The notes under the pieces: generated by a model
Seen by the model: only the letters and a program-made list of their open reading frames with translations
The model's database searches: none
What the model was told of the DNA's origin: nothing
Position numbers and translations under genes: made by a program
Part shown: positions 1 to 64,000 of the stretch, piece after piece
Layout of the letters: every line of letters starts with the position of its first letter
Position numbering within the stretch: position 1 is the first letter of the stretch
NCBI RefSeq assembly: GCF_000966265.1
Contig: NZ_LANF01000011.1
Location: 62,001 to 126,000 of the forward strand
Direction: 5' to 3'
Length of the DNA stretch: 64,000 nucleotides
From: Palaeococcus ferrophilus DSM 13482
Lineage (GTDB): Archaea > Methanobacteriota_B > Thermococci > Thermococcales > Thermococcaceae

Positions 1-446
1 GGGAGTGGGGCACGTGGTGGAGGCTGCCGGAGAAGGATCCGTGGGGAGTGCTGAAACCCGTCAATGGTGCCAAAAAGCTCGACTTCGGCGGCGGGCCGCC
101 CTACCTGGTAGCGGCGGCCTTCAGGGCCTCGCTGAGGCTGATAAACGAGATCGGGATAGAGGAGATAGAACGGCACAACCTTAAGCTGGCGGGAAGGATA
201 AGGGACGAGGCGATCAGCGCGGGCCTCGACGTGTTCGCAGAGGGCTCGGCGATAGTGACGATAAAAACCGGCCTGAGCTACGAGAGGGAAGAGGAAATCC
301 AAAGGATGCTCAAGGATAAAGGGATAGCCGTCAGCCACCGCGGGGTTCTCGGTCACTACGGGATAAGGGCCTCGCCGCACCTCTACAACACAATGGAGGA
401 CGTTGAGACCTTCCTTGAGGAGCTTTTTGCAAGCATGGCCGATTAA
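1..446 (+). CDS. Class V aminotransferase / cysteine desulfurase-like protein, 3' part only
   Basis: The reading frame is open from the left edge, so the start lies outside the window. About 147 C-terminal residues remain. The motif RASPHLYNTMEDVETFL near the end is typical of the C-terminal domain of PLP-dependent class V aminotransferases (cysteine desulfurase, selenocysteine lyase and relatives). The PLP lysine and any catalytic cysteine would lie upstream. It is not a copy of the complete SufS-like gene at 56177, which differs clearly over the same region. A T-rich tract follows the stop and probably ends transcription before the converging gene. The family is clear, the substrate is not. 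Confidence 0.75.
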   Translation, partial: EWGTWWRLPEKDPWGVLKPVNGAKKLDFGGGPPYLVAAAFRASLRLINEIGIEEIERHNLKLAGRIRDEAISAGLDVFAEGSAIVTIKTGLSYEREEEIQRMLKDKGIAVSHRGVLGHYGIRASPHLYNTMEDVETFLEELFASMAD

Positions 447-451
447 ACCAC

Positions 452-466
452 GTTTTTATTTTCTCA
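452..466 (+). terminator. Oligo-T terminator of the first gene
   Basis: A run of T broken by single A and C bases follows the stop codon at 446. Thermococcales transcription ends at such T tracts without needing a hairpin. It lies in the short gap before the converging gene that ends at 484. Confidence 0.4.
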
Positions 467-483
467 TAATGGGGGAAGAAGGG

Positions 484-3345
484 TTAAGAGGAGAAGAGCC
501 CAGCGGCTCCTTTTCCCTCTTCAACCGCCTTTCCTACCTTCAGCTCCATCCCGAAGGCGTTCGTAACGGTGCCCTCCTTGGCCGCCCAGAGGCCAGCCGG
601 AAGAACTAACACGTCCCCCTCAAGCTTCCTCCCCGTCCTCCCTACCACGACGTAGGCTTCACTATCTGGAATTCCCGTTATTCCCGCCCTGATGAGTCCT
701 GCTGCGTTAACTCCCTCATGGAGTATCAGCGTCGGCACTTCGAGGGGCTCCGCAGGTCCCTCGAGTAGCGCTATATCATAGTCCTCCTCGACCACCTCCT
801 TACCCCTCAGGAGTATTTTGAGGAGAGGGTACTTCTCGGGGTCGGCCTTAAGGAGGACGCGCTTTGCCTTTTTGATATCCTCAAGAGTAGCCGTTGAAAG
901 CCTGCCCTCAACCGTTGAGCCTATCGGGATGCCGTGCTTTTCGGCGAACTCCTTAAAGAAGGCTATCTCCTCGTTGGTCAGTTCTGGCGTGAGGATGAGC
1001 GCGTAGCCCTTCTCGGCTATGAACCTCTTCGCTTCTTCCCAGCTCACGGGCTTTCCGTTGAGGAGCGGCTGGACTAAATCCTCGGCCCAGGGTCTGGCGA
1101 AGCGGCAGGTGTCGCATAGGTACCTGTTCCAGCTCTCCTCGACGCTCGACGCCCTCACGAGCATTCCGTCGTAGACCTCTATGTTCATCTCGCAGGCGAA
1201 GGAACAGCCGTTGCAGACCGTTTTGACGGGGGTGGTCTTCCACGGGCCGGGCTTGACGAAGGGAAGCTTCTCGGTTATGGCCCCAACGGGACAGACGTCT
1301 ATGGTCTCGCCGATGAAGACTCCTTTAGCGTCCCCCAGCGTCTCGCCGAGGGGCGGCGAAACCCTCGTCTTGAAGCCGCGGAAGAGGTAGTCGAGCACCC
1401 CCTCACCGGCAACATCGTGGGTAAACCTTACGCACTGGCCGCAGAGGACACACTTGTTGTTGTCGAGGGTGACGAACGGGTGGCTCTCGTCGAGCTCGAA
1501 CCTGTTTTGCTCTCCCTCAAAGGCCTCCTGCCCCGCGTTGTAGAGCGTGGCGTACTCCCTCAGCTTACAGCGGAAGACCTCCATACAGCCACAGCTCATA
1601 CAACGCTTGGCCTCTTCGAGCACCTGCTCCTCCGTCAGGGAAGGCTCGACCTCCTCAAAGTTCCCCTTCCTGATTTCGGGATCGAGGAGTTCCACCTTCG
1701 CCCGCGGCTTTCTCTCAACGCCCTCGTAGTCCTTCTCCGTGACCTTCTTCCAGTGGTTGTAGGGCCTGAGGTCGAAGAGCACACGGTAAAGGTCATCGTC
1801 GGCCAGAACTTTCTCGATGTGCTTCTCGGGCTCAAGCAGAACTTCCTTGGCCTTCTCAAGCTTGCCTTTAAGATACAAGTCTATCATTATCGCCGCCCTT
1901 CTCCCGGTGGCGATGCTCTCTATGACCGTCGAGGGACCGAGGACCAGGTCACCACCCGCGAAGACACCCGGAATGCTCGTCTGGAGAGTTACATCGTCCA
2001 CGAGGGCCTTTCCGCGCTTCGCCTCTATGCCGAGGCCCTTGAGAAACCCCTCGTCGCAGTACTGGCCTATCGCGAGGATGACGTTGTCGGCCCTAACGCG
2101 GAACTCGGAACCCTCTACCGGTATCGGCCTCCTCCTGCCGCTGGCGTCCGGCTCGCCGAGGCGCATCTTTATCAGCTCGACTTCCTCGACCCTGCCGTCT
2201 CCGAGTATCTTGACCGGGTTCGTGAGGAAGAGGAACTCGACGCCCTCCTCGATTGCCTCCTCGACCTCGCGCTCGTTGGCCGGCATCTCTGCCTTGGAGC
2301 GGCGGTAGACAACGGTAACCTTAGCTCCAAGCCTTAAAGCCGTTCTCGCAACGTCCATGGCGGTGTTCCCACCGCCGACGACGATAACGCGCTCGCCGAG
2401 CTTCACTTCCTCGCCGGTGTTGACCCTCCGCAGGAACTCTATTCCGTGCATCACCCCCTCAAGCTCCTCACCCGGGATGCCCAGCTTCCTGCTCCTCCAG
2501 GCACCGACGCCGAGGAAGACTGCATCGTACGCCTCCTTTAGCTCCTCAAGGGTAACGTCCCTCCCGAGGGCAGTGTTGGTCTTCACCTCAATGCCCGTGT
2601 CGATGACGGTCGCGATGTCCTTGTCAAGGACGTCCCTTGGGAGCCTGTAAGGAGGAATGCCGTAGCGCATCATTCCGCCGAGCTTAGGCATCGCCTCGAT
2701 TATCGTCACCTCGTGCCCCATCGTGCGTAGGTAGTAGGCACATGCAAGGCCAGCTGGCCCACCGCCGACGACGGCAACGCGCTTCCCGGTTGAGGGTGGA
2801 ATCTCAGGCATCCACGGGCCGTGCTCGAGGTCGTAGTCGGCCGCGAAGCGTTTGAGCTGTCTTATCGCCAGGGGCTCCTCAACGAGGTTCCTCCTGCAGG
2901 CCTCCTCACAGAAGGCCGGGCAGACCCTCCCGAGGACAGCCGGGAGAATGTACTTCTCCTTCATCAGCTTCACGGCCTCGTGGTACTTGCCCATCGCTAT
3001 GAGCGCTAAATACCCCTGGACGTCGCTGTGGGCGGGACAGCCGTCCTGGCAGGGCCCTATACAGTCGCCGTAGTGGTCTGAGAGAATCAACTCCAGAGCG
3101 GTCTTCCTCATCGAGACAACTTCGTTCGTGAGCGTTTCAACGCTAAGGCCTTCAATGGGCTTGAGGGTGCACGATGTTGTAACGCCCCTCGGAGTGCTCA
3201 CGAGGCAGAGCCTGCAGGAGCCGTAGGGCTCAAGCTCTTCGGTATAGCAGAAGCCCGGGACGTGGGTAATCTCGCGCAGGAACTCTATGAGGGGCCTCCC
3301 CTCCGGAACCTCCGTTTCCTTACCGTTGAGGATAATCCTGACCAT
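484..3345 (-). CDS. GltD/NfnL-type FAD-NAD(P) oxidoreductase fused to NuoG-like iron-sulfur domains
   Basis: The protein has 953 residues. Residues 1-75 form a plant-type [2Fe-2S] domain (C33, C44, C47, C59). Next comes a GltD-type double [4Fe-4S] segment (C95 to C150), then two Rossmann motifs, VVGGGPAGL near 192 (FAD) and VVGGGNTAM near 322 (NAD(P)). After 580 there are NuoG-like cysteine clusters (C582/585/587/593, C632/635/638 with CPVG at 685, C711/714/718 with C744/747). The tail is a shrunken molybdopterin-type domain ending in the NuoG-like EGTVTNAFG motif. The ATG at 3345 overlaps the stop of the NuoF-like gene and has a GGGAGG ribosome site. With the two preceding genes it should form a soluble multi-cluster flavoprotein exchanging electrons between NAD(P)H and ferredoxin. 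Electron bifurcation is an inference. Confidence 0.85.
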   Translation of the reverse strand: MVRIILNGKETEVPEGRPLIEFLREITHVPGFCYTEELEPYGSCRLCLVSTPRGVTTSCTLKPIEGLSVETLTNEVVSMRKTALELILSDHYGDCIGPCQDGCPAHSDVQGYLALIAMGKYHEAVKLMKEKYILPAVLGRVCPAFCEEACRRNLVEEPLAIRQLKRFAADYDLEHGPWMPEIPPSTGKRVAVVGGGPAGLACAYYLRTMGHEVTIIEAMPKLGGMMRYGIPPYRLPRDVLDKDIATVIDTGIEVKTNTALGRDVTLEELKEAYDAVFLGVGAWRSRKLGIPGEELEGVMHGIEFLRRVNTGEEVKLGERVIVVGGGNTAMDVARTALRLGAKVTVVYRRSKAEMPANEREVEEAIEEGVEFLFLTNPVKILGDGRVEEVELIKMRLGEPDASGRRRPIPVEGSEFRVRADNVILAIGQYCDEGFLKGLGIEAKRGKALVDDVTLQTSIPGVFAGGDLVLGPSTVIESIATGRRAAIMIDLYLKGKLEKAKEVLLEPEKHIEKVLADDDLYRVLFDLRPYNHWKKVTEKDYEGVERKPRAKVELLDPEIRKGNFEEVEPSLTEEQVLEEAKRCMSCGCMEVFRCKLREYATLYNAGQEAFEGEQNRFELDESHPFVTLDNNKCVLCGQCVRFTHDVAGEGVLDYLFRGFKTRVSPPLGETLGDAKGVFIGETIDVCPVGAITEKLPFVKPGPWKTTPVKTVCNGCSFACEMNIEVYDGMLVRASSVEESWNRYLCDTCRFARPWAEDLVQPLLNGKPVSWEEAKRFIAEKGYALILTPELTNEEIAFFKEFAEKHGIPIGSTVEGRLSTATLEDIKKAKRVLLKADPEKYPLLKILLRGKEVVEEDYDIALLEGPAEPLEVPTLILHEGVNAAGLIRAGITGIPDSEAYVVVGRTGRKLEGDVLVLPAGLWAAKEGTVTNAFGMELKVGKAVEEGKGAAGLFSS

Positions 3346-5147
3346 CACTCATCCCTCCCGGTGAGAATCTCTATGGCGTTGAACCGACACACCTCGTAGC
3401 AGGTACCACACTTGATGCATGCCTCCTGGTCGATGACGTGGGGCTTGAGCCTCTCGCCGCTGATAGCTTTGACTGGGCAGAATATCGCGCAGGCGGTACA
3501 GCCGGTACACTTGTCGGTGATTATGACGTACCTTATGAGCGGCTTGCAGACCTTCGCCGGACAGCGACCGTTTATGTGCTCGATGTATTCTTCCCTAAAG
3601 TAGCGGAGCGTCGTTAGAACCGGATTTGGAGCCGTTTGCCCGAGACCGCAGAGCGAGCCGGCCTTGACCTGATAGGCGAGCCTCTCAAGCTTTTCAAGGT
3701 CCTCCTCGGTCGCCTCTCCCTTCGTGAACTTGTCAAGTATCTCCCACATCCTCTTGGTGCCGAGACGACAGAAGGTGCACTTGCCGCAGGACTCCTTAAC
3801 CGTGAAGTCGAGGAAGAACCTGGCAACGTCAACCATACAGGTGTCCTCGTCCATGACGACCATTCCGCCGCTGCCCATTATGGCCCCTGTCGCGTTCACG
3901 CTCTCGTAGTCAACGGGAGTGTCAAAGAGCTCTTCCGGAATGCAGCCGCCCGAGGGGCCACCAAGCTGAACCGCCTTGATCCCCTTGCCAGTCTTCGTCC
4001 CGCCGCCTATCTCGTAGAGTATCTCCCTAAGTGTGATTCCCATAGGAACCTCCACGTTGCCGCCGTGCTTTATCTTGCCCGATAGCGCGAAGACTTTCGT
4101 CCCCTTGCTCTTCTCCGTTCCAAGTGAGGCGTAGGCCTCCGGGCCGTGCCTTATTATCCAGGGCACGTTCGCCCAGGTCTCCACGTTGTTTATGTTGGTG
4201 GGCTTTCCGAAGAGGCCCTTCTGGGCAGGGTATGGGGGTCTCGGCCTCGGCATGCCACGCTTACCTTCAATGGAGGCTATGAGTGCAGTCTCCTCACCGC
4301 AGACGAAGGCTCCAGCCCCTTCCTTGATGACGATGTCGAAGGAGAAGCCGCTCCCGAGGATGTTCTCCCCCAGAAAGCCCCTCTCCCTAGCCTGCTGGAG
4401 AGCTATCTTTAGCCTTCTTATGGCCAGCGGGTACTCCGCTCTCACGTATATGAAGCCCTTCGTTGCCCCGATTGCGTAGGCACCGATTATCATACCCTCG
4501 ATTACGCGGTGAGGGTCGCCCTCAAGGACGTTCCTGTCCATGAAGGCTCCTGGGTCGCCCTCGTCGGCATTGCAGACTATGTACTTCTCGTCCCCCTTCG
4601 CTTGGCGGGTGAACTTCCACTTCAGCCCCGTGGGGAACCCGGCACCCCCGCGACCGCGGAGACCGGATTTTGTGATGACCTCTATTATCTCCTCCGGATC
4701 CATCTTAAGGGCCTTTTTGAGGGCCTCGTAGCCGCCCGCTTGGATGTACTCGTCTATGTTCTCGGGGTCTATGTAGCCGGAGTTTTCGAGGACTATCTTC
4801 TTCTGCTTGGCGAAGTAACCATCAACGTCCCATGTCTTTCTCTCGCCGTTCTCCCACCAGTCGCGCTTGACTACCCACTCCTCCACCGGCTTCCCGTTGA
4901 GGACGTGCTCCTCTATGATCTTCGGGACTTTCTTGGGGTCGACGTGGCCGTAGGTGATAATCTCATTCTCGGTGATTATGTCCACGAGGGGCTCGCGGTA
5001 GCACATGCCGACGCAGCCGACTATCTTGAGGGGAACATCTATACCGCGCTCCTCAAGCTCCTGCTTTATCGCCTCGTAGGTCTCCTTGGCACCTGCCGCT
5101 ATACCGCAGGAGTTCATACCCACTGCTATGGCCTTGACCTCAGACAT
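3345..5147 (-). CDS. NuoF/HydB-like FMN and iron-sulfur subunit
   Basis: The 600-residue protein has an N-terminal thioredoxin-like [2Fe-2S] domain (C14, C45, C49). The NuoF core carries the FMN/NADH motifs GRGGAGFPTGLKW and CNADEGDPGAF and the [4Fe-4S] motif ESCGKCTFCRLG with a later LCGLG cysteine. A C-terminal ferredoxin domain holds two C-x2-C-x2-C-x3-C clusters. This extended NuoF layout is known from electron-bifurcating HydABC-type hydrogenases and related NAD(P)-linked complexes. It is expected to be the pyridine-nucleotide site of the trio. The start overlaps the end of the NuoE-like gene by 8 bases, so the two are probably translationally coupled. Subunit class is certain, physiological direction is not. 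Confidence 0.88.
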   Translation of the reverse strand: MSEVKAIAVGMNSCGIAAGAKETYEAIKQELEERGIDVPLKIVGCVGMCYREPLVDIITENEIITYGHVDPKKVPKIIEEHVLNGKPVEEWVVKRDWWENGERKTWDVDGYFAKQKKIVLENSGYIDPENIDEYIQAGGYEALKKALKMDPEEIIEVITKSGLRGRGGAGFPTGLKWKFTRQAKGDEKYIVCNADEGDPGAFMDRNVLEGDPHRVIEGMIIGAYAIGATKGFIYVRAEYPLAIRRLKIALQQARERGFLGENILGSGFSFDIVIKEGAGAFVCGEETALIASIEGKRGMPRPRPPYPAQKGLFGKPTNINNVETWANVPWIIRHGPEAYASLGTEKSKGTKVFALSGKIKHGGNVEVPMGITLREILYEIGGGTKTGKGIKAVQLGGPSGGCIPEELFDTPVDYESVNATGAIMGSGGMVVMDEDTCMVDVARFFLDFTVKESCGKCTFCRLGTKRMWEILDKFTKGEATEEDLEKLERLAYQVKAGSLCGLGQTAPNPVLTTLRYFREEYIEHINGRCPAKVCKPLIRYVIITDKCTGCTACAIFCPVKAISGERLKPHVIDQEACIKCGTCYEVCRFNAIEILTGRDE

Positions 5148-5604
5148 CGAGCTTCCCCTCCCTGAGCTTCCTGATGAGCTTCCTCACCTTCTCGGGAGTG
5201 AGCTTGCCGAAGACCTTCTCGTTGATCATGATGACGGGAGCGAGGCTGCAGCAGCCCAGACAGGCGACGCGCTCGAGCGTTACCAGCCCATCTTCCGTCG
5301 TCTGACCCTCCTCTATGCCAAGCTCCTCCGTTATAGCCTGCGCTATGTTGACCGCGCCGTTGACGTGGCAGGCGGTGCCGTGGCATATCTTCACAACGTA
5401 CTTCCCGAGCGGCTCGAAGCGGAACTGGGCGTAGAACGTAGCGACACCGTAAACCCTGCTCAGCGGAAGCCCGAGGTAGTTCGCTATCTCCTCCATGGCC
5501 TCCCGCGGAAGGTAGCCGAAGCGCTCCTGCGTCCTCTGGAGAAGGGGGATGAGAGAGCTCGGCTCGGGAGGATAAGAGCGTATGTAATCGAGGTTTGCTT
5601 CCAT
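5140..5604 (-). CDS. NuoE/HydC-like [2Fe-2S] subunit
   Basis: The 154-residue protein has the 24-kDa NuoE fold. A helical N-terminal part (FGYLPREAMEEIA) is followed by a thioredoxin-like domain with four [2Fe-2S] cysteines in CHGTAC and CLGCC. It is the first gene of the leftward trio. The ATG at 5604 is preferred over an in-frame ATG at 5619 because a GGTGAG ribosome site sits six bases upstream of it. A TATA box at 5647-5656 on this strand would start transcription about 20 bases before the gene. It should pass electrons between the FMN subunit and a partner. Confidence 0.88.
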   Translation of the reverse strand: MEANLDYIRSYPPEPSSLIPLLQRTQERFGYLPREAMEEIANYLGLPLSRVYGVATFYAQFRFEPLGKYVVKICHGTACHVNGAVNIAQAITEELGIEEGQTTEDGLVTLERVACLGCCSLAPVIMINEKVFGKLTPEKVRKLIRKLREGKLDV

Positions 5605-5646
5605 AACACTCACCTGCACCTTTTTCGAAAAAATTTCGACTTTAAT

Positions 5647-5656
5647 GTTTATAAAA
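5647..5656 (-). promoter_or_regulatory. TATA box of the NuoE/F/GltD operon
   Basis: On the minus strand the sequence reads TTTTATAAAC, a strong Thermococcales TATA element. It lies about 45 bases upstream of the ATG at 5604, leaving a short leader that contains the GGTGAG ribosome site. Confidence 0.6.
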
Positions 5657-5686
5657 GTGCACTAAAGCACATGTTTGAAACAATTG

Positions 5687-5703
5687 GTTGGCAACCGTTT
5701 GTT
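5687..5703 (+). promoter_or_regulatory. SurR-type operator between the NuoEF-like and hyh operons
   Basis: GTTGGCAACCGTTTGTT fits the extended SurR consensus GTTn3AACn5GTT exactly. SurR is the redox-switched regulator of hydrogen and sulfur genes in Pyrococcus furiosus. The site ends 8 bases before a TATA-like TTCTTAAATC at 5711-5720 of the rightward operon, the geometry of activation. It also lies about 30 bases upstream of the leftward TATA, so it could act on both operons. Motif match seen, binding inferred. Confidence 0.75.
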
Positions 5704-5769
5704 TGAAAAATTCTTAAATCGTTTCTTTACAAACTTAAAATTGACAATCCCCGTATGGCGGTGGTGCCT

Positions 5770-6774
5770 TTGAGATATATAAAATTGCCTTCCGAAAATT
5801 TTGAGGAGTTCTTCAACTCGCTGAAGAGTCTGGGGAGGGTGTACGCCCCGGTGAAAAAGGGAAAGGTCTATTCTTTCCAGGAGGTTCAGACGGCTGGGGA
5901 CATGGCCCTTGACTACAACAGAACCATGCTCCCGCCGAAGAAGTTCTTTGTAAGGCCCAGGGAGAGCATTCTCCACCTCAAGAACGGCAGATGGGAAGAC
6001 GGTGCCAAGGAGGAGATGTTCGTCCTCTTCGGCCTCCACTCCTGCGACATCCACGGGCTTAAGATACTCGACAAAGTGTATCTCGAGGAGCCCGCAGACC
6101 CCTATTACAAAGCGAGGCGCGAAAAGGCTTTCATAGTCGGGATAAGCTGCATTCCAGATGAGTACTGCTTCTGCCGGAGCCTGGGAACGGACTTCGCCAT
6201 GGACGGCTTTGACCTCTTCCTCCACGAGCTGCCGGATGGATGGCTCGTCCGCGTCGGGAGCGTGAGGGGGCATGAGGTTGCTTGGGAGAACGAGGAACTG
6301 TTTGAGAGCGTTACAGAGGAAGACCTCGCGAACTTCAGGGCCTTTGAAGAGAGGCGCGCGGCCTCTTTCAAGAGAAAGCTCAGCAAGGAAGGCCTTGCCG
6401 ACATGCTCGACTTAGCCTACAACAGCCCCGTGTGGAAAAAGTACGCGGACATATGCCTCGCCTGCGGCAACTGCAATATGGTATGCCCAACCTGCCGCTG
6501 TTACGAAGTTTGCGATAAGTGGACGAACGCATATGAGGCCGTGAGGGAGAGGCGCTATGATTCCTGCTTCATGGAGAGCCATGGTCTCGTTGCAGGCGGC
6601 CACAACTTCAGGCCGACGCGTTTGGATCGCTTCAGGCACCGCTACTACTGCAAGAGCTACTTCGACCCCTCGGCCGGCTTTAACTGCGTCGGTTGCGGCC
6701 GCTGCGACGAGTTCTGTCCCGCTAAGATAGAGCACGTTAAGGTTCTCGACGAGGTAAGGGGGTCACTGCAATGA
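5770..6774 (+). CDS. hyhB: Sulfhydrogenase II beta subunit (iron-sulfur, Hdr/AsrA-like)
   Basis: The first gene of the soluble [NiFe] hydrogenase operon makes an electron-transfer subunit with two C-terminal [4Fe-4S] motifs (CLACGNCNMVCP and CVGCGRCDEFCP). Conserved blocks include FGLHSCDIHGLKILD and GLVAGGHNFRPT. A TTG start at 5770 (MRYIKLP) is preferred. It has a GGCGGTGG ribosome site and matches the MRYVKLP start I recall for the P. furiosus sulfhydrogenase beta subunit. The in-frame ATG at 5755 has no visible ribosome site. The gene ends inside the start of the gamma gene (ATGA overlap). It relays electrons between the flavoprotein and the hydrogenase small subunit. Confidence 0.9.
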   Translation: MRYIKLPSENFEEFFNSLKSLGRVYAPVKKGKVYSFQEVQTAGDMALDYNRTMLPPKKFFVRPRESILHLKNGRWEDGAKEEMFVLFGLHSCDIHGLKILDKVYLEEPADPYYKARREKAFIVGISCIPDEYCFCRSLGTDFAMDGFDLFLHELPDGWLVRVGSVRGHEVAWENEELFESVTEEDLANFRAFEERRAASFKRKLSKEGLADMLDLAYNSPVWKKYADICLACGNCNMVCPTCRCYEVCDKWTNAYEAVRERRYDSCFMESHGLVAGGHNFRPTRLDRFRHRYYCKSYFDPSAGFNCVGCGRCDEFCPAKIEHVKVLDEVRGSLQ

Positions 6775-7646
6775 CCGGGAATCCGTACCTCTCTTACGAC
6801 GCGAGGATTCTTGAGGTCAAGGATCTGACACCGAGGGAGAAGCTCTTCACGCTCCGCTTTGTTGACCCTGAGGCAGGAGAAAAGTTCGACTTCAGGCCGG
6901 GCCAGTTCGTGATAGTGGACGTCAGGGGCTTCGGCGAGTTCCCGATAAGCCTCTGCTCCTCTCCCACAAGGAGGGGCTACATCCAGCTCTGCATAAGGAA
7001 GGTCGGCAGGATGACGAAGTTCATCCACAGGATGAAGGAAGGCGAGGTAGTCGGCATCCGTGGCCCCTACGGCAACGGCTTCCCCATGGAGAAAATGGAG
7101 AGCTCTAACCTCGTTCTCGTGGCCGGCGGTCTCGGGATGGCGCCTTTGAGGTCTGTCCTCTGGTACGCGATAGATTCAGGAAAGTACGAGCACATCTGGC
7201 TCTTCTACGGAACGAAGGCCTACGAAGACCTGCTCTTCAGGGATGAAATAGTCCATCTCCTGAAGCACGGTGATGCCATGAACTGCAACGTAAAGCTCGC
7301 CTACGAGGTCGAGAGCCCCTCGTGCGTCTACCTTGAGAAGGGCTTCTCGGACAGGGTCTGTCGGGGGGTTGTGACGGACCTCTTCCGCGGGGAGGAGTTC
7401 GACGTGAACAACACATACGCCCTCATCTGCGGGCCTCCGGTGATGTACCGCTTTGTGATAAGGGAGCTCCTGGACAGGAAACTCTCCCCAGGGAGGATAT
7501 ACATGACCCTCGAGAGGCGCATGCGCTGCGGAATCGGCAAGTGCGGCCACTGCATCGTCGGGACGAGCACGTCAATCAAGTACGTCTGCAAGGACGGCCC
7601 GGTCTTCACGTACTGGGACGCCCTCTCAACAAGGGGGTTGATATGA
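6771..7646 (+). CDS. hyhG: Sulfhydrogenase II gamma subunit (FAD/NAD(P)H-binding, [2Fe-2S])
   Basis: The 291-residue protein belongs to the ferredoxin-NADP reductase / dihydroorotate dehydrogenase K superfamily. It has an FAD-binding barrel with FRPGQF, a nucleotide-binding half with VAGGLGMAPLRSVLWY, and a C-terminal cysteine set (MRCGIGKCGHC plus a later C) for a [2Fe-2S] cluster. It is the pyridine-nucleotide site of the hydrogenase, letting the enzyme oxidise H2 with NAD(P)+ or the reverse. Start and stop overlap the neighbours by 4 bases, as expected in a coupled operon. Confidence 0.92.
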   Translation: MTGNPYLSYDARILEVKDLTPREKLFTLRFVDPEAGEKFDFRPGQFVIVDVRGFGEFPISLCSSPTRRGYIQLCIRKVGRMTKFIHRMKEGEVVGIRGPYGNGFPMEKMESSNLVLVAGGLGMAPLRSVLWYAIDSGKYEHIWLFYGTKAYEDLLFRDEIVHLLKHGDAMNCNVKLAYEVESPSCVYLEKGFSDRVCRGVVTDLFRGEEFDVNNTYALICGPPVMYRFVIRELLDRKLSPGRIYMTLERRMRCGIGKCGHCIVGTSTSIKYVCKDGPVFTYWDALSTRGLI

Positions 7647-8383
7647 TGGGAAAGCTCAAACTCGGTGTTTTTGAGCTTACGGACTGCGGCGGCTGCGCGC
7701 TCAACATACTCTTCCTCTACGAGAGGCTCTTCGACCTCCTGGAGTACTACGAGATAGGTGAGTTCCACATGGCTTCGAGCGTGCACGACGGCAACCACTA
7801 CGATGTCGCCATAGTCACGGGCACGGTCTCGAGCCACCGCGACCTGGAGCTTCTAAAGAATGCCAGGAACCACTCCGAGTACCTGATTGCGCTTGGGACG
7901 TGCGCCACACACGGGGACGTCCAGGCGAGTGTGGAGGGAAAGATTCGGGAGAAGCTCGAAAGGGTTTACGGCACGCGGGGGAACCCTATGAAGGCTCTGG
8001 AGTCAAAGCCGGCCGTTGAGTACGTGGCCGTTGATTTGGCAATCCCCGGCTGTCCCTATGACAAGGAAGAGCTGTACCAGGCACTCATGAACATAGCGAA
8101 GGGCATAGACCCGGTTCGTCCGGACTACCCGGTATGCGTCGAGTGCAAACTCAACGAGTACGAATGCGTTCTCGTGAAGAGGAACCTTCCCTGCCTCGGG
8201 CCGATAACCCTCGGCGGCTGCAACGCCGTCTGCGTACGCTCCGGTCTCGGGTGCATAGGGTGCAGGGGCCCTCTGCCCGGCGAGGTAAACCCCGCGAGCG
8301 AGTACGAGATACTAAAGGGCAAGGGCTACGATGACGACTACATAGTAAGGAAGTTCAAGACCTTCGCGAGGTGGGAGCCGTGA
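7643..8383 (+). CDS. hyhS: Sulfhydrogenase II delta subunit (hydrogenase small subunit)
   Basis: The 246-residue protein is the [NiFe] hydrogenase small subunit. It carries the proximal-cluster motif ELTDCGGCALN near the N terminus, GTCATHGD, and IPGCPYD. A cysteine-rich C-terminal part follows (CVECKLNEYEC, CLGP, GLGCIGCRGP) for the medial and distal clusters. There is no twin-arginine leader, so the enzyme is cytoplasmic. The ATG at 7643 overlaps the gamma stop and follows GGGGG. An in-frame start further upstream would lie inside hyhG and is rejected. Confidence 0.92.
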   Translation: MMGKLKLGVFELTDCGGCALNILFLYERLFDLLEYYEIGEFHMASSVHDGNHYDVAIVTGTVSSHRDLELLKNARNHSEYLIALGTCATHGDVQASVEGKIREKLERVYGTRGNPMKALESKPAVEYVAVDLAIPGCPYDKEELYQALMNIAKGIDPVRPDYPVCVECKLNEYECVLVKRNLPCLGPITLGGCNAVCVRSGLGCIGCRGPLPGEVNPASEYEILKGKGYDDDYIVRKFKTFARWEP

Positions 8384-9627
8384 TAATCGAACTGAGGGAG
8401 TTTGCGCGCGTTGAGGGCAACGGGAAGGCTGAGATACTCATCGAGGACGGCGAGGTCAAGGACGTGAGGCTCAAAATCGTCGAGGGCCCGCGCTTCTTCG
8501 AGCTCCTGACCCTGGGAAGGCACTACTACGACGTGCCCGACCTTGAGGCGAGGATATGCGCGATATGCTATCTCGCCCACAGCGTCGCCTCTGTCATGGG
8601 GATAGAGAGGGCCTTCGGCGTGGAGGTTCCGGAGGAGATAACCCTCCTCAGGGAGCTCGGCCTCATAGGGGAGTTCCTCGAGAGCCACGCACTGCACCTC
8701 TACCTACTGGTCGCACCGGATGTTTTCGGCTACCCCGACGCCATAAGGATGGCGACGAAGCACGGCGAGCTCGTGAAGGAGGGGCTCGCGCTCAAGGCCT
8801 TCGGCAACAGGATAAGGGAGCTCATCGGTGGAAGGGAGATTCACGGCATAAACGTCAAGCCAGGCGGATTTGGACGTTACCCCACCACCGAAGAGCTCGA
8901 GGCAATGGAGCGGGAGAGCAAGGCATTTCTGAGGCTCGCCAAGAGGGCGGTGAGGCTCTTCGCCGGACTTGAACCCTACGGCGAGAAAGCTAAACACCTC
9001 GTCGCCACCGACGGCTACCTGTGGGGGGAGGAGCTAATCGCCGAGGATAAAGAGAGCTTCCACTACACTGAGAGAATAGAGGAGCACTCCCTCGCATACA
9101 GTTTCGCCAAGCAGAGCCGCTATAACGGGGAGAGCTTTTTCGTCGGGGCCTTGCCGAGGCTCCTGCTAAAGGGCGAGCAGTTAACGCCCGAGGCGAAGCG
9201 CCTGCTGGAAGAGCATAGGGAGAAACTTGAGAGCGGCCATGTGAGCTACAACAACCTCGCGCAGGCGATAGAGCTTGTGTACTCCCTCGAAAGGGCCAAC
9301 GAGATAGCGAAAACACTCCTCGATAAGGGCATCTCAGGCGAGAACGTCCCCGTGGAGCCGAAGGAAGGAGAGGGAATTGGCTACGTCGAGGCACCGAGGG
9401 GAGTCCTGATACACCACTACCGCACCGATTCGAGCGGGAAGATAGCCTACTCGAACATCATAACTCCCACAGCACTGAACCACGCCATGATTGAGGCCAG
9501 CCTGCTGAAGGAAGCCAGAGCCCTCTACGGTGAAGTCGAGGAGGCGGAGATGGTGCAGAGGCTGGAGGAGACGGTGAGGGCCTTCGACCCGTGCATCTCC
9601 TGCTCCGTCCACCTCGTGAGGCTTTGA
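8380..9627 (+). CDS. hyhL: Sulfhydrogenase II alpha subunit ([NiFe] catalytic subunit)
   Basis: The 415-residue large subunit carries both [NiFe] ligand motifs, RICAICYLAHS (C60, C63) and DPCISCSVH (C405, C408). It ends only four residues after the second motif, in LVRL. That matches the very short maturation peptide known for the Pyrococcus soluble hydrogenases. GTG at 8380 is chosen because GAGGTGG lies six bases upstream; it overlaps the delta stop. The N-terminal block FARVEGNGKAEI is family-typical. Function: reversible H2 oxidation coupled to NAD(P)H, with the sulfur reductase side-activity reported for this enzyme class. Confidence 0.94.
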   Translation: MIIELREFARVEGNGKAEILIEDGEVKDVRLKIVEGPRFFELLTLGRHYYDVPDLEARICAICYLAHSVASVMGIERAFGVEVPEEITLLRELGLIGEFLESHALHLYLLVAPDVFGYPDAIRMATKHGELVKEGLALKAFGNRIRELIGGREIHGINVKPGGFGRYPTTEELEAMERESKAFLRLAKRAVRLFAGLEPYGEKAKHLVATDGYLWGEELIAEDKESFHYTERIEEHSLAYSFAKQSRYNGESFFVGALPRLLLKGEQLTPEAKRLLEEHREKLESGHVSYNNLAQAIELVYSLERANEIAKTLLDKGISGENVPVEPKEGEGIGYVEAPRGVLIHHYRTDSSGKIAYSNIITPTALNHAMIEASLLKEARALYGEVEEAEMVQRLEETVRAFDPCISCSVHLVRL

Positions 9628-9648
9628 GTTTTCTTTTTTCTTCATTTC
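9628..9648 (+). terminator. T-rich terminator of the hyh operon
   Basis: Directly after the hyhL stop the sequence is GTTTTCTTTTTTCTTC, a T-rich tract typical of archaeal termination. The 190-base gap to the next gene otherwise holds only a promoter-like GTATTTGTAAAC near 9766. Confidence 0.55.
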
Positions 9649-9819
9649 AGCCTAACTTTTGTGAGGAGAGGGTATGTTCCAACGTTCCGGGGCAACCTTT
9701 TCCCAGAGAGCACCCATGAACCACTCCCGCCAGACCACGAGATGATGGACCGAAGGAACCGAAAAGTATTTGTAAACTCGTGAGCAGGTTTTGGTATAAA
9801 GCAAAAGGCGGTGGCAACA

Positions 9820-10485
9820 ATGTCACTTCAGGAAGTGTACACCCTCCTTGACTCCATGAAGTTTGGTGAGACCGTCCTCGTTGAATACCAATCTCCGAGC
9901 TACATCCTTGACTTCCTCCTCCTTCTCCTGAAGCACTACGCCGATGAGAGAGGGCTCCCCCTCGTCATTGATGACAACCTCGACATCCTCCACGTTGTAA
10001 ACGAACACCTGAAGCTTTTTGGTGTGGAAGGTGCCTTTGACGGGGCGATGGTTGTCAAAACGGGCGGAAAGATAAACGTCGGGAACGTCGTTGGGAGAAT
10101 CCCCCTCGAAGGAGAGCCCTCCCTCTATCTGAGGAGGTATGAACAGCTCTCGAGGGAGGTATTGTCAGGGGTTAAAAATGCAATCAACGCCGTTATCGGG
10201 CTTGAAAGACTCTTCGCCTTCACAGAGAACAGGGCCGACTTCTACAGCATAATCTCCTCCATCCAGACCTTCGTCGGGAATCACGGGAGAAAGGCATTCT
10301 ATTTCGTGGACGTGGATATTGCCGAAAGGGTCCCCTTCAACCCCCTTCCCGAGCTCGAGAGGATAGCCACGACGGTTATCGTTACGAGACCTCAGAAGGA
10401 CAGAGGAATTGGAAGAATAGTAAAGGGCACGAACGTTGAAGCCCTCGGAAAGGAAATTGAGGTATCGCTCACCGAGCTCCTCTGA
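9820..10485 (+). CDS. DUF257 family protein (KaiC/RecA-like fold, Thermococcales)
   Basis: The 221-residue protein resembles the DUF257 family, found almost only in Thermococcales and thought to have a degenerate RecA/KaiC-like fold. Supporting features are the N-terminal FGETVLVEYQS block, the DFLLLLLKHYADERGLPLVI strand-helix and VVKTGGKINVGNVVGRI. No Walker A motif is visible, so ATP hydrolysis is doubtful. ATG at 9820 is used because GGCGGTGG lies just upstream. The 3' end overlaps the converging glucanotransferase gene by 17 bases. The function is unknown. Confidence 0.7.
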   Translation: MSLQEVYTLLDSMKFGETVLVEYQSPSYILDFLLLLLKHYADERGLPLVIDDNLDILHVVNEHLKLFGVEGAFDGAMVVKTGGKINVGNVVGRIPLEGEPSLYLRRYEQLSREVLSGVKNAINAVIGLERLFAFTENRADFYSIISSIQTFVGNHGRKAFYFVDVDIAERVPFNPLPELERIATTVIVTRPQKDRGIGRIVKGTNVEALGKEIEVSLTELL

Positions 10486-12535
10486 AGAGCAGGGCGAGCA
10501 GGGCTACCAAGAGTATCAGCGCCGGTCCGCACGTCCCCTTTTCTTCCGGCTTTTCGGTGGTTAGGAGCACGGTGGCGTTGGTTCTCCCGTAGAGCGTCAC
10601 GTTGAGGGGCTCAAGGTCATCTCCGTAGAGCTCAACGGAGAAGGTTCTCCCCTCCGGCAGGGGCACTATCTGGAAGTAGTACTCCCCGTTCCGGAACAGG
10701 GGCATTGGCTCCGCCAGCTCCGGAATGTCGCCCTTTATCCAGAGCTCACCCCCATTGACGAGGCTCGCGTTCACCACGAGGAGCGAGGCCCTGACTTTTC
10801 CGCTCAAATAGTGCAGTTTGAGGTGGTTGCTCTCCTCCTTCCCCTTCGCCCACACGTCAATCCACGCCTTGGGCGTTTTCAGCTCCGGAACCGCTATCAC
10901 CGCATAGCCCTCGCCGCGCTCGACCACCTTCGCCTTCTTTCCGCCCACGAAGAAGTCCTCGTCCCCCTCAAGGGCTCCCCCTACGATAACCCTCATCCCG
11001 GGCCGGGCGGTGTAGGGGGTGAGCGAGCCAAGGAGGGGCTTCTTCTGCTCCCCACCGTAGGGGAAGACGAGAACCCTGTGGGCGGGGGCGCTTATAACTG
11101 CCTTTCCGCCCTTAACCTCCATCTCCACGCCGTAGAGGACGTCCCTGTAGGTGCCATCGGGCCAGCCCAGGTTCAGGGAGAGCTCCCTTGAGTCGAGCTT
11201 GTTCACCACCACGAGAACCCTCTCCCCGCCGAAGGCCCTCTCGAAGGCCCACGTATCGTAGTCTGCATAGAGGGTGCTCAGGTTCCCGTAGGCAAGGCCG
11301 TCGTTGTTCTTCCTAAGCTCCGCGAGGGTTCTTATTATCCTCGATGCCTCCGTGGCGTTGTCGAAGACCATCATGGGCCTGTTGTAGGGGTCCCCATTGC
11401 CGTCGTGGCTGACCAGGTAGCTCTCGTCCCCGTAGTAAACAACCGGAACCCCCGGGAGCGTGAGTGTGAGGGCGAGTGCCATGTGGTACCTCTCCCTGTC
11501 GGGGTTCTCGTTGAGGAAGCGCACGAGGTCGTGGCTGTCGAGGAAGTTGATTTGCTTGGCCGGATAGACGAAGCCCGAGAAATACCCCTCAAGCGTCTCA
11601 GCTAGACGCTTCATGCTCCCAGCTTTGGCGAAGGTGTCCACTATTGCTCCCCTTATCGGGATGTTGATCACCGGTGCGTAGTCGGAGTAGAGGTAGAGCC
11701 ACCCCATATCGTCGTCCCTGCTCGTATCGAGCTTGTAGTACTCGCCGAAGGTGAAGAGGGGCTCATCGAAGTGTGTGTAGAAGCCCACGAGCCAGCCGAG
11801 GTCCATGTGCTTCACGGCATCGAGGCGGAAGCCGCAGGCGCCGCTGTTAACGAAGAGCTCCGCGCCCTCCTTGAGGTAAGAATCAACCCACGGGTTGAGG
11901 TGGTTGAAGTCGGCCAGACCGTAGAGGTTTTTCGATTTCATCTCCCAGCCGTAGTAGTTCTTGATGTTGCCGTTGTGGCGGTAGACGTTCTCAATGCTCC
12001 CCGTGTAAGGGTTCACGGTGGCGTTCTTTCTGTCCGCGTAGTAGTTGGTGATGAAGGTGCCGTTGTCGTAGAGGGCTCCAAACTCGCCATCCGTGGCCGG
12101 GTTGGAGTGGTTGGGGACGTAGTCAACCACGATGCAAATCCCGCGCTTTTTTGCCTCCTCGACGAGTCTTCTAAACGCTTCCCAGTCCCCGAAGTGTTCC
12201 TCTATCCGCTTGTAGTCTTTCGTCCAGTAGCCGTGGTAGGGGGCGCTCGCGAAGACCATAGTGTCCACGTTGTCGTTGAGAGGGGAAAGCCACAGCACCG
12301 TCACGCCGAGGCTCTGGAGGTAGTCGAGCTTTTCCGTTATTCCCTCGAGGTCCCCGCCCCAGTAGAGGCGGTAGTTCCTGTGGTCCGGGTCGTAGAGGGG
12401 GGCGTTGTTGCTTGAGTTGCCGTCGTAGAAGCGGTCAACCATTATCTGGTAGATAACCCCCTTCTCGGGGATTTGATACGCCGAGACCCCGGGGAGGAGG
12501 AGTAAAAGTATGAGCAGTACCGCTACTCTACGCAT
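10469..12535 (-). CDS. Secreted GH13 cyclodextrin glucanotransferase / alpha-amylase with CGP-CTERM anchor
   Basis: The 688-residue precursor starts with a signal peptide (MRRVAVLLILLLLLPGVSA). GH13 motifs follow: VVDYVPNHSNP near 136, GFRLDAVKHM near 236 (nucleophile Asp), FTFGEYY near 264 (acid Glu) and FLDSHD near 333. The block KNLYGLADFNHLNP, the later LGSLTPYTARPGM (IPT/TIG-like domain D) and a terminal beta domain follow the cyclodextrin glucanotransferase plan. The C terminus GTCGPALILLVALLALLF is a CGP-CTERM sorting signal, so the enzyme is probably held at the cell surface. It should attack starch outside the cell. The start has a perfect GGTGATACA ribosome site. Transferase versus plain amylase cannot be decided from sequence. 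Confidence 0.85.
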   Translation of the reverse strand: MRRVAVLLILLLLLPGVSAYQIPEKGVIYQIMVDRFYDGNSSNNAPLYDPDHRNYRLYWGGDLEGITEKLDYLQSLGVTVLWLSPLNDNVDTMVFASAPYHGYWTKDYKRIEEHFGDWEAFRRLVEEAKKRGICIVVDYVPNHSNPATDGEFGALYDNGTFITNYYADRKNATVNPYTGSIENVYRHNGNIKNYYGWEMKSKNLYGLADFNHLNPWVDSYLKEGAELFVNSGACGFRLDAVKHMDLGWLVGFYTHFDEPLFTFGEYYKLDTSRDDDMGWLYLYSDYAPVINIPIRGAIVDTFAKAGSMKRLAETLEGYFSGFVYPAKQINFLDSHDLVRFLNENPDRERYHMALALTLTLPGVPVVYYGDESYLVSHDGNGDPYNRPMMVFDNATEASRIIRTLAELRKNNDGLAYGNLSTLYADYDTWAFERAFGGERVLVVVNKLDSRELSLNLGWPDGTYRDVLYGVEMEVKGGKAVISAPAHRVLVFPYGGEQKKPLLGSLTPYTARPGMRVIVGGALEGDEDFFVGGKKAKVVERGEGYAVIAVPELKTPKAWIDVWAKGKEESNHLKLHYLSGKVRASLLVVNASLVNGGELWIKGDIPELAEPMPLFRNGEYYFQIVPLPEGRTFSVELYGDDLEPLNVTLYGRTNATVLLTTEKPEEKGTCGPALILLVALLALLFRGAR

Positions 12536-12537
12536 TG

Positions 12538-12554
12538 TATCACCGCGAGTGAAT
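12538..12554 (-). promoter_or_regulatory. Glycolytic-motif (TGM-like) operator of the glucanotransferase gene
   Basis: On the plus strand the sequence is TATCACCGCGAGTGAAT, matching 10 of 12 defined positions of the Thermococcales glycolytic motif TATCACn5GTGATA. It sits downstream of the TATA box (12566-12573) and overlaps the ribosome site, the position used for repression of sugar-uptake and glycolytic genes when sugars are absent. The GTGATA half doubles as the ribosome site, so chance contributes to the match. Confidence 0.5.
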
Positions 12555-12565
12555 AAGGAGGAGAA

Positions 12566-12573
12566 ATTATAAG
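12566..12573 (-). promoter_or_regulatory. TATA box of the glucanotransferase gene
   Basis: On the minus strand CTTATAATTTC follows a purine-rich BRE-like CGCAAGA. It lies about 30 bases before the ATG, which predicts a very short leader. Confidence 0.5.
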
Positions 12574-12673
12574 TCTTGCGCCGGAAGGCGTACCTCGCCG
12601 GAGCGGGGCCCCTTCGTGAAGCGGAGCACAAAAATCCAAATAGGCAAGTGTGAGGGGTGAAGAGCAAATCCCC

Positions 12674-13972
12674 TCAAACCACCCTGCCCTCCGTGAGAAC
12701 CCTAGGCGCTATGAAAGTTCCTATGCGCTCCGTTTTATCGCCAACGGCCCTTACCTTCTTCAGCAGCTCGAAGACGTTTCCGGTAAACATGTTGTCCTTG
12801 AAGGGCACTACCTCCCCATTCCTCACCACGTAGCCCAGTCCGACGGTTAGGGAGAAGTCGCCGCTCACGGGGTTGGCGGTGTGCTCCCCGAAGACCCGCT
12901 TTATGATGACTCCCTCGAAGTCCTCAAGGCTTTCCTTCCCCGGCTCCACGATAATGTTGCTCGTCCCGATGTGGGGCTTTGTCCTGAAGTCCCTGACCGC
13001 GTTCCCCGTGCTCTCCACCCCAAAGAGCCTCGCGTAGTACTCGTCAAAGAGGAAGCTCTTAAGCTGGCCGTCCTCAACGAGGGGCGTTCTCCTCCCGGGG
13101 TTGCCCTCCCCGTCGAAAGGATAGCTCCCCATCCCTCCTGGAAGGGTCGCATCGTCCACGAGGGTTAAACCGCCCCCAACCTCCTCGCCCGGCTCCCTAA
13201 AGCGGGAGCGTCCGTGGTGGACGTTCTCCGCGTTGAGGTTCTCGACGAGAATACCTATCACCGCGGAGAGGGCGTGGGGTTCAAGGAGGAGCTCCCCACC
13301 ATAGCTCTCAAGGGGCCTCGCCATGTAGCTCAGTTCGGCCTCCTCGAGGGCCTTCGAGATACCCTCCTCAAAGGCATCCTCGAGTTTGGGGAGCGTCCTG
13401 AAAGTAAGGTAGTGGCTCCCGGTCCCCGTTTTATCCCCTCTCCTCACCACGTAGGTGGATACCGTCATGGCCGTGGCCTCACTCTCCATAAAGATACCGT
13501 TGGAGTTGGCCACACCGTCGTGAGCCACTCCGAAGGCGAGGGAGGCGGAAAAAAGGTACTCGCTCCCGAGGCGCTCCATCTCGGCCCTCTCACTCCCGAG
13601 GAGCTCGAGGGCATCGTTAAGGGCCTCCTCAAAGCCCATGTTCTCTATCTTGGGGTCGTAGAGGTCCTTTACCCTGGGAACGGGCTTCCGGTCGGGAAAG
13701 CCCAGGAACGGAACCCCACCAACCTTCGCGAGCTTTATGGTATGCTTAACGAACTTCTCGAGGGTCCCCCTATCGTGGGTAAGGCCCGTGATGTAGGAAA
13801 AGCCCTGCTTCCCGTCCACGCCGATTCTGAGGCCTACCCCAGAGTGAAACTTACGCTGGGCCCTCTCAAGTTCTCCGCGCTCTATTTTAAAAGAACTTCC
13901 CCTCCCTTTCTCCCAGTAGAGCTCCCACTCAACGTTTTCCCTCTCGAGGATTCCTATGAGCTCGTCTATCAT
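12674..13972 (-). CDS. tldE: TldE/PmbA-family protease subunit
   Basis: The 432-residue protein belongs to the TldD/PmbA (U62) family and lacks the HExxxH zinc motif, as usual for the TldE partner. Typical blocks are GVGLRIGVDGKQGFSY, GGLTLVDDATLPGGMGS with its DGEG turn, and ENMFTGNVFELL-like FKDNMFTGNVFELL near the C terminus. With TldD (start overlapping that gene's stop by 4 bases) it forms a heterodimeric zinc protease that degrades short unfolded peptides in the cytoplasm. Confidence 0.92.
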   Translation of the reverse strand: MIDELIGILERENVEWELYWEKGRGSSFKIERGELERAQRKFHSGVGLRIGVDGKQGFSYITGLTHDRGTLEKFVKHTIKLAKVGGVPFLGFPDRKPVPRVKDLYDPKIENMGFEEALNDALELLGSERAEMERLGSEYLFSASLAFGVAHDGVANSNGIFMESEATAMTVSTYVVRRGDKTGTGSHYLTFRTLPKLEDAFEEGISKALEEAELSYMARPLESYGGELLLEPHALSAVIGILVENLNAENVHHGRSRFREPGEEVGGGLTLVDDATLPGGMGSYPFDGEGNPGRRTPLVEDGQLKSFLFDEYYARLFGVESTGNAVRDFRTKPHIGTSNIIVEPGKESLEDFEGVIIKRVFGEHTANPVSGDFSLTVGLGYVVRNGEVVPFKDNMFTGNVFELLKKVRAVGDKTERIGTFIAPRVLTEGRVV

Positions 13973-15336
13973 TTCAATCCCCCCACGAGGGCCCTCGTGA
14001 GTATATGCGGCCCACCGTCATCAACGGGCACCCACTGGCCCTTGCCGCAGTAGCCGGGGAAATCAACCCGCAGGTCCTTCCCTATGGCGCGGATTTCCCT
14101 CAGGACGTCAAGTATCTTGCCCGAGAGGGCCACGTCCCGGAGATGGGCCTTTATCTCGCCGTTCTCTATGAGGTAGCCCTCCTTGGCCCCGAAGGTGAAG
14201 GTGCCGTTGGCTATGTCAACCTCACCCCCCTTGTCGCCCACCATGTAGAGGCCCCTCCTAACCTCCGCCACCATCTCCTCAAAGCTCCAGTCCCCGGGCT
14301 CTATGAAGGTGTTGCTCATCCTCACGAGGGGCTGGTGAGCGTAGCTCTGGGCCCTTCCGTGGCCGTTCGGCTCGAGGTTCAAAACCGCGCTCGTCTCCCT
14401 GTCGTTGAGGTAGTTGAGAAGCACACCATCCTTTATTATCTCAACGCGCCTAGCCTTTATCCCCTCGTCGTCGTAGACGTAGGATCCAAACCTGCCCGGG
14501 AGCGTGGGGTCGTCCACAACGGTGAGCCCCTCCACGCCTATCCTCTCACCGAGCCTCCCGGCGAGTATGCTCTCGCCCGTTTTGACCGCGTCAGCTTCAG
14601 CCGCATGCCCTATGGCCTCGTGGATAAAAACGCCGGCAAGTTCCGGGTCGGCTATAACCTCAAACTCACCCGATGGCGGCGGGGAAGCCCTGAGGAGCGA
14701 TAGAGCCTTCTCCTTAACGAAGGAGGCCCACTCCTCCACGTTAACGCGCTCGATTATCTCCCATCCTCCCGTGCCCCCGAATATCTTCCAGTAGGACTGC
14801 ATCTCCGCGTTCTCCTTGGCAGTGGCGCTGAAGAAGAGCCTCGCCCTCGGCACGACCGTTTCAACCTCGCTCCCCACGGAGTTGAAGTAGAACTGCCTCT
14901 TAACGCCCTCCCCGTAGGAGACGCTCCTGTTGGAGATGCCCTCCCCCATAAGGTGGCCGTCTATCTCTCGAACCAGCTCAAGCTTCTCCTCGAGGGAAAC
15001 GTCATCAAAGGGTCTCCCCATGGGGATAACCGCCCTGTCCTTAACGGGGTCGCCCTCGTATACCCTGGAAGAGCCGCCCGAGAGGCGGGCTATTTTCATG
15101 GCCGTCTCAATGGCCTTTTCAGCCCTCGAGAGGTCGTTAGCGCTTGAGAAGCCCCAGGAACCCTTGAAGGCCCTCACGCCTATTCCAACCTCGGTGTTGG
15201 CGGAGAGCTCCTCAAGCTCGGAGTTCTGCATGTGAATCCCCAGAGCGGTCGTTCTGACGATTCTAACCTCGTAATAATCAATCCCGTGCCTTCTCGCAAG
15301 CTCCTCGGCCTTTCTCACAATGGCTTCGTACTCCAA
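13969..15336 (-). CDS. tldD: TldD-family zinc metallopeptidase
   Basis: The 455-residue protein has the TldD zinc motif HEAIGHAAEAD in the middle and the conserved GLTVVDDPTLPGRFGSY block after it. Near the C terminus MVGDKGGEVDIANGTF and LSGKILDVLREI are present. The start is uncertain. A TTG at 15336 has a GGTGAGG ribosome site and is used here, while a GTG at 15345 lies where transcription should begin (TATA centre at 15373). It is the first gene of tldD-tldE and shares its promoter with the divergent transglutaminase operon. Confidence 0.88.
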   Translation of the reverse strand: MEYEAIVRKAEELARRHGIDYYEVRIVRTTALGIHMQNSELEELSANTEVGIGVRAFKGSWGFSSANDLSRAEKAIETAMKIARLSGGSSRVYEGDPVKDRAVIPMGRPFDDVSLEEKLELVREIDGHLMGEGISNRSVSYGEGVKRQFYFNSVGSEVETVVPRARLFFSATAKENAEMQSYWKIFGGTGGWEIIERVNVEEWASFVKEKALSLLRASPPPSGEFEVIADPELAGVFIHEAIGHAAEADAVKTGESILAGRLGERIGVEGLTVVDDPTLPGRFGSYVYDDEGIKARRVEIIKDGVLLNYLNDRETSAVLNLEPNGHGRAQSYAHQPLVRMSNTFIEPGDWSFEEMVAEVRRGLYMVGDKGGEVDIANGTFTFGAKEGYLIENGEIKAHLRDVALSGKILDVLREIRAIGKDLRVDFPGYCGKGQWVPVDDGGPHILTRALVGGLK

Positions 15337-15366
15337 AACCCTCACCTGTGAATGAGGCCGTTGAGT

Positions 15367-15380
15367 AAGTTTTAAAACTT
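15367..15380. promoter_or_regulatory. Symmetric bidirectional TATA element between tldD and the transglutaminase operon
   Basis: AAGTTTTAAAACTT is a 14-base perfect palindrome. Its centre is about 28 bases from the GTG of tldD on one side and from the ATG at 15401 on the other, so one TATA element may serve both directions with little or no leader. The leftward direction also has a good BRE-like CGAAAG. Confidence 0.5.
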
Positions 15381-15400
15381 TCGAGGGAGAAAATTTTTGG

Positions 15401-18400
15401 ATGATGGCCATGCGCCGGTACCTCTCTTCCGTTCTAACCCTCGCCCTATCGCTCATCCTGATACTCTCACTTACCTCCTTCTCGAAGGCGTTTCTCAAGG
15501 AATCCCTTGAGGAGGGAAGGCCCCAGAGCATTGAAGAGCTCCTTCTGAACAGGGAGCCGCCGGAGGGCCTGAACGAGTTTCTCAGGGGCATGAACATGAC
15601 CCCTCCAGGCGGGGGGAACGCTACGCCCAATACGCCCAAGATGAAGACCCCCAATGAGGTGGACGTACGCCAGAACCTGTACTCCCTCCTCGGGAGTGAG
15701 GCCAGGCCGGTTATGGTGGTCTCGGGAGCGGCTCACACGAACTACCTGCGCCAGAACGTCTACACCACCTACGAAAACGGCGTGTGGAAGGGGGCACCAG
15801 AGGACTTCTCCCACACCACTCCGGAGCTCCCGGAGGTGGCGGATTGGGTTGATGCCACCACGGTCAGGGACGAGATAACGGTGAAGCCCGTCGAGCCGAT
15901 TGAGGGGAACCTCTTCACGGCCCTCTACACCACGGACGTCTCCACGGAGGCGCTTTATTCGCCCTCCTCAAACCTTTTCCGGGCCATCAATGAAGTCCCT
16001 GAGTACAGCTTCACGACCGTGCACTACATCCCCTCGAAAGGGGCTACATTCTCTTTAAGGTCGCCACCCATGGAGGAGTACCTCCAGGTGCCGGAGGTGA
16101 GCGAAAGGGTTAGAGAATTTGCTAAATCCCTCGTGAACGATGGCATGAGCGACTACGAGAAGGCGGAGGCGATAGAGAACTATCTACGGAACAACTACGT
16201 CTACGACCTGAGGGCCCCTCCTGCCCCCGAGGACGTTGACCCGCTTGAGTGGTTCCTCTTCCACTCGAAGAGGGGCGTCTGCCTGGACTTCAACTCCGCC
16301 TTCGTAATACTCGCGAGGCTCAACGGCCTCTCAGCAAGGCTCGTAACGGGTTTCTACATTGACGCCACGCCCTACGAGCAGGTTGTCAAACTCAACCAGG
16401 CCCACGCGTGGGCGGAGGTCTATTTCGAGGGACTCGGATGGGTGGTGTTTGACGCCACAGGAGTACCGGAGGAGCGCGTGAGGGTGCGCGAGAGGGCTGT
16501 GGAGGAGAGCATCATCACCGCCGAACAGCTCCGCGGGATGATGCCCCAGCCCTACCGCCTCATAGTGGAGCCCAACCCCCTCCACCTGAAGGTCGGGGAG
16601 GAGGGAAAGGTCAACGTCACGCTCATAAGGGAGGACTCAACTGTTCAGGCCGACTTTCTCGTGAGCTTCTCACCCCCCTACGGGGACGCGCTCATCCTCC
16701 ACGGGACCAACGTCACGGAAAGCACGAGGATAGGGGCCTTTGACTCCCCCGGAAACTACACCTCTGTGGTAACGGCCTCTCTGGGTGGGAACACCCTGAC
16801 AACCGAAACCCTGAGGATAATCGTGGAGGAGGAGAGATTCAGCATAACCGCCACTCCCTCCAACGTCACGACTACGAGGGGGAGATGGGTTGAGGTGAGG
16901 CTCAGGGTAATCCCAAGCGGCGGCTTTAGAAGGGTGGTGACCCTTAAACCCTCCCTCCCCTTCAACTGGAGCCTCTCGAGGAAAGCCGGAGTTCCCCCCT
17001 TCGAGAGCACTCTGAAATTCTACGTCCCCGAAGATGCCGAACCCGGCAGCTACGTAATATCCATAGTGGGGAATGGAGGAGGCAAAACCTACACGCTCCA
17101 GGTGCCCGTCAGGGTGGTCGCCCCCACGAGGGTGGAGATAACCGACTTCCAGAGCGAGGCAAGGCTCGGGGAGTGGATGTGGGTGAAGTTCAGGCTCACG
17201 GACGACTTTGGAAGGCCACTCCCCTACGGATCGGCAGGGGTGGACGGGATTTACCTGACGCTGAACAGGACGAAGGAAGAGGAGGGCGTGCCTTTACCAA
17301 GGAAGGGACTCTCCTACTGGGAAAAGGGAGAGGTGGAGATGGAAGTCTTCATCCCGGCGGAGCTCGACGTTGGGGAGTACCACATCGTCCTCCACTATCC
17401 GGGCAACGGCTACTACCTTCCCTCCAACAGCGACCCGGTGGTGAAGATAAAGGCCGAGAGCGAGTTCGAGGTGGAGACGTTCAACCTAACGCGCGCCGGC
17501 GAAGTCAGAATCCTCGGAACCCTCAAGGAAAAGTACGGGAAGGGAATAAAGGGTAGCGTAAGCCTTTTCCTCGACGGAAACCTTCAGGAGTTCATCGAAA
17601 CCCACGAAAACGGCACCTTTGAGGGGAGAGTTACGGTAAGCCCCGGAGAGCACACGGTGAGACTGGAATATGGAGGAGACGAGTACCACGATGCAACCTC
17701 AGCGGAGTGGAGCTTCAGGGCCGTGGACGTCATCGTTAACGCGCCCGAAACCTGGGAGGTGGGCGAGAAGGTCAGGATAACGGGAAAGGTCCTTGGAGTG
17801 GAGGAGGGCATGGTGTTCCTCTCCTCCGCCTTTGAGAGCTTCAACGCGACGCTGAAGGACGGGAACTTCACATTTAAGGTAAACACCACGAAACCCGGGG
17901 GTTACACGCTCATCCTCTCCTATGAAACGCTCCCCCTCTGGGAGGGGAAGGTCAAAGTGGTCTCCCCCACGAAGCTCGAGGTCGAGGCACCGAAGATCAA
18001 AGCTGGAGGAGAAGAGAACGTCACGGTAAAACTTACGGACGCCATGGGGAACCCCCTCCCTGGAAGGACTGTCGAGGTCACCATAGATAGGACGTATAAG
18101 GCCACAACGGACGCCAACGGGAGCGTTGTAATAACGGTGAAGGGAATTAGGAGGGGAACATACGACGGAGTGGCCGTCTTCAGGGGAGAGGAGTATTACA
18201 TGCCTTCCGAGGTGGCCTTCGAGCTCAGGGTGTACTCCTACCTGGACTACCTGCCCTACATACTCTCCGCCCTCCTCGTGCCAGCAGCGCTTATAGCCTA
18301 CAGGAGAAGGGACGAGCTGGAAAAGCTCGTGATGGAGTTTCTACCCGAGCCCCTGAGGATAGCCTTCGACAGGGAGCCACCCGTTTACGGTGTGGGCGAT

Positions 18401-18817
18401 GGGATAAAGGTCTCCCTTGAAGAGGAAGCGGAGCTCTACGTGGACGGGGAGCTTATCGGCCGCGGAAGGGAGTTCACCCTCTCCCTCATTAAGGGAACGC
18501 ACGTGGTCGAGGCGGTGGGCAGGAAGAGAGGAAAGGCCAGAGTCCACGTGGTTGACTACCGTGAGGAGGTAATCCGCCTCTACGGGAAGCTCCTGAAGAA
18601 GGCGGAGGAGATGGGGATTAACACAGAGGACAGGACACCGGAGGAAGTGAGGCGCTTTTTCGAGGAGAAGGGGTATGACCCCGGGGCGCTTAAGGAGCTC
18701 ACATGGCTGTTCGAGGTGGCCAGGTACAGCATCTACCCCTTCGGCTGGGAGGACTTCCTGAGGTTCTACAGGGCGCTTTCGGAAGTTGTGGGTGATCCCT
18801 ATGGAGAGGAAGATTGA
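15401..18817 (+). CDS. Giant secreted transglutaminase-fold protein with Ig-like repeats and a membrane anchor
   Basis: The 1138-residue protein has an N-terminal membrane segment/signal anchor (residues 6-29). A transglutaminase-like domain follows with the full triad: C294 in RGVCLDFNSAF, H335 in QAHAWAEVYF and D351 in VFDATG. Residues 380-945 are several all-beta Ig-like repeats with many N-glycosylation sequons (NVT, NAT, NRT). A membrane helix near 950-968 is followed by a charged tail of about 170 residues, predicted cytoplasmic. It heads an operon with MoxR and DUF58 genes, a combination common for surface-protein assembly systems. Substrate unknown: crosslinker, peptidase or binding protein are all possible. 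The start at 15401 would be leaderless; ATG at 15410 is an alternative. Confidence 0.8.
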   Translation: MMAMRRYLSSVLTLALSLILILSLTSFSKAFLKESLEEGRPQSIEELLLNREPPEGLNEFLRGMNMTPPGGGNATPNTPKMKTPNEVDVRQNLYSLLGSEARPVMVVSGAAHTNYLRQNVYTTYENGVWKGAPEDFSHTTPELPEVADWVDATTVRDEITVKPVEPIEGNLFTALYTTDVSTEALYSPSSNLFRAINEVPEYSFTTVHYIPSKGATFSLRSPPMEEYLQVPEVSERVREFAKSLVNDGMSDYEKAEAIENYLRNNYVYDLRAPPAPEDVDPLEWFLFHSKRGVCLDFNSAFVILARLNGLSARLVTGFYIDATPYEQVVKLNQAHAWAEVYFEGLGWVVFDATGVPEERVRVRERAVEESIITAEQLRGMMPQPYRLIVEPNPLHLKVGEEGKVNVTLIREDSTVQADFLVSFSPPYGDALILHGTNVTESTRIGAFDSPGNYTSVVTASLGGNTLTTETLRIIVEEERFSITATPSNVTTTRGRWVEVRLRVIPSGGFRRVVTLKPSLPFNWSLSRKAGVPPFESTLKFYVPEDAEPGSYVISIVGNGGGKTYTLQVPVRVVAPTRVEITDFQSEARLGEWMWVKFRLTDDFGRPLPYGSAGVDGIYLTLNRTKEEEGVPLPRKGLSYWEKGEVEMEVFIPAELDVGEYHIVLHYPGNGYYLPSNSDPVVKIKAESEFEVETFNLTRAGEVRILGTLKEKYGKGIKGSVSLFLDGNLQEFIETHENGTFEGRVTVSPGEHTVRLEYGGDEYHDATSAEWSFRAVDVIVNAPETWEVGEKVRITGKVLGVEEGMVFLSSAFESFNATLKDGNFTFKVNTTKPGGYTLILSYETLPLWEGKVKVVSPTKLEVEAPKIKAGGEENVTVKLTDAMGNPLPGRTVEVTIDRTYKATTDANGSVVITVKGIRRGTYDGVAVFRGEEYYMPSEVAFELRVYSYLDYLPYILSALLVPAALIAYRRRDELEKLVMEFLPEPLRIAFDREPPVYGVGDGIKVSLEEEAELYVDGELIGRGREFTLSLIKGTHVVEAVGRKRGKARVHVVDYREEVIRLYGKLLKKAEEMGINTEDRTPEEVRRFFEEKGYDPGALKELTWLFEVARYSIYPFGWEDFLRFYRALSEVVGDPYGEED

Positions 18818-19802
18818 CGTTGGGACTTTCATAACGTACCCGCTGCTCATGGGAGTGGTCTACCTGCTCTCCGGCTACTCCCTCACGGAGGCCTATGTGA
18901 AACCGTTCCTCCTTTCAATGGAGGCTTTCCTCGGGGCGCTCTTTGCAGGGGCGGTAATGGAAGGGTTTGAAGAGACGAAGAGGGTAAGCGGTCCGGTCAA
19001 GGGGCTGGGGGTGGTGCTCTTCACCTACCTCCTCCCCGAAGAGGTTCTCCCCTTCAGCCTCCACGACCCCCTCGCCTTCCTCGCCCTCGGCGTTTGGGTT
19101 GCCTCCCTCGCCCCGAAGCTGCCCCTAAGGGCCTCATTCGTGGTGAGGGGGGTTGGAGTGTTCACAGCCCTCTACGCCCTCTCAACCGTCGAGCAGCTGG
19201 CCCTATTCGCCGACGCCTTCATCTACGCCGGAATAGCCGTTCTCGTGGCGTATACAGCGGTCACACTCGAGCACGAGGGAATCATCCCCGGCCACTTCGT
19301 AGAGAGGAACCTCGTGGCGATAGCCCTCGTGGCGGGAACGGTAGGCCTCTACCTCGACGTGAGGCCCTACGCGAAGGAGAACTTCCCGGAGCTGGTGTTC
19401 TACGTTGACTGGGGGCTGCTCGCCCTCGCGGTGATCCTCGCGGCGCTTGCCCTCTACGCCAACTTCTCAAAGGAGAACCTCGAGAACTACCTTGTGGGGG
19501 AGTGGAGGAAGCACGAGAGCTCCGTCCAGATAAGGGCAGATGAAGAGTTTGAAACGGCCAAAAAGGCAATAGAAGACTTCGTTGTGAGAAAAAAGAAAGC
19601 TCCCCTCCTGACGTTCCTCACGCTCTACGGGGGGAGGGTCATGGGTAGAGAGGCGGTGCTCGAGCTCATAGAGCCAATAGCCGAGTACGGGGAAGAACCC
19701 ATATCCCCCTTCACGCCGGGCTGGCTGAAGAGGAGGCACGAGAAGGCAATGCTTGAGAAGAGGGTGAAGCTTGTTGAGGAGGCTCTGAGAAAGCTCGAAT
19801 GA
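18801..19802 (+). CDS. Multi-pass membrane protein of the MoxR/DUF58 cluster
   Basis: The 333-residue protein has about seven to eight hydrophobic segments in the first 220 residues, then a soluble charged C-terminal part with the helix EFETAKKAIEDFVVRKKK. I do not recognise the family. ATG at 18801 follows GGTGATCCCT, a near-perfect ribosome site. The gene overlaps the transglutaminase gene by 17 bases and lies 10 bases before the MoxR start, so it is almost certainly co-expressed and may be a membrane partner of that system. Confidence 0.6.
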   Translation: MERKIDVGTFITYPLLMGVVYLLSGYSLTEAYVKPFLLSMEAFLGALFAGAVMEGFEETKRVSGPVKGLGVVLFTYLLPEEVLPFSLHDPLAFLALGVWVASLAPKLPLRASFVVRGVGVFTALYALSTVEQLALFADAFIYAGIAVLVAYTAVTLEHEGIIPGHFVERNLVAIALVAGTVGLYLDVRPYAKENFPELVFYVDWGLLALAVILAALALYANFSKENLENYLVGEWRKHESSVQIRADEEFETAKKAIEDFVVRKKKAPLLTFLTLYGGRVMGREAVLELIEPIAEYGEEPISPFTPGWLKRRHEKAMLEKRVKLVEEALRKLE

Positions 19803-19812
19803 GGTGGTTGAA

Positions 19813-20784
19813 GTGGAATGGGGTAAGGAACTCTGTGGGCGCATAGTTAAGGAGGTCTCGTCCGTTTTCATAGGGAACGAGGAAGTGGTTAGAAAGACCC
19901 TCGCTGCTGTGCTCGTGAACGGGAACGTCCTCTTCGAGGATCACCCCGGACTCGGGAAAACACTGCTGGCAAAGACGTTCGGGAAGGTTCTCGGGCTCAG
20001 CTACTCCAGAATACAGTTCACACCCGACTTACTTCCAGCGGACATCACGGGAACCAAAGTGTGGAAGCCCGAAAGGGGGATCTTCGAACTGGTTAAAGGG
20101 CCGATATTCACGAACGTTCTACTTGCGGATGAGATCAACCGCGCCCCCCCAAAGACGCAGAGTGCACTCCTTGAAGCCATGGAGGAACGCCAGGTAACCA
20201 TAGAGGGAGAAACCATAAGGCTCGAAGAGCCATTCTTCGTGATAGCCACGCAGAACCCCATAGAGTACGAGGGCACTTACCCCCTCCCCGAGGCCCAACT
20301 CGACCGCTTCCTCCTCCGCCTCAGCACCGGTTATCCAAAAACGCTCGAAGACGAGGTGAACATACTCAGGGCGAGACTCGAGTGGGGCAAGGACGACCCC
20401 ACGGAGGACATAAAACCCGTGGTCTCAAAGGACACGCTGATCAGGATGCAGAGAGAGGTGGAGCACGGCGTCTTCATCCACGAGGAGGTGCTCAAGTACA
20501 TAGCGGCCATAGTGAGGGAGGCCAGGAAAGATGAGAGGGTTGAGGCGGGCCCGAGTCCGAGGGGAGCGCTTGCACTCCTCAAACTCTCCAAGGCCCTTGC
20601 ATTCATGGACGGTCGCGATTTCGTGATTCCCGACGATGTCAAGGAAATAGCTGTAGAAGCGCTCGCCCACAGGATGGTAATAAAAGCTGAGTACGCCTTT
20701 GAGGGAATAAGCGGGGAGAAAATAGTTGAGAACGCCCTCAAAAAGGTCCCCGTCCCAAAGGAGTTCAAGCGTGAGGAAGCATGA
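19813..20784 (+). CDS. MoxR-type AAA+ ATPase
   Basis: The 323-residue protein is a MoxR ATPase. Walker A is HPGLGKTLLAKTF near residue 44, Walker B is VLLADEINRAPPKTQSALLEAMEE-like, followed by sensor 1 ATQNPIEYEGTYPLPEAQ and the arginine-finger region QLDRFLLRL. MoxR proteins work as chaperones with DUF58 or VWA partners in assembling complexes. GTG at 19813 is preferred over GTG at 19804 because GAGGTGG lies upstream. The ATG of the DUF58 gene overlaps its stop. Confidence 0.92.
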   Translation: MEWGKELCGRIVKEVSSVFIGNEEVVRKTLAAVLVNGNVLFEDHPGLGKTLLAKTFGKVLGLSYSRIQFTPDLLPADITGTKVWKPERGIFELVKGPIFTNVLLADEINRAPPKTQSALLEAMEERQVTIEGETIRLEEPFFVIATQNPIEYEGTYPLPEAQLDRFLLRLSTGYPKTLEDEVNILRARLEWGKDDPTEDIKPVVSKDTLIRMQREVEHGVFIHEEVLKYIAAIVREARKDERVEAGPSPRGALALLKLSKALAFMDGRDFVIPDDVKEIAVEALAHRMVIKAEYAFEGISGEKIVENALKKVPVPKEFKREEA

Positions 20785-22037
20785 TTCAGAAACTCCTCTC
20801 CTGGGCCCTCTGGTTCCTCGTGGTTGGAATCGTCTTCATGATCCCTGAGCTGGGCTATCTAGCTATAATCCCGCTTGGCGTGGTTGCACTCGGAATCCTC
20901 CTCGATGCGCCGGGAAACGTCAGTGTCGAGAGGGTTCTCGGCAAGGGGAGCGTGAGGGTGGGGGAGGAGGTTGAGGTTAAGGTGAGGGCTAGGGTTGCCT
21001 CGGGTATAGGGGTGTTCCTCCTCAGGCAAAACCTGCCGGAGGAGTTCGTCCTCGTGGAGGGAAGCAACGTCGGGGCCTTCTTCAAGGGGTTCAGGCCAGT
21101 TGAGGTTGAGCTGTCCTTCCGCGTTAAGGCCTCCAGAAGGGGGCGCTACGAGCTTCCCGGAGTGGAGTTCAGCGGACATCACCTCCTCGGCCTGAAGCCG
21201 AGCAGATGGGGCGTCTATGGAGGGAGTAAAGAGCTCACGGTGATGCCCCTCGTGACGTCGCCGAGGAGGGTGAGGACGCCGACGACGAAGTCCCCAATTC
21301 CAATACCCACCACGAGCCTTTCGGTGAGGGGTTCCCTCTCCACGGACTTCAGGGAGATAAGGGAGTACAGGCCCGGAGACCCCCTAAAGTTCGTCAACTG
21401 GAAGGCGAGCGCCCGGAAGGGCAAGGCCATGGTGAACGAGTTCGAGAGGGAGGGAAAGAAGACAGTCATGTTCTACGTTGACGCGAGGGACGTTATGAAC
21501 GTGGGGACGAGCGTGGAAAACCCCTTTGAATATGCGATCCAGCTGGTTTCCTCCCTGTCCTACTACTTCACGAGGAGGGGCTACAACATAGGGCTCTACG
21601 TAATCGGGCTTGATACGCTGCTCCCCCCCGCCACGGGCTCAAAGCAGCTCTATGAAATCGTCAAGACGCTCCTCGAGCTGGAGAACTTCAGGGCGGGGGA
21701 GGAGAGCCTCGAGGAGGCGATAGGAAAGACGAAGAGGATACTCCTCAGCTACACGCCCCTCGTGGTCTACGTCTCCAACCTGCTCGAGAGGAACGCGGGG
21801 GAGGTCAAAGGCACCGTTAAAAAGCTCAGGGCGATTTATAAGAGCGCCAGGCTGCCCTTCCTTGTCTTCGACATCTCCACGTACTCGCTCCTCGGTGGCG
21901 GCCCTGAAAAGCTTGTGCGGCTTGAGAAGAGGGCCATACACCACGAGCTCGCGGGTGCGGCCTACATCATGCCCTGGGATCCCGGAAAGGAGGACGTCTC
22001 CACAATCCTAACGAAAACGGTGAGGCTGATAAGATGA
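20781..22037 (+). CDS. DUF58 (VWA-like) membrane-associated protein
   Basis: The 418-residue protein has two N-terminal membrane helices (residues 5-45), a beta-rich middle and the DUF58 signature FREIREYRPGDPLKFVNWKA near residue 190. A VWA-like domain follows (TVMFYVDARDVMNVG). DUF58 proteins pair with MoxR ATPases, here encoded directly upstream with a 4-base overlap. The likely role is a membrane platform for the MoxR chaperone acting on the exported transglutaminase-fold protein. That link rests on gene context only. Confidence 0.88.
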   Translation: MIQKLLSWALWFLVVGIVFMIPELGYLAIIPLGVVALGILLDAPGNVSVERVLGKGSVRVGEEVEVKVRARVASGIGVFLLRQNLPEEFVLVEGSNVGAFFKGFRPVEVELSFRVKASRRGRYELPGVEFSGHHLLGLKPSRWGVYGGSKELTVMPLVTSPRRVRTPTTKSPIPIPTTSLSVRGSLSTDFREIREYRPGDPLKFVNWKASARKGKAMVNEFEREGKKTVMFYVDARDVMNVGTSVENPFEYAIQLVSSLSYYFTRRGYNIGLYVIGLDTLLPPATGSKQLYEIVKTLLELENFRAGEESLEEAIGKTKRILLSYTPLVVYVSNLLERNAGEVKGTVKKLRAIYKSARLPFLVFDISTYSLLGGGPEKLVRLEKRAIHHELAGAAYIMPWDPGKEDVSTILTKTVRLIR

Positions 22038-22963
22038 GGCCGCGAGGAATTTTTACACTCATCAAATTCATCATAGCCCTTCCCCTGGTTATCCTAACCG
22101 CGGAGGCGCTTGCGAGCATACCCCTGATTGCTCCCCTGATCGGGCAGGGGCTTAAGCTGCTCCGCATCCCCCTAGACACTTACGACTTTCTCCTGCTTAT
22201 TCTTGCTCTCGGCGTTTTTGGAGGCCTGATAAACGGTTCCTCCCTCGGAAAGGTGGTCTCACTGCTATCCGTCATGTACCTGGCAGTATTCATAATAGCG
22301 AACTCCCCCCTAATGTGGATAGCCTTCCCAAGCCTCTACACGTTCACAAAGCCACTGAGGGAAGCGGGGACGCTCACGGTGGACCGGGGCCTCTTCTACC
22401 TTTCCCTGTACCTGGCGGCCGCTATAGCTGGAGACTACCTCGATTCCCTCTCAAAGAAAGACGAGCTCCTCGAAAGGTGGGGTATGGGAGGAGATATCCT
22501 CTACGCGGCCCTTCTCAATGTAACCCTCTTCATAGCACTGGCATTCGCACTGGCATTCGCTCTACGGGACTACGCGGAGGGCGCGACGATGCACCTGGGC
22601 GAGCCCCACATGGTGATACCCCTAACGCTCCTCGCTCTGGGCATGGTCATAGCCTTGGGCGTGTTCCCCCGCTCCCGTCCCAAAAAGGTCAAGCTCGTCA
22701 TCAAACTTCGCCTGCCCCTTGGTGAGAGGTACGATGTCTCCGTAAGCGGGGAGGAGGACGTCGTAGTGGAGGTGAGGAGCGAGGGGAAGACACAGGAGAG
22801 GGAGCTTCTGCTAGAACGAGAGGTTGAGAGGGCACCAAATGCCGTTCGGCTCGTTTATATGGGTGAAGAAAACCGCAGTATAAGGCTTAAGAAGGTTAAA
22901 GAGAGCCCCGAGGGGAATGTGCTCTTCCTGCTCTACTCCAACGAGAGACCCCTTGAATTCTAA
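22034..22963 (+). CDS. Membrane protein, last gene of the MoxR/DUF58 cluster
   Basis: The 309-residue protein has about seven hydrophobic helices in residues 10-215. A soluble basic C-terminal domain of about 85 residues begins at RSRPKKVKLVIKL. The family is not recognised. It starts inside the stop of the DUF58 gene. The perfect repeat ALAFALAFAL in helix 5 comes from a short DNA duplication near 22538. After its stop comes the control region of the first mbh operon. Confidence 0.55.
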   Translation: MRPRGIFTLIKFIIALPLVILTAEALASIPLIAPLIGQGLKLLRIPLDTYDFLLLILALGVFGGLINGSSLGKVVSLLSVMYLAVFIIANSPLMWIAFPSLYTFTKPLREAGTLTVDRGLFYLSLYLAAAIAGDYLDSLSKKDELLERWGMGGDILYAALLNVTLFIALAFALAFALRDYAEGATMHLGEPHMVIPLTLLALGMVIALGVFPRSRPKKVKLVIKLRLPLGERYDVSVSGEEDVVVEVRSEGKTQERELLLEREVERAPNAVRLVYMGEENRSIRLKKVKESPEGNVLFLLYSNERPLEF

Positions 22964-22964
22964 G

Positions 22965-23009
22965 GTTGTAAACCTTTGGTGCATAAAGAAAGGTTAACAA
23001 CGTTTACTT
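22965..23009 (+). promoter_or_regulatory. Tandem SurR-like sites upstream of the first mbh operon
   Basis: Two matches stand 28 bases apart. GTTGTAAACCTTTGGTG (22965-22981) fits GTTn3AACn5GTT in 8 of 9 defined bases. GTTAACAACGTTTACTT (22993-23009) has the full GTTn3AAC core and two of three bases in the last block. A TATA-like TTTTTAAAAA starts at 23021, 12 bases further, so the spacing equals that at the hyh and second mbh promoters and suggests activation. The remaining leader to 23120 is AT-rich with no gene. Confidence 0.6.
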
Positions 23010-23120
23010 TTGTAATTTCGTTTTTAAAAACGCTTTAAAAGCAAAAAACAGAGTTATTATTGGAGATTATGAAAAAATGGGGCGTGTTTATTTTATGACG
23101 AAAAAATGGAGGGAGGAACA

Positions 23121-23618
23121 ATGAGTTTCATTATTGTATTCATGTGGTCATTGGTGCTCTGGCTGGTGCTTACGGCTGGAAGCAAGGGGATGCTCTGGAG
23201 CGGCGAAGAGCTCGTCGCAGGAGTGATTTTCTCGGCCATCGTGGCATTCAGCACAAAGGACGTCATAGGGGAAAGAGCGTCGAGGTTCCTTAACCCGGTG
23301 AAGTGGCTCGGTTTCATAGGCTATCTCCCGGTGCTCTTCTGGGGGATGACCAAGGCCAACCTCGACGTGGCCTACCGCGTCATAACGGGCAAGATAAAGC
23401 CCGGGATTGTGAGGGTACCCGTTGAGCTTGAGAACGACGCCCAGTACACCATACTCAGCAACTCCATAACCCTCACCCCTGGAACGCTGACGGTTGACGC
23501 GTGCCCCGAGGAAAAGGCCCTCTACGTTCACTGGATAAACGTGACCGAAAAAGAGCCCAAGAGCTCCGAAGTCATAGCAGGCTCCTTTGAAAAGTGGGCA
23601 AGGAGGCTGGGAGCATGA
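23121..23618 (+). CDS. mbhA: MBH subunit A, MrpE/MnhE-like (first operon)
   Basis: The 165-residue membrane protein of the MnhE/MrpE family opens the first 14-gene MBH operon. It has two N-terminal helices and conserved LDVAYRVITGKIKPGIV and SITLTPGTLTVD. It belongs to the sodium-translocating antiporter module. ATG at 23121 follows GGGAGGAACA; the in-frame ATG at 23106 has no ribosome site. Confidence 0.9.
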   Translation: MSFIIVFMWSLVLWLVLTAGSKGMLWSGEELVAGVIFSAIVAFSTKDVIGERASRFLNPVKWLGFIGYLPVLFWGMTKANLDVAYRVITGKIKPGIVRVPVELENDAQYTILSNSITLTPGTLTVDACPEEKALYVHWINVTEKEPKSSEVIAGSFEKWARRLGA

Positions 23619-23878
23619 TAGAGGGGGTTTTCTTCTACTCGGCCCTCGTCGTTATGATTGGAGCGTTCCTTGCACTGCTCAGGGTGTTCTTCGGCCCGAG
23701 CGTTCCCGACAGGGTGGTGGGAGTGGATACACTCAACACGCTCGTAGTTGCCGGCATGGTTCTTCTTGGCGCGGCCTACGACAGGACGATTTACATTGAC
23801 ATAGCCATCGTCTACGCGCTTCTCAGCTACATAGGGACCCTCGCGATAGCGAAGTACCTCCAGGGGGGATTGAGATGA
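23615..23878 (+). CDS. mbhB: MBH subunit B, MrpF-like (first operon)
   Basis: The 87-residue protein has three membrane helices and the MrpF motif GPSVPDRVVGVDTLNTL between the first two. It is part of the antiporter module. The start overlaps the subunit A stop by 4 bases and follows AGGAGG. Confidence 0.9.
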   Translation: MIEGVFFYSALVVMIGAFLALLRVFFGPSVPDRVVGVDTLNTLVVAGMVLLGAAYDRTIYIDIAIVYALLSYIGTLAIAKYLQGGLR

Positions 23879-24237
23879 TCGAGTACGTCATCTACGCGTT
23901 CCTCGCGATAAACATGGTCTTCAACCTGCTGGGTAGCTTCTCGCTCCACCGCTTCCCCGACGTGTACACTCGCCTTCACGGGGCAACGAAATGCACCACC
24001 TTCGGGACAATCTTCGCGGTCTTAGCGGTGGTTGTCCACGCCGCCTACAGGCTCCACCTCACAGGCGACCCCAAGTACCTCGGGATGGCCCTCCACAGCC
24101 TTGTGGCCCTGGTGGCACTCCTCCTTACGAATCCGGTTGGAGCGCACGCCATAGCAAAGGCTGCACACCTGAGCGGCTACAAGCCTGCCAGGGCCGTCAT
24201 TGATGCGTATCAAATGAGGAAGGGGGGAGAGGAATGA
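23875..24237 (+). CDS. mbhC: MBH subunit C, MrpG-like (first operon)
   Basis: The 120-residue MrpG/MnhG-family protein has three helices and the signature HRFPDVYTRLHGATKCTTFG, followed by LLTNPVGAHAIAKAA. It completes the MrpEFG-like trio of the antiporter module and is coupled by 4-base overlaps on both sides. Confidence 0.92.
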   Translation: MIEYVIYAFLAINMVFNLLGSFSLHRFPDVYTRLHGATKCTTFGTIFAVLAVVVHAAYRLHLTGDPKYLGMALHSLVALVALLLTNPVGAHAIAKAAHLSGYKPARAVIDAYQMRKGGEE

Positions 24238-24500
24238 ACGTTTTGAGCGTTGACGCGCTCCTCCAGTTCGGCATACTCATGGGAGTTCTCATAGCGGCCT
24301 ACCTCACGATAACGATGAGGGATCTTCTGAGCGCTGTCATAGCCTCCGCGGCGATGAGCCTCCTGCTCAGCCTCGAGTTCTACATGCTCCACGCACCCGA
24401 TGTTGCGATAGCGGAAGCAGCAGTCGGAGCCGGAGTCGTTACGGCGGTTGTAGTTTATGGGATAGCAAAAACGGAGAGATGGGAGCGTGAGGGACCATGA
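24234..24500 (+). CDS. mbhD: MBH subunit D, DUF4040 / MrpA C-terminal-like (first operon)
   Basis: The 88-residue protein has three helices. The block LEFYMLHAPDVAIAEAAVGA corresponds to part of the C-terminal region of large MrpA subunits. In MBH this region is split into the separate subunits D and E. It likely lines the sodium path. The start overlaps the subunit C stop. Confidence 0.85.
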   Translation: MNVLSVDALLQFGILMGVLIAAYLTITMRDLLSAVIASAAMSLLLSLEFYMLHAPDVAIAEAAVGAGVVTAVVVYGIAKTERWEREGP

Positions 24501-24793
24501 AAAGGACTTTTGGAGCGCTGGCGTTGCTCTTCATATTCGGAACCCTCCTCGTCGTTGCGAACCCTCAGCACGGCCTGAAGTTCGGCCTCGGTGGCGAAGA
24601 GTGGGAGAAGCACCGCTACACGGACCAGTACTACATCGAGCACGGCCTTGAGGATGTCGGGGGAACGAACATAGTCACGGACATAGTGTTCGATTACAGG
24701 GGTTACGATACGATTGGAGAGGCCACGGTTCTCTTCACGGCAATAGCCGGGGCGGTCGCCCTTCTGAGGCCCTGGAGGAGGGATGAGGAATGA
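24497..24793 (+). CDS. mbhE: MBH subunit E (MrpA/B-like split piece, first operon)
   Basis: The 98-residue protein has an N-terminal helix, a polar loop ending in NIVTDIVFDYRGYDTIGEA and a C-terminal helix. The VFDYRGxDTxGEATVLF block is diagnostic of the segment joining MrpA and MrpB. Its presence, together with a subunit I gene and a single H gene, marks the operon as MBH rather than the sulfur-linked MBX/MBS. Confidence 0.85.
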   Translation: MKRTFGALALLFIFGTLLVVANPQHGLKFGLGGEEWEKHRYTDQYYIEHGLEDVGGTNIVTDIVFDYRGYDTIGEATVLFTAIAGAVALLRPWRRDEE

Positions 24794-25248
24794 ACCAGCG
24801 TTCGCTGCATAGTGACATGGGGGTCATAGTCAAAACAACGGCTAGGGCAACTATTCCACTCATAGGCATCTTCGGGGCCTACGTGGTTTCCCACGGTCAC
24901 CTCACCCCCGGTGGCGGATTCCAAGGGGGAGCGACGATAGCGGGAGCGGGAATACTCTTCCTTCTCGCCTTCGGGCTCGGCGAGATGAAGAAGAAGTACG
25001 ACCACCACCTCTACTCCGCCCTCGAAGGATTGGGAGGCCTCGTCTTCCTCGGAATGGCGATGCTTGGTCTCGGCGTGGCGTTCTTCTACAACACGCTCTG
25101 GCACAACGGACCATTCAACGGAGAACCGGGGACACTGCTTTCAGCGGGCTACCTGCCCATAATGAACCTCGCCGTTGGATTAAAGGTCTTCACGGGCCTG
25201 ATGAGCGCGATGGTGGCAATAGCCATGTACAGGAGGTGGAAGGAGTGA
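24790..25248 (+). CDS. mbhF: MBH subunit F, MrpB-like (first operon)
   Basis: The 152-residue MrpB/MnhB-family protein has four helices with GHLTPGGGFQGGATIAGAG in the first half and YLPIMNLAVGLKVFTGL near the end. It is part of the antiporter module and overlaps the E stop and the G start. Confidence 0.92.
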   Translation: MNQRSLHSDMGVIVKTTARATIPLIGIFGAYVVSHGHLTPGGGFQGGATIAGAGILFLLAFGLGEMKKKYDHHLYSALEGLGGLVFLGMAMLGLGVAFFYNTLWHNGPFNGEPGTLLSAGYLPIMNLAVGLKVFTGLMSAMVAIAMYRRWKE

Positions 25249-25598
25249 TACCATTTCAGTTCATCACCGCGTTCCTGCTCATATTCATGGGGGTCTATGC
25301 CTTCCTCTACAAGAGGAACCTCCTCAAACTGGTCCTGGCCCTCAACGTCATTGATTCGGGCATACACCTGCTCCTCGTGAGCTTTGGCTACAGGATCGAG
25401 GGGAATTTACTCCCAACGGCGCCGATATACACCGGCTACGAAGGTGGCGCCATGGTGGGGCCCCTTCCACAGGCGCTTGTCCTAACCAGCATAGTCATAG
25501 GCGTGTGTGTGCTCTCCCTCGCGGTGGCTCTGACGATAAACGCCTACCGCCACTACGGAAGCCTCGACGTTAACAAGCTGAGGAGGTTGAGAGGATGA
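25245..25598 (+). CDS. mbhG: MBH subunit G, MrpC/NuoK-like (first operon)
   Basis: The 117-residue MrpC-family protein has three helices and PLPQALVLTSIVIGVCVLS, which holds the conserved third helix. GTG at 25245 is preferred over GTG at 25236 because AGGAGGTG lies six bases upstream. It forms part of the ion path next to subunit H. Confidence 0.88.
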   Translation: MIPFQFITAFLLIFMGVYAFLYKRNLLKLVLALNVIDSGIHLLLVSFGYRIEGNLLPTAPIYTGYEGGAMVGPLPQALVLTSIVIGVCVLSLAVALTINAYRHYGSLDVNKLRRLRG

Positions 25599-27130
25599 AC
25601 GTCCTGCCGTTCATGATAATCATTCCGCTCCTCGGTGCCTTCGCAACGCCGATAGTGGGCCTCGCAGGAAGGAGGGCAAGGGAAGCGTGGGCCGTCCTCG
25701 TAAGCGGCGCAACGCTCGGCGTGGCGGGTAAGGTGCTCTACGACCTCTGGAGCACTGGGAAGGTGCTCGTTTACACGCTCGGAGCCAGGAGCCCCCTCGG
25801 AGAGGGAGGCTTCCCTATAAGGATAGTGTGGGAGCTCGACCTCCTCAGTGGGATAATGGCCTTCACAATAGCCTTCGTGGCATTCCTGGCAATAGTGTAC
25901 TCTCTCGAGTACATGAGCCACGACACCGGGCTCGAGAAGTACTATACCCTGGCACTTATCCTCGAACTCGGAATGCTCGGCATAGTGATGACCGGGGATC
26001 TCTTCAACTTCTACGTCTTCCTCGAGATAATGAGCATAGCTAGCTACGCGTTGGTGGCTTTCAGGAACGACACCTGGGAGGGCATCGAGGCTGGCATAAA
26101 GTACATGTTCGTTGGGTCCCTCGCCAGCAGCTTCATCCTTCTCGGCATAGCACTTCTCTACGGCGAATATGGGACCCTCACGATGGCATATCTGGCGAAG
26201 CTCATGGGAGAGAACTTCACGCTGACGGCAAAAATAGCGCTCGCCCTCCTTATGGGTGGCCTCCTCTTCAAGAGCGGCGCGGTTCCGGTCCACATGTGGC
26301 TCGCGGATGCCCACCCCGCGGCACCGAGCTCTATCAGTGCGATGCTCTCGGGTCTCGTCATAAAAGCCGGCGGCCTCTACGTCATGGCGAGGATAGCCTT
26401 CAGCGTCTTCGGCTTAGGGGTGAATCTCAAGACCCTCGGGTGGGTCATAATACTCTTCGCGTGCCTCACCCTCATAGTCGGCAACGCGATGGCCATAGTG
26501 CAGACGGACATGAAGAGGCTCTTCGCCTTCTCCTCCGTGGGTCAGGTCGGCTACATCCTCCTCGGCTTTGGAATCGGCCTGGCAGCCTACGGGACGGACG
26601 TTGGGAGGGTTGCCACTGCGGGGGCGATATACCACATAGTCAACCACGCACTCATGAAAGCCCTCCTCTTCATGGTGGCGGGGGCAATCCTCCATCAGGT
26701 TGGCAGCAAGAACCTCAACGAACTAAGTGGACTCGCCAGGACGATGCCGAAGACCACCGCCGCCCTCATAGTCGGATCGGCCGCAATAATAGGTCTTCCG
26801 CCGCTCAACGGCTTCGCGGGCAAGTGGCTCATCTACGAGAGTTCGGCACTCTTCAACCCGTTCCTGGCCGCGATAGCAATCATAGGAACGGCCTTCTGTA
26901 CGGCGGCATACATCAGGGTGCTCTACACCTTCCTGGGGCGGCCGAGTGAGCGGGTGATGGGAGCGAAGGAACCGGGAAATGCTATGCTCGTCCCGATGTT
27001 CATACTGGTGGTGGCCATAATCGTCATGGGGCTCTTCCCATGGGCAATCAGCGAGAAGGTCATGGTTCCAGCGGCTTCCATGCTCGCCAACATAAAGGGT
27101 TACATAACCGCGGTGCTGGGAGGTGCGTGA
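25595..27130 (+). CDS. mbhH: MBH subunit H, MrpD/NuoN antiporter-like (first operon)
   Basis: The 511-residue protein has about 14 helices and belongs to the proton-conducting membrane transporter family. Conserved features are EIMSIASYALVAF after helix 4, GALFKSGAVPVH-like GGLLFKSGAVPVHMW with its lysine, and MKRLFAFSSVGQVGYILLG. It is the single large antiporter subunit of the complex and pumps ions during H2 production. It starts inside the G stop and ends 1 base before the ATG of subunit I. Confidence 0.93.
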   Translation: MNVLPFMIIIPLLGAFATPIVGLAGRRAREAWAVLVSGATLGVAGKVLYDLWSTGKVLVYTLGARSPLGEGGFPIRIVWELDLLSGIMAFTIAFVAFLAIVYSLEYMSHDTGLEKYYTLALILELGMLGIVMTGDLFNFYVFLEIMSIASYALVAFRNDTWEGIEAGIKYMFVGSLASSFILLGIALLYGEYGTLTMAYLAKLMGENFTLTAKIALALLMGGLLFKSGAVPVHMWLADAHPAAPSSISAMLSGLVIKAGGLYVMARIAFSVFGLGVNLKTLGWVIILFACLTLIVGNAMAIVQTDMKRLFAFSSVGQVGYILLGFGIGLAAYGTDVGRVATAGAIYHIVNHALMKALLFMVAGAILHQVGSKNLNELSGLARTMPKTTAALIVGSAAIIGLPPLNGFAGKWLIYESSALFNPFLAAIAIIGTAFCTAAYIRVLYTFLGRPSERVMGAKEPGNAMLVPMFILVVAIIVMGLFPWAISEKVMVPAASMLANIKGYITAVLGGA

Positions 27131-27131
27131 G

Positions 27132-27479
27132 ATGTTCGGATACTGGGATGCACTCTACTTCGTTTACGTTTTCATCATAGGCCTCGTCATCTCCTACATC
27201 ATCTACAAGTGGGCCGAGCGCTCAAGCACCGGGACGAGAAGGAGTGGCGATGGTACGAAGATATTCCTCAGCGGTGAGGATCAGGACGAGGTAATCCCAC
27301 AGTTCGAGCACTTCCAGGGCTACGTCACTGGAAGACACGTCATGTGGGGCCTCATCAGGGGCATCAACAGGATGTTCATAGCCTTCAGAAGGGAGCACAC
27401 GGGGCTGTTGAGCGACTACGTGAGCTATCTTCTGATAACGACGGCCCTCGTGCTTGGTGCTCTGTTAATCTGGGGGTGA
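27132..27479 (+). CDS. mbhI: MBH subunit I (first operon)
   Basis: The 115-residue protein has one N-terminal and one C-terminal membrane helix around an amphipathic stretch. In the P. furiosus MBH structure subunit I carries the lateral helix linking the antiporter and hydrogenase arms. Seen here are KIFLSGEDQDEVIPQFEHFQG and YVSYLLITTALVLGALLI. ATG at 27132 follows GGAGGTG, in preference to GTG at 27123. Confidence 0.82.
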   Translation: MFGYWDALYFVYVFIIGLVISYIIYKWAERSSTGTRRSGDGTKIFLSGEDQDEVIPQFEHFQGYVTGRHVMWGLIRGINRMFIAFRREHTGLLSDYVSYLLITTALVLGALLIWG

Positions 27480-27485
27480 TGGTGT

Positions 27486-28004
27486 ATGGCGATTAAAGTT
27501 CACGCCCAAGATGTTCACGCGAACAACGAAGATACTTCCCAGCGCGAGAGGCTGGAGAGGGAGATATCAAGGCTCTGCAGGTACATAGGGAGATCACCGT
27601 GGGTCTTCCATGTGAACAGCGGTTCCTGCAACGGGTGCGACATTGAGATAATAGCGGCACTGACGCCGCGCTACGACGCTGAGAGGTTCGGGGTGAAGCT
27701 GGTCGGAACACCGAGACACGCCGATGTGCTCCTCGTCACCGGGCCGGTCACCAACCAGAGCCTCGAGAGGGTCAAACTCGTCTACGAGCAGACCCCAGAC
27801 CCGAAGGTAGTCGTGGCCATAGGCGCGTGTCCCACAGGGGGAAGCGTGTTCTTCGAGAGCCCGTTCACGAACGCACCCCTGGACAAGCACATACCCGTGG
27901 ACGTCTTCGTCCCCGGCTGCCCGCCGAGGCCCGAGGCGATACTCCACGGCGTTGTGCTGGCACTCCAAAAGTTAATCTCAAAAATCGAAGGTGAGGGAGA
28001 ATGA
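27486..28004 (+). CDS. mbhJ: MBH subunit J, NuoB-like hydrogenase small subunit (first operon)
   Basis: The 172-residue protein holds the proximal [4Fe-4S] cluster with cysteines in NSGSCNGCDIE, GACPTGG and VPGCPPRPEAI. It has a charged N-terminal extension of about 35 residues that the second operon's copy lacks. A perfect GGTGATGGTGT precedes the ATG. It transfers electrons from the ferredoxin-like subunit N to the [NiFe] site in L. Confidence 0.93.
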   Translation: MAIKVHAQDVHANNEDTSQRERLEREISRLCRYIGRSPWVFHVNSGSCNGCDIEIIAALTPRYDAERFGVKLVGTPRHADVLLVTGPVTNQSLERVKLVYEQTPDPKVVVAIGACPTGGSVFFESPFTNAPLDKHIPVDVFVPGCPPRPEAILHGVVLALQKLISKIEGEGE

Positions 28005-28528
28005 ACGTTGACGAGTTTATGAAGGTTTTCGGTGAGAGGTTCCCTGAGGCGGAGGTAAGAGTCAGCGAGAACAAAGAGCCCCACCCGAGGAGAAGGGTGT
28101 GGGCGACCGTTGAGAGGGAGAAGTTCCACGACGCCATGAAGTTCGTCAGGGAACTGGACCCTAAGGCACAGTTCTCCATCATAATCGCAAGGGACGCCGG
28201 TGAAACGCTGGAGGCAAAGTACCATATGGAGCTCTTCTGGGAGGAAGGGGAGAGCATATCCCTCATCATAGGCACGAGCGTTCCCAAGGAAGACCCGAAG
28301 CTGCCCACGGTGACGGACGTCTTCCCGAGTGCGCTTCCCTACGAGAGGGAGGTTCAGGAGTTCTACGGCCTGTTCTTCGAGGGCATCCCCGACCCGAGGA
28401 GACTCTTCCTGCCCGACGACTGGCCCGAAGGAGTTTACCCGCTCAGGCTCGACGAGACGGGAATCAAGCCTGAGATGGTGAAAAACGCGGGGCACCCGTA
28501 CAAAATAAAAAAGGAGGGGGCTAAATGA
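28001..28528 (+). CDS. mbhK: MBH subunit K, NuoC-like (first operon)
   Basis: The 175-residue protein belongs to the 30-kDa NuoC family with FPSALPYEREVQEFYGL and RLFLPDDWPEGVYPLR. It has no cofactor and is a structural part of the peripheral arm. It overlaps J and L by 4 bases. Confidence 0.92.
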   Translation: MNVDEFMKVFGERFPEAEVRVSENKEPHPRRRVWATVEREKFHDAMKFVRELDPKAQFSIIIARDAGETLEAKYHMELFWEEGESISLIIGTSVPKEDPKLPTVTDVFPSALPYEREVQEFYGLFFEGIPDPRRLFLPDDWPEGVYPLRLDETGIKPEMVKNAGHPYKIKKEGAK

Positions 28529-29820
28529 ACGAGAGGCTTGAGTACTGGGTTAAGATACCCGTTGGGCCGATACACCCGGCCCTTGAGGAGCCCGAGAAGT
28601 TCATCATCACGCTCGACGGTGAGAGGATAATAAACGTTGACGTCAAGCTCGGCTACAACCTGAGGGGAATAGAGTGGATAGCCCTCAGGAGAAACTACAT
28701 CCAGATACTCTATTTGGCCGAGAGAATGTGCGGAATCTGCTCGTTCTCCCACAACCACACATACTCAAGGGCCGTCGAGGAGATGGCGGGCATAGTCGTC
28801 CCTGAGAGGGCCGAGTACATACGTGTGATAGTGGGCGAGCTTGAGAGGATTCACTCCCACCTGCTCAACCTCGGTGTCGTCGGCCATGCAATAGGCTACG
28901 ATACAGTCCTGCACCTCAGCTGGCTCGCCAGGGAGAGGGTCATGGACATCCTGGAGGCGATAGGCGGCAACCGCGTTAACTACGCCGTCAACATGATAGG
29001 CGGAGTCAGAAGAGACCTCGAAGAGAAGCACATCAGGGCGATAAAGGAGATGGTAGAGTACTACCGCAGCGAGGTCATGCCCAAGATAGAGGAGATATTC
29101 CTCTACGACCCGACGGTTGAAGCTCGCTTGAGGGACGCGGGCGTTATTCCAAAGAGGATAGCCATAGACTACAGCGCCCAGGGGCCAACGGCCAGGGGAA
29201 GCGGCGTAAAGAAGGACGTCCGCTACAACGAGAAGCTAGGTGTTTATCCAGACCTCGGGATAAAGCCGATAACGCCCAAGGAGTTCACTGGAGTAATCAA
29301 GGGGGACGTCTTCGACAGGATGGTGGTCAGGGTAGGTGAGCTCTGGCAGAGCCTCGAACTTATAGAGAGGGCCATAGATCAGATGCCCGAAGGAAAGATA
29401 AAGGCCGTCCCGAAGGACAACGCCCTCCTCTTCCAGCTCAAAAAGGCCGATGGGGAGGGAATAGGAAGGTACGAAGCACCTAGAGGTGAGCTGATTCACT
29501 ATGTCAAAGGGCAGAAGGGCAAGGACGTTCCCGCGAGGTGGAAGATGAGAGAACCAACCTTCCCGAACCTCTTCGCCATAGCGAGGGCCCTCGTGGGCGA
29601 GCAGGTTGCGGACGTTCCCGTGGCGATAGCTTCGATAGACCCGTGCCTGAGCTGTACGGACAGGGTTGCGGTGATAGATGCAAACACCGGAGAGAGGAGA
29701 ATCCTCACGGAGAAGGACCTTCTCAGGCTCTCGATAGAGAAGACGAGGGAGCTCAACCCAGAGGTGAAGGCAAAGCCAGAGGTTGTTGGAGTTGGCTGCC
29801 CGAGGGGTGGTGCGCTGTGA
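28525..29820 (+). CDS. mbhL: MBH subunit L, [NiFe] hydrogenase large subunit (first operon)
   Basis: The 431-residue group 4 large subunit (NuoD homologue) has both nickel motifs: RMCGICSFSHNH (C69, C72) and DPCLSCTDRVAV (C374, C377). After the second motif 51 residues follow to VGCPRGGAL. By analogy with other group 4 enzymes this tail would be cut off during nickel insertion. The sequence agrees closely with what I recall of P. furiosus MbhL, including DPCLSCTDR. Function: proton reduction with electrons from ferredoxin, coupled to ion export. Confidence 0.94.
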   Translation: MNERLEYWVKIPVGPIHPALEEPEKFIITLDGERIINVDVKLGYNLRGIEWIALRRNYIQILYLAERMCGICSFSHNHTYSRAVEEMAGIVVPERAEYIRVIVGELERIHSHLLNLGVVGHAIGYDTVLHLSWLARERVMDILEAIGGNRVNYAVNMIGGVRRDLEEKHIRAIKEMVEYYRSEVMPKIEEIFLYDPTVEARLRDAGVIPKRIAIDYSAQGPTARGSGVKKDVRYNEKLGVYPDLGIKPITPKEFTGVIKGDVFDRMVVRVGELWQSLELIERAIDQMPEGKIKAVPKDNALLFQLKKADGEGIGRYEAPRGELIHYVKGQKGKDVPARWKMREPTFPNLFAIARALVGEQVADVPVAIASIDPCLSCTDRVAVIDANTGERRILTEKDLLRLSIEKTRELNPEVKAKPEVVGVGCPRGGAL

Positions 29821-30806
29821 ACGTCATCTACGCCACTCTGGGATTCCTCGGAGTTTACGCCTACGTCTCATTTGCCTCCCTGCTCTGGGGCGGAATAGAC
29901 AGGAAGCTCGTGGCGAGGATGCAGCGCCGCGTTGGTCCCCCGCTGTTCCAGCCCTTCTACGACTTCCTCAAGCTGGTGAGCAAGGAGTCAATAATTCCCA
30001 GAGATGCCAACAGGCTCTTCGAGCTCTCTCCAGTTTTCGCGCTGGCCGCTTCAATAACCCTCCTGGCCTACACCCCGCTCGGCTTCGAACCGCTCTTCGG
30101 CACCAAGGGTGACGTCATCCTCTTCGTCTACCTCCTGACCACGATAGGCTTCCTGAGGGTTCTAGGTGCGGTGAGCTCAGGTTCGCCCTACGCCCAGCTC
30201 GGAGCGCAGAGGGAGATGATAATCCTAGCCTCAAGGGAAGCTCCCATGATGCTGGGCCTCTTCACAATCCTCTGGCGCCTCAAGGAGCTCGGCGTTACGA
30301 AGCCCTTCAGCATGGGGACGTTCTACGAGCACAACATCTGGGAGCTGGGAACACCCCTGAGCCTAATAGGGACGCTCATACTCCTCTTCGTCTTCATGGC
30401 GTGGCTCGCGAGCGAGATAGAGGTGGGCTTCTTCGACATCCCCGAGGCGGAGACCGAGCTAGCGGAGGGAACGATGGCGGAGTACAGCGGGAGACATCTG
30501 GCACTTTTCGAGCTCGCCAACGCCATAAAGGCCTTCGTCAGCGCGAGCCTCGTCGTGGTGGTCTTCTTCCCGTGGGGGATCTCTCAGTATCTCGGACTCA
30601 CGGGACTTCCCGCCATGGCGATTGAGCTGCTCTTCCACACCCTCAAGGTCTTCGTCGTGCTCTTCGTGAGCATGAGCGTCTTCAGGGCTGTAACGGGAAG
30701 GCTCAGGATAACGCAGGCGGTGGGCATGTTCTGGACGAGGCTCCTGCCGGCGAGCATCGTTGGGGCGATTCTTCTTGCGATAGACGCGCTGGGGGTGATA
30801 GTATGA
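29817..30806 (+). CDS. mbhM: MBH subunit M, NuoH-like (first operon)
   Basis: The 329-residue protein has eight helices of the NuoH family, with MQRRVGPPLFQPFYD, AQREMIILASREAPMM and FFDIPEAETELAEGTMAEYSG. It anchors the hydrogenase arm in the membrane. The GTG at 29817 overlaps the L stop and has GGGGTGGT upstream. Much longer in-frame readings upstream run through mbhL and are rejected. Confidence 0.93.
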   Translation: MNVIYATLGFLGVYAYVSFASLLWGGIDRKLVARMQRRVGPPLFQPFYDFLKLVSKESIIPRDANRLFELSPVFALAASITLLAYTPLGFEPLFGTKGDVILFVYLLTTIGFLRVLGAVSSGSPYAQLGAQREMIILASREAPMMLGLFTILWRLKELGVTKPFSMGTFYEHNIWELGTPLSLIGTLILLFVFMAWLASEIEVGFFDIPEAETELAEGTMAEYSGRHLALFELANAIKAFVSASLVVVVFFPWGISQYLGLTGLPAMAIELLFHTLKVFVVLFVSMSVFRAVTGRLRITQAVGMFWTRLLPASIVGAILLAIDALGVIV

Positions 30807-31219
30807 AGGTTCCACCGACGCTCTCAACAGTTCTAGGAAACCTCTTCAAAAAGCCCGCGACCAACCCGTTCCCGGAGAGCGAGCCGGTGCCGGTTCCCGA
30901 GGGCTTCAGGGGCAAGCTCAACTACGACGTCGAGAAGTGCGTCGGCTGCAGACTCTGCGTTATGGTCTGCCCCGCTGGGGTGATAGAGTACGTCCCCGAG
31001 GTGAAGAAGGTCACCTTCTGGCTCGGAAGGTGCGTCTTCTGCCAGCAGTGTGTGGACGTATGCCCCGTCAACGCCCTCTGGATGAGCGACGAGTTCCTAT
31101 TAGCTACAACCGACAAGTACGACGACAACCTCCGCTGGCTCAAGGGGGAAGAGATTGCGGAGCTCAAGAGGAAGCTCGAGGAAGAGAAGAGGGCCAAGGA
31201 AGCCGCAAAGAAGGAATGA
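30803..31219 (+). CDS. mbhN: MBH subunit N, NuoI-like ferredoxin subunit (first operon)
   Basis: The 138-residue protein has two [4Fe-4S] motifs, KCVGCRLCVMVCP and RCVFCQQCVDVCP, and ends in a lysine/glutamate-rich helix. It takes electrons from reduced ferredoxin. It is the last gene of the operon. A G/C hairpin follows at 31234. Confidence 0.93.
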   Translation: MKVPPTLSTVLGNLFKKPATNPFPESEPVPVPEGFRGKLNYDVEKCVGCRLCVMVCPAGVIEYVPEVKKVTFWLGRCVFCQQCVDVCPVNALWMSDEFLLATTDKYDDNLRWLKGEEIAELKRKLEEEKRAKEAAKKE

Positions 31220-31233
31220 TTTACTCTACCTCG

Positions 31234-31253
31234 ATGGGGGATTCACCCCCCAT
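31234..31253. terminator. Hairpin between converging genes
   Basis: ATGGGGG and CCCCCAT form a 7-bp stem around a 6-base loop. It stands between the end of mbhN and the end of the rubrerythrin-like gene, and overlaps the last codons of the latter. It is well placed as a two-way termination or RNA-end signal, though no T run adjoins it. Confidence 0.35.
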
Positions 31254-31746
31254 TATATCCTCCACGTTTCAGCTTCTCGTACTCCCTCTTCAACGCCTCG
31301 TAATGTTTTCTCTCAACCTCTGCGAGCCTCGAGTATAATCTTCTCAGGTTCTCGTCCTCAACCCTCTCCGCCAGCAGTCTATAGGACTCATGGGCAATGA
31401 GTTCGCTCTCCATAGCTACCCTGAGGACTTCCTCAAGCTGATCGGCCCTCTCAAACTCGTTGATGACGGGGAGAACCTCGATGGGTGGTATATCCACCTT
31501 CGGCTTCTTTCCGTACTTCCTCTCATAGTGGATTCCCAGTTCAGTAGCGTGCTCAAGGGAATCCCGTGAAAGCCGTTCAAAGGTCTCAGCGAGTTCTTCA
31601 CCCAGTTTTAGATCCCTGGTGCGCCTGGCCAGCTCGCGGTAGAACTTCGCCTCCTCCCTCTCCCCCTCTATCCAGTAGGCCAGAGCCTCCTCGTAACTCA
31701 GTTTTGAAAGGGCCCTGACGACATCTTCCACATCGTACATATCCAT
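31243..31746 (-). CDS. Rubrerythrin/ferritin-like diiron protein
   Basis: The 167-residue all-helical protein has four-helix-bundle diiron motifs: EGEREEAKFY, RDSLEHATEL, AMESELIAHESY and LAEVERKHYEAL (two ExxH plus further glutamates). There is no rubredoxin domain. Relatives act in peroxide or oxygen defence or iron handling. It lies alone, opposite in direction, between the two mbh operons. The start is uncertain: ATG at 31746 or ATG at 31740. Confidence 0.75.
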   Translation of the reverse strand: MDMYDVEDVVRALSKLSYEEALAYWIEGEREEAKFYRELARRTRDLKLGEELAETFERLSRDSLEHATELGIHYERKYGKKPKVDIPPIEVLPVINEFERADQLEEVLRVAMESELIAHESYRLLAERVEDENLRRLYSRLAEVERKHYEALKREYEKLKRGGYNGG

Positions 31747-31924
31747 CCCTTTGAGATTAACCGGAACGGGTAAATAAGCTTTGGCCTGCTAAGATTAATG
31801 CATTCATGCATACAAAATTACATTAAATTTCCATGTGGGTCACCCACGTCACCTAAAATACCACGGTGAATGGTTCTGTAGATATACGTAAACCAGCAAT
31901 TGTTTGCTATTTGTCAAATTTAAA

Positions 31925-31941
31925 GTTTTAAACCTTTTGTT
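31925..31941 (+). promoter_or_regulatory. SurR-type operator of the second mbh operon
   Basis: GTTTTAAACCTTTTGTT matches GTTn3AACn5GTT at all nine defined bases. It ends 10 bases before the TATA box at 31951-31958, the same order and spacing as at the hyh promoter. This favours activation by reduced SurR, which is how hydrogenase operons behave in P. furiosus. Confidence 0.75.
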
Positions 31942-31950
31942 TAGGAAAGG

Positions 31951-31958
31951 CATTTATA
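31951..31958 (+). promoter_or_regulatory. TATA box of the second mbh operon
   Basis: ATTTATAAG follows the purine-rich AGGAAAGGC (BRE-like). Transcription would begin near 31980, giving a leader of about 60 bases that ends in the ribosome site GGTGGGAAA. Confidence 0.6.
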
Positions 31959-32037
31959 AGTTTTTACTCAAGCTTAAATTGAGATTTAGAGATAACAGGC
32001 CCTCTGCGGGTTCAAAACCAAAAGTTGGGGTGGGAAA

Positions 32038-32541
32038 ATGGGGTTTACCACATCTTTCGTATGGTCGCTGCTGGTGTACCTCATCCTGACCGCAGGCTCC
32101 GGTTCGCTCGTGGCATGGAGTCCCGGAGAGCTGGTGGCAGGAGTGGTCATTGCCACCGTAATAGGCTATGCAACGAGAAACATAATGGATGAGCGCCTCG
32201 AATACTTCTTCAATCCAAAGAGATGGCTGCTGTTCATCATTTATGCCATAGGGCCGTTCTTCTTCGCCATGGCCAGGGCCAACTTTGACGTGGCATACCG
32301 TGTCATTACGGGCAAGATACGGCCTGGAATCGTGAAAATCTCGCCAGAACTCACGAGGGACGAGAGCAGGGTTCTTCTGGCCAACTCGATAACCCTCACT
32401 CCGGGAACGTTCACCCTCGAGATAGACGACGAGGGCAGCCTCTACGTGCACTGGATAAACGTGCCCGAGGGCAAGGAGAAGCCCACGCCCGAAGAACTGT
32501 GTGGATACCTTCCAAAATGGGCAAGGAGGATTGGGGAATGA
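32038..32541 (+). CDS. mbhA: MBH subunit A, MrpE-like (second operon)
   Basis: The 167-residue MrpE-family protein opens the second 14-gene operon. It keeps FDVAYRVITGKIRPGIV and NSITLTPGTF but is clearly diverged from the first copy, so the duplication is not recent. ATG follows GGTGGGAAA. Confidence 0.88.
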   Translation: MGFTTSFVWSLLVYLILTAGSGSLVAWSPGELVAGVVIATVIGYATRNIMDERLEYFFNPKRWLLFIIYAIGPFFFAMARANFDVAYRVITGKIRPGIVKISPELTRDESRVLLANSITLTPGTFTLEIDDEGSLYVHWINVPEGKEKPTPEELCGYLPKWARRIGE

Positions 32542-32834
32542 TGGATAGCATGTTCATGTGGACCATGGTATTGCTGATGCTATCGGCGACCCTGACGCTG
32601 ATAAGGATGCTGGTAGGCCCAACCATACCGGACAGGGTGGTCGCGCTCGATGCCATGACCACTACAACCGCCGGGGCAATGGTTCTCTACGGCGTCATAA
32701 CCAAGCAGGTCGTTTTCATTGACGTGGCCCTGGTCTACGCGGTTCTCAGCTACATAGCGACGCTCTACATAGCCCGCTACCTTGTGAAGAAGAGGGTTGG
32801 TGTAGCGTGCGAGTGCGAGGAGGGAGGCGCATGA
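32538..32834 (+). CDS. mbhB: MBH subunit B, MrpF-like (second operon)
   Basis: The 98-residue three-helix protein has GPTIPDRVVALDAMTT, the MrpF signature. It carries a C-terminal extension ending in CECEEGGA that is absent from the first copy; two cysteines there are unusual for this subunit. The start overlaps the A stop. Confidence 0.87.
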   Translation: MMDSMFMWTMVLLMLSATLTLIRMLVGPTIPDRVVALDAMTTTTAGAMVLYGVITKQVVFIDVALVYAVLSYIATLYIARYLVKKRVGVACECEEGGA

Positions 32835-33187
32835 TTGAATGGCTGCTCGGAATTTTCCTGGCTATTGGAGTGTTCTTCAACCTCCTCGCCAGCGTGGGAA
32901 TCCTCCGCTTCCCCGACGTTTACACGAGAATCCACGCCTCAACCAAGTGCACCACCTTCGGGACGATATTCATCGTGCTTGCGGCGATAACATACTCAAT
33001 CTACAACTGGAGGCTCGACGGAAACATAAGATGGATAGTCCTAGCGATTCACTCCGCCCTCGTAGTCATCTTCCTCGTGCTCACGAATCCCGTTGGGGCG
33101 CACGCCATAGGTAGGGCCGCAAGGAAATCCGACATAAGGCCCTACGGGGCTGTTATAGATGAGCTGGAGGGATACTATGAACTTTGA
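32831..33187 (+). CDS. mbhC: MBH subunit C, MrpG-like (second operon)
   Basis: The 118-residue MrpG-family protein has LRFPDVYTRIHASTKCTTFG and LTNPVGAHAIGRAA. It overlaps subunit D by 11 bases, more than in the first operon. ATG at 32831 follows GGGAGG. Confidence 0.9.
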   Translation: MIEWLLGIFLAIGVFFNLLASVGILRFPDVYTRIHASTKCTTFGTIFIVLAAITYSIYNWRLDGNIRWIVLAIHSALVVIFLVLTNPVGAHAIGRAARKSDIRPYGAVIDELEGYYEL

Positions 33188-33440
33188 AAGCTTTTTCGGA
33201 ATAATCCAGGTCTTCGTGGCAATAGGACTCGTGGTGAGTGCGGCTGCCGCAATTCGCTTCAAGAACCTCATTGCGGCCGTGCTTGCGATGGCGGTCTTCA
33301 GCCTAATACTCTCCCTTGAGTTCTACGTACTCCAGGCACCGGACGTTGCAATAGCCGAAGCCGGCGTTGGGGCGTGTCTGACGACTGCAATGTACCTGCT
33401 GGCGATAAAGAACACGACCGACGAGGAGGTGATAGAATGA
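33177..33440 (+). CDS. mbhD: MBH subunit D, DUF4040-like (second operon)
   Basis: The 87-residue three-helix protein has LEFYVLQAPDVAIAEAGVGA. The start at 33177 follows GGAGGGATACT. Role as for the first copy. Confidence 0.85.
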   Translation: MNFESFFGIIQVFVAIGLVVSAAAAIRFKNLIAAVLAMAVFSLILSLEFYVLQAPDVAIAEAGVGACLTTAMYLLAIKNTTDEEVIE

Positions 33441-33709
33441 GGAAGGGACTTGCCCTATTCGCCTTTGTAACGTTCGCCATAATCCTCCTCGCGGTTGCGG
33501 TAAGCCTGCGCCCCTTCGGAAGTCCACCCCACAGCGAGATGGACACCTACTTCATCCAGCACGCGCAGGAGGAAGCCTCTGCCAACAACGTTGTGACGAG
33601 CATAGTCTTCGACTACAGGGGTTTCGATACCCTCGGCGAGGCAACGGTTCTCTTCACGGCCGTCTCGGGCGTCCTGATGGCCCTCCGCAGGAAGGGGGTG
33701 AGCTCATGA
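33437..33709 (+). CDS. mbhE: MBH subunit E (second operon)
   Basis: The 90-residue protein has an N-terminal helix, then VTSIVFDYRGFDTLGEATVL and a short C-terminal helix. The start has the ribosome site GAGGTGATAGA. Its presence shows that the second operon also follows the MBH plan. Confidence 0.85.
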   Translation: MRKGLALFAFVTFAIILLAVAVSLRPFGSPPHSEMDTYFIQHAQEEASANNVVTSIVFDYRGFDTLGEATVLFTAVSGVLMALRRKGVSS

Positions 33710-34170
33710 CAACCCCAATCATAAAGGTCACCACAAAAATCCTCGCTCCGCTCATACTGACGTTCGGAGCGTACATCATCCTCCACGGACACCTGACCCC
33801 TGGAGGGGGCTTCCAGGGAGGAGCGGTTTTCGCGAGCGGGCTTGCACTTTTGATAGTAGCCAACAACAGGGAAGACGTTAAGAGACTGTTCGATAAAGTA
33901 CCGCTTGGTCCCCTCGAGAGCCTTGGAGCACTCGGCTTCCTTGGGGTTGCTTCCCTCGGCTTCATGGGCTACACATTCTTCAAGAACGTGGTAGCCAACA
34001 GCGGGTTCCCCATCTTCGGTGGAAGGACTCCAATAGGCATCAACCCCGGCTACCTCAACACCGGTGGAACCCTCTCCTACATGAACATAGCCGTGGGAAC
34101 CAAGGTTCTGGCTGGACTGACCAGCATAGTTCTCATGTTCTTCCTGCTCTACAGGGGGGAGGAGAAATGA
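33706..34170 (+). CDS. mbhF: MBH subunit F, MrpB-like (second operon)
   Basis: The 154-residue MrpB-family protein has GHLTPGGGFQGGAVFASGL and four helices. It overlaps E and G by 4 bases. Confidence 0.9.
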   Translation: MTTPIIKVTTKILAPLILTFGAYIILHGHLTPGGGFQGGAVFASGLALLIVANNREDVKRLFDKVPLGPLESLGALGFLGVASLGFMGYTFFKNVVANSGFPIFGGRTPIGINPGYLNTGGTLSYMNIAVGTKVLAGLTSIVLMFFLLYRGEEK

Positions 34171-34529
34171 ACGTCCTCTGGGTCAACTTCCCGTTCATAG
34201 TCGTGGCAGGTCTCCTCATACTCGGCTTCTACACGCTGGGCTTCAAGAGGAACCTCATAAAGATAGTCATAGGCGTTGAAATCCTCGAAGGTGCCGTCAA
34301 CCTATTCCTCGTGGCGAGCGGGTATGTGAAAGGCGCCTACGCCCCGATATACACCATGGCCCCCAACGAGGCCTTGAACAACATGGTTCTACCAACGCCA
34401 CAGGCCCTAACGCTCACCAGCATCGTCATAGGCGTCGCGGTCTCGGCCCTCATGCTGGCCTTCGCGGTGAACATCTACCGCCACTACGGAACCCTCGACG
34501 TCACCAAGATAAGGAGGCTGAGAGCATGA
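34167..34529 (+). CDS. mbhG: MBH subunit G, MrpC-like (second operon)
   Basis: The 120-residue MrpC/NuoK-like protein has LPTPQALTLTSIVIGVAV and ends in IYRHYGTLDVTKIRRLRA, very like the end of the first copy. Confidence 0.9.
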   Translation: MNVLWVNFPFIVVAGLLILGFYTLGFKRNLIKIVIGVEILEGAVNLFLVASGYVKGAYAPIYTMAPNEALNNMVLPTPQALTLTSIVIGVAVSALMLAFAVNIYRHYGTLDVTKIRRLRA

Positions 34530-36073
34530 TGGAGCACTTACCGGCTTTGATGATAGCCGTCCCCCTCTTCGGGGCCTTCACAACACCACTGCTCAAGAAG
34601 AAGCCGAAAGCGGCCGCGGTATGGGCAACCCTCGTGGCACTCACCACCGTTGGCCTCGCACTGCTCCTCACGAGGGAAGTGCTCTCCTCGGGGCCAATCC
34701 TCTACGTCTTCGGTGCGGAGAAAGCTGGCTTAACCCTTCCATCCGGCTACAAAGTGCCCATCAGGATAATCTTTGAGGTTGATGCCATGGGCGTCTTCAT
34801 GGCGATATCAGCAACGCTGATGACCTTTATCGGGGCGCTCTACTCCTACAGCCACGTGGAGAAGGAGAGCGGCCTTGAGAAGTACTACGCGCTGATGCTC
34901 CTCCTGGAGGTAGGCATACTCGGCATGGTGCTCACCGGAGACCTCTTTAACCTCTTCGTGTTCCTTGAGATAGCGGGAATAGCCGGCTCTGCACTGGTCG
35001 GATTCCGCAACTACCGCGGAGAGGCCAGCGAAGCGGGAATAAAGTACCTCCTCGTGAGTGCAGTTGCCTCCCTCATGGTGCTCTTTTCCATAGGCATCCT
35101 GTACACACAGTACGACCACCTCAACATAGCCTATCTGGCGAGGCACGTGCAGTTCAACACGGTGGACATGATAGCCTTTGGACTGCTCTTTACGTCCTTC
35201 GCGGTCAAGTGCGGTGCGGTTCCGATGCACTACTGGGTTCCCGATGCCTACAGCGAGGTTCCAGCGGGCATAAACCCGCCCCTGCTGGTATCCACCTACG
35301 CGAGCCTCTACGCTCTCTTCAGGGTGAGCTTCACGCTCTTCGCAAACATCTCCTGGACGCTTGAGAGGGTCGGCTGGGTCATGAGCATACTCGGCGTTCT
35401 GACGATGTTCATAGGCGTCACCATGGCGCTGGTGCAGCACGACGTGAAGAGGCTCATGAGCTACCACGCCATCTCCCAGACCGGTTACATGCTCCTCGGC
35501 GTTGGGGTTGGTCTCACCGTCCTCCACGACCCGAGCAGGTTCGAGGCCTTTGGAAGGGCCGCGATGGCCGGTGGAATATTCCACATAATGAACCACATTA
35601 TCTACAAAGGTCTGCTCCTCATGACGGCGGGAGCGCTCTTCTACGTAACCGGGACGAGGGACCTCGACAAAATGGGCGGCCTGGCAAGGAGAATGCCCTA
35701 CACCACGATAGCCTTCATCTTTGGAGCGGCCGCGATATCAGGTCTGCCACCCTTCAACGGATTTGCAAGCAAGCTGCTAATCTACGAGACATCCTACCAA
35801 CTCCACCCGCTTTTAGCGGTCTTCGCGATGGTGACGAGCATACTGACGCTGGCTTCCTTCGTCAAGGTGTTTGCATCCGCTTTCCTCGGACCGGAGGTCA
35901 AGGAGTACAGGGAGGCCAAGGAGGTTCCAAAGCCGATGGTGGTGGCTATGTTAATCCTGGCGGCGCTGTGTCTCCTCTTCGGTCTGTTCCCGAACGTGGT
36001 TCTCGATAAGCTGGTCTATCCGGCGGTGGATGCGCTCTATCGCTTTACCGCCTACACGGGGTGGTTACCATGA
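34526..36073 (+). CDS. mbhH: MBH subunit H, MrpD/NuoN-like (second operon)
   Basis: The 515-residue antiporter-like protein has about 14 helices. It keeps EIAGIAGSALVGF, the lysine segment SFAVKCGAVPMHYW, and VKRLMSYHAISQTGYMLLG. The segment KCGAVPMHYWVPDAYSEVP differs from KSGAVPVHMWLADAHPAAP of the first operon, so the ion path may have different properties. It is the only large antiporter subunit in this operon. Confidence 0.92.
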   Translation: MMEHLPALMIAVPLFGAFTTPLLKKKPKAAAVWATLVALTTVGLALLLTREVLSSGPILYVFGAEKAGLTLPSGYKVPIRIIFEVDAMGVFMAISATLMTFIGALYSYSHVEKESGLEKYYALMLLLEVGILGMVLTGDLFNLFVFLEIAGIAGSALVGFRNYRGEASEAGIKYLLVSAVASLMVLFSIGILYTQYDHLNIAYLARHVQFNTVDMIAFGLLFTSFAVKCGAVPMHYWVPDAYSEVPAGINPPLLVSTYASLYALFRVSFTLFANISWTLERVGWVMSILGVLTMFIGVTMALVQHDVKRLMSYHAISQTGYMLLGVGVGLTVLHDPSRFEAFGRAAMAGGIFHIMNHIIYKGLLLMTAGALFYVTGTRDLDKMGGLARRMPYTTIAFIFGAAAISGLPPFNGFASKLLIYETSYQLHPLLAVFAMVTSILTLASFVKVFASAFLGPEVKEYREAKEVPKPMVVAMLILAALCLLFGLFPNVVLDKLVYPAVDALYRFTAYTGWLP

Positions 36074-36408
36074 ACTTCACACTCAACACACCCTCGGGCT
36101 ACTGGAACCCACTGCTGTGGGTGGCCTTCCTCGTGCTATTCGCCCTCGTGGGGTACGTAATCTACGGACGCGGGAACCCAGCTCACAAGAGGGGCGAGCA
36201 GGCAAAGCCCTACCTCAGCGGAAACGAAGAACCGGACGTGGAGGAGATCAGGGTCAGGGCGAGTGACATCTACTGGGGCTTCCTAGAGGCTCTGAAAGGC
36301 TACTACGCGGTGCTCATGAGGATGCACACCGGCGACCTGAGGGACTACATCTACTGGTACATAGGGGTTGGAGCGGTTATAATCCTCATATTCCTGGGGG
36401 GATTGTGA
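36070..36408 (+). CDS. mbhI: MBH subunit I (second operon)
   Basis: The 112-residue protein has one N-terminal and one C-terminal helix with a charged middle (KPYLSGNEEPDVEEIRVRA). It corresponds to subunit I of the first operon. ATG at 36070 follows GGTGGTTACC. Confidence 0.8.
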   Translation: MNFTLNTPSGYWNPLLWVAFLVLFALVGYVIYGRGNPAHKRGEQAKPYLSGNEEPDVEEIRVRASDIYWGFLEALKGYYAVLMRMHTGDLRDYIYWYIGVGAVIILIFLGGL

Positions 36409-36867
36409 ATGGGAAAATTAAACAGCTTTAAGCGCTCCCTTTGGGTTTTCCATGCATCCGGTGGGAGCTGCAACGCCTGCGACATTGAGATAGTCGCCGT
36501 GCTCACGCCCAGGTACGATGCAGAACGCTTTGGAATCAAGCTCGTCGGTTCTCCGAGGCACGCGGATGTGCTCCTCGTTACTGGGGCCATTCCGAGGGAC
36601 TTCGCGGACAAACTGAGGAGGATATACGAGCAGATGCCTGATCCAAAGGCGGTGGTCGTTGTTGGGAGCTGCGGAACTAGCGGGGGAACGTTCTACGACT
36701 CCTACAACATAGCCGGGCCCATAGACGAGATAATCCCCGTGGACGTTTACATCCCGGGCTGCCCGCCGAGGCCAGAGGCGATAATAGACGGCGTTGTGAA
36801 GGCGTGGCTCAAGCTTGAGAAGCTGGAGAAAGAACTCGAAAAGAAGCACGGGGGTGGGGAGGAGTGA
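36409..36867 (+). CDS. mbhJ: MBH subunit J, NuoB-like small subunit (second operon)
   Basis: The 152-residue small subunit has cluster cysteines in GGSCNACDIE, GSCGTSGG and IPGCPPRPEAI. It lacks the N-terminal extension of the first copy and has a lysine/glutamate-rich tail. Confidence 0.92.
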   Translation: MGKLNSFKRSLWVFHASGGSCNACDIEIVAVLTPRYDAERFGIKLVGSPRHADVLLVTGAIPRDFADKLRRIYEQMPDPKAVVVVGSCGTSGGTFYDSYNIAGPIDEIIPVDVYIPGCPPRPEAIIDGVVKAWLKLEKLEKELEKKHGGGEE

Positions 36868-36869
36868 CG

Positions 36870-37418
36870 ATGAGCGCGGAGGAAGTCCTCGGAAAGCTTC
36901 AGGAGGCCCTCGGTGAGGCGATATTGGAGCACGAGATAAGGGAGTACACGATGGGTGTGAAGAAGAAGCGCTCCTACCGGGAGGTTTGGCTCACGATAAA
37001 GCCCGAAGCTTTCAGGAAGGCCGTTGAGGAGGTATTCGCCATAGACTACCCGCACCTGCACTTCATAACCGGTGAGGACAGGGGAGGAGACGTTGTGAAG
37101 ATGATATACTCCTTCGGGGTCTTCCACGCCCACCCGTGGGGAGAAATCAGCGTTGTTCTCAAGTTCGATCTGCCCAAGGATAACCTCGTCCTCCCGACGA
37201 TAACGGACCTCATGATGGGGGCGGAGACGAACGAGCGCGAAATCCGGGAGATGCTGGGAGTGGAGTTCGAGGGACTGAAGAACAAGAGGCACCTCTTCCT
37301 GCCGGACGACTGGCCCGAGGGCAAGTACCCCTGGAGGAGGGACGAGCACGGCGTTGAGGACATGGTGAAATACACCCACAGGAGCGTTGACGAGGTCAGG
37401 GGTGGTAAAGATGAGTGA
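36870..37418 (+). CDS. mbhK: MBH subunit K, NuoC-like (second operon)
   Basis: The 182-residue NuoC-family protein has MMGAETNEREIREMLGVEF and HLFLPDDWPEGKYPW. ATG at 36870 is preferred over GTG at 36864 because of the GGAGG spacing. It overlaps L by 8 bases. Confidence 0.9.
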   Translation: MSAEEVLGKLQEALGEAILEHEIREYTMGVKKKRSYREVWLTIKPEAFRKAVEEVFAIDYPHLHFITGEDRGGDVVKMIYSFGVFHAHPWGEISVVLKFDLPKDNLVLPTITDLMMGAETNEREIREMLGVEFEGLKNKRHLFLPDDWPEGKYPWRRDEHGVEDMVKYTHRSVDEVRGGKDE

Positions 37419-38655
37419 GGGCAAAAACTATTACTACGTCCCAGTTGGGCCAATCCATCCAGCTCTAAAGGAGCCAATAAGGGTGGAGGCGAAGGTTCAG
37501 GGCGAGAAGATAGTCGAGGTTGACGTCAAGAGGGGCTTCGCCCACAGGGGAATAGAGTACATGGGCATGAAGAGGAACGCCATCCAGACCCTCTACCTCT
37601 CGGAGAGGATATGCGGGATCTGCTCGATTTCGCACCCCTACGCCTTTGTGATAACTGCCGAGAAGGCGCTCGGAATGGAGGCCCCGCCGAGGGCCCAGTA
37701 CATCAGGACGATAATAGCCGAGCTCGAGAGGATACACTCCCACATACTCTGGCTGGGTGTCGTCGCCCACGAGATAGGCTTCGACCCGCTCCTCTTCTGG
37801 ACGTGGAAGGGGAGGGAGAAAGTCCTCGACGTCCTCGAGCTCATAACGGGTAACAGGGTAAACTACGCCATGTACATGATAGGAGGGGTGAGAAGGGACA
37901 TAAAGGAGAGCCACAAGAAGGCGCTCCTGGATATGATAGACTACTACCGCAAGTTCAACGAGCACATGAAGGAGGTCTTCCTCTCGGACCCGGCCTACAA
38001 AGCGAGGACGCGCGGCGTTGCCCAGCTCTCGAAGGAGCTCGCGCTCAAGCTCAACGTGTGCGGCCCCGTAGCAAGGGCAGCAGGCATAAGAATGGACGTG
38101 AGGCAGGACATGCCCTACGATGCATACGCGGACATAGGGGTGAGGGCTGTCGTTCCTCAGGACATAGCTGGAGAGGCGAGGGGAGATGCATACGACATTA
38201 CCATGGTGAGGCTCTACGAGATAGACCAGAGCCTCGACATAATCGAGTACTGCCTCAAGGAAATGCCGGAGGGCAAGCTCCTGGCCATACCGAACTACGT
38301 GGCGCTTCTCTCAAAGATAAGAAGGAGCGAGGGGGAGGTGATAGGGGCGCACGAGGCACCGCGCGGTGAGGTCATCCACTACATCAAGTTCGGGGAGAAG
38401 AGGGACGGCCCCCTCGTCTGGAAGGTCATCGCGCCGAGCTACAACAACATCAACAGCTGGGGACCGCTCCTCCTCGGTGCGGAGGTGGCGGACATACCGG
38501 TTGTGGTTGCCTACATAGACCCGTGCATGTGCTGCAACGACAGGCTCGCACTCGTGAGGAGGGAAGATGGAACGGTCATAGACCCCTCGGAACTCCACAG
38601 AAAGGCGGTTGAAAAAACGGAGAGGATTAAGCGCGATTTGGGGGTGAAAGAATGA
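37411..38655 (+). CDS. mbhL: MBH subunit L, [NiFe] large subunit (second operon, diverged)
   Basis: The 414-residue group 4 large subunit keeps both nickel motifs, RICGICSISHPY (C68, C71) and DPCMCCNDRLAL (C372, C375), with an extra cysteine at 374 inside the second motif. By eye it is only roughly half identical to the first copy. The tail after the second motif is 36 residues against 51. It most likely reduces protons with ferredoxin electrons. A function closer to formate- or CO-linked group 4 enzymes, or to sulfane reduction, cannot be excluded. No formate or CO dehydrogenase gene adjoins. Confidence 0.88.
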   Translation: MSEGKNYYYVPVGPIHPALKEPIRVEAKVQGEKIVEVDVKRGFAHRGIEYMGMKRNAIQTLYLSERICGICSISHPYAFVITAEKALGMEAPPRAQYIRTIIAELERIHSHILWLGVVAHEIGFDPLLFWTWKGREKVLDVLELITGNRVNYAMYMIGGVRRDIKESHKKALLDMIDYYRKFNEHMKEVFLSDPAYKARTRGVAQLSKELALKLNVCGPVARAAGIRMDVRQDMPYDAYADIGVRAVVPQDIAGEARGDAYDITMVRLYEIDQSLDIIEYCLKEMPEGKLLAIPNYVALLSKIRRSEGEVIGAHEAPRGEVIHYIKFGEKRDGPLVWKVIAPSYNNINSWGPLLLGAEVADIPVVVAYIDPCMCCNDRLALVRREDGTVIDPSELHRKAVEKTERIKRDLGVKE

Positions 38656-39617
38656 GCTACGAGCCTATCGTATCGGGTATAGCACTCCCACTCATCGGCC
38701 TCTTCCTCGGATTAGTGTACAAGGGTATAGACAGGCGCGTTTCAGCGAGAATGACATCGAGGATAGGGCCTCCGATAAGGCAGCCCTTCTGGGACGTGGG
38801 CAAGCTGCTCCTCAAGGAGACAGTACAGCCAGAGAACGCCGTTGGCTGGATATACAACGCCATGCCGCTGATAGCGTTCGCCTCCTCACTTACGCTACTC
38901 CTATACATCCCCTTTGGAGTCTTAAATGCACCGCTCGAGGGCTACGGGGACCTCATAATAATCCTCTACCTCCTGACGCTCCAGGGACTCTCAATGGCGG
39001 TGGGAGGTTTCGCCTCCGGCAGCCCCTTCTCCTCCGTGGGGGCACAGAGGGAAATGGTGCTCATGATGAGCTACGAGATGCCGCTGGCGGCGGTGATAGT
39101 GGGCTTCGCCATGATTTACAAGAGCTTCTCCCTTGGAGCGATAGCCTCAACGCCGGTCTGGACGACGGTGGGCCCGCTCGCGGCCCTCGGGGTGCTCCTC
39201 CTATTCATAGCGCTCCTCGTCGTGACTCCAGCGGAACTTGCCAAGCTCCCCTTCGACATAGCAGAGGCTGAGACGGAGATAGCAGAAGGCATGCTGGCAG
39301 AATACAGCGGCAGGAACCTGGCCCTGTTCTACCTCTCGGATGCCGTCAGGGGCTTCGCGATGGCATCTCTGGAGGTGGTGCTGTTCTTCCCGTTCACTCT
39401 CTCAAGTATCGTAAATCTCGGGCTTAGCGGAGCGGCGTACTACACCGTCGAGGCCCTCTGGTTCCTCTTCAAGGTGCTCGTGATATACCTCGCGGTGGTT
39501 ACCCTCGTCAGGACTTCCTTCGGACGTTTCAGAATAGAGCAGGCCTCCAAGATATTCTGGGTCTACGTCAACATAGTGGCCCTCGTGGGACTGATACTCG
39601 TGTGGATGGGGGTGTGA
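38652..39617 (+). CDS. mbhM: MBH subunit M, NuoH-like (second operon)
   Basis: The 321-residue eight-helix protein has MTSRIGPPIRQPFWD, AQREMVLMMSYEMPLA and LPFDIAEAETEIAEGMLAEY, the NuoH family blocks. It overlaps L by 4 bases and ends directly before N. Confidence 0.92.
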   Translation: MSYEPIVSGIALPLIGLFLGLVYKGIDRRVSARMTSRIGPPIRQPFWDVGKLLLKETVQPENAVGWIYNAMPLIAFASSLTLLLYIPFGVLNAPLEGYGDLIIILYLLTLQGLSMAVGGFASGSPFSSVGAQREMVLMMSYEMPLAAVIVGFAMIYKSFSLGAIASTPVWTTVGPLAALGVLLLFIALLVVTPAELAKLPFDIAEAETEIAEGMLAEYSGRNLALFYLSDAVRGFAMASLEVVLFFPFTLSSIVNLGLSGAAYYTVEALWFLFKVLVIYLAVVTLVRTSFGRFRIEQASKIFWVYVNIVALVGLILVWMGV

Positions 39618-40091
39618 ATGATGCCGACCAAAGCTATGTTCCTCATGATAAAACAGCTCCTTGAGAAGCCGTTCACCAACCCCTTCCCGGTCAAGCACGC
39701 CCCATCAAACGTGACCTCGCTCATAGAGAAGGTGCAAAAGGGCGAGGCTAAGATAAACCCGCCCGTGCCGATTCCTGAGAACTTCAGGGGCAAGATAAAG
39801 TACGACTCCGAGAGGTGCATAGGCTGCAGGCTGTGCATAACCGTCTGCCCGGCAGATGCAATAGAATGGCTTCCGGAACTCAAAAAGGTGCGCTACTACG
39901 CCTCGCGCTGCATGTACTGCGCTCTCTGCGTTGATGTCTGCCCCGGAAAGAAGTTTCCGGGCGAGGAGAAGGCCGTTAAGGCACTCACACTAAGCGACGA
40001 GTTCCTTTTAGCGAACTACGACAAGTACGACGACAGCCTTATAGAGGAGCCGCCCGAGGCAAGGGAGGCCCGCAAAGCGAAGGGGACCTAG
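39618..40091 (+). CDS. mbhN: MBH subunit N, NuoI-like ferredoxin subunit (second operon)
   Basis: The 157-residue protein has two [4Fe-4S] motifs, RCIGCRLCITVCP and RCMYCALCVDVCP. After the second motif there is a GKKFPGEEKAVKA insertion missing from the first copy. It has a longer N-terminal linker as well. It ends the operon. Confidence 0.92.
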   Translation: MMPTKAMFLMIKQLLEKPFTNPFPVKHAPSNVTSLIEKVQKGEAKINPPVPIPENFRGKIKYDSERCIGCRLCITVCPADAIEWLPELKKVRYYASRCMYCALCVDVCPGKKFPGEEKAVKALTLSDEFLLANYDKYDDSLIEEPPEAREARKAKGT

Positions 40092-40274
40092 TGTTCCCTC
40101 TCTAATTTATTGACGTCGCTTTTTCCTAGATACGGGGCGTACATGCATTTTCCCGAGTTTGAAAATATCTCCGAGTTTTTTTCGAGAAACCCACACCGGC
40201 TTATAGTTATGGCGCCTTAAAAGTCGAGAAAGGAGTTGAGAGCGGCCGTTTCGCGTTCTGGAGCCCAGGGAATA
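40092..40274. other. Noncoding gap after the second mbh operon
   Basis: These 183 bases hold no credible gene. A T-rich tract (CTTTTTCC) near 40119 may end the mbh transcript. GGCTTATAGTTATGG near 40201 resembles a TATA element, but nothing recognisable follows it on the plus strand. Confidence 0.4.
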
Positions 40275-40350
40275 TGGTAGCCCCGCGGGGATTCGAACCC
40301 CGGTCCAGGGATCCAGAGTCCCCGATGCTTGGCCGCTACACCACGGGGCT
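40275..40350 (-). tRNA. tRNA-Gln (anticodon CTG)
   Basis: On the minus strand the gene begins AGCCCCG and ends CGGGGCTA plus an encoded CCA (40275-40277). The T loop is TTCGAAT. The anticodon loop is C-T-CTG-G-A between the stem halves GGGGA and TCCCT. The D arm TGGTGTAGCGGCCAAGCAT is typical of archaeal tRNA-Gln. Its TATA box (minus-strand AATTTATAAAC) lies at 40379-40389. Confidence 0.93.
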
Positions 40351-40378
40351 GTGCCCGATGATTTGATACCGCCGGGGG

Positions 40379-40389
40379 TTTATAAATTT
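40379..40389 (-). promoter_or_regulatory. TATA box of tRNA-Gln
   Basis: Minus-strand AATTTATAAAC lies about 30 bases upstream of the tRNA start at 40350, the usual archaeal spacing. Confidence 0.6.
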
Positions 40390-40480
40390 TACCCTCAAGG
40401 GAGCCCAGGCAGGGGTTTAGCACATCATGCCCCTCAAGGGACATACCCCTTCGATGAAAACCCGAGAAGGCGGAGTTTTG

Positions 40481-40558
40481 TGGCGGGCCGGCCGGGATTC
40501 GAACCCGGGACCACCGGGTTAAAAGCCCGGTGCTCTAACCAGGCTGAGCTACCGGCCC
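40481..40558 (-). tRNA. tRNA-Lys (anticodon TTT)
   Basis: The minus-strand gene begins GGGCCGGTAGCTCAG and ends CCGGCCCG plus encoded CCA. The anticodon loop CTTTTAA sits in the stem CCGGG/CCCGG, and the T loop is TTCGAAT. The promoter TATA (minus strand CTTATAAAAC) is at 40582-40591. Confidence 0.94.
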
Positions 40559-40581
40559 CCGTTTAGGGATACCGGGTGGGT

Positions 40582-40591
40582 TTTATAAGCT
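40582..40591 (-). promoter_or_regulatory. TATA box of tRNA-Lys
   Basis: Minus-strand CTTATAAAAC lies about 28 bases upstream of the tRNA 5' end. It is back to back with the 5S rRNA promoter at 40613. Confidence 0.6.
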
Positions 40592-40612
40592 TTACTGGGT
40601 CCCCGACCGTAA

Positions 40613-40623
40613 AGTTTATAAAT
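40613..40623 (+). promoter_or_regulatory. TATA box of the 5S rRNA / tRNA-Asp unit
   Basis: AGTTTATAAAT follows a BRE-like CCGTAA. The distance of about 25 bases to 40645 puts the transcription start at the 5' end of the 5S rRNA. Confidence 0.65.
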
Positions 40624-40644
40624 GGTTGATGGTGAGTAGTGGTT

Positions 40645-40769
40645 GGCACGGCGGTCATAGCGGCGGGGTCACACCCGGACTCGTTTCGACCCCGGAAGTT
40701 AAGCCCGCCAGCGATCCCGGTTGTACTGCCCTCCGAGAGGGGGCGGGAACCCGGGGACGCCGCCGGCCA
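40645..40769 (+). rRNA. rrf: 5S ribosomal RNA
   Basis: The sequence agrees closely with Pyrococcus/Thermococcus 5S rRNA as I recall it, with GCGGTCATAGCGGCGGGG, GACCCCGGAAGTTAAGCCCG, TGTACTGCCCTCCGAGAGGG and a closing CGCCGCCGGCCAC that pairs with the 5' GGCACGGCGG. Ends are accurate to a few bases. It stands apart from any 16S-23S operon, as usual in Thermococcales, and is followed 7 bases later by tRNA-Asp. Confidence 0.93.
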
Positions 40770-40776
40770 CTCACAT

Positions 40777-40854
40777 GCCCGGGTGGTGTAGCCAGGCCCA
40801 TCATACGGGACTGTCACTCCCGTGACTCGGGTTCAAATCCCGACCCGGGCGCCA
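40777..40854 (+). tRNA. tRNA-Asp (anticodon GTC)
   Basis: It begins GCCCGGGTGGTGTAGCC and ends CCCGGGCG plus encoded CCA. The anticodon loop CTGTCAC lies in the stem CGGGA/TCCCG, and the T loop is TTCAAAT. It lies 7 bases after the 5S rRNA and is probably co-transcribed with it. Confidence 0.94.
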
Positions 40855-40884
40855 GAATTTCTAAAACCTCTTCTCGGGGCAAAC

Positions 40885-40896
40885 CATATAAAAAGG
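40885..40896 (+). promoter_or_regulatory. TATA box of scpB
   Basis: CCATATAAAAAG lies 30 bases before the ScpB start, after AAA-rich sequence. The gap between tRNA-Asp and scpB holds nothing else. Confidence 0.55.
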
Positions 40897-40924
40897 GCAT
40901 TACAAATTCATTGTGGTGGTTGTA

Positions 40925-41497
40925 ATGGGACTCATCGAGGACAAAGCACTTGTTGAGGCGGCTCTTTTCGTTGCAGGAAGGCCGTTAAGCGTCAAGGAGC
41001 TTTCTAAGGCGCTTGGAATAAAATCCCTGGATTACCTTGAGAAGCTCATAGAACTTGTTGCCGCTGAATACGCGGAGAGGAAGAGCGCCATCGAAATAGT
41101 ACGCGTTCTTGGAGATAAATACGTTCTCCAGCTCAAGCAGGAGTATTCCCAGAGGGTAATGCACCTGATGCCGAGACCCGACCTCAGGACGGGTGAGTTG
41201 AAGACGCTAGCACTCATAGCCTACCTCCAGCCGGTAGAGCAGAGCAAAATCATAAAGCTCCGCGGGAGCCAGGCCTACGAGCACGTGAAGCACCTCCTTG
41301 GAATGGGTCTAATCTACGCGGAGCCCTACGAGAGGACCAAAATCCTCGGGACAACTCCGAAGTTCGCGGAGCTCTACGGCTTCCCCGAGAACGACCCGAT
41401 ACTGATAAAGGAGGCCTTCAAAAAGGTTATACACGCCGAGTACGAGGACTTAATCGAGAAGCTCGAGAAGGAGAAGAAGAGGGAACCGGAAGAGTGA
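40925..41497 (+). CDS. scpB: ScpB, condensin-associated segregation protein
   Basis: The 190-residue protein has two winged-helix domains of the ScpB family: VEAALFVAGRPLSVKELSKAL at the start, and LKTLALIAYLQPVEQSKI followed by RGSQAYEHVKHLLGMGLI in the middle. It binds the ScpA kleisin in SMC complexes and helps chromosome compaction. ATG at 40925 follows a GTGGTGG ribosome site. It meets the next gene end to end (1-base gap). Confidence 0.93.
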   Translation: MGLIEDKALVEAALFVAGRPLSVKELSKALGIKSLDYLEKLIELVAAEYAERKSAIEIVRVLGDKYVLQLKQEYSQRVMHLMPRPDLRTGELKTLALIAYLQPVEQSKIIKLRGSQAYEHVKHLLGMGLIYAEPYERTKILGTTPKFAELYGFPENDPILIKEAFKKVIHAEYEDLIEKLEKEKKREPEE

Positions 41498-41498
41498 G

Positions 41499-42425
41499 CT
41501 AACCTCCCTCCGAGTACCTGAACGTCCCGTTGCAGTATTCCCCTACCCCTTCAAGGAGCCCAAAGGTTGCACAGCCCTCCGCGGTAACCTCTCCCCAGCC
41601 GTGGATGACGTGGCACATGCACTCCTCGGGCCTTAGGAACGTTCTGTTGAAAACTACATCCGCGCCCCTGAAGACGAAGACCCTTCCACCAGCGGGAGTT
41701 CCATCCCCCTCAAGGATCTCAAAGCCGAAGAGAGAATAGCTCCCGTTTGAGGCGAAAAACACGTGCGCCGGCGGTTCAGCGAAATCGCCGAGTTCTACCT
41801 CCCTAACAAGCCCCTCCCTTCCGTAGATGTGGAGGAAATCGGTGCCAAAACGGTACCGCGGTTTCCCAAAAAAGCGGGCCACGAAGAGGTAACCTCCACC
41901 CTCATCCATCAGAACATCGAAGGAACCCTCGCCACGTTCGAAAGGAAGGATTTTCCCTTCCCTTCTCATCTCCCAGAGGTACGATAGGGGCTGGAGGCTC
42001 TCCCACAGCAGTCTTCCGGAGTAGTCGCAGGCCACGATACGCTGCACCTCACCCCGGTGAAGGGCGCTCTCGACGGAGACATTCTTGAGAGCCTGGCCTA
42101 TTATCGGGTCATCTCCGTACTTCAGCACGTACTTCGGAACCTTCATACCCTGCCCAACCTCGGAAACGACAAACCCCCACGGGAAGAAGTATGCTTGGGA
42201 TGCATCCACGAAATAGGAAACGTTGTCGTTCCTCACCACAAAGCCCTCCTCGTGGGGCGGTTTTATGATGGTCACGTTGCCGAAGACCGCAACAGCGCTC
42301 CCGTTCACCTCTCCAGCGGACTCGATGAAGGGGCAGTCCCGAGTGTTTCTGGCATCATGAACGCTGTAAAAAACGAGTGCGAAAAAAATCACGAAGAGTA
42401 TGGCAAAGGGTACTCCCTTTCTCAT
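41499..42425 (-). CDS. Membrane-anchored extracellular protein of unknown function
   Basis: The 308-residue protein has an N-terminal hydrophobic segment (residues 5-22, IFFALVFY) acting as signal anchor. The remaining beta-rich domain has several N-glycosylation sequons (NGS, NVT, NVS, NRT, NGT) and six cysteines, so it is probably outside the cell. ATG at 42425 follows GAGGGGTTCGG. No family recognised. It stands alone, converging on scpB. Confidence 0.6.
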   Translation of the reverse strand: MRKGVPFAILFVIFFALVFYSVHDARNTRDCPFIESAGEVNGSAVAVFGNVTIIKPPHEEGFVVRNDNVSYFVDASQAYFFPWGFVVSEVGQGMKVPKYVLKYGDDPIIGQALKNVSVESALHRGEVQRIVACDYSGRLLWESLQPLSYLWEMRREGKILPFERGEGSFDVLMDEGGGYLFVARFFGKPRYRFGTDFLHIYGREGLVREVELGDFAEPPAHVFFASNGSYSLFGFEILEGDGTPAGGRVFVFRGADVVFNRTFLRPEECMCHVIHGWGEVTAEGCATFGLLEGVGEYCNGTFRYSEGG

Positions 42426-42582
42426 CCGAACCCCTCTAAAACATATCCGCCAACACATGCTATTTATGTTCATCGCTCCCGATTCTCCCCGGGAGACTCA
42501 TCATCATTCGCCATCCGTTCTCCGAGTCCACGCCAAAACCTTAAAATACCTCCCGGGGCTATTACTATTAAGGTGAGTGGTT

Positions 42583-43644
42583 ATGGGTGTGCTTACAAAA
42601 GATGAGATCCTCGAAAGAATCCGGCGGAGCAAAAAGCTCAGCCCACGGGAAATAAATGCTAAAATCCGCGAACTCATGGAGGAACACGGCATTTCTGACC
42701 ACGCGGCCGCTTTGATGCTTGCCGAGGAGCTCGGGATTTCTATGGGTGAGGGCGGAGCGCTCATGAGCATAGGGGAGCTTGCCCCCGGTATGAGGGATGT
42801 CAACATCGTTGGACGCGTTACGAGAAAGTTCTCTCCGAGGGTTTACACGAAGAGGGACGGAAGCCAGGGGAAGGTCGCGAGCCTCATAATCCACGACGGC
42901 ACGGGAAAGGCGAGGGTGGTTCTCTGGGATGCACAGGTTGACAAGTACATAAACGAGGTCAGCGTGGGGGACGCGGTCAAGATAATCGACCCCCAGGTGA
43001 GAGAAGGCCCCAACGGCATTGAACTGCACGTAAACTTCAGGAGCAGGCTCATAGTGAACCCCGACGACCCGAGGGTGGCGGAGCTTCCGGAGCTCTCGAG
43101 CGTTAGGAGCTACTCCTACACGAGGAAGCCGATAGGGGAGCTCATGGACGGCGACAGGTTCGTCGAGGTCAGGGGGACTATTGCAAAGCTCTACCGCGTG
43201 GCGGTGTACGACGCGTGCCCCCAGTGCAGGAGGAAGGTGGACTACGACTCATCCACCGATACGTGGATATGCCCCGAGCACGGTGTGGTGGAGCCGAAGA
43301 CCATGGTAATCCTCGACTTCGGCATAGATGATGGAACCGGCTACATCCGCTCAACGCTCTTTGGAGACCAGGCTGTGGAGCTCATAGGCATTGACGCCGA
43401 GACCATCAAGGAGAGGGTTCGCGAGGCAATAAACTCCGGACTAACAGCGAGGGAAGCCGGCAAGAAGGTGGCCGAGGAGGAGGTCTACCCCGTAATAGGC
43501 AAGGAGATAATCCTGAGGGGCAACGTCATAGAGGACCGCTTCCTAGGGCTGCTCCTCAAAGCTTCATCATGGGACGAGGTTGACTACGTGAGGGAGATTG
43601 AGAGGGCGAGGAAGGCCCTCCGCGAATCAATGGAGGGATTGTGA
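42583..43644 (+). CDS. rpa41: Replication protein A, 41-kDa subunit
   Basis: The 353-residue protein has an N-terminal helical region and two OB-fold single-strand DNA-binding domains (GKVASLIIHDGTGKARVVLWD near 105). A zinc motif CPQC...CPEH lies near residue 210, then a further OB domain. It begins the rpa41-rpa14-rpa32 operon known from Pyrococcus, whose products form the heterotrimeric single-strand binding complex. ATG follows GGTGAGTGGTT. The stop overlaps the next ATG. Confidence 0.95.
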   Translation: MGVLTKDEILERIRRSKKLSPREINAKIRELMEEHGISDHAAALMLAEELGISMGEGGALMSIGELAPGMRDVNIVGRVTRKFSPRVYTKRDGSQGKVASLIIHDGTGKARVVLWDAQVDKYINEVSVGDAVKIIDPQVREGPNGIELHVNFRSRLIVNPDDPRVAELPELSSVRSYSYTRKPIGELMDGDRFVEVRGTIAKLYRVAVYDACPQCRRKVDYDSSTDTWICPEHGVVEPKTMVILDFGIDDGTGYIRSTLFGDQAVELIGIDAETIKERVREAINSGLTAREAGKKVAEEEVYPVIGKEIILRGNVIEDRFLGLLLKASSWDEVDYVREIERARKALRESMEGL

Positions 43645-44009
43645 TGGAGACCGTAACCGTGAGAAGGAGAAGACCCGCGGTCGAGAGGAAAATCGGGGAG
43701 ATCACGGAGGAGGACACGAGGGTGGCCCTCATCGGTAAGGTCGTGAAGGTTGACAAGCTGGACTACATCTTCACGATAGACGATGGAACCGGGGTGGCCA
43801 TAATTGAGAGCGAGGAGAACGTTCTTCCAAGGCCAGGCCAGATAGTGAGGGTGATAGGGAGGATCATCAGGAACGAGGAGACACACATCTACGCGGAGGC
43901 GGTTCAGGACTTCAGCGACGCCCACCTCGAGTACCTCGAGGAGGTTCAGGAGCTTGAACGCGAGCTCCTCCCCAGGCTTGAAAACGCTCTCGTGTGGTGG
44001 TCAGAATGA
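43644..44009 (+). CDS. rpa14: Replication protein A, 14-kDa subunit
   Basis: The 121-residue single OB-fold protein has VALIGKVVKVDKLDYIFTID and DGTGVAIIE, matching RPA14. Middle gene of the rpa operon. ATG at 43644 overlaps the rpa41 stop; the GTG one codon earlier is possible. Confidence 0.92.
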   Translation: METVTVRRRRPAVERKIGEITEEDTRVALIGKVVKVDKLDYIFTIDDGTGVAIIESEENVLPRPGQIVRVIGRIIRNEETHIYAEAVQDFSDAHLEYLEEVQELERELLPRLENALVWWSE

Positions 44010-44815
44010 AGAAGCGCTTACCCGCTACCCGGCTCTACATTAAGGACGTGCTCGAGGGATACTACATCAAAGGGGAGGGCGACTTCGAGCCCAACTACCT
44101 CATAACCAGGGACGCAAGGAAGGTCTACCGCGCCAAGATAGTGGGCACCGTGGTGAGGGAGCCCACCATAGCGGAGGACGAGACCTACGGCAAGTTCCAG
44201 GTTGACGACGGAACGGGGGTCATATGGGTTCTCGGGTTCAGGGATGACGCGCGCTTCGTCAAACTCGTCAAGAAGGGAGACCTAGTCCAGATAATAGGAA
44301 AGATAGCCGAGTGGCGCGACGACAAGCAGATACTCGTTGAGGGCGTGTTCCCTGTTCCGCCCGATGCCTGGACGCTCCACCGCTTTGAAATCCTCCGCGA
44401 GAGAATCGAGCACATCAAGAAGGCAAGGGTTGCGCTCGAAATCTACAACACCTACGGAATAACGGCCAAGGCCAAGGTCATAGCCAAGAACCGCGGGGTG
44501 AGCGAGGAACTCCTCCAGACGATAGACGAGCTCTACGCGATAATGATGGAGCGCCAGGGAGAAGCCATGCTGGAGGAAGAGGTCGGAGAGGAAATCGGCG
44601 AAGAGCTCGGTGAAGAGAAAGAGACCCTCGAGGAGGCCAAGAAAGCCGTCCTGAACCTGCTGCGCCAGAAGGGAGACACACCCGTGTCCCTTAAGTACAT
44701 AATCAAGAAGCTCCAGAAGGAGTTCGAGCCGGACGTTATAGAAGAGGCTGTCCACGAGCTCCTCGCCGAGGGTGAAATCTTTGAGCCGGAGGTAGGATAC
44801 TACCAGATTCTCTGA
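44006..44815 (+). CDS. rpa32: Replication protein A, 32-kDa subunit
   Basis: The 269-residue protein has an OB fold (YRAKIVGTVVREP, DDGTGVIWVLGF), a glutamate-rich linker near residue 185-215 and a C-terminal winged helix (VSLKYIIKKLQKEFEPDVIE). This is the RPA32 plan. ATG at 44006 follows GGTGGTCAGA. T-rich sequence after the stop probably ends the operon. Confidence 0.94.
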   Translation: MKKRLPATRLYIKDVLEGYYIKGEGDFEPNYLITRDARKVYRAKIVGTVVREPTIAEDETYGKFQVDDGTGVIWVLGFRDDARFVKLVKKGDLVQIIGKIAEWRDDKQILVEGVFPVPPDAWTLHRFEILRERIEHIKKARVALEIYNTYGITAKAKVIAKNRGVSEELLQTIDELYAIMMERQGEAMLEEEVGEEIGEELGEEKETLEEAKKAVLNLLRQKGDTPVSLKYIIKKLQKEFEPDVIEEAVHELLAEGEIFEPEVGYYQIL

Positions 44816-44906
44816 AATCGTCTCTCTTTTCCCCTTTTCTGCCACGGTATTTAACGGAGAGAAAAAGATAAAAGTGGCCTGCCCCCACTAAACTCCGGTG
44901 TGCCCC

Positions 44907-45737
44907 GTGGAAGTCAAGGCGTTCATTGAGATAACAAGGCCCCACAACGCGCTCATGGCGGGTCTCGTGGGAGTTCTCGGTGCGATAATATCCCTAGGTC
45001 ACGTGCCCGAGGCCGGAAAGCTCGCCCTAGTTTTTCTCGTCGTGACCCTTGGAACGGCCGGTGGAAACACCATAAACGACTACTTCGACTACGAGATTGA
45101 CAGGATAAACCGCCCCGACAGACCCATCCCAAGGGGGGCAATGGGCAGGGAAACCGCGAGACTCTACGCCGTGGCGCTTTTCCTGCTTGGGATAGGCCTC
45201 GCCTACTTCCTGAACCTATGGGCCTTCATCATAACCCTCGTGGCCTACGCCCTCATGTACGTGTACGCGTGGAAGCTCAAGCCCCTCCCCCTCGTTGGAA
45301 ACCTTACCGTGTCATTTCTCACGGGGATAACCCCCGTCTTTGGGGCCATCGCCTTCGGAAGGATAGGGCTGGCGGGCTACCTCTCCCTCAGCGCCTTCCT
45401 CGTCAACCTCTCCCGCGAGATACTGAAGGACATAGAGGACGTCGAAGGGGACAGGGCAATGGGTGCGAGAACCCTCCCCATCGTGTGGGGGATAGGGAGG
45501 AGCTCAAAGCTGGCCGCTTTGTTCGCGGTTCTAACGATTCTCTCGTCCCTGCTGCCCCTGACGACGGGGGTTGGAAGGGGTTACTGGCCCATAGTCTTCG
45601 TGGACTTGCTGCTCCTGAAGGTTGCCCTCGATGCCTGGAGTAAGCCCTCCATCGAGACGGCCTCGAAGGGGCAGAAACGCCTCAAGGTGGCGATTTTCCT
45701 CGCGATACTTGTGTTCCTTGCCGGTTCATTAACGTAA
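44907..45737 (+). CDS. Digeranylgeranylglyceryl phosphate synthase (UbiA family)
   Basis: The 276-residue membrane prenyltransferase has about eight helices and both Asp-rich motifs, NDYFDYEIDRINRPDRP near 65 and DIEDVEGDRAMG near 180. In Archaea this UbiA group attaches the second geranylgeranyl chain to geranylgeranylglyceryl phosphate in membrane lipid synthesis. GTG at 44907 has GGTGTG upstream, better than GTG at 44898. A small unknown gene follows 12 bases later, probably in the same operon. Confidence 0.88.
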   Translation: MEVKAFIEITRPHNALMAGLVGVLGAIISLGHVPEAGKLALVFLVVTLGTAGGNTINDYFDYEIDRINRPDRPIPRGAMGRETARLYAVALFLLGIGLAYFLNLWAFIITLVAYALMYVYAWKLKPLPLVGNLTVSFLTGITPVFGAIAFGRIGLAGYLSLSAFLVNLSREILKDIEDVEGDRAMGARTLPIVWGIGRSSKLAALFAVLTILSSLLPLTTGVGRGYWPIVFVDLLLLKVALDAWSKPSIETASKGQKRLKVAIFLAILVFLAGSLT

Positions 45738-45749
45738 GGAGGGATGAAT

Positions 45750-46130
45750 ATGGAGTTTAAGGAGGAGGTAAACAAGGCGATTCAAAGTGATGCCCTGTTC
45801 ACGTTCGTAACGTTTAAGACCCCCTACGGGCCCGCCGAGACTCTGGAGCGCTTCACGGGAATGTTAGAGGAGCTTGGATGGAAGGTAGGGTTTAAGGCAA
45901 ACTGGTGGACGGCGGAAATCCCCTACGGCGTTATAAGGGCAGACGTTAGAAAGGAAGGAGAGGAGAAGGTCGTTATCGGGCGCTGGATACTCGGAAGGGA
46001 GTGCAGACTCATAAGGGTCGAGAACATGAACCTTGAAGAGGGCAAGGAGGAGTTCTACCGCGCCCTGGACAGCATAACCTCCACCCTCATCCACGACCCC
46101 GCCCTCAGAACCATGAGGGAGCAGTACTGA
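45750..46130 (+). CDS. Conserved hypothetical protein (126 aa)
   Basis: The small alpha/beta protein has no signal or membrane segment and no motif I can name. It has KTPYGPAETLERF near the start and IRADVRKEGEEKVVIGRWI in the middle. ATG at 45750 follows GGAGGGATGAAT; the in-frame ATG at 45744 is too close to GGAGG. It lies between the lipid-synthesis gene and pyrE with short gaps, so all three are probably co-transcribed. Confidence 0.55.
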   Translation: MEFKEEVNKAIQSDALFTFVTFKTPYGPAETLERFTGMLEELGWKVGFKANWWTAEIPYGVIRADVRKEGEEKVVIGRWILGRECRLIRVENMNLEEGKEEFYRALDSITSTLIHDPALRTMREQY

Positions 46131-46139
46131 GGTGGTAGA

Positions 46140-46682
46140 ATGAAGGAGAAACTCATGGAGATGATATTCGAGGAGGAGTGCATAAGGTTCGGGCACTTCG
46201 TCCTGACCTCCGGAAAGGAGAGCGACTACTACATAGACGTGAAGAAGCTCATAACGAACCCAAGGGCCCTGAAGCTAATAGCGAAGCTCGTAGGCGAGCT
46301 GTGGGGCGGCGATGCCTTCGACAGGGTTGCCGGCCCCGAGCTCGGAGCGGTTCCGATAGCGACGGCGGTGGCCCTCGAGATAGAGAAGCCCCTCCTTGTC
46401 GTCAGGAAAAAGAAGAAGGAGCACGGGACGGGAAAGCAGATAGAGGGCGAAGTGAAACCCGGGGACAGGGTTCTCCTCGTTGAGGATGTCACCACAACGG
46501 GCGGAAGCGTTCTCCGGGCGGCGAAGGTCCTTGAAGAGAGCGGTGCGAAGGTGGTCGGCATAACCGTCGTCGTGGACAGGGAAGAAGGTGCGAGGGAAAG
46601 AATTGAAGGGGAAGGATACATGTTCATGCCGCTCGTGACGGTGGGGGAGCTCTTCGAGTTCAAAGGGAAGTTCAGAGCATGA
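46140..46682 (+). CDS. pyrE: Orotate phosphoribosyltransferase
   Basis: The 180-residue phosphoribosyltransferase has the PRPP loop [18 protein letters not shown] and the OPRTase-type [19 protein letters not shown] near the N terminus. [15 protein letters not shown] follows. It converts orotate and PRPP to OMP in pyrimidine synthesis. ATG follows GAGGTGGTAGA. It overlaps the end of the HTH gene on the other strand by 11 bases. Confidence 0.92.
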
Positions 46683-46884
46683 AATCCTCTATGGTTTTAG
46701 CCCTCACCATCACCTGCGCCTTTTCTTTACCGTAGTAAACCTCCACAAGTCCCTCTGACTCAAGGCTCTTGAGGGTTTTAAAAAGGTGGGGCATGGGTGT
46801 GTCGAGCTCTTCGCTCAGTTTCTGAAGTGCAACTGCCCTTTTCTTAACGGCCAGAAGGTTATAAACTACCTCTTTCTGGGGCAT
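46672..46884 (-). CDS. Small winged-helix DNA-binding protein
   Basis: The 70-residue protein is essentially one winged helix: [40 protein letters not shown] (recognition helix and turn) and a wing [11 protein letters not shown]. ArsR/MarR/TrmB-like short regulators look like this. ATG at 46884 is used because a minus-strand TATA-like GCTTATTAATG near 46918-46928 would start transcription close to it. GTG at 46911 is possible. Its target is unknown; it is divergent from the RNA methyltransferase gene. Confidence 0.6.
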
Positions 46885-46975
46885 GGAGAAAACACCACAA
46901 TACACTCTCACTCAACATTAATAAGCATTATTGATGCCTTTTCGTCACTGTGGCGAAAAATCGCACCCCCCATAG

Positions 46976-46986
46976 ACTTTATAAAT
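46976..46986 (+). promoter_or_regulatory. TATA box of the RNA methyltransferase gene (leaderless)
   Basis: CTTTATAAATC is centred about 26 bases before the ATG at 47007. Transcription should begin at or next to the start codon, and there is no ribosome site, so the mRNA is probably leaderless. Confidence 0.6.
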
Positions 46987-47006
46987 CCCCCTTCCAAGCT
47001 TAGTCT

Positions 47007-48260
47007 ATGAGGGTCAGAATCGAGAGACTGGGGGAAAAGGGCTTTGGAGTGGCAAAGGTCGGGAAGAAGAGAATCCACGTCCCCTTCACGGCCCCCGGAG
47101 ACGTTGTGGACGTCAGGAAATGGCACAGAGAGAAGAGGATTCTTGTTGCGCACGACTACGAGGTCGTGAAGGCAGCGGAAGGGAGGGCGGAGCCGAGGTG
47201 CCCCTATTTTGGAAGGTGCGGTGGCTGCGTTCTTCAGCACATTCCCTATGAAACCCAGATTGAGTTCAAGAAAGCGTCCCTTGAGAGGAGCCTCGGCTTC
47301 GAGGTGGAGGTTCTCCCATCACCACTAACCTACGGCCACAGGAACAGGATTGATATAGCCATAGCGACCACGGGAATCGGCTTCAGGAGGAGGGGCACGT
47401 GGTGGGACGTGATTGACATAGACGAGTGCCCGGTCTTCGGCGGGAGGAGCAGGGAGGCGATAGCGGCCATGAAGGAGGCCATCGAGGGGCTCAGCCTGGA
47501 ACGGTACGACATCAGGAACAACGAGGGATTTTTGAGGTACCTCGTGCTCAGGGAGGGCAAGTTCACGGGGGAGTTCATGGTGAACGTCGTCACCGCCGAG
47601 GGTCGCCTTCCGGAGGGCTTTGAGGAATATTTCTCATTTGCGGACTCCCTCTACTGGAGCGTTAACAGGACACCGAGTGACGTCTCCTTCGGGGATGCGG
47701 AGCGGTTCTGGGGCAAACCCTACATAACGGAGCGTCTTGGGGACGTTACATACCTTATCCACCCTAATTCATTCTTCCAGACGAACAGTTATCAGGCGGA
47801 AAACCTCGTCAAGATGGTCTCAAAACTGGTTGAGGGCGGGAGTGTTCTTGACCTCTACTCCGGTGTGGGAACCTTCGGCGTTTACCTCGCGAAGAGGGGC
47901 TTCAGGGTGGAGGGGATAGAAGTTAACCCCTTTGCCGTCGAGATGGCTAGGGAAAACGTCGAGCTCAACGGTGTGGAGGCTACCTTCAGGGTTGGGGAAG
48001 ACCGCGACGTGGAAACGCTTAGGGACTACGATACGGTAGTGGTTGACCCCCCGAGGGCGGGCCTGCACCCCAAGCTCATAAGGCGCCTCCTCAGAGACAC
48101 TCCCGAGACCCTCGTCTACGTTTCCTGCAACCCGAAGACGCTCGCCGAGGATTTGCGGGCACTTGGGGAGGCGTACGAGGTGGAGGAGGCCATGGGACTC
48201 GATATGTTCCCCCACACCCCGCACGTCGAGGCCGTTGTTAAACTCAAGCACAAAGTTTAA
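47007..48260 (+). CDS. TrmA/RlmD-family RNA (uracil-5-)-methyltransferase with iron-sulfur cluster
   Basis: The 417-residue protein has an N-terminal TRAM domain and the [4Fe-4S] cysteines CPYFGRCGGCVLQH near residue 70. A SAM domain follows with VLDLYSGVGTFGVYLA, then VVDPPRAGLHPK and the catalytic YVSCNPKTLAEDL near 375. Two such paralogues exist in Pyrococcus, one for tRNA U54 and one for rRNA. Which one this is cannot be told from sequence alone. It uses SAM to make 5-methyluridine. Confidence 0.9.
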   Translation: MRVRIERLGEKGFGVAKVGKKRIHVPFTAPGDVVDVRKWHREKRILVAHDYEVVKAAEGRAEPRCPYFGRCGGCVLQHIPYETQIEFKKASLERSLGFEVEVLPSPLTYGHRNRIDIAIATTGIGFRRRGTWWDVIDIDECPVFGGRSREAIAAMKEAIEGLSLERYDIRNNEGFLRYLVLREGKFTGEFMVNVVTAEGRLPEGFEEYFSFADSLYWSVNRTPSDVSFGDAERFWGKPYITERLGDVTYLIHPNSFFQTNSYQAENLVKMVSKLVEGGSVLDLYSGVGTFGVYLAKRGFRVEGIEVNPFAVEMARENVELNGVEATFRVGEDRDVETLRDYDTVVVDPPRAGLHPKLIRRLLRDTPETLVYVSCNPKTLAEDLRALGEAYEVEEAMGLDMFPHTPHVEAVVKLKHKV

Positions 48261-48329
48261 AATCCGAAACCCAGAGGTTGGGAAAAGTAAATAAAGAATG
48301 AAAGGAAAAAGAGTTTGGGGGTGTTGTAT

Positions 48330-48758
48330 TTGAAGATTGATGAGAGGGACAGGGTAATCCTGGACATGCTGACGAAGGACGCGAGGACGCCCTTCACCGA
48401 GATAGCCAAGGTTCTTGGTATAAGCGAGACCGCGGTCAGGAAGCGCGTAAAGTCCCTGGAGGAGAGGGGGGTCCTGAAGAAGTACACGATAGAGGCGGAC
48501 CCGGGTAAGCTCGGCTACAACCTCGTGAGCATAACGGGCGTTGATACCGTGCCGGAGAAGATATTCGACGTGGCTACCAAGCTCAAGGAGTTCGAGTTCG
48601 TGAGGAGCCTCTACCTCACGAGCGGTGACCACATGATAATGGCCGAGGTCTGGGCCAGGGACGGCGAGGATTTGGCAGACATAATCTCCAACAAGATAGG
48701 CCGCCTCGAGGGAGTAACCAAGGTGTGTCCTGCAATAATCCTTGAGAAGCTCAAGTGA
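48330..48758 (+). CDS. lrpA: LrpA, Lrp/AsnC-family transcription regulator
   Basis: The 142-residue protein has an N-terminal HTH ([20 protein letters not shown]) and a C-terminal RAM/effector domain ([19 protein letters not shown]). It matches P. furiosus LrpA as I recall it nearly end to end, including the final [15 protein letters not shown]. furiosus LrpA represses its own gene. A TTG start at 48330 with GGGGGTG six bases upstream agrees with the start of that protein. A T-rich tract follows the stop. Confidence 0.9.
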
Positions 48759-48772
48759 ACCTTTTTTCTTTA
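48757..48772 (+). terminator. T-rich terminator of lrpA
   Basis: AACCTTTTTTCTTTATT directly after the stop. The remaining sequence to the tRNA-Tyr gene (48773-48946) has a small CCCC/GGGG hairpin near 48816 but no gene. Confidence 0.5.
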
Positions 48773-48946
48773 TTCAATCCAGCGGAGAAGCCATTCTGAA
48801 GAAACCCAAAGAATCCCCCTCCCGGGGGTAGATTTTAAGTGTACACCCTTTTCTCACGGGATTTGCGTTGCCCAAAAAAAGCCATCGGGGCACTCTCAAT
48901 CACAAAAACAACCTTGGAGGAAAAATTTTTAGTAGAAACGTTTTGG

Positions 48947-49024
48947 TGGTCCCGCGGGCCGGATTTGAACCGGCGACCTGCGGATCTACAGTCCGCCGCC
49001 ACTCCCAGGCTAGGCTACCGCGGG
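48947..49024 (-). tRNA. tRNA-Tyr (anticodon GTA)
   Basis: The minus-strand gene begins CCCGCGGTAGCCTAGCC and ends CCGCGGGA plus encoded CCA. The anticodon loop CTGTAGA lies in the stem GCGGA/TCCGC, and the T loop is TTCAAAT. The C1-G72 start is typical of archaeal tRNA-Tyr. Its TATA box (minus strand AATTTATAAACCC) lies at 49059-49071. Confidence 0.93.
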
Positions 49025-49058
49025 ACCCGAGCCCGCCCGATTATTAGTGATTTGCGGA

Positions 49059-49071
49059 GGGTTTATAAATT
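49059..49071 (-). promoter_or_regulatory. TATA box of tRNA-Tyr
   Basis: Minus-strand AATTTATAAACCC lies about 40 bases upstream of the mature 5' end, so a short 5' leader would be removed by RNase P. Confidence 0.55.
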
Positions 49072-49140
49072 TTTCTCTTCTCCGTCGCGCCCCCGAAAAC
49101 ATATTAAACATGTTAATCAAACTTCTACGGGGGGATACCC

Positions 49141-49701
49141 GTGGACCCCAGTATGGACAAAAATAATAAGGCCGAGAGCGCCAAGGGGAAGAAGATTCGT
49201 ATAATTCTCGGGAAGAGGCACCACGTACAGCTCGAAAAGAGGAAGGAGCTGAGCCACAACATAAGGTACATAGGGAAGGTTCCCATCAGGATTGTGATGG
49301 ACGTTGACTTCATACGCCTCCATCCCGAGGACAGCCTCGTGAAGCTCGTGGGACTCCTCAGGGGGGAGGAGACGGCCGCCCTCGTCGTTGATGATGAGAA
49401 CCACCTCCTGGGCTTCATAACGATAAAGGACTTCCTCAAGTTCTTCGCGCCACCGGAGAAGAGCACGGTTATAGGAATCGGCCTCCTCAAGCGCTACTCC
49501 CTAACGAGGGCGTCGAGGGTGGGGGACATCATGGTAACCAAGCCCATAACCGTGGACATCAACGACAACCTCGAGCACGCCATAAGGATAATGCTCGAGA
49601 CAGGGAAGCACCACCTCCCCGTGGTGGACAGGGAACGGCGCGTACACGGGATACTTGAAATAAAGGATATAGTGCGTCTGATAAGAATAGTGAGCACGTA
49701 G
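49141..49701 (+). CDS. CBS-domain pair protein
   Basis: The 186-residue protein has a basic N-terminal 45 residues and two CBS domains (AALVVDDENHLLGFITIKD and HHLPVVDRERRVHGILEIKD). Such pairs bind adenine nucleotides and regulate partners. It lies 9 bases before the antiporter gene, so it may sense nucleotides for that carrier. GTG at 49141 follows GGGGGGATACCC; ATG at 49153 is an alternative. Confidence 0.85.
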   Translation: MDPSMDKNNKAESAKGKKIRIILGKRHHVQLEKRKELSHNIRYIGKVPIRIVMDVDFIRLHPEDSLVKLVGLLRGEETAALVVDDENHLLGFITIKDFLKFFAPPEKSTVIGIGLLKRYSLTRASRVGDIMVTKPITVDINDNLEHAIRIMLETGKHHLPVVDRERRVHGILEIKDIVRLIRIVST

Positions 49702-49710
49702 GCGGTTTGG

Positions 49711-50838
49711 ATGGATGACCTCATCACCATCGGCCTGATGCTCTTTACGGCAAAGCTGGGAGGCTGGCTTTTCGAGAAGCTAAACCAACCAACCGTTCTG
49801 GGCCAGATACTTGGCGGGATTTTTATAGGCCTCTTCCTCAATACCGACGAGGTCATAAGGGCGTTCTCAACCTTCGGCGTGATTCTCCTCCTCTTCCTGG
49901 CCGGGCTGGAAAGCGATATAAACGAATTCAAAGCCGTTGGAAGGCCCAGCATTCTGATAGCAGGAGTGGGTGTCCTAGTCTCGTTCGTGCTGGGCTTTAT
50001 CGTATCCCTGCCGTTCTACTCCTTCGAGAACGCCCTGCTCCTCGGAGCCATCATGACCCCCACGAGCGTCAGCATAACCGTGAGGGTTCTCATGGAGATG
50101 AGGCGTCTTAGAACGAAGGCGGGAACCTCCATACTGGCGGCGGCTGTCATAGACGACATCCTCGGAATACTCGCCCTCACGATAGTGATATCCCTCCTCG
50201 TGGAGGGCAACCTCAATCCCATCAAGATACTGGAGATAATAGTGGAGGTCTCGGGCTTCCTCATACTTCTCCTCAAGTTCGGGGTACCCCTCACGGAGCG
50301 CTTCTTCCACGCGGTATCGAGGGTCAAGCTTCCCGAGAGCAGGACGGCCTTCTCCCTTGTGTTAACAGTCTTCATAGCGGCCCTCGCGGAGGAGATGCAG
50401 ATAGCGAGCATCCTCGGGGCATACATGACGGGCCTGCTCATCGGACAGACCCAGTACGGGAGGGAGATAACGGAGAAGGTCAGTACTCTCGGATACTCCC
50501 TCTTCATACCCATATTCTTCGTGGAGGTCGGCATGAGCATAGACGTTTCCTACGTGATGAAGGCGGGGCTTTTCGCGATCATCTACACGCTCGCGGCGAT
50601 AGTGGCTAAGATTGGGGGCTGTGGGCTTGGGGCTTACCTGGGGGGCTTTGACGCAAAGGAATCCCTCAGAATAGGCGTGGGAATGATACCCCGCATGGGT
50701 GTCGAGCTGGCGATGCTGGCCATAGCCATGCAGGCCGGCGTGGCCGGACAGGACGAGCTCACGATAGCTGTGTTCATGGTGTTCGTGACCACGATACTAA
50801 CGCCGCCGCTGTTGAAGTACGTGTATTCAAAAAGTTAA
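49711..50838 (+). CDS. CPA2-family cation/proton antiporter
   Basis: The 375-residue membrane protein has about 12 helices of the sodium/hydrogen exchanger family. It has GQILGGIFIG, FLAGLESDI and the two-Asp transport motif AAAVIDDILGI near 147. It has no TrkA nucleotide domain, but the CBS gene just upstream could provide regulation. It should exchange protons for sodium or potassium and complement the ion-pumping MBH complexes. Confidence 0.87.
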   Translation: MDDLITIGLMLFTAKLGGWLFEKLNQPTVLGQILGGIFIGLFLNTDEVIRAFSTFGVILLLFLAGLESDINEFKAVGRPSILIAGVGVLVSFVLGFIVSLPFYSFENALLLGAIMTPTSVSITVRVLMEMRRLRTKAGTSILAAAVIDDILGILALTIVISLLVEGNLNPIKILEIIVEVSGFLILLLKFGVPLTERFFHAVSRVKLPESRTAFSLVLTVFIAALAEEMQIASILGAYMTGLLIGQTQYGREITEKVSTLGYSLFIPIFFVEVGMSIDVSYVMKAGLFAIIYTLAAIVAKIGGCGLGAYLGGFDAKESLRIGVGMIPRMGVELAMLAIAMQAGVAGQDELTIAVFMVFVTTILTPPLLKYVYSKS

Positions 50839-50958
50839 GGAAAATTTCGACATATATTCAAAATCATAGGCAATTATCGGGAAAATTTTGGCATTAACAC
50901 GAACTATTTTGCATAAACGACATAAAGGTTTAGGGCGGCCAATAATACGGTGATGCTC

Positions 50959-51837
50959 ATGAACGCGGTCGAGATGGTAAGCAGGGATATGGCCCCAATA
51001 ATGGACGTGCAAACGAGGGTTTTACGCTACTCGGTGGACTTCTTCGTGCGAAAGGGCTTCAGATGGCTCTTACCTGTGATGCTGAGCTCCATAACAGACC
51101 CGCTGTGGCCGGATCCAGCTGCGGCGAAGATGAAGGCACCCGAGATAGAGGCCTACGGAAGAAGGCTTAAACTCATGCACAGCATGATACTCCACAAACA
51201 GCTCGCGATAGGGATGGGCCTCGGAAAGATTTTCATCCTCTCCCCCAACATAAGGCTTGAGGAGAGGGACAGGGACGACGGGAGGCACTCCTACGAGTTC
51301 ACCCAGCTGGACTTTGAGATTGAAGGGGCAACGATGGAAGAGGTAATGGCCCTCATAGAGGAGTTCATCGCGGGGCTCTTCGAGGAGCTGGGCGTCATGG
51401 AGGTGAAAAGGCCCTTCAGGCGCTTCACGCTCGAGGAGATAGAGAAGGAATTTGGAGGCGAGGAAGAGGCAAGCGAAGCAATGAGTGAACCCTTCTGGAT
51501 AACCGACATAGGGAGGGAGTTCTACGACAGGGAGGATCCGGAGAGGCCCGGCCACTATAGAAACTACGACCTTATCCTCCCCTACGGCTACGGGGAGGTC
51601 TCCAGCGGAGGCGAAAGGGAATGGGAGTACGGAAGAATAGTCAGACGCCTTGAGGAAGGGGGCCTGAGCCTCGACGCCTTTAGGCCCTATTTAGAGGTCG
51701 CGAAGGCGGGGAAGCTTAAACCGAGCGCGGGAGCGGGAATAGGAATGGAGAGGCTGGTGCGCTTCGTAACGAGGAGAAAGCACATAGGAGAGGTGCAGCC
51801 CTTCCCGAGGGTCCCGGGAATCCCGGCGATTATTTAA
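50959..51837 (+). CDS. Archaeal asparagine synthetase (AspRS/AsnRS paralogue)
   Basis: The 292-residue protein is a free-standing class II aminoacyl-tRNA synthetase catalytic domain without an anticodon-binding domain. It has motif 2 block SYEFTQLDFEIEGATMEE, LPYGYGEVSSGGEREWEY, and motif 3 GAGIGMERLVRFV. It closely resembles the P. abyssi enzyme shown to make asparagine from aspartate, ATP and ammonia. ATG at 50959 follows a perfect GGTGATGCTC. Its stop overlaps the converging PIN gene. Confidence 0.88.
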   Translation: MNAVEMVSRDMAPIMDVQTRVLRYSVDFFVRKGFRWLLPVMLSSITDPLWPDPAAAKMKAPEIEAYGRRLKLMHSMILHKQLAIGMGLGKIFILSPNIRLEERDRDDGRHSYEFTQLDFEIEGATMEEVMALIEEFIAGLFEELGVMEVKRPFRRFTLEEIEKEFGGEEEASEAMSEPFWITDIGREFYDREDPERPGHYRNYDLILPYGYGEVSSGGEREWEYGRIVRRLEEGGLSLDAFRPYLEVAKAGKLKPSAGAGIGMERLVRFVTRRKHIGEVQPFPRVPGIPAII

Positions 51838-52244
51838 GTTATCATGCCCTCGAGCACGAGAATCTTCCTCTGGCGGAGGTAGACGACGGGGATTCCCCTC
51901 TCCCTGAGCTTTTTTCTTAACCCCCTGTCGTTCGTGCAGACTATGACGTCTCCCCTGGTCACGGCGAACTCCAGTATGAGCTCGTCCGTTGGCTTCTCCC
52001 CGTATCTGCCGACCTCAACGACTCCAAAGCGCTCCACAAGCTTCTTGGCCATCCTCACCGCCAGAAGGTCTTTTCCCCGGGACTTGCGCTCTATGACGTC
52101 GAGTTCCTCCAGGACAACGTCTGGGACGGCCATCTCGAAACGCACATCCAGAAGGCGGTGGAGTTCGCCTATTATATCAACGCCGAACTGCGCCGGAACA
52201 AGGAGAAAATTTGTGTCAAAAATAACGAGGTAGTGGTTCCCCAT
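51834..52244 (-). CDS. PIN-domain RNase, Fcf1/Utp24-like
   Basis: The 136-residue PIN domain has the acidic metal-binding residues in IFDTNFLL, LEELDVIE and DVIVCTNDRGLRKKL. Fcf1-type PIN proteins cleave pre-rRNA in eukaryotes, and archaeal copies often lie next to aIF2-gamma and S6e, as here. No antitoxin gene is present, so a toxin role is unlikely. ATG at 52244 follows GGTGAGCCCC. Confidence 0.85.
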   Translation of the reverse strand: MGNHYLVIFDTNFLLVPAQFGVDIIGELHRLLDVRFEMAVPDVVLEELDVIERKSRGKDLLAVRMAKKLVERFGVVEVGRYGEKPTDELILEFAVTRGDVIVCTNDRGLRKKLRERGIPVVYLRQRKILVLEGMIT

Positions 52245-52261
52245 GGGGCTCACCGGGGAAC

Positions 52262-53485
52262 TCACTCTCTGATAAGGCCGTAGCCGATGAGTCTCCAGCG
52301 GGAGCCGACCTGCCTGCTTATGGCAACCCTCTCACCGGGCTCGGCGCATATGGGTATCTGGAGCTTTATCTCGACCTCTCCCCTTGCGAGGTTCGTGACG
52401 AGACCAACCGTTCTTGCCGTGCCCACGTTGAGGAGGAGCATCTCGCGCCTCTTTATGGGCTCGACCTTGAGTTCCTCCTCGGTTCCAACAACGCGCTCGA
52501 GGAGGTGGACTTCGAGCCTTATGTCCTCCCACACAGGCGGAAGCTTCCCGGGCCTTCCAACGACGTTACCCGCCATGAGGTCTCCCTTTGTGAGGAACGG
52601 GTCCAGTTTGGTTCCAACACCAACAAGGCCTCCCGGGAAGGCCTCTTCCACAAAGCGCCCCCCTGCCTGAAGGGAGACTATCTCCGTTGTTATGGGCTCG
52701 TATTTTATCCTCCCGTGGTCTTCATAGGGAATTCCGGGCCTTATCTCTATCTCCTCTCCGAGGGTGAGCTTGCCCTGGACTATGGAACCACCAAGAACGC
52801 CACCGATGAGCTTCTCGGGCTTTGTTCCGGGCTTGTTGACGTCGAAGCTCCTCAAAACCAGCATTCTTGGGGACTTGTTGGGGTCGCGCTCCGGAGTCGG
52901 GATGAACTCCTCAATGGCCTTGGTGAGAACGTCAACGTTGGCCCCGTGGAGTGCGGATATCGGAATTATGGGGGCGTCCTCAGCGACCGTCCCCTTGACG
53001 AACTCCTTTATCTCATGGTAGTTCTCTATGGCCCTCTCCTTTGAGACGAGCTCTATCTTGTTCTGGGCTATTACGATGTTCCTGTTGCCCACTATCTGGA
53101 GCGCCATGAGGTGCTCCCTCGTCTGCGGCATTATCCCCTCGTTGGCGGCTATGACGAGAACCGCGCCGTCCATGAGGGAAGCGCCGGCGAGCATCGTCGT
53201 CATGAGCGCCTCGTGACCCGGAGCGTCTATGAAAGAAACGCGCCTCTCAAACTCGGTTTCAGCACCGCAGTAGGGGCACTTGGGTGAAGTCGAGTACTTA
53301 CCGCAGGACGGGCACTTCCTTATCTCCGCGTCGGCGAAGCCTATCTTTATGGTGATACCTCTCCTGAGCTCCTCGCTGTGGGTGTCCGCCCATATTCCCG
53401 TGAGGGCCTTTGTGAGTGTGGTCTTACCGTGATCAACGTGACCAACCATACCAATGTTTACCTCAGCCTGCTTCCTCTTAGCCAT
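52262..53485 (-). CDS. Translation initiation factor aIF2, gamma subunit
   Basis: The 407-residue GTPase has G1 [13 protein letters not shown]3 DAPGHEALM and G4 AQNKIELV. A zinc knuckle [16 protein letters not shown] lies between, and domains II and III follow. It carries initiator tRNA to the ribosome as part of aIF2. ATG at 53485 follows GGTGATGGAG. A TATA-like element in the gap before it (minus strand ATTAATAAAGCC near 53520) gives it its own promoter in addition to read-through from rps6e. Confidence 0.95.
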
Positions 53486-53558
53486 CTCCATCACCTCTCC
53501 TAAAGTAAAATAGAAGAAGGCTTTATTAATCTTTAGCCGGAAGAAAAGGGGAGGAGGT

Positions 53559-53942
53559 TCACTCCTCGTAAACGATAACCGTGTTTATCTGGAGTATCTC
53601 GGGGCTTATGGTATCGCCCCTGACGGTCTTCTTCCTCCTCTCGCCCCTCTCCTTGGGCCTGAATCCGGGGCCCCTTGAGACGAGAATGCGGACCTTCCTG
53701 GGGCCGTGAACGTCGGGCCTCATGGGGAAGCCATCCTTGTCGGTCCCGCCCCTTATCTTGAGCTTAACGTTGGCGGGAATCTCCTCCTCAAGGAGCTCGC
53801 CAAGGTTGACGCCTATGACGCTCGGGTCAAAAGTGTCCCCTATCTTGAGGCCTATGAGGGCCTCTGCCTTCTTGTCGCTCACCTCGACCTGTTTGGCCTT
53901 ACCGCTCTTTGGGTCAGATATAACAACCTTAAACGTCACCAT
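53559..53942 (-). CDS. rps6e: Ribosomal protein S6e
   Basis: The 127-residue protein has [36 protein letters not shown] and [21 protein letters not shown], the S6e signature. It leads the rps6e-aIF2gamma-PIN group common in Archaea. ATG at 53942 follows GGTGGGAGGAA. Its TATA box (minus strand ACTTTTAAATCCC) is near 54016-54028, giving a leader of roughly 55 bases. Confidence 0.94.
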
Positions 53943-54264
53943 TTCCTCCCACCTCTGGCTTTCATTAGCGGGATTCATTGGGCAAAGCCCTTAACCCGTG
54001 TGAGCTTGAGGGATGGGATTTAAAAGTCTTTCCTTCTGGGGGCATTAATCTGATGCGCTTCTGCGAGTTTTCGTGCCCCCTAAGGTACCCCCTCAATCAG
54101 AAATCGGCCAGCCTAATCATCCCCCGACGTGAGAGTTGCCTGAAGGCTGGATAATCCCACCAGAAAGGAATCCGTTTGAAGGGGTAAAGGGGAAGACAGA
54201 AACCCAGCGAACTCCCAGCTGGCAGAGATTCCCCTTTTTAAAAGGAGGATAAAGGGGAAGAACC
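53943..54264. other. Noncoding, hairpin-rich stretch between rps6e and fructose-bisphosphatase
   Basis: No convincing gene lies in these 322 bases. Two separate 7-bp perfect stems, each closing a 29-base interior, lie at 54038-54080 (GGGGGCA/TGCCCCC) and 54108-54150 (CCAGCCT/AGGCTGG), and a third CCAGC/GCTGG stem lies near 54207-54225. The string TAAAGGGGAAGA occurs twice (about 54185 and 54251); on the minus strand these are pyrimidine-rich runs that may end the fructose-bisphosphatase transcript. A 33-codon reading starting MRFCEFSCPLRYP at 54054 is possible but unsupported. Confidence 0.4.
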
Positions 54265-55392
54265 TCATTCGATGTTCTCGAACCTGTCCTCGAGCCTCTT
54301 CAGCACGCCCGGAAGCGTGGTGTACTCCATGTCCTCGAGGGGCAGGCGGTGCGGCTCGAAGGGACCGTGCCTGCGCATGTACTCGGTGATTTCCATGGCT
54401 CTCTGCCTCGCGTAGTCGTAGGCAGGGTCGTCGAAGAGGTCAACCGGGCCGACGAGCTTTCCTTCTGGGCTGATCTGCCAGCCAAGGGCTACAACGCGCG
54501 GCGGGCCGTCGAACCTGGTTGGGTTGGCCTGGTGCATTGGGACGGGCATTACAGGGCCGTTGTGGGAACCCCTCATCCAGCCGCTGACGAGGTGCGGAAA
54601 GGCGAAGGGCTCGAGGACTTCGCCGAGTGCCGGGAGGCCACTCTGGGCCCTGACTATCGCAACCGGGTCGTCCTTTCCAACGTATTCTCCCGCGATTTCG
54701 AAGAGCTTCTCGGTGCTGACTACCGCAACGGGCTCGTCCTGGCTTATCGGGTGACCCTCCTTGGGGTAGACCCTCTTGATGACGTAGCGGCTCTTCGCTC
54801 CTATGAGGGCAAGGAGGTCGTAGACTTCCTCCGGGGTGTTGAGGATAACCCTCTTGTGCTTGAGGATGTCCCAGACCTCAAAGCGGAAGCCCATGTGCAT
54901 CTTGGGGTCAATGACGAGGCCCGCGGTGTTGAAGGGATCGGCGAACATCCTGAATATCGGGAGGTTGAAGGCTCCTGGTTCGGTCTTGTCCATGTGGAAG
55001 GTGACTATGGGCTCGCTCTTCCTGAGGGTTATCTCCATCTCGGCTATTCCCGGACCCATGCCCCTTATGTTGCCGCTGAAGGCGTCCTTAAGGAGGTCCT
55101 GGCCCGCTCCGTAGAGGCCGAGCTCCTTTGCCACTTTGGTGGCCTCCTCGAAGGCATTCCATGCCAGACCGTGTATCTCGGAGCTGTCAACGCCCTTCTT
55201 GTGGGTCATGATGAGCTGAAGGTCATCGCCGCAGCTGCCCACGTAGAAGTCTATGAGGGTGCCCTTCTCAACCGCCTTTGAGAGAACAGCCTCCGCGGTC
55301 TCAATGAGCTGCGGGTGAACCCTTGAGTGTCCCGGCCAGCCGCCGATGTCCGCTTTTATAACGCTAACCGTAATCTTTTCACCAATCGCCAT
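54265..55392 (-). CDS. fbp: Fructose-1,6-bisphosphatase/aldolase (archaeal, class V)
   Basis: The 375-residue protein is the archaeal-type FBPase, equal in length to the T. kodakarensis enzyme as I recall it. Typical blocks are VIKADIGGWPGHSRVHP, DFYVGSCGDDLQL, TFHMDKTEPGAFNLP, PKEGHPISQDEP and NGPVMPVPMHQANPTRFDGPPR with metal-binding acids. It runs the key gluconeogenic step and can also act as an aldolase. ATG at 55392 follows GGTGATGCTA. Glycolytic-motif sites lie upstream of its TATA box. Confidence 0.95.
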   Translation of the reverse strand: MAIGEKITVSVIKADIGGWPGHSRVHPQLIETAEAVLSKAVEKGTLIDFYVGSCGDDLQLIMTHKKGVDSSEIHGLAWNAFEEATKVAKELGLYGAGQDLLKDAFSGNIRGMGPGIAEMEITLRKSEPIVTFHMDKTEPGAFNLPIFRMFADPFNTAGLVIDPKMHMGFRFEVWDILKHKRVILNTPEEVYDLLALIGAKSRYVIKRVYPKEGHPISQDEPVAVVSTEKLFEIAGEYVGKDDPVAIVRAQSGLPALGEVLEPFAFPHLVSGWMRGSHNGPVMPVPMHQANPTRFDGPPRVVALGWQISPEGKLVGPVDLFDDPAYDYARQRAMEITEYMRRHGPFEPHRLPLEDMEYTTLPGVLKRLEDRFENIE

Positions 55393-55420
55393 TAGCATCA
55401 CCGTGGTGGATTACCTATTT

Positions 55421-55433
55421 CAAGTTTATAAAA
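55421..55433 (-). promoter_or_regulatory. TATA box of fructose-bisphosphatase
   Basis: Minus-strand ATTTTATAAACTT follows the BRE-like GTAAA. It lies about 35 bases before the ATG. Confidence 0.6.
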
Positions 55434-55451
55434 TTTTACCATGCAAAAATA

Positions 55452-55468
55452 TATCACCAAAAATGATA
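55452..55468 (-). promoter_or_regulatory. Glycolytic-motif (TGM) site of fructose-bisphosphatase
   Basis: Plus-strand TATCACCAAAAATGATA matches TATCACn5GTGATA in 11 of 12 positions. It lies upstream of BRE/TATA for the minus-strand gene, the placement associated with activation of gluconeogenic genes by TrmBL1/Tgr. Confidence 0.65.
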
Positions 55469-55471
55469 CAA

Positions 55472-55488
55472 AAACACCAGGAGTGATA
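55472..55488 (-). promoter_or_regulatory. Second, weaker TGM-like site upstream of fructose-bisphosphatase
   Basis: AAACACCAGGAGTGATA matches 10 of 12 TGM positions. Its centre is 20 bases from that of the first site, so the two would lie on nearly the same face of the DNA. Confidence 0.4.
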
Positions 55489-55518
55489 CAAAAAGTAGAC
55501 AAAAAAGAGGCAATAAAC

Positions 55519-55758
55519 TCAGCATATGTCGTTCCAGCCGAACTCCTCCTTCACTATCTTGATCAGCTCCTTGAGCTCCTCCTTCTTGATGTTGACGCTG
55601 CTCGTTGCACCCACGAGGGCAACTATTCCATGGACTTCCTCCTGCACCTGAATAACACCCTCATCCACCTTGGTAACCTTCAGCTCCCTCCTGGCCACCT
55701 CGTCCTCACTTATCCGGAAGCGGTCTTCCCCAATCTTGATGTGCTGTATCTCCGTCAT
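55519..55758 (-). CDS. Small conserved hypothetical protein (79 aa)
   Basis: The small acidic protein (MTEIQHIKIGEDRF at the start) is predicted beta-rich followed by a helix (KKEELKELIKIVKEEF). No known family recognised. ATG at 55758 has a GGTGGATGCC ribosome site. It lies upstream of fructose-bisphosphatase on the same strand, but the TGM/TATA region separates the two, so each probably has its own promoter. Confidence 0.6.
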   Translation of the reverse strand: MTEIQHIKIGEDRFRISEDEVARRELKVTKVDEGVIQVQEEVHGIVALVGATSSVNIKKEELKELIKIVKEEFGWNDIC

Positions 55759-55867
55759 GGCATCCACCGTATTATGTACGTTTCGAAAGTTAATAACGTT
55801 GTCGGCTTTAATTTGGCCGCCGTGGGAATGAAAAAAGTCAATCCCGGCTTCCTTAGCCGTTCCGCAA

Positions 55868-55878
55868 AGTTTATAAAC
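55868..55878 (+). promoter_or_regulatory. TATA box of tRNA-Trp
   Basis: AGTTTATAAAC follows the BRE-like TCCGCAA. It lies about 32 bases before the mature tRNA 5' end. Confidence 0.6.
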
Positions 55879-55905
55879 ATTCCCCCAGCTACCAACTAGT
55901 GGTCT

Positions 55906-56054
55906 GGGGGCATGGTGTAGCCTGGTCCATCATCGCGGGCTCCAGAGGCCATGAGGACAAGCGGGTTTGCTGACTCGGGGCATGATGACCCTTTGGAGCC
56001 CCGAGCGGCTGGAGAAACCCGCGGACCGGGGTTCAAATCCCCGTGCCCCCACCA
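55906..56054 (+). tRNA. tRNA-Trp (anticodon CCA) with a box C/D intron
   Basis: Exon 1 (55906-55945) begins GGGGGCATGGTGTAGCC and ends at G37 after anticodon CCA (55942-55944). Exon 2 (56017-56054) begins at A38, contains T loop TTCAAAT and ends with TGCCCCCA plus encoded CCA. The acceptor stem GGGGGCA/TGCCCCC is perfect. The intron of about 71 bases is an RNA-guide element, described separately. The anticodon stem is GCGGG/CCCGC. Intron borders follow the canonical 37/38 position and could shift by a base. Confidence 0.93.
55946..56016 (+). ncRNA. Box C/D guide RNA within the tRNA-Trp intron
   Basis: The intron has C box ATGAGGA (55951), D' box CTGA (55970), C' box ATGATGA (55982) and a variant D box CCGA (56001). 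The guide before D' (GCGGGTTTG) pairs with exon 2; the fifth base from D' faces position 39. The guide before D (TGGAGCC) pairs with exon 1; the fifth base faces C34. These are the two 2'-O-methylation sites known for archaeal tRNA-Trp introns. Confidence 0.85.
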
Positions 56055-56176
56055 CCGCTTTACACTTCTACCGCTTTCAGTGCCCAGCTTTGTCCCTTTC
56101 CGCGGTTCTTCTTAACTTTAGGTTTAAGAAAGCTATAAATTGGCGGAGGGCTATTCTAAACCGCGGAGGGAACACC

Positions 56177-57373
56177 ATGAAGATTCCGGATGACGTTAGA
56201 AAAGACATACCCCTGACGAGTGAGGTCATCTACTTCGACAACACCGCAACCTCACTCACCCCGAAGCCCGTCGTTGAAGCAATGGACGAGTACTACCTGA
56301 AATACCGCGCAAACGTCCACCGCGGGATACACCGCCTCTCCCAGATGGCGACCCACAAGTACGAGGAGAGCAGGAAAGTTGTCGCTGACTTCCTCAACGC
56401 GAAGTTCGAGGAGATAGTCTTCACCAAGAACACGAGCGAGAGTTTGAATCTGGCCGCCCTCGGGCTGGAGAACCTCTTCAAACCTGGGGACAAGATAGTT
56501 ACGACGCCCTACGAGCACCACTCCGATTTACTCCCATGGCAGCGGTTAGCTAAAAAGAAGGGCCTCAGGCTGGAGTTCATTGAGGGCGACCTCGAGGGCA
56601 ACCTTGACCTCAGTGATGCAGAGAAGAAAATAAAGGGAGCGAAGCTCGTAGCGGTTCAGCACGTCTCGAACGCCCTCGGAGTAATCCACGAGGTTGAGGA
56701 GCTCGGGAAGATGGCGAAGGAGGAAGGGGCTATATTCGTCGTTGACGCAGCCCAGAGCGCCGGCCACATGGAAGTGGACGTTAAAAAGCTCCACGCCGAC
56801 TTTCTTGGCCTTTCGGGTCACAAGGGACCGATGGGGCCGACCGGGATTGGGGTGCTCTACGTAAACGAGGAGTTCTTTGACGTCTTCGAGCCGCCCCTCA
56901 TAGGCGGCGGGACGATTGAGGACGTGTGGCTTGAGGAATACAAGCTGACCGAACCCCCGGAGCGCTTTGAGGCCGGGACGCCAAACATTGGCGGGGCCAT
57001 AGGTCTCGCCGCGGGAATCAAGTACATTGAGAGGATAGGGATAGAGGAAATAGAGAGGCAGGAGCACAAGTTAGTGAAGCGCATCACCGAGGGACTTGAC
57101 GGGCTTGAGGTTCCGTGGTACGGACCGAGGAACCTGAGGAAGCACGCCGGCGTTGTCAGCTTCAACGTTCCTAACCTCCACCCACACGACGTGGCGGCCA
57201 TTCTCGACGAGCACAACATCATGGTCCGCTCCGGCCATCACTGTGCCCTGCCTGTGATGAAAAAGCTCGGGATAAACGGGACAGTAAGGGCCTCCTTCCA
57301 CGTCTACAACAGCATTGAGGAAGTCGAGACCTTCCTCGGCGTCATGGAGGAGATGGTTAAGAGCCTGCGTTAG
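56177..57373 (+). CDS. sufS: SufS-type cysteine desulfurase
   Basis: The 398-residue PLP enzyme has the Schiff-base lysine K216 in LSGHKGPMG and the catalytic cysteine C356 in VRSGHHCALP. The RxGHHCA context is that of group II desulfurases (SufS/CsdA), which take sulfur from cysteine for iron-sulfur clusters, needed in quantity by the hydrogenases here. N-terminal YFDNTATSLTPKPVVEA is typical. ATG at 56177 follows GGAGGGAACACC, and a TATA box (GCTATAAATT) lies near 56129. In-frame extension upstream runs into tRNA-Trp and is rejected. Confidence 0.92.
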   Translation: MKIPDDVRKDIPLTSEVIYFDNTATSLTPKPVVEAMDEYYLKYRANVHRGIHRLSQMATHKYEESRKVVADFLNAKFEEIVFTKNTSESLNLAALGLENLFKPGDKIVTTPYEHHSDLLPWQRLAKKKGLRLEFIEGDLEGNLDLSDAEKKIKGAKLVAVQHVSNALGVIHEVEELGKMAKEEGAIFVVDAAQSAGHMEVDVKKLHADFLGLSGHKGPMGPTGIGVLYVNEEFFDVFEPPLIGGGTIEDVWLEEYKLTEPPERFEAGTPNIGGAIGLAAGIKYIERIGIEEIERQEHKLVKRITEGLDGLEVPWYGPRNLRKHAGVVSFNVPNLHPHDVAAILDEHNIMVRSGHHCALPVMKKLGINGTVRASFHVYNSIEEVETFLGVMEEMVKSLR

Positions 57374-57411
57374 CCTTTCATTTTCAAATCTAAACCGTGC
57401 CCCGGGGGAGG

Positions 57412-57692
57412 ATGAAGGTTGAGGGAATCCCTGTGCCGGGGGCCTATTTTTACAACTTTCTGAGCAAAAGGCGGAAGAACCTCGCAGTTTCATTGGCCGG
57501 GAGATTACCTTCCGGATTGAGGGGGAGGCCCTCGACGTCGGAACCGGTCCAGGTTTCATCCCGATAGAGATTGCTCGGATGAACCAAGGTGAAAGGGTAG
57601 ACGTCTCGAAGATAACGGTGCCTTTAGTGACTGGTCCTGAGAAAGGCCTGAATATAAAACAACGTTTCTCATCGTTTATTAGAGGTTTTTAG
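57412..57692 (+). pseudogene. Decayed SAM-dependent methyltransferase fragment
   Basis: From ATG 57412 one frame reads MKVEGIPVPGAYFYNFLSK and hits a stop at 57565. Another frame, open from about 57501, reads IEGEALDVGTGPGFIPIEIA, the SAM-binding motif I of class I methyltransferases, and stops at 57692. Joined, they look like the N-terminal 80-odd residues of a methyltransferase with a frameshift near 57480-57500. The rest of the domain is missing. This best explains the 430-base gap after sufS. Confidence 0.65.
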
Positions 57693-57725
57693 CGATTCTC
57701 AAAAATCCAGTGTCCTCAAAAGGGC

Positions 57726-57736
57726 AATATATTCAA
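57726..57736 (+). promoter_or_regulatory. TATA box of the helical secreted-protein operon
   Basis: AATATATTCAA follows AAAAGGGC (BRE-like). Transcription would start near 57757, inside the 18-bp palindrome. Confidence 0.45.
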
Positions 57737-57750
57737 TAGAGTGGAAAATG

Positions 57751-57768
57751 GAACGTTCCGGAACGTTC
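57751..57768. promoter_or_regulatory. 18-bp perfect palindrome, probable operator
   Basis: GAACGTTCCGGAACGTTC is identical to its reverse complement and is itself built of two GAACGTTC palindromes. It lies about 20 bases after a TATA box and about 55 before the start of the helical secreted protein, a typical repressor position. I do not know a Thermococcales regulator with this site. Confidence 0.55.
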
Positions 57769-57822
57769 TTTTCACCGGGGCCCTAAAATAGACGAAAGGC
57801 GTAGGTGGTAGTGGTGATGGAC

Positions 57823-59013
57823 ATGAAGTGGTTGAAGGTATGGTTGGTGATAGGTCTGCTCGTGGGGAGCCTTGTCCCCGCGGGTCTGAGCCTTGCGGAC
57901 GAGGGAACCAACACCGAGCCCCTGCCACCGGAGATGGAGAACGTAACGCAGGAGCAGATAATAGCCGAACACATAGTGGACGCTCTCACCAAGCTCAGCA
58001 GCATGGCGGACGGCATAATGGCAAACATCACACTACCGGAGAACTCCACAATAATGGAACACTACGAGCTGGCGACGCAGTATAAAGAGGAAGCGCTGAA
58101 AGCATACGACGAGGGGGACTATTACAATACAATAATAAACGGCCTGACGGCGATGCACCACTACAGGGTCATGCTCCAGAGCATGAAGGAAAGGAGAAGC
58201 GAGCTGAGGGAGGACCTTCCTGCCGAAGTTAGGAGGATGGAAGGCTACTTCAGGATGGCCGAGCGCATAATAAGCAAGGCCCAGGAGCAGGGTATTGACG
58301 TGGGCAACGCCCCCGAGCTACTTAACCAGACTAAGGAGGCCTACCGCACGGTGCTGGAGGACATAAAGGCGAAGGACTTTGCCAAGGCCAAGGAGGACAT
58401 TGAAAAGGCGAGGGAGCTCAAGGCCCAGCTCGACGATGCCCTCAGGGGCATAAGGGAGGAGCTCGCCTACGCAAACGCGGACAAAATCGTTAATGCGTTC
58501 CTCGAGAGGGGTGCGAAGGGCATAGAGGTGGCTCAGGAAGTTATAGCGAAGGCCAACGAGACCGGTGCAAACGTCACGGAGCTTCAGGAGAGGCTCGATG
58601 CTTTCCAGGCGGTCTACGACGAGGTTAAGGGCATGGCCGATGAGGGCAACTACACCGGGGCCCTGGACGTTATGAAAGAGAACAGGGAAGCCATAGGGGA
58701 GTTCTACAAGGCGATGGAGTTCATAAAGAGAAAGGCTCACGAGAGGGAAGTCCAGGAGAGGATGAAGGACGTCAAGAAGTTCCTCAGGGAGATGTACGGA
58801 AGGCTCACCAAGGACGGAAAGGCCCTTAGGGAGCTCCACAGGAAAGGTGTGGACACCAGGAGGGCGGAGCTTCAGCTGAGAACTGCTATGCAGGAGTTCC
58901 GCTTTGGAGTTGAGCTGCTCAAGCGCGGGAGGCCCATGGAGGCGAAGGCCCACTTCGCCATAGCCCTCGACCTCACCCACAGGGTCGAGGAGTTCATACT
59001 CTGGCACGGCTGA
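57823..59013 (+). CDS. Secreted alpha-helical (coiled-coil) protein
   Basis: The 396-residue protein has a signal peptide (WLVIGLLVGSLVPAGLSLA) followed by an almost wholly helical, charged body with repeating heptad-like segments (KAKEDIEKARELKAQLDDAL, AKANETGANVTELQERL) and internal similarity between residues near 150 and near 235 (AQEQGIDVGNAPELLNQTKEAY and AKANETGANVTELQERLDAF). It has no membrane anchor at the C terminus. ATG at 57823 follows GGTGATGGAC; ATG at 57817 is the alternative. Probably extracellular or cell-surface, perhaps partnered by the CGP-CTERM protein encoded next. Confidence 0.65.
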   Translation: MKWLKVWLVIGLLVGSLVPAGLSLADEGTNTEPLPPEMENVTQEQIIAEHIVDALTKLSSMADGIMANITLPENSTIMEHYELATQYKEEALKAYDEGDYYNTIINGLTAMHHYRVMLQSMKERRSELREDLPAEVRRMEGYFRMAERIISKAQEQGIDVGNAPELLNQTKEAYRTVLEDIKAKDFAKAKEDIEKARELKAQLDDALRGIREELAYANADKIVNAFLERGAKGIEVAQEVIAKANETGANVTELQERLDAFQAVYDEVKGMADEGNYTGALDVMKENREAIGEFYKAMEFIKRKAHEREVQERMKDVKKFLREMYGRLTKDGKALRELHRKGVDTRRAELQLRTAMQEFRFGVELLKRGRPMEAKAHFAIALDLTHRVEEFILWHG

Positions 59014-59044
59014 CCTTTCCTTTTTCACATTTGGAGGTGATCAA

Positions 59045-59611
59045 ATGAAACGCCTTCTTATCCTTCCGCTGCTCCTCATACTCCCCTTCGTGAGTGCGGG
59101 GATGACGGTGGAACCATATGAAGACGGCTACGCGGTGGTGAGCCTCGAGATTCCGATGGAGGAGTACACCACGAGCGTTGATCTGGTCCTCCCGCCGGAG
59201 TATACCGACGTCTTCGTGGTTGATGAGAACGGGAACCCTCTGCCCTACACCCTCGATGGACGCTCCCTCCACGTTGAAGCCGCGGGGGCGCAGGTCGTTA
59301 ACGTGACATACACAACGCCATCGCTCCTGGAGAAGGAGGGGGATGTATGGACGCTGAGCATCAACGCCTCCTCTCCCGTGACCGTGGTGCTCCCCGAGGG
59401 GGCCATTCTCGTGGCCCTCAGCGAAGCGCCCCTTGAGATGAATGAAAACGCCATAACGATGCCCTCCGGCGAGGTGTGGGTGAGCTACACCTTCCCGACC
59501 TCAAATGTGGAAGTAGGGGAGACTCCAACCACGGCAGAAAAAGGTGTGTGCGGGCCTGCCCTCATAGGCCTTCTGGCTATCCTTCCCCTCGCAATGAGAA
59601 AAAGTTTATGA
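59045..59611 (+). CDS. CGP-CTERM surface protein
   Basis: The 188-residue protein has a signal peptide (LLILPLLLILPFVSAG), a beta-rich ectodomain and a threonine-rich spacer (VGETPTTAEK). It ends with GVCGPALIGLLAILPLAMRK, a CGP-CTERM sorting signal found in Thermococcales. The cysteine of CGP is thought to be processed and lipid-linked. ATG follows GGAGGTGATCAA. It starts 31 bases after the helical secreted protein and is likely in the same operon. Confidence 0.85.
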   Translation: MKRLLILPLLLILPFVSAGMTVEPYEDGYAVVSLEIPMEEYTTSVDLVLPPEYTDVFVVDENGNPLPYTLDGRSLHVEAAGAQVVNVTYTTPSLLEKEGDVWTLSINASSPVTVVLPEGAILVALSEAPLEMNENAITMPSGEVWVSYTFPTSNVEVGETPTTAEKGVCGPALIGLLAILPLAMRKSL

Positions 59612-59643
59612 ATTTTCTCTCATATTTCGTTTTTGGTGATTAA

Positions 59644-59916
59644 ATGTTCGTGGCCAGACCCTGTTCTACGTCCAAAGCCGTCTACGTAACCCCTGAGGGA
59701 AGCTTTGACGTTGACCTCGAAGAGCTCTGCGAGTGTCTGAGCGAGAGGGGTTTCGTGATAAAGCGCGTGACCCCCCACATAGCCATACTCCGGAAGGGGT
59801 ACGAGGTAAGCGTCCTCAGGAAGGGGAAGATTATAGTCAAGGGCACCACAGAGACGGAGGAAGCTTTAAGAATAGCTGAGGAAATCTATGGCTGCATGAA
59901 GGTCTACGGGTGGTAG
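59644..59916 (+). CDS. Small conserved hypothetical protein (90 aa)
   Basis: The 90-residue soluble protein has four cysteines and a predicted beta-rich then helical pattern, ending in VSVLRKGKIIVKGTTETEEA. The rhythm (beta strands, KIIVKGTT, helix) recalls half a TATA-binding-protein fold, but this is only a resemblance. ATG follows TTTGGTGATTAA. The next gene starts 2 bases after its stop, so the two are an operon. Confidence 0.6.
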   Translation: MFVARPCSTSKAVYVTPEGSFDVDLEELCECLSERGFVIKRVTPHIAILRKGYEVSVLRKGKIIVKGTTETEEALRIAEEIYGCMKVYGW

Positions 59917-59917
59917 C

Positions 59918-60739
59918 GTGTTCACGCCTGAGAGGATAGCTGAAGAGATAATAAAGATACGGCGCGAGAACGGCTTTGACATCGTGCCCTTCGTGGTAGA
60001 GGATGTCATCTACGAAGAAGAGGCCAAAAGGCTCTACATAATAGGCCAGGACAGGGCCGACAAAAGCGCGATAATAGGCAACAGCTTCGTAGTTGGAAAG
60101 CTCAAGGAGCGGCTCGGGGTTGAGAGGATAACCGTGCACTCCAAGCTTGAGCTGTTGATCAAGCGAAGGAACGTAAGGGAAAACATGGAGAAGGTAAGGG
60201 GCACGCAGCTGGAGTTCCTCCTTCCGCTGATGGAGGCGGAGCTCAACTACCCACCCATGCGGTGGCCCTCCCTAAAAAACAACGGAAGGGCCCTTGTCTT
60301 CCTCAGCGTCTACGCCAAAGCACTCCTCGGGTTCGCGAGGGACTTCGGTCTTGAGGCGGTCCCGGTCGGCATTCGCTACTCCTTCCCCCGACTGAGCTTT
60401 GAGCCCCTCGACGGCTCTCCAGAGGAGATATTCTTCCCCAACGAGGAGAGGCTCGTGGAGCTGGCGGAGGAAAAGGGCCTCGATATAGTGCTGGCGGACT
60501 TTCCCTACGGCGTGACCTTCAGGGAGGGGATAGCGCTGGTCAACCCCATGAGGCTCCTCCACATCCCCCACTTCAGGCTCAAACACATCTACGGCTTCGA
60601 GTTCCCCGCCTATTCCCACGTGGATGGAAGAAAAGCTCTCGACTTCTTCGTGAAGCTCGCCGAGGACGGACTGCTTGAGCCCACGGACGGGGCAGAGCTC
60701 ATATGGACCGCGTGGAGGAGGGGCAGGGCCCGCCCGTAG
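59918..60739 (+). CDS. Conserved hypothetical protein (273 aa)
   Basis: The 273-residue soluble alpha/beta protein has no membrane segments. IIGQDRADKSAIIGNSFVVGKL near residue 42 and VITVHSKLELLIKRRNV-like ITVHSKLELLIKRRNV near 70 suggest a nucleotide- or sulfur-handling fold, but no family is recognised. GTG at 59918 has the ribosome site GGTGGTAGC. Coupled to the preceding small gene. Confidence 0.6.
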   Translation: MFTPERIAEEIIKIRRENGFDIVPFVVEDVIYEEEAKRLYIIGQDRADKSAIIGNSFVVGKLKERLGVERITVHSKLELLIKRRNVRENMEKVRGTQLEFLLPLMEAELNYPPMRWPSLKNNGRALVFLSVYAKALLGFARDFGLEAVPVGIRYSFPRLSFEPLDGSPEEIFFPNEERLVELAEEKGLDIVLADFPYGVTFREGIALVNPMRLLHIPHFRLKHIYGFEFPAYSHVDGRKALDFFVKLAEDGLLEPTDGAELIWTAWRRGRARP

Positions 60740-60777
60740 TACAATGATATACATTGAGCACCCCTAAGGCTCAGGAA

Positions 60778-60788
60778 CATTTATAAGC
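60778..60788 (+). promoter_or_regulatory. TATA box of the MFS transporter gene
   Basis: CATTTATAAGC lies about 35 bases before the ATG at 60822, with the ribosome site CAGGTGAAAAA in between. Confidence 0.55.
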
Positions 60789-60821
60789 TCTTCTTCCTCC
60801 CCCGGCCCCTCAGGTGAAAAA

Positions 60822-62087
60822 ATGGCGAGAAAAAACACTCCCCACCTCCACGCAATGAAGGTCAGCGGTCTCCACGGCGGCCGGGCAAAGAACAGGTGGT
60901 TTTACTCCTTCATCCCCTTTAAGGTTGCCACGGGGGGAAGCTCCGTTGTAATCCCCCTCTACGTCCTCGCCCTGGGGGGAAGTGGTGCGGACGTCGGGAT
61001 AGCCAACGCCGTATCGGGCTTTGCCTCAATGGTGGGGAGCGTTTTCTGGGGGAACCTCTCGGACAGGCTTTTGAGGAGGAGGGTTTTCATCACCCTCGGC
61101 TTCGCGAGCGTGAGTGCTTTCCTGGCGCTCTTCGCCATAACGGGAAGTCTTACCGAGTTCATAGTAATGAACGGCATCTACGCGTTCTTCCTGGCCACGA
61201 CGACCTCAATCCCAGTGGTCCTTGTCCTCAGGAGTTTCCGCAAGAGGGAGTGGAACGATGGGCTCGGGCGCTTCAACGAGGTGGGCGGATGGGGCTGGCT
61301 ACTGGGCCTCGTGATAGGACTTTTCATGTCGGCGTTCCTCGATATAAGGGCGATGTTCATAGTCTTTGCCATCATAAACCTGCCCGCGGCTTTCCTATTA
61401 GCGCGGAGCGTCAGGGAGGCACCTGTTTACGTCAACAGGGATTCAATAAAGATTAAGGGCCACTCGGCAGTCCAGAGAATCCGCCAGCTTCCCAGTGGAA
61501 TACTCCACCTACCCTCCACGCCGGATACGCTCAGAAGCTTTTACGTGGCGAGCGCGATGTTCTGGTTCTCATCGGGCCTCTTCTTCTCCCAGGCCCCCGT
61601 GTTCCTAACGCTAAACGGGATGGAGAGGGAGGCAATTTACACCATGTCCATTGGTAACGCCCTCGTATCAACGCTATTATACAGACGGGTGGGAAACATG
61701 CTCAACGGCCGCGACCCGTACACAGTCCTTAGGTGGGGCCTCATCACCAGGGGGCTCGGAGTAGCAACAATGCTCGGTGGCACGCTTGTGGCTCCCCTCG
61801 CCTACGTCATGGCGGGGGTATCGTGGCCCCTCATCAGCCTCGCGGGCACGTCCATCGTGAGCGAGCTCGCACCCGGGAAGGAGAAGGGAAGGGAGATGGG
61901 GCGCTACAACTTCGTGAACTTCTCGGCGCTGATAGCCGGAAACCTCGGGAGCGGGTTCATTGTGAACGGCGTGGGCTTCCAGGGGGAGTGGATTCTCGCC
62001 GCTTTCATGGCCCTAAGTGGCCTGCTCCCCGTGATGGGAAGCACCATAAAAAACGTGGAAAGAAGAGGAAGCGTCCTCAGAACTTGA
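60822..62087 (+). CDS. Major facilitator superfamily transporter
   Basis: The 421-residue protein has about 12 helices and the MFS loop motif [14 protein letters not shown] between helices 2 and 3, with a second-half counterpart [29 protein letters not shown] resembles motif C of exporters. The substrate is unknown; a drug or metabolite efflux role is plausible. Its end overlaps the converging sulfur reductase gene by 11 bases. Confidence 0.82.
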
Positions 62088-63402
62088 GAACCCTTGCGAG
62101 CACTATCAGCGGGTCCCAGACGGGCGCGAACGGCGGTGCGTACGCTAAATCCGTGAAGAAGACGTCCTTTGTGGTGAAGCCCGCCGCGATCATCGAGGCA
62201 GCTGTGTCCACCCTCGGAAGGATTTCGCCACCGACCGCCTGCACGCCGAGCAGTCTGTTCGTCTCGTTGTCAACGACGCCTTTGAGCCATATCGTCCTTG
62301 AGCCCGGATAGTAGTGGGGCTTCGTTCCGGCTTTTATGAATGCTGTCCTAACATCGTAGCCTTCCTTCATCGCCTCCGCCTCGGTGAGACCAGTCTTTCC
62401 AATCTCGAGGTCGAGGAACTTGGTTATGCTCGTTCCAAGGACGCCCGGGAAGTGAATCTCCTTTCCCGCTATATTGCTTCCGGCCACGTAACCCATCTTG
62501 TTTCCGGCTGGGGCGAGGGGCATCCACACGCGCCTTCCTGTTATGAAGTGCTTCGTCTCGGCGACGTCTCCCGCTGCGTAAACGTTCTCAACGCTCGTCT
62601 GCATTTTATCGTTCGTCCAGATGGCACCGGTTTCTCCAATCCTGACGCCGAGCTCCCTTGCCATCTCGGTGTTCGGCTTTATTCCGGTCGCGACTATAAC
62701 GAGGTCGGCCGGGTACTCGCCCGCGTCAGTTATTACCTTCTCGACCCTCTCTTTCCCTTCAATGCGGAGCGTGACCTCCTCGAGGCGGAGGTTGAGATTC
62801 TCTCTTAGCTTTTCCTCCACTATGTCGGTTATCTCCTTGTCGAAGGTCTTCCTGAGAACCCTCTCACTCCTGCCAATGAGGGTGACATTCTTGCCCCTCT
62901 CAACGAAGGCCTCGGCCATCTCGAGGGCTATGTAGCCCGTTCCGATAACGACCACGTTTTCAACGGGGTTCTTCTCCATGTACTCGGTTATCGCAACTGC
63001 ATCCGGTGGAAGGTCTGCGGTGAAGACACCCTCGAGGTGGCAGCCATCTATCGCCGGAACCTGCGGCGAGGCACCGTTCGCGAAGACGAGGTAGTCCCAC
63101 TCGTAACTCTTTTCCCCGTCTTCCTCCCTCACGCGAACGCGCCCCTGCTCGACCTCTATTACCTCCGCCTTCATGTGAAGGTCTATGCCCCTCTTTTTTA
63201 TGAAGACCTCCGGCGGATAGTGCATGAGCTTCTCCTTAGGAGAGAGGCCCTCGACGACGTAGGGAACGCCGCACGGGGCGTGGCTAACCCACTCCGTTGC
63301 CTCAAAAACCTTGACGTCCCACTCTGGCTTCAGCCTCTTGACGCGCGAAGCGGTGCTCATGCCGGCGGCGCCACCACCTATGATAACCACACTTTTCTTC
63401 AT
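62077..63402 (-). CDS. nsr: CoA-dependent NAD(P)H sulfur oxidoreductase / CoA-disulfide reductase
   Basis: The 441-residue flavoprotein has the N-terminal FAD motif [16 protein letters not shown] and the single redox cysteine in [13 protein letters not shown] (C44). The NAD(P) motif [17 protein letters not shown] and AAGDVAETK follow. It agrees closely with what I recall of P. furiosus NSR (PF1186), which reduces sulfur with NAD(P)H in the presence of CoA. ATG at 63402 follows GGTGATGGGG. An exact SurR site overlaps its promoter. Paralogues act as NADH oxidase, so the substrate is inferred. Confidence 0.88.
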
Positions 63403-63419
63403 CCCCATCACCGGGATGA

Positions 63420-63436
63420 GTTCTAAACCAAAGGTT
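63420..63436 (-). promoter_or_regulatory. SurR-type operator across the nsr promoter
   Basis: GTTCTAAACCAAAGGTT fits GTTn3AACn5GTT exactly on the plus strand. It overlaps and lies downstream of the minus-strand TATA-like CCTTTTTAACC (63433-63443). This is the geometry of repression by reduced SurR, relieved when sulfur is present, as reported for the P. furiosus nsr gene. Confidence 0.75.
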
Positions 63437-63482
63437 AAAAAGGTTGGTGGGCAGAATCGGCCATCGGGAGAAAAAAACCCTA

Positions 63483-64000
63483 TCACTCCTTCTTGGAGAG
63501 GAAGTACCTCCTGCCCTTCACTTTGACCATGTGGTAAACTTCCCCCTCCCTAACCTCCATCGGTGGCTTTTCGAGCTCGTAGGTCTCGTAGGTCTCCATG
63601 TCCATGAGCTGAACCTCGTCCCTGGTGATACTCGTCACCATGGCCTCGCTCCTCTCGTGCTCCAATGTGTCTATCCCCTCGCGCTTGGCGGTCTTCCAGT
63701 CCTTCCTCTCGCTCCTGTGGGTCTCAAGGTTCGTGAGCTCCACACCCCTACCGTCGAGGGACTCAACACGATAAACTCTGCCGTTTCTGTCGCCCACTAT
63801 GTCCCCCTTTAGGAACTTGGGCAGCCTGACGCTGACGCTCGTTCTGTAGGTGTTCTTGCTCCTCATCCTGTCCTGGCCGATGAGGCGGTAGGCCTCGTTC
63901 ACCTCTCCCCCGTAGCGCTCCCTTATTGCCTGCGCGAGCTTTCTTGCCGAGGAGGTCGAGCCCATGTAGAAGTCAATGCCCTCTTCAAGCTCAACGGTGT
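63483..64000 (-). CDS. nmd3: NMD3-family ribosome biogenesis protein, C-terminal part only
   Basis: The reading frame is open to the right edge, so the start lies outside. About 171 residues are seen. [21 protein letters not shown] resembles the archaeal NMD3 core that joins large-subunit maturation. It is followed by a small beta domain ([18 protein letters not shown]) and a [16 protein letters not shown] tail, as in aIF5A/L2-like parts of NMD3. The N-terminal zinc domain would be outside the window. It lies 80 bases upstream of nsr on the same strand but nsr has its own promoter. Confidence 0.72.

Follow-up and report, generated by a model that had tools for sequence, protein, structure and literature searches.

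It is very probable, judging from the predicted proteins and their gene neighborhoods, that three overlapping minus-strand genes in the Palaeococcus ferrophilus window (the whole 64-kb stretch of DNA that was analyzed) encode an archaeal type-1 Nfn-Bfu (Stn-family) electron-bifurcating transhydrogenase, that the sulfhydrogenase II (SHII) facing them is a separate enzyme, and that the trio occupies a slot shared with NfnI. At the sequence level, the slot opposite SHII in Thermococcaceae is shown to take either Bfu or the unrelated NfnI, with repeated exchange in place; no report of this alternation was found in the literature searched. The trio itself is already known in kind, and the useful novelty is comparative: two unrelated solutions to bifurcation replace each other beside a hydrogenase.

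Genes and identity of the trio

Profile searches of predicted ORFs placed the trio at 484–5619 (minus strand). The arrangement described in an earlier sequence-only reading, a NuoE/NuoF/GltD-NuoG trio facing a soluble hydrogenase, was borne out for both ORFs and domains (Pfam/NCBIfam). Comparison with solved homologues gave E-values of 0 or near 0, so the domain assignments of the trio are not due to chance. The gene bfuA (484–3348, minus strand; the counterpart of stnC, nsoC and nfnA of NfnABC) encodes a protein of 954 residues from a GTG start or 953 from ATG, in which Pfam/NCBIfam models detected a Fer2_4 domain, a GltD-type flavoprotein and a NuoG-like Fer4 region. Its N-terminal [2Fe-2S] cysteines are C34, C45, C48 and C60, its GltD-type FAD/NADP(H) domain carries two [4Fe-4S] sites and a Stn-type Lys166, and it also has a Fer4 remnant and a partial FdhF-like domain (C712, C715, C719 and C748). 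The NuoG-like part is without the second ferredoxin-type cluster: CxxCxxC at 633–639 is followed by no fourth cysteine, and there is no second CxxCxxC. The same loss has been published for T. sibiricus BfuA (PMC9304861). In alignments, Lys166 corresponds to StnC K170, a position held by Glu in NfnL of NfnI, and an equivalent of StnC R239 is also present.

The second gene, bfuB (3345–5147, minus strand; stnB/nfnB), was assigned by domains and residues to a NuoF-type FMN/NAD(H) protein of 600 residues, with [4Fe-4S] ligands at C454, C457, C460 and C500, a Zn-linker motif HxxxxCxxxxC at 524–534 and, after the NuoF core, two [4Fe-4S] motifs (547–557 and 577–587). It had been described as a NuoF with an N-terminal [2Fe-2S] and a C-terminal 2x[4Fe-4S] domain. 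The C-terminal pair holds; the N-terminal thioredoxin-like part contains only three cysteines (14, 45 and 49) versus the usual four, leaving the canonical four-cysteine [2Fe-2S] site incomplete. The same three cysteines align in StnB and T. sibiricus NfnB. Except for this motif, the cysteine motifs of the BfuBC core and the Zn-linker motif are complete. The third gene, bfuC (5140–5619, minus strand; stnA/nfnC), likewise assigned by domains and residues, encodes a NuoE-type thioredoxin-like [2Fe-2S] subunit (cysteines C79, C84, C120 and C124), 159 residues long if the full ORF is translated. Translation probably begins at the ATG at 5604, since the alignment with the solved T. sibiricus NfnC starts at residue 7.

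BfuA, BfuB and BfuC are 79, 88 and 80% identical, respectively, to T. sibiricus NfnA, NfnB and NfnC, and chain A of PDB entry 9n5u is the T. sibiricus BfuA homologue (942 of 942 aligned residues identical). The sequence-only reading had correctly anticipated a bifurcating NAD(P)H-ferredoxin enzyme with a HydBC-type core and a GltD domain, and a separate bifurcating family, which is the Nfn-Bfu/Stn type. It had also treated the trio as an open candidate; this no longer stands, because the orthologous T. sibiricus complex has been purified, with NADPH-to-ferredoxin reduction that depends on NAD+ (PMC9304861), and solved (9n5u). Since the enzyme itself is known, the assay proposed there has in effect been done on the orthologue. 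No paper describing structure 9N5U, NfnABC of T. sibiricus, was found in the literature searched. The predicted proteins contain the features of Nfn-Bfu enzymes: a BfuB core with Zn linker and C-terminal clusters, BfuC, a fused BfuA with the diagnostic Lys, and orthology to a bifurcating enzyme. Assignment of the trio to NfnAB (NfnI) was rejected, as no NfnS lies beside it and Lys166 replaces the NfnL Glu ligand; in genome G000, which is without NfnI, the best NfnS matches are paralogues (40–46%). Assignment to a complex I fragment was also considered and rejected.

The presence of an NfnL-type FAD domain and a HydB-type FMN domain in one predicted complex could suggest a double-bifurcating enzyme; the sequence-only reading had noted both kinds of flavin site there. 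We regard this as extremely unlikely. Bifurcation by Stn has been established by cryo-EM and mutants, and the GltD FAD in this family was concluded to be a non-bifurcating NADP(H) site (PMC10482914); for this reason, and because the same Lys replaces the NfnL Glu ligand here too, the two flavins are not taken as two bifurcation sites. An NfnS-type partner with a second FAD is also missing. Only one flavin should bifurcate, the FMN in BfuB being the predicted site. In the proposed mechanism of the Nfn-Bfu trio, NADPH would be oxidized at the non-bifurcating FAD of the BfuA GltD domain, and the Fe-S clusters of BfuA would relay the electrons to the BfuB FMN. From this flavin one pair would go to NAD+, and single electrons would travel through the [2Fe-2S] gate of BfuC and the C-terminal clusters of BfuB to ferredoxin. 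The reaction would be reversible, and its cellular direction is probably from NADH and reduced ferredoxin to NADPH.

Sulfhydrogenase II and the divergent junction

Opposite the trio, four overlapping plus-strand ORFs scored above the equivalog cut-offs of the NCBIfam models for ShyB/C/D/A of sulfhydrogenase II: hyhB/shyB (5755–6774, NF040829), the Fe-S beta subunit; hyhG/shyC (6771–7646, NF040830), the FAD/NAD(P)H gamma subunit; hyhS/shyD (7643–8383, NF040831), the delta or small subunit; and hyhL/shyA (8371–9627, NF040828), the alpha subunit, with the NiFe ligand motifs RICAICYLAH (61–70) and DPCISCSVH (406–414). By these profile matches, the operon is predicted to be an ordinary SHII with a complete ShyA-D set, that is, a separate soluble NiFe hydrogenase that would exchange H2 with NAD(P)H. 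A NiFe-Bfu bifurcating hydrogenase (HydABCSL) was considered and rejected, given that this full ShyA-D set has its own flavin subunit and that the trio persists without SHII.

The promoter region that the trio was said to share with SHII is the divergent intergenic region 5605–5754 between the two operons. It contains TATA-like boxes at 5648–5655 (bfu side) and about 5713–5719 (hyh side), both pointing outward, and three overlapping stretches whose sequence matches the long SurR consensus GTTn3AACn5GTT within 5673–5703 (5673–5689, plus; 5679–5695, minus; 5687–5703, plus). Three of the seven matches to this consensus in the 64 kb (0.16 expected) fall in the bfu-hyh junction. Besides, of the 22 junctions inspected, 21 retain a SurR-type motif (all 11 with Bfu and 10 of the 11 with Nfn), and in all five genomes from which SHII has been lost the motif is still present ahead of the trio. 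These motifs suggest that the trio and SHII are probably under common SurR control. The T. piezophilus paper, in which Nfn genes are listed under negative SurR control (PMC8595942), was counted against our reading. P. furiosus nfnI falls with sulfur, and this was counted against it as well.

A neighboring sulfhydrogenase and a sulfur-responsive operator motif would also suit an enzyme acting mainly as an NADPH-dependent sulfur/polysulfide reductase, and in an older paper (Toth 2008, cited in PMC7483475) the T. litoralis homologue was described as an NADPH-dependent sulfur oxidoreductase, Nso. This function is very unlikely to be the main one: the close orthologue reduces ferredoxin from NADPH in an NAD+-dependent manner (PMC9304861), the enzyme that takes over its locus in other genomes, NfnI, is a dedicated transhydrogenase, and a pyridine-nucleotide disulphide oxidoreductase that has a SurR-type motif of its own is encoded separately at 62077–63486.

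Occupants of the slot opposite SHII

We surveyed 94 Thermococcaceae genomes, in which 62 SHII loci could be evaluated. The divergent position was occupied by a bifurcating transhydrogenase in all 62, BfuABC in 40 and NfnI in 22, and spacing to SHII was constant (near 3.2 kb for Bfu and 3.6–3.7 kb for NfnI). Bfu was present in 44 genomes and NfnI in 25, and none had both versus 11.7 expected (P about 3e-9). In two genera the cassette alone differs locally, with both flanks 87–97% identical, and in matched strain pairs such as G025 versus G038 the local difference is the transhydrogenase cassette only. Mapped on the SHII (HyhL) tree, the Bfu/NfnI state changed five times or more. The genomic context of the trio and SHII is thus strong and conserved, beyond what the sequence-only reading could have known. 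With aIF2 gamma as phylogenetic baseline, the trio of the window grouped with Thermococcus sensu stricto copies (95–97% identity in BfuB), and SHII showed the same affinity, as if both were travelling together. Two other genes tried as baselines were a TldD-like neighbor (12674–13972), which gave no clear phylogenetic signal, and a 1138-aa ORF, whose conservation was too poor. A BfuA search of a contig collection returned mainly MAGs and not the named Thermococcus genomes.

A near-invariant divergent pairing, an operator motif common to both operons and the common Thermococcus affinity could point to one physical complex that bifurcates among H2, NAD(H), NADP(H) and ferredoxin, and NiFe-Bfu hydrogenases with BfuABC+SL do occur elsewhere (PMC9304861). 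We nevertheless consider such a complex very unlikely. The combined NAD/NADP/ferredoxin/H2 hub proposed earlier is unsupported as a physical entity because at least four genomes (G023, G026, G049 and G057) keep the trio without SHII and a fifth (G017) has it beside an SHII remnant only; moreover, SHII may instead be paired with the unrelated NfnI, neither the published enzyme nor the solved entry includes anything beyond NfnA, B and C, and the operons are divergent and not co-transcribed. Separate enzymes would meet through shared nucleotide pools, and probably through the common SurR operator. We lean toward the view that SHII, together with whichever transhydrogenase faces it, makes up a single exchangeable unit for balancing H2, NAD(P) and ferredoxin. 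Two mechanistically unrelated enzymes, FMN-gated Bfu and FAD-based NfnI, would be interchangeable in it under the same SurR operator; we infer both their functional equivalence and their common control. If this reading is true, the swap is a natural experiment repeated at least five times. The matched strain pairs allow FAD-type and FMN-type bifurcation to be compared in closely related hyperthermophiles. A single slot also offers an explanation for NfnI and Nfn-Bfu never co-occurring in Thermococcaceae.

Comparison with known systems

The closest system is Nfn-Bfu/NfnABC of Thermococcus sibiricus (Schut 2022, PMC9304861; PDB 9n5u, 9n5v), which has the same three genes and cluster set, has also lost the A4 cluster cysteines, has SHII as divergent neighbor and differs by sequence divergence only. 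Stn (StnABC) of Sporomusa ovata (Kremp 2020, Kumar 2023; PDB 8oh5, 8oh9) shares the architecture, the BfuBC core and the StnC K170 and R239 equivalents; however, window BfuA is about 200 residues shorter, is without the second Fer4 cluster and has Val where StnC has C114. NsoABC of Thermococcus litoralis (Toth 2008, as cited in PMC7483475) has the same architecture, with a StnC homologue of 955 aa (OCC_03032), but its name derives from sulfur reduction and predates knowledge of bifurcation. Finally, NfnI (NfnAB/SudBA) of Pyrococcus furiosus (PDB 5jca) shares with the trio its published net reaction, its place opposite SHII and the operator motif there, and its GltD domain is homologous (about 44% identity), whereas it has two subunits, a bifurcating FAD in NfnL and no BfuBC core.

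Two divergent operons and the identity of the trio

The first 9.6 kb of the window is filled by two divergent operons. The leftward one comprises bfuA (484-3348, a GltD/NuoG-type fusion), bfuB (3345-5147, NuoF-type) and bfuC (5140-5619, NuoE-type), for which an ATG start at 5604 is most likely, as alignment with the solved homologue begins only at residue 7; the rightward one comprises hyhB (5755-6774), hyhG (6771-7646), hyhS (7643-8383) and hyhL (8371-9627). The trio and hydrogenase domains named in the sequence-only reading were confirmed by Pfam and NCBIfam, as was the sulfhydrogenase II (SHII) it had placed opposite the trio, with all four genes above the NCBIfam equivalog cut-offs. Downstream of hyhL lies a DUF257 gene (9811-10485); such genes, frequently paired, occupy this position in many compared genomes.

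When the three trio proteins were compared against all PDB chains, the top matches were the NfnA, NfnB and NfnC chains (A, B and C respectively) of 9n5u/9n5v, followed by 9bov and then S. ovata Stn (8oh5). BfuA of surveyed genome G078, which we take to be T. sibiricus, was identical to 9n5u_A across 942/942 aligned residues, and identity between the window and G078 proteins was 79% for BfuA, 88% for BfuB and 80% for BfuC. The T. sibiricus complex has been purified, and its ferredoxin reduction by NADPH is tightly coupled and needs NAD+ (Schut et al. 2022, PMC9304861). Stn has been described, with T. litoralis Nso pointed out as a homologue (Kremp et al. 2020, PMC7483475), and its structure solved and function dissected by mutation (Kumar et al. 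2023, PMC10482914). The matches and identities, read with this published work, assign the trio to an already characterised family whose mechanism is known. Bfu trios with 55-61% BfuA identity also occur in bacterial and Thermoplasmata MAGs (loci L079, L080 and L081; Thermodesulfobacteriota, WOR-3), with no recognised SHII in their vicinity.

One position opposite SHII, two transhydrogenases

Among 94 Thermococcaceae genomes, BfuB was present in 44. Where BfuB and SHII shared a contig they were divergent, with bfuB and hyhL about 3.2 kb apart in 37/39 cases; the exceptions were an insertion (G076) and an SHII remnant beside the trio (G017). At SHII loci without the trio, NfnS-NfnL (NfnI) filled the same divergent position (14 loci and 8 further). 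This slot was occupied in 62/62 evaluable SHII loci (40 Bfu and 22 NfnI, G083 contributing one partial bfuC), five loci cut by contig ends (G002, G035, G052, G066 and G091) being left out. NfnI-type NfnS, defined by at least 78% identity, was found in 25 genomes, none with Bfu, against 11.7 overlaps expected (hypergeometric P 3e-9, which is optimistic because the test treats genomes as independent, which they are not). Mutual exclusion of Bfu and NfnI has already been stated (Schut et al. 2022, PMC9304861); their sharing of one position opposite SHII was not found in the literature searched. The window's genome carries two more NfnSL-like pairs (G000:C11:326599-327963, L115; G000:C19:80024-81394, L116), apparently NfnII/NfnIII paralogues (NfnS 40-46% to NfnI); as these share the genome with Bfu, "Bfu or Nfn, not both" is valid for NfnI only.

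Genomes G025 (NfnI; presumed T. onnurineus) and G038 (Bfu) match at 95-97% as far as the hyhB-side junction, and past the cassette identity returns to 91-97%; across the junction only the transhydrogenase segment differs. The same pattern was seen in a second genus (G074 and G080 with NfnI versus G077 with Bfu, flanks 87-96%). Junction alignment showed the hyh-proximal promoter retained across the swap, and explaining slot state on the HyhL tree takes 8 changes, of which well-supported branches make at least 5 unavoidable. There is good support for a family-wide Bfu/NfnI swap, of which the literature searched apparently contains no report. In G028 two separate ORFs make up the slot NfnL (L085 12065-13488), which may point to a pseudogene with a frameshift or to faulty assembly. 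In two MAGs, labelled DHVE2 (L075) and Euryarchaeota (L077), BfuCBA adjoins NfnSL-like genes, and in L075 also a distant sulfhydrogenase-like set; these arrangements possibly reflect transfer, or misbinned Thermococcales contigs.

A combined NAD, NADP, ferredoxin and H2 hub, as had been suggested for the trio and hydrogenase, is unsupported: the trio persists without SHII in G023, G026, G049 and G057 and next to no more than an SHII remnant in G017, and an unrelated enzyme can replace it, which argues against an obligate complex. Coupling via nucleotide pools is the better reading. BfuC of G057 consists of two overlapping open frames and may be frameshifted or misassembled.

Putative operator motif and origin of the locus

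The long SurR consensus, GTTn3AACn5GTT (PMC12162507, PMC8595942), has three overlapping matches at 5673-5703, flanked by two outward TATA-like boxes, and 7 in the whole window (0.16 expected). Among junctions examined, the motif was found in 11/11 with Bfu and 10/11 with NfnI. It probably serves the trio itself, since it is kept upstream of the trio in 5/5 genomes with SHII lost or degraded. Elsewhere in the window, NuoD-like large subunits are encoded together with Mrp antiporters in two gene sets (27486-40091) that have long motifs at 31925 and 32010 and resemble clusters for membrane-bound hydrogenase and/or sulfane reductase. Another long motif (63420-63436) lies near the likely true start of a pyridine nucleotide-disulphide oxidoreductase (62077-63486), possibly an NSR-type enzyme.

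By aIF2 gamma, the window's genome groups with G001 and G002 (90-91%, versus 87-88% for Thermococcus-type genomes). Its BfuB falls inside the Thermococcus-type set (g3; support 100/96, up to 96%; 88% to G001), and its HyhL is 91% identical to G068 and 74% to G001. The housekeeping gene thus places the genome in genus g1, while trio and SHII are closest to g3 copies; because of this conflict, joint gain of both by horizontal transfer is the probable and simplest account.

Predicted electron path compared with Stn and NfnI

In Stn, bifurcation occurs at the StnB FMN with the StnA [2Fe-2S], the StnC FAD does no more than accept electrons from NADPH, and the FAD-proximal cluster ligand is K170 in StnC versus Glu in NfnB (PMC10482914). 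Window BfuA K166 aligns with K170, where NfnI has Glu; the equivalent of StnC R239 is present, and Val stands at the C114 position. The BfuB/BfuC core retains the NuoF cluster and Zn-linker motif, BfuC has its [2Fe-2S] cysteines, and both C-terminal [4Fe-4S] motifs are complete in BfuB. In the NuoF-type protein, to which an N-terminal [2Fe-2S] domain had previously been assigned, the thioredoxin-like part at the N-terminus has three candidate cluster cysteines, not four. By analogy, NADPH would give electrons to the BfuA FAD, BfuA clusters would pass them to the BfuB FMN, and this would deliver them to NAD+ and ferredoxin. Physiologically, the enzyme probably works towards NADPH, as reported for NfnI without sulfur (PMC6405883). 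Window and T. sibiricus BfuA are alike in being without a second ferredoxin-type cluster. Compared with NfnL, BfuA seems to have a circular permutation in its GltD-like domain, with the match to the NfnL N-terminus (query 554-587 against 4ylf_B residues 10-43) lying C-terminal of the remaining domain; Stn has this segment order too.

Follow-up and report, generated by a model that had tools for sequence, protein, structure and literature searches.

An 18-bp palindrome of Palaeococcus ferrophilus as the upstream half of a putative 41-bp control element before a secreted-protein operon in Thermococcaceae

What does a perfect 18-bp palindrome do in front of an archaeal operon for a secreted protein? 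Within the window, a stretch of 64,000 nucleotides from Palaeococcus ferrophilus DSM 13482, the palindrome GAACGTTCCGGAACGTTC lies just before hel, which encodes a secreted helical protein and is followed by a gene for a CGP-CTERM protein (Table 1). An earlier note, in which the sequence and the coordinates 57751–57768 were exact, had proposed that the palindrome covers the transcription start of this operon and regulates it, that so long an exact palindrome is very unlikely by chance, and that it cannot be linked to a known archaeal regulator. The comparisons presented here indicate that it forms the upstream half of an approximately 41-bp control element, long conserved throughout the Thermococcaceae before hel and a few other cell-surface genes.

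The palindrome and its operon among Thermococcaceae

GAACGTTCCGGAACGTTC is the longest perfect palindrome of the window and a single-copy sequence: the genome search suggested in the earlier note, conducted over the 64-kb window and the full 2.2-Mb genome, returned no further copy at up to three mismatches. Its length by itself is unremarkable and constitutes weak evidence, given that 22 of 60 simulated windows (third-order Markov model, 64 kb each) contained a perfect palindrome as long as this one or longer; the assertion that such a length is very unlikely by chance was too strong. It is because of its conservation, and not its length, that the palindrome stands far above chance. At up to two mismatches it was found in 33 of 94 Thermococcaceae genomes, compared with 1 of 94 for a reversed control pattern, and nearly always as one site per genome. 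Twenty-five of the 33 sites precede a hel ortholog at a near-constant distance (the first base lies mostly 66 bp ahead of the codon aligned with 57817), and all six genera are represented. The earlier note had called for such a comparison of orthologous promoters and would have given up the site if it were absent in all relatives; it is kept in six genera before the same gene, which supports its predicted role in regulating the hel operon. A chance palindrome, common as such lengths are in the simulations, is refuted by this fixed location across six genera and by the clean reversed-pattern control, and we give it practically no weight. About ten genomes that carry hel, several of them near-complete, have the site rearranged or missing. 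Seven of the eight sites away from hel are the identical coding sequence of one gene (GAACGTTCAGGAACGTTT, in seven genomes), and these were discarded as not regulatory.

The hel and CGP-CTERM pair is kept in relatives. The AlphaFold2 model of the hel product is all-helical (mean pLDDT 81, pTM 0.52); a Foldseek search with this model against the PDB gave no match at E <= 0.001, and searches of Pfam and NCBIfam gave weak EzrA-like coiled-coil matches only. Target gene 2 scores 19.5 bits against TIGR04288, below the cut-off of 21. The two genes that follow possibly belong to the same operon. The first of them (59644–59916), a possible third operon gene, encodes a 90-aa half-TBP-like protein (PF00352, E 0.06; NCBIfam TBP, 16 bits) and is third in genome G075 too. 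Between a cysteine desulfurase gene and hel, at 57412–57660, there is an apparent frameshifted methyltransferase remnant (MKVEGIPVPGAYFYNFL...), the counterpart of which in G075 is intact (L201:11461-12096, 211 aa, MIEGIPAPGAYLYNFL...).

Anatomy of the composite element and position of the start

In an ungapped promoter alignment anchored on the site (43 non-redundant promoters, with flanks less than 80% alike), the conserved block is sharply bounded. It spans 41 columns with a mean of 1.35 bits, compared with 0.31 bits over the 40 columns upstream and 0.30 bits over the 19 columns downstream (Mann–Whitney p = 1.6e-13 and 1e-8, respectively), and its consensus is GGAACGnTYYGRAACGTTCKTTYCAcCGgRTYCCTAAAATA. 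Some 20 unconserved bases follow, and then a preferred A, GGTGAT and the ATG.

Table 1. Coordinates of the element, the predicted core promoter and the downstream genes (positions in the window)
Feature	Position	Strand	Description and basis
18-bp palindrome GAACGTTCCGGAACGTTC	57751..57768	.	Distal part of composite; about -59 to -42 from predicted start; orthologous promoters
Distal half-site GGAACG	57750..57755	+	Alignment columns 0-5, 1.2-1.8 bits
Proximal half-site GRAACG	57760..57765	+	10 bp 3' of distal half-site; columns 10-15
Third, inverted half-site CKTTYCA	57768..57774	-	Here CTTTTCA, near BRE; columns 18-24
Predicted weak BRE GGGGCCC	57777..57783	+	Relatives GnRTYC, without A-rich consensus; conserved block
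Predicted TATA box TAAAATA	57784..57790	+	Conserved CCTAAAATA; columns 34-40, 1.0-1.6 bits; start spacing 23 bp
Predicted transcription start A	57810	+	13-nt 5' UTR; column 60, A in 77%; from TATA spacing
Ribosome binding site GGTGAT	57813..57818	+	Conserved columns 63-68; fits GGDGRD (PMC4247193)
hel (target gene 1)	57823..59013	+	Secreted all-helical protein, 396 aa; ATG 57823
CGP-CTERM protein (target gene 2)	59045..59611	+	188 aa; 31-bp gap after hel
Two more co-directional genes	59644..60739	+	90 aa (half-TBP-like) and 273 aa; order as in G075

Three half-sites (GGAACG, GRAACG and inverted CKTTYC) are common to all promoters. The first two form a 10-bp direct repeat on the same face of the helix (identity 0.78 over the 43 promoters), and the second and third form an overlapping dyad, GRAACG-NN-CKTTYC, that is 0.73 complementary. 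The full symmetry is less widespread: AACGTT-N4-AACGTT occurs in 23 of 66 promoters, perfect or near-perfect symmetry is found in the window's genus and three other genera, and pair 6/13 of the palindrome is kept in 15 of the 43 non-redundant promoters and broken in the other 28, among them most of Thermococcus. Strict 18-bp symmetry thus appears to be a lineage-specific version of the three-half-site arrangement, and since it is not kept in most Thermococcus, the mode in which a dimer would bind is uncertain. A hel paralog of the window's own genome (G000:C6:72500-72538, L129) keeps the proximal half-site, the spacer and the core promoter (GGAACGTTCTTTTCACCGCGTTCCTAAAATA) and lacks the distal half-site, which suggests that the proximal unit may be the essential one.

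In mapped promoters of T. kodakarensis the TATA box and the BRE lie 23 and 33 bp before the start, the median leader is 16 nt and the ribosome binding site is GGDGRD (PMC4247193). The spacing of TATA box, BRE, ribosome binding site and ATG in the hel promoter agrees with these mapped Thermococcus promoters; its BRE, like that of the relatives, deviates from the consensus VRAAA (PMC5937170).

The idea that the palindrome covers the start is not supported by the alignment. It would have transcription begin inside the palindrome, as an operator over the start, from the TATA-like sequence at 57728–57734 (TATATT, some 24 bp upstream in the window). That sequence is unconserved (columns -24 to -17), whereas the TATA box, the A that we infer to be the start, the ribosome binding site and the ATG are conserved and all lie downstream of the palindrome. 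Therefore the palindrome most likely does not lie over the start; its predicted place is some 42–59 bp upstream of it, ahead of the BRE and TATA box. Moreover, the 3' end of the upstream gene extends into the palindrome in many of the Thermococcus relatives; the sole core promoter shared by all is the downstream one, so that we regard a start inside the palindrome as quite improbable.

Composite sites elsewhere and the putative regulon

The composite pattern, searched with three mismatches allowed in the 94 Thermococcaceae genomes, gave 84 sites in 65 genomes; the reversed control gave none. The 19 genomes in which hel was not detected, some incomplete assemblies among them, had no site, and neither had 21 genomes of other families of the class. 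Presence of the composite is associated with presence of hel (Fisher p = 6e-13), an association that is partly trivial because most composite sites sit at hel. A conserved element with fixed spacing, found before further genes and restricted to this family, is what these searches show.

The composite precedes genes of unrelated families: hel/CGP-CTERM operons and their paralogs, a single-TM LamG surface protein (G000, G031 and G064), the PF13732-bearing ATPase of an ABC exporter (G089 and G093), a PMT_2 (GT-C) transferase (G001) and, in G000, G001, G075, G077 and G090, a small, soluble protein of about 110 aa. The window's genome has four composite sites: at hel, at a hel paralog, at LamG and at the small protein. 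Several of the non-hel sites have two or three mismatches and occur in one to three genomes each, for which reason the evidence for them falls short of that for hel; judged by their recurrence in several genomes, the small-protein and LamG sites appear to be the firmest. In G001 and G075 the small-protein gene sits before tRNAs and an RpoH-like gene. At L196:6918-7100 in G089 the composite promoter is intact, yet where the small-protein gene is expected there is no open frame of 60 aa, and we take this locus to be what is left of a promoter in front of an apparent pseudogene; it is divergent from the ABC exporter, which has a separate copy of the element.

Regulator and mode of action

We consider it probable that the sites define a small Thermococcaceae regulon in which a composite operator, joined to the core promoter, is bound by a regulator that most likely activates. 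The composite would read GGAACGnTYY, GRAACGTT, CKTTYCA, n, weak BRE and CCTAAAATA, with the palindrome as its upstream part. The regulator would recognize a specific sequence, probably as a dimer or a larger oligomer, and contact half-sites spaced by 10 bp on a single helix face; it would bind from about -59 to -36, adjoining a BRE poorly suited to TFB. We infer that the bound regulator aids the loading of TFB and TBP and so activates the hel/CGP-CTERM operons; its targets in certain genomes would also include the LamG, ABC-exporter and GT-C genes of the envelope and the small soluble protein.

Activation is favoured since the arrangement matches that of the TFB-RF1, CopR, Tar and EarA sites just upstream of BRE and TATA, where the BRE is often weak. 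TFB-RF1 (PF1088) of P. furiosus is an activator with few targets that recognizes the motif TRBM, TCTGAANTTCAGA; across Thermococcales this palindrome keeps a conserved distance to a weak BRE and a TATA box downstream of it (PMC5937170). The hel element likewise lies at a fixed distance upstream of BRE and TATA and its BRE departs from VRAAA, and one TFB-RF1 target, like the gene at the G089 site, encodes a PF13732-bearing ABC exporter ATPase; however, the best match to TRBM in the hel promoter has 6 of 12 positions mismatched and the target genes differ, which argues against membership of that regulon. CopR of P. furiosus (motif TTNNCAWWWTGNNAA) activates from a semi-palindrome directly upstream of the BRE, with oligomer contacts one helical turn apart (PMC7830388). 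That arrangement is similar to the present one, but the best match to the CopR motif has 4 of 11 mismatches and lies elsewhere in the hel promoter, outside what the CopR regulon would call for. Tar (TK0271) of T. kodakarensis activates a few operons from a palindrome upstream of BRE and TATA (PMC6737238), a similar layout, whereas its site TGGACA-N8-TGTCCA has 5 of 12 mismatches here, at odds with membership of its regulon, and its targets are aromatic amino acid genes. EarA of P. furiosus controls a surface structure through short, repeated sites whose distance to the weak BRE downstream is fixed (PMC10665913), again a similar layout; its motif A(C/G)(C/G)TACA(T/C), placed about 9 nt upstream of the BRE, is absent upstream of the BRE in the hel promoter, and the best match (one mismatch) lies downstream of the TATA box, so that hel does not qualify for the EarA regulon. 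The GTT and AAC half-sites of SurR from Thermococcales (PMC12162507) bear a superficial resemblance to the palindrome, which contains GTTCCGGAAC, but SurR needs GTTn3AAC or GTTn3AACn5GTT, whereas the spacer here is 4, and each form has at least two mismatches in the hel promoter, which places hel outside the SurR regulon. The earlier note had been unable to name a known archaeal regulator, and indeed no motif that we tested matches. The motif of the TGM (Tgr/TrmBL1) regulon, TATCAC-N5-GTGATA, has 5 of 12 mismatches in the hel promoter, which speaks against membership there as well. No description of the element's motif was found in the open-access literature (subscription journals lay outside the scope).

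The main rival to activation is that the element is a repressor operator, where the protein, once bound, would mask the BRE and keep TFB away. Regulators adjoining the BRE can exclude TFB, and this reading has some claim because the proximal half-site touches the BRE, the CKTTYCA half-site ending 2 bp short of it. Nonetheless, the Thermococcales sites just upstream of BRE and TATA cited above activate, and so poor a BRE leaves little to be gained from repression; we thus hold a repressor to be unlikely, if deserving of attention. Less attractive by far is the idea that an alternative TFB reads the block as a specialised core promoter, with no separate regulator, to which the unusual conservation of the BRE/TATA flank YCCTAAAATA might point. 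It is very improbable because the window's genus has a single TFB. The element occurs beside one TFB (two cyclin repeats) in the window's genome and likewise in G001, a near relative, and in addition the half-sites reach too far upstream for TFB contacts. A conserved RNA hairpin in a long 5' UTR is scarcely credible; the palindrome can fold into a stem of 8 bp closed by a 4-nt loop, but the fold is no better than that of shuffled sequences (z = 0.17), the 28 promoters in which stem pair 6/13 is broken show no compensation, and the expected start lies downstream of the palindrome. As for TFB numbers more widely, a single TFB (two cyclin-repeat matches) is found in the window's genus and in part of genus g2 (G000, G001), and most other family members have two.

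Returning to an activator, we tentatively put forward, at somewhat short of an even chance, a Thermococcaceae-specific envelope regulon: an oligomeric activator would read AACG half-sites one helical turn apart, rescue promoters with a very poor BRE and so coordinate CGP-CTERM/helical operons with the LamG protein, the ABC exporter and the glycosyltransferase. Among the genes adjoining hel and the remaining targets, no shared regulator gene was seen. One candidate, an XRE-type HTH gene that directly precedes the LamG target of G031 (L200:8905-9288), was rejected by its phylogenetic profile, as it occurs in genomes without hel and sites and is missing from near-complete, site-bearing genomes such as G010, G016, G026 and G034. 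Few archaeal activators with their sites are known, and the 41-bp element offers a defined, testable case in which the predicted targets are mostly envelope genes, CGP-CTERM proteins included, and in which the half-sites and the BRE vary naturally, as a series, across 65 genomes.

Two further features of the window may be recorded. The 8-mer GAACGTTC occurs seven times compared with 0.98 expected; five of the copies are isolated singles (20112, 32405, 36686, 41637 and 43817), possibly reflecting codon usage. At 55947–56006 lies a C/D-box sRNA, sR40 (RF01297, 72.6 bits), which the related sR3 model matches too.
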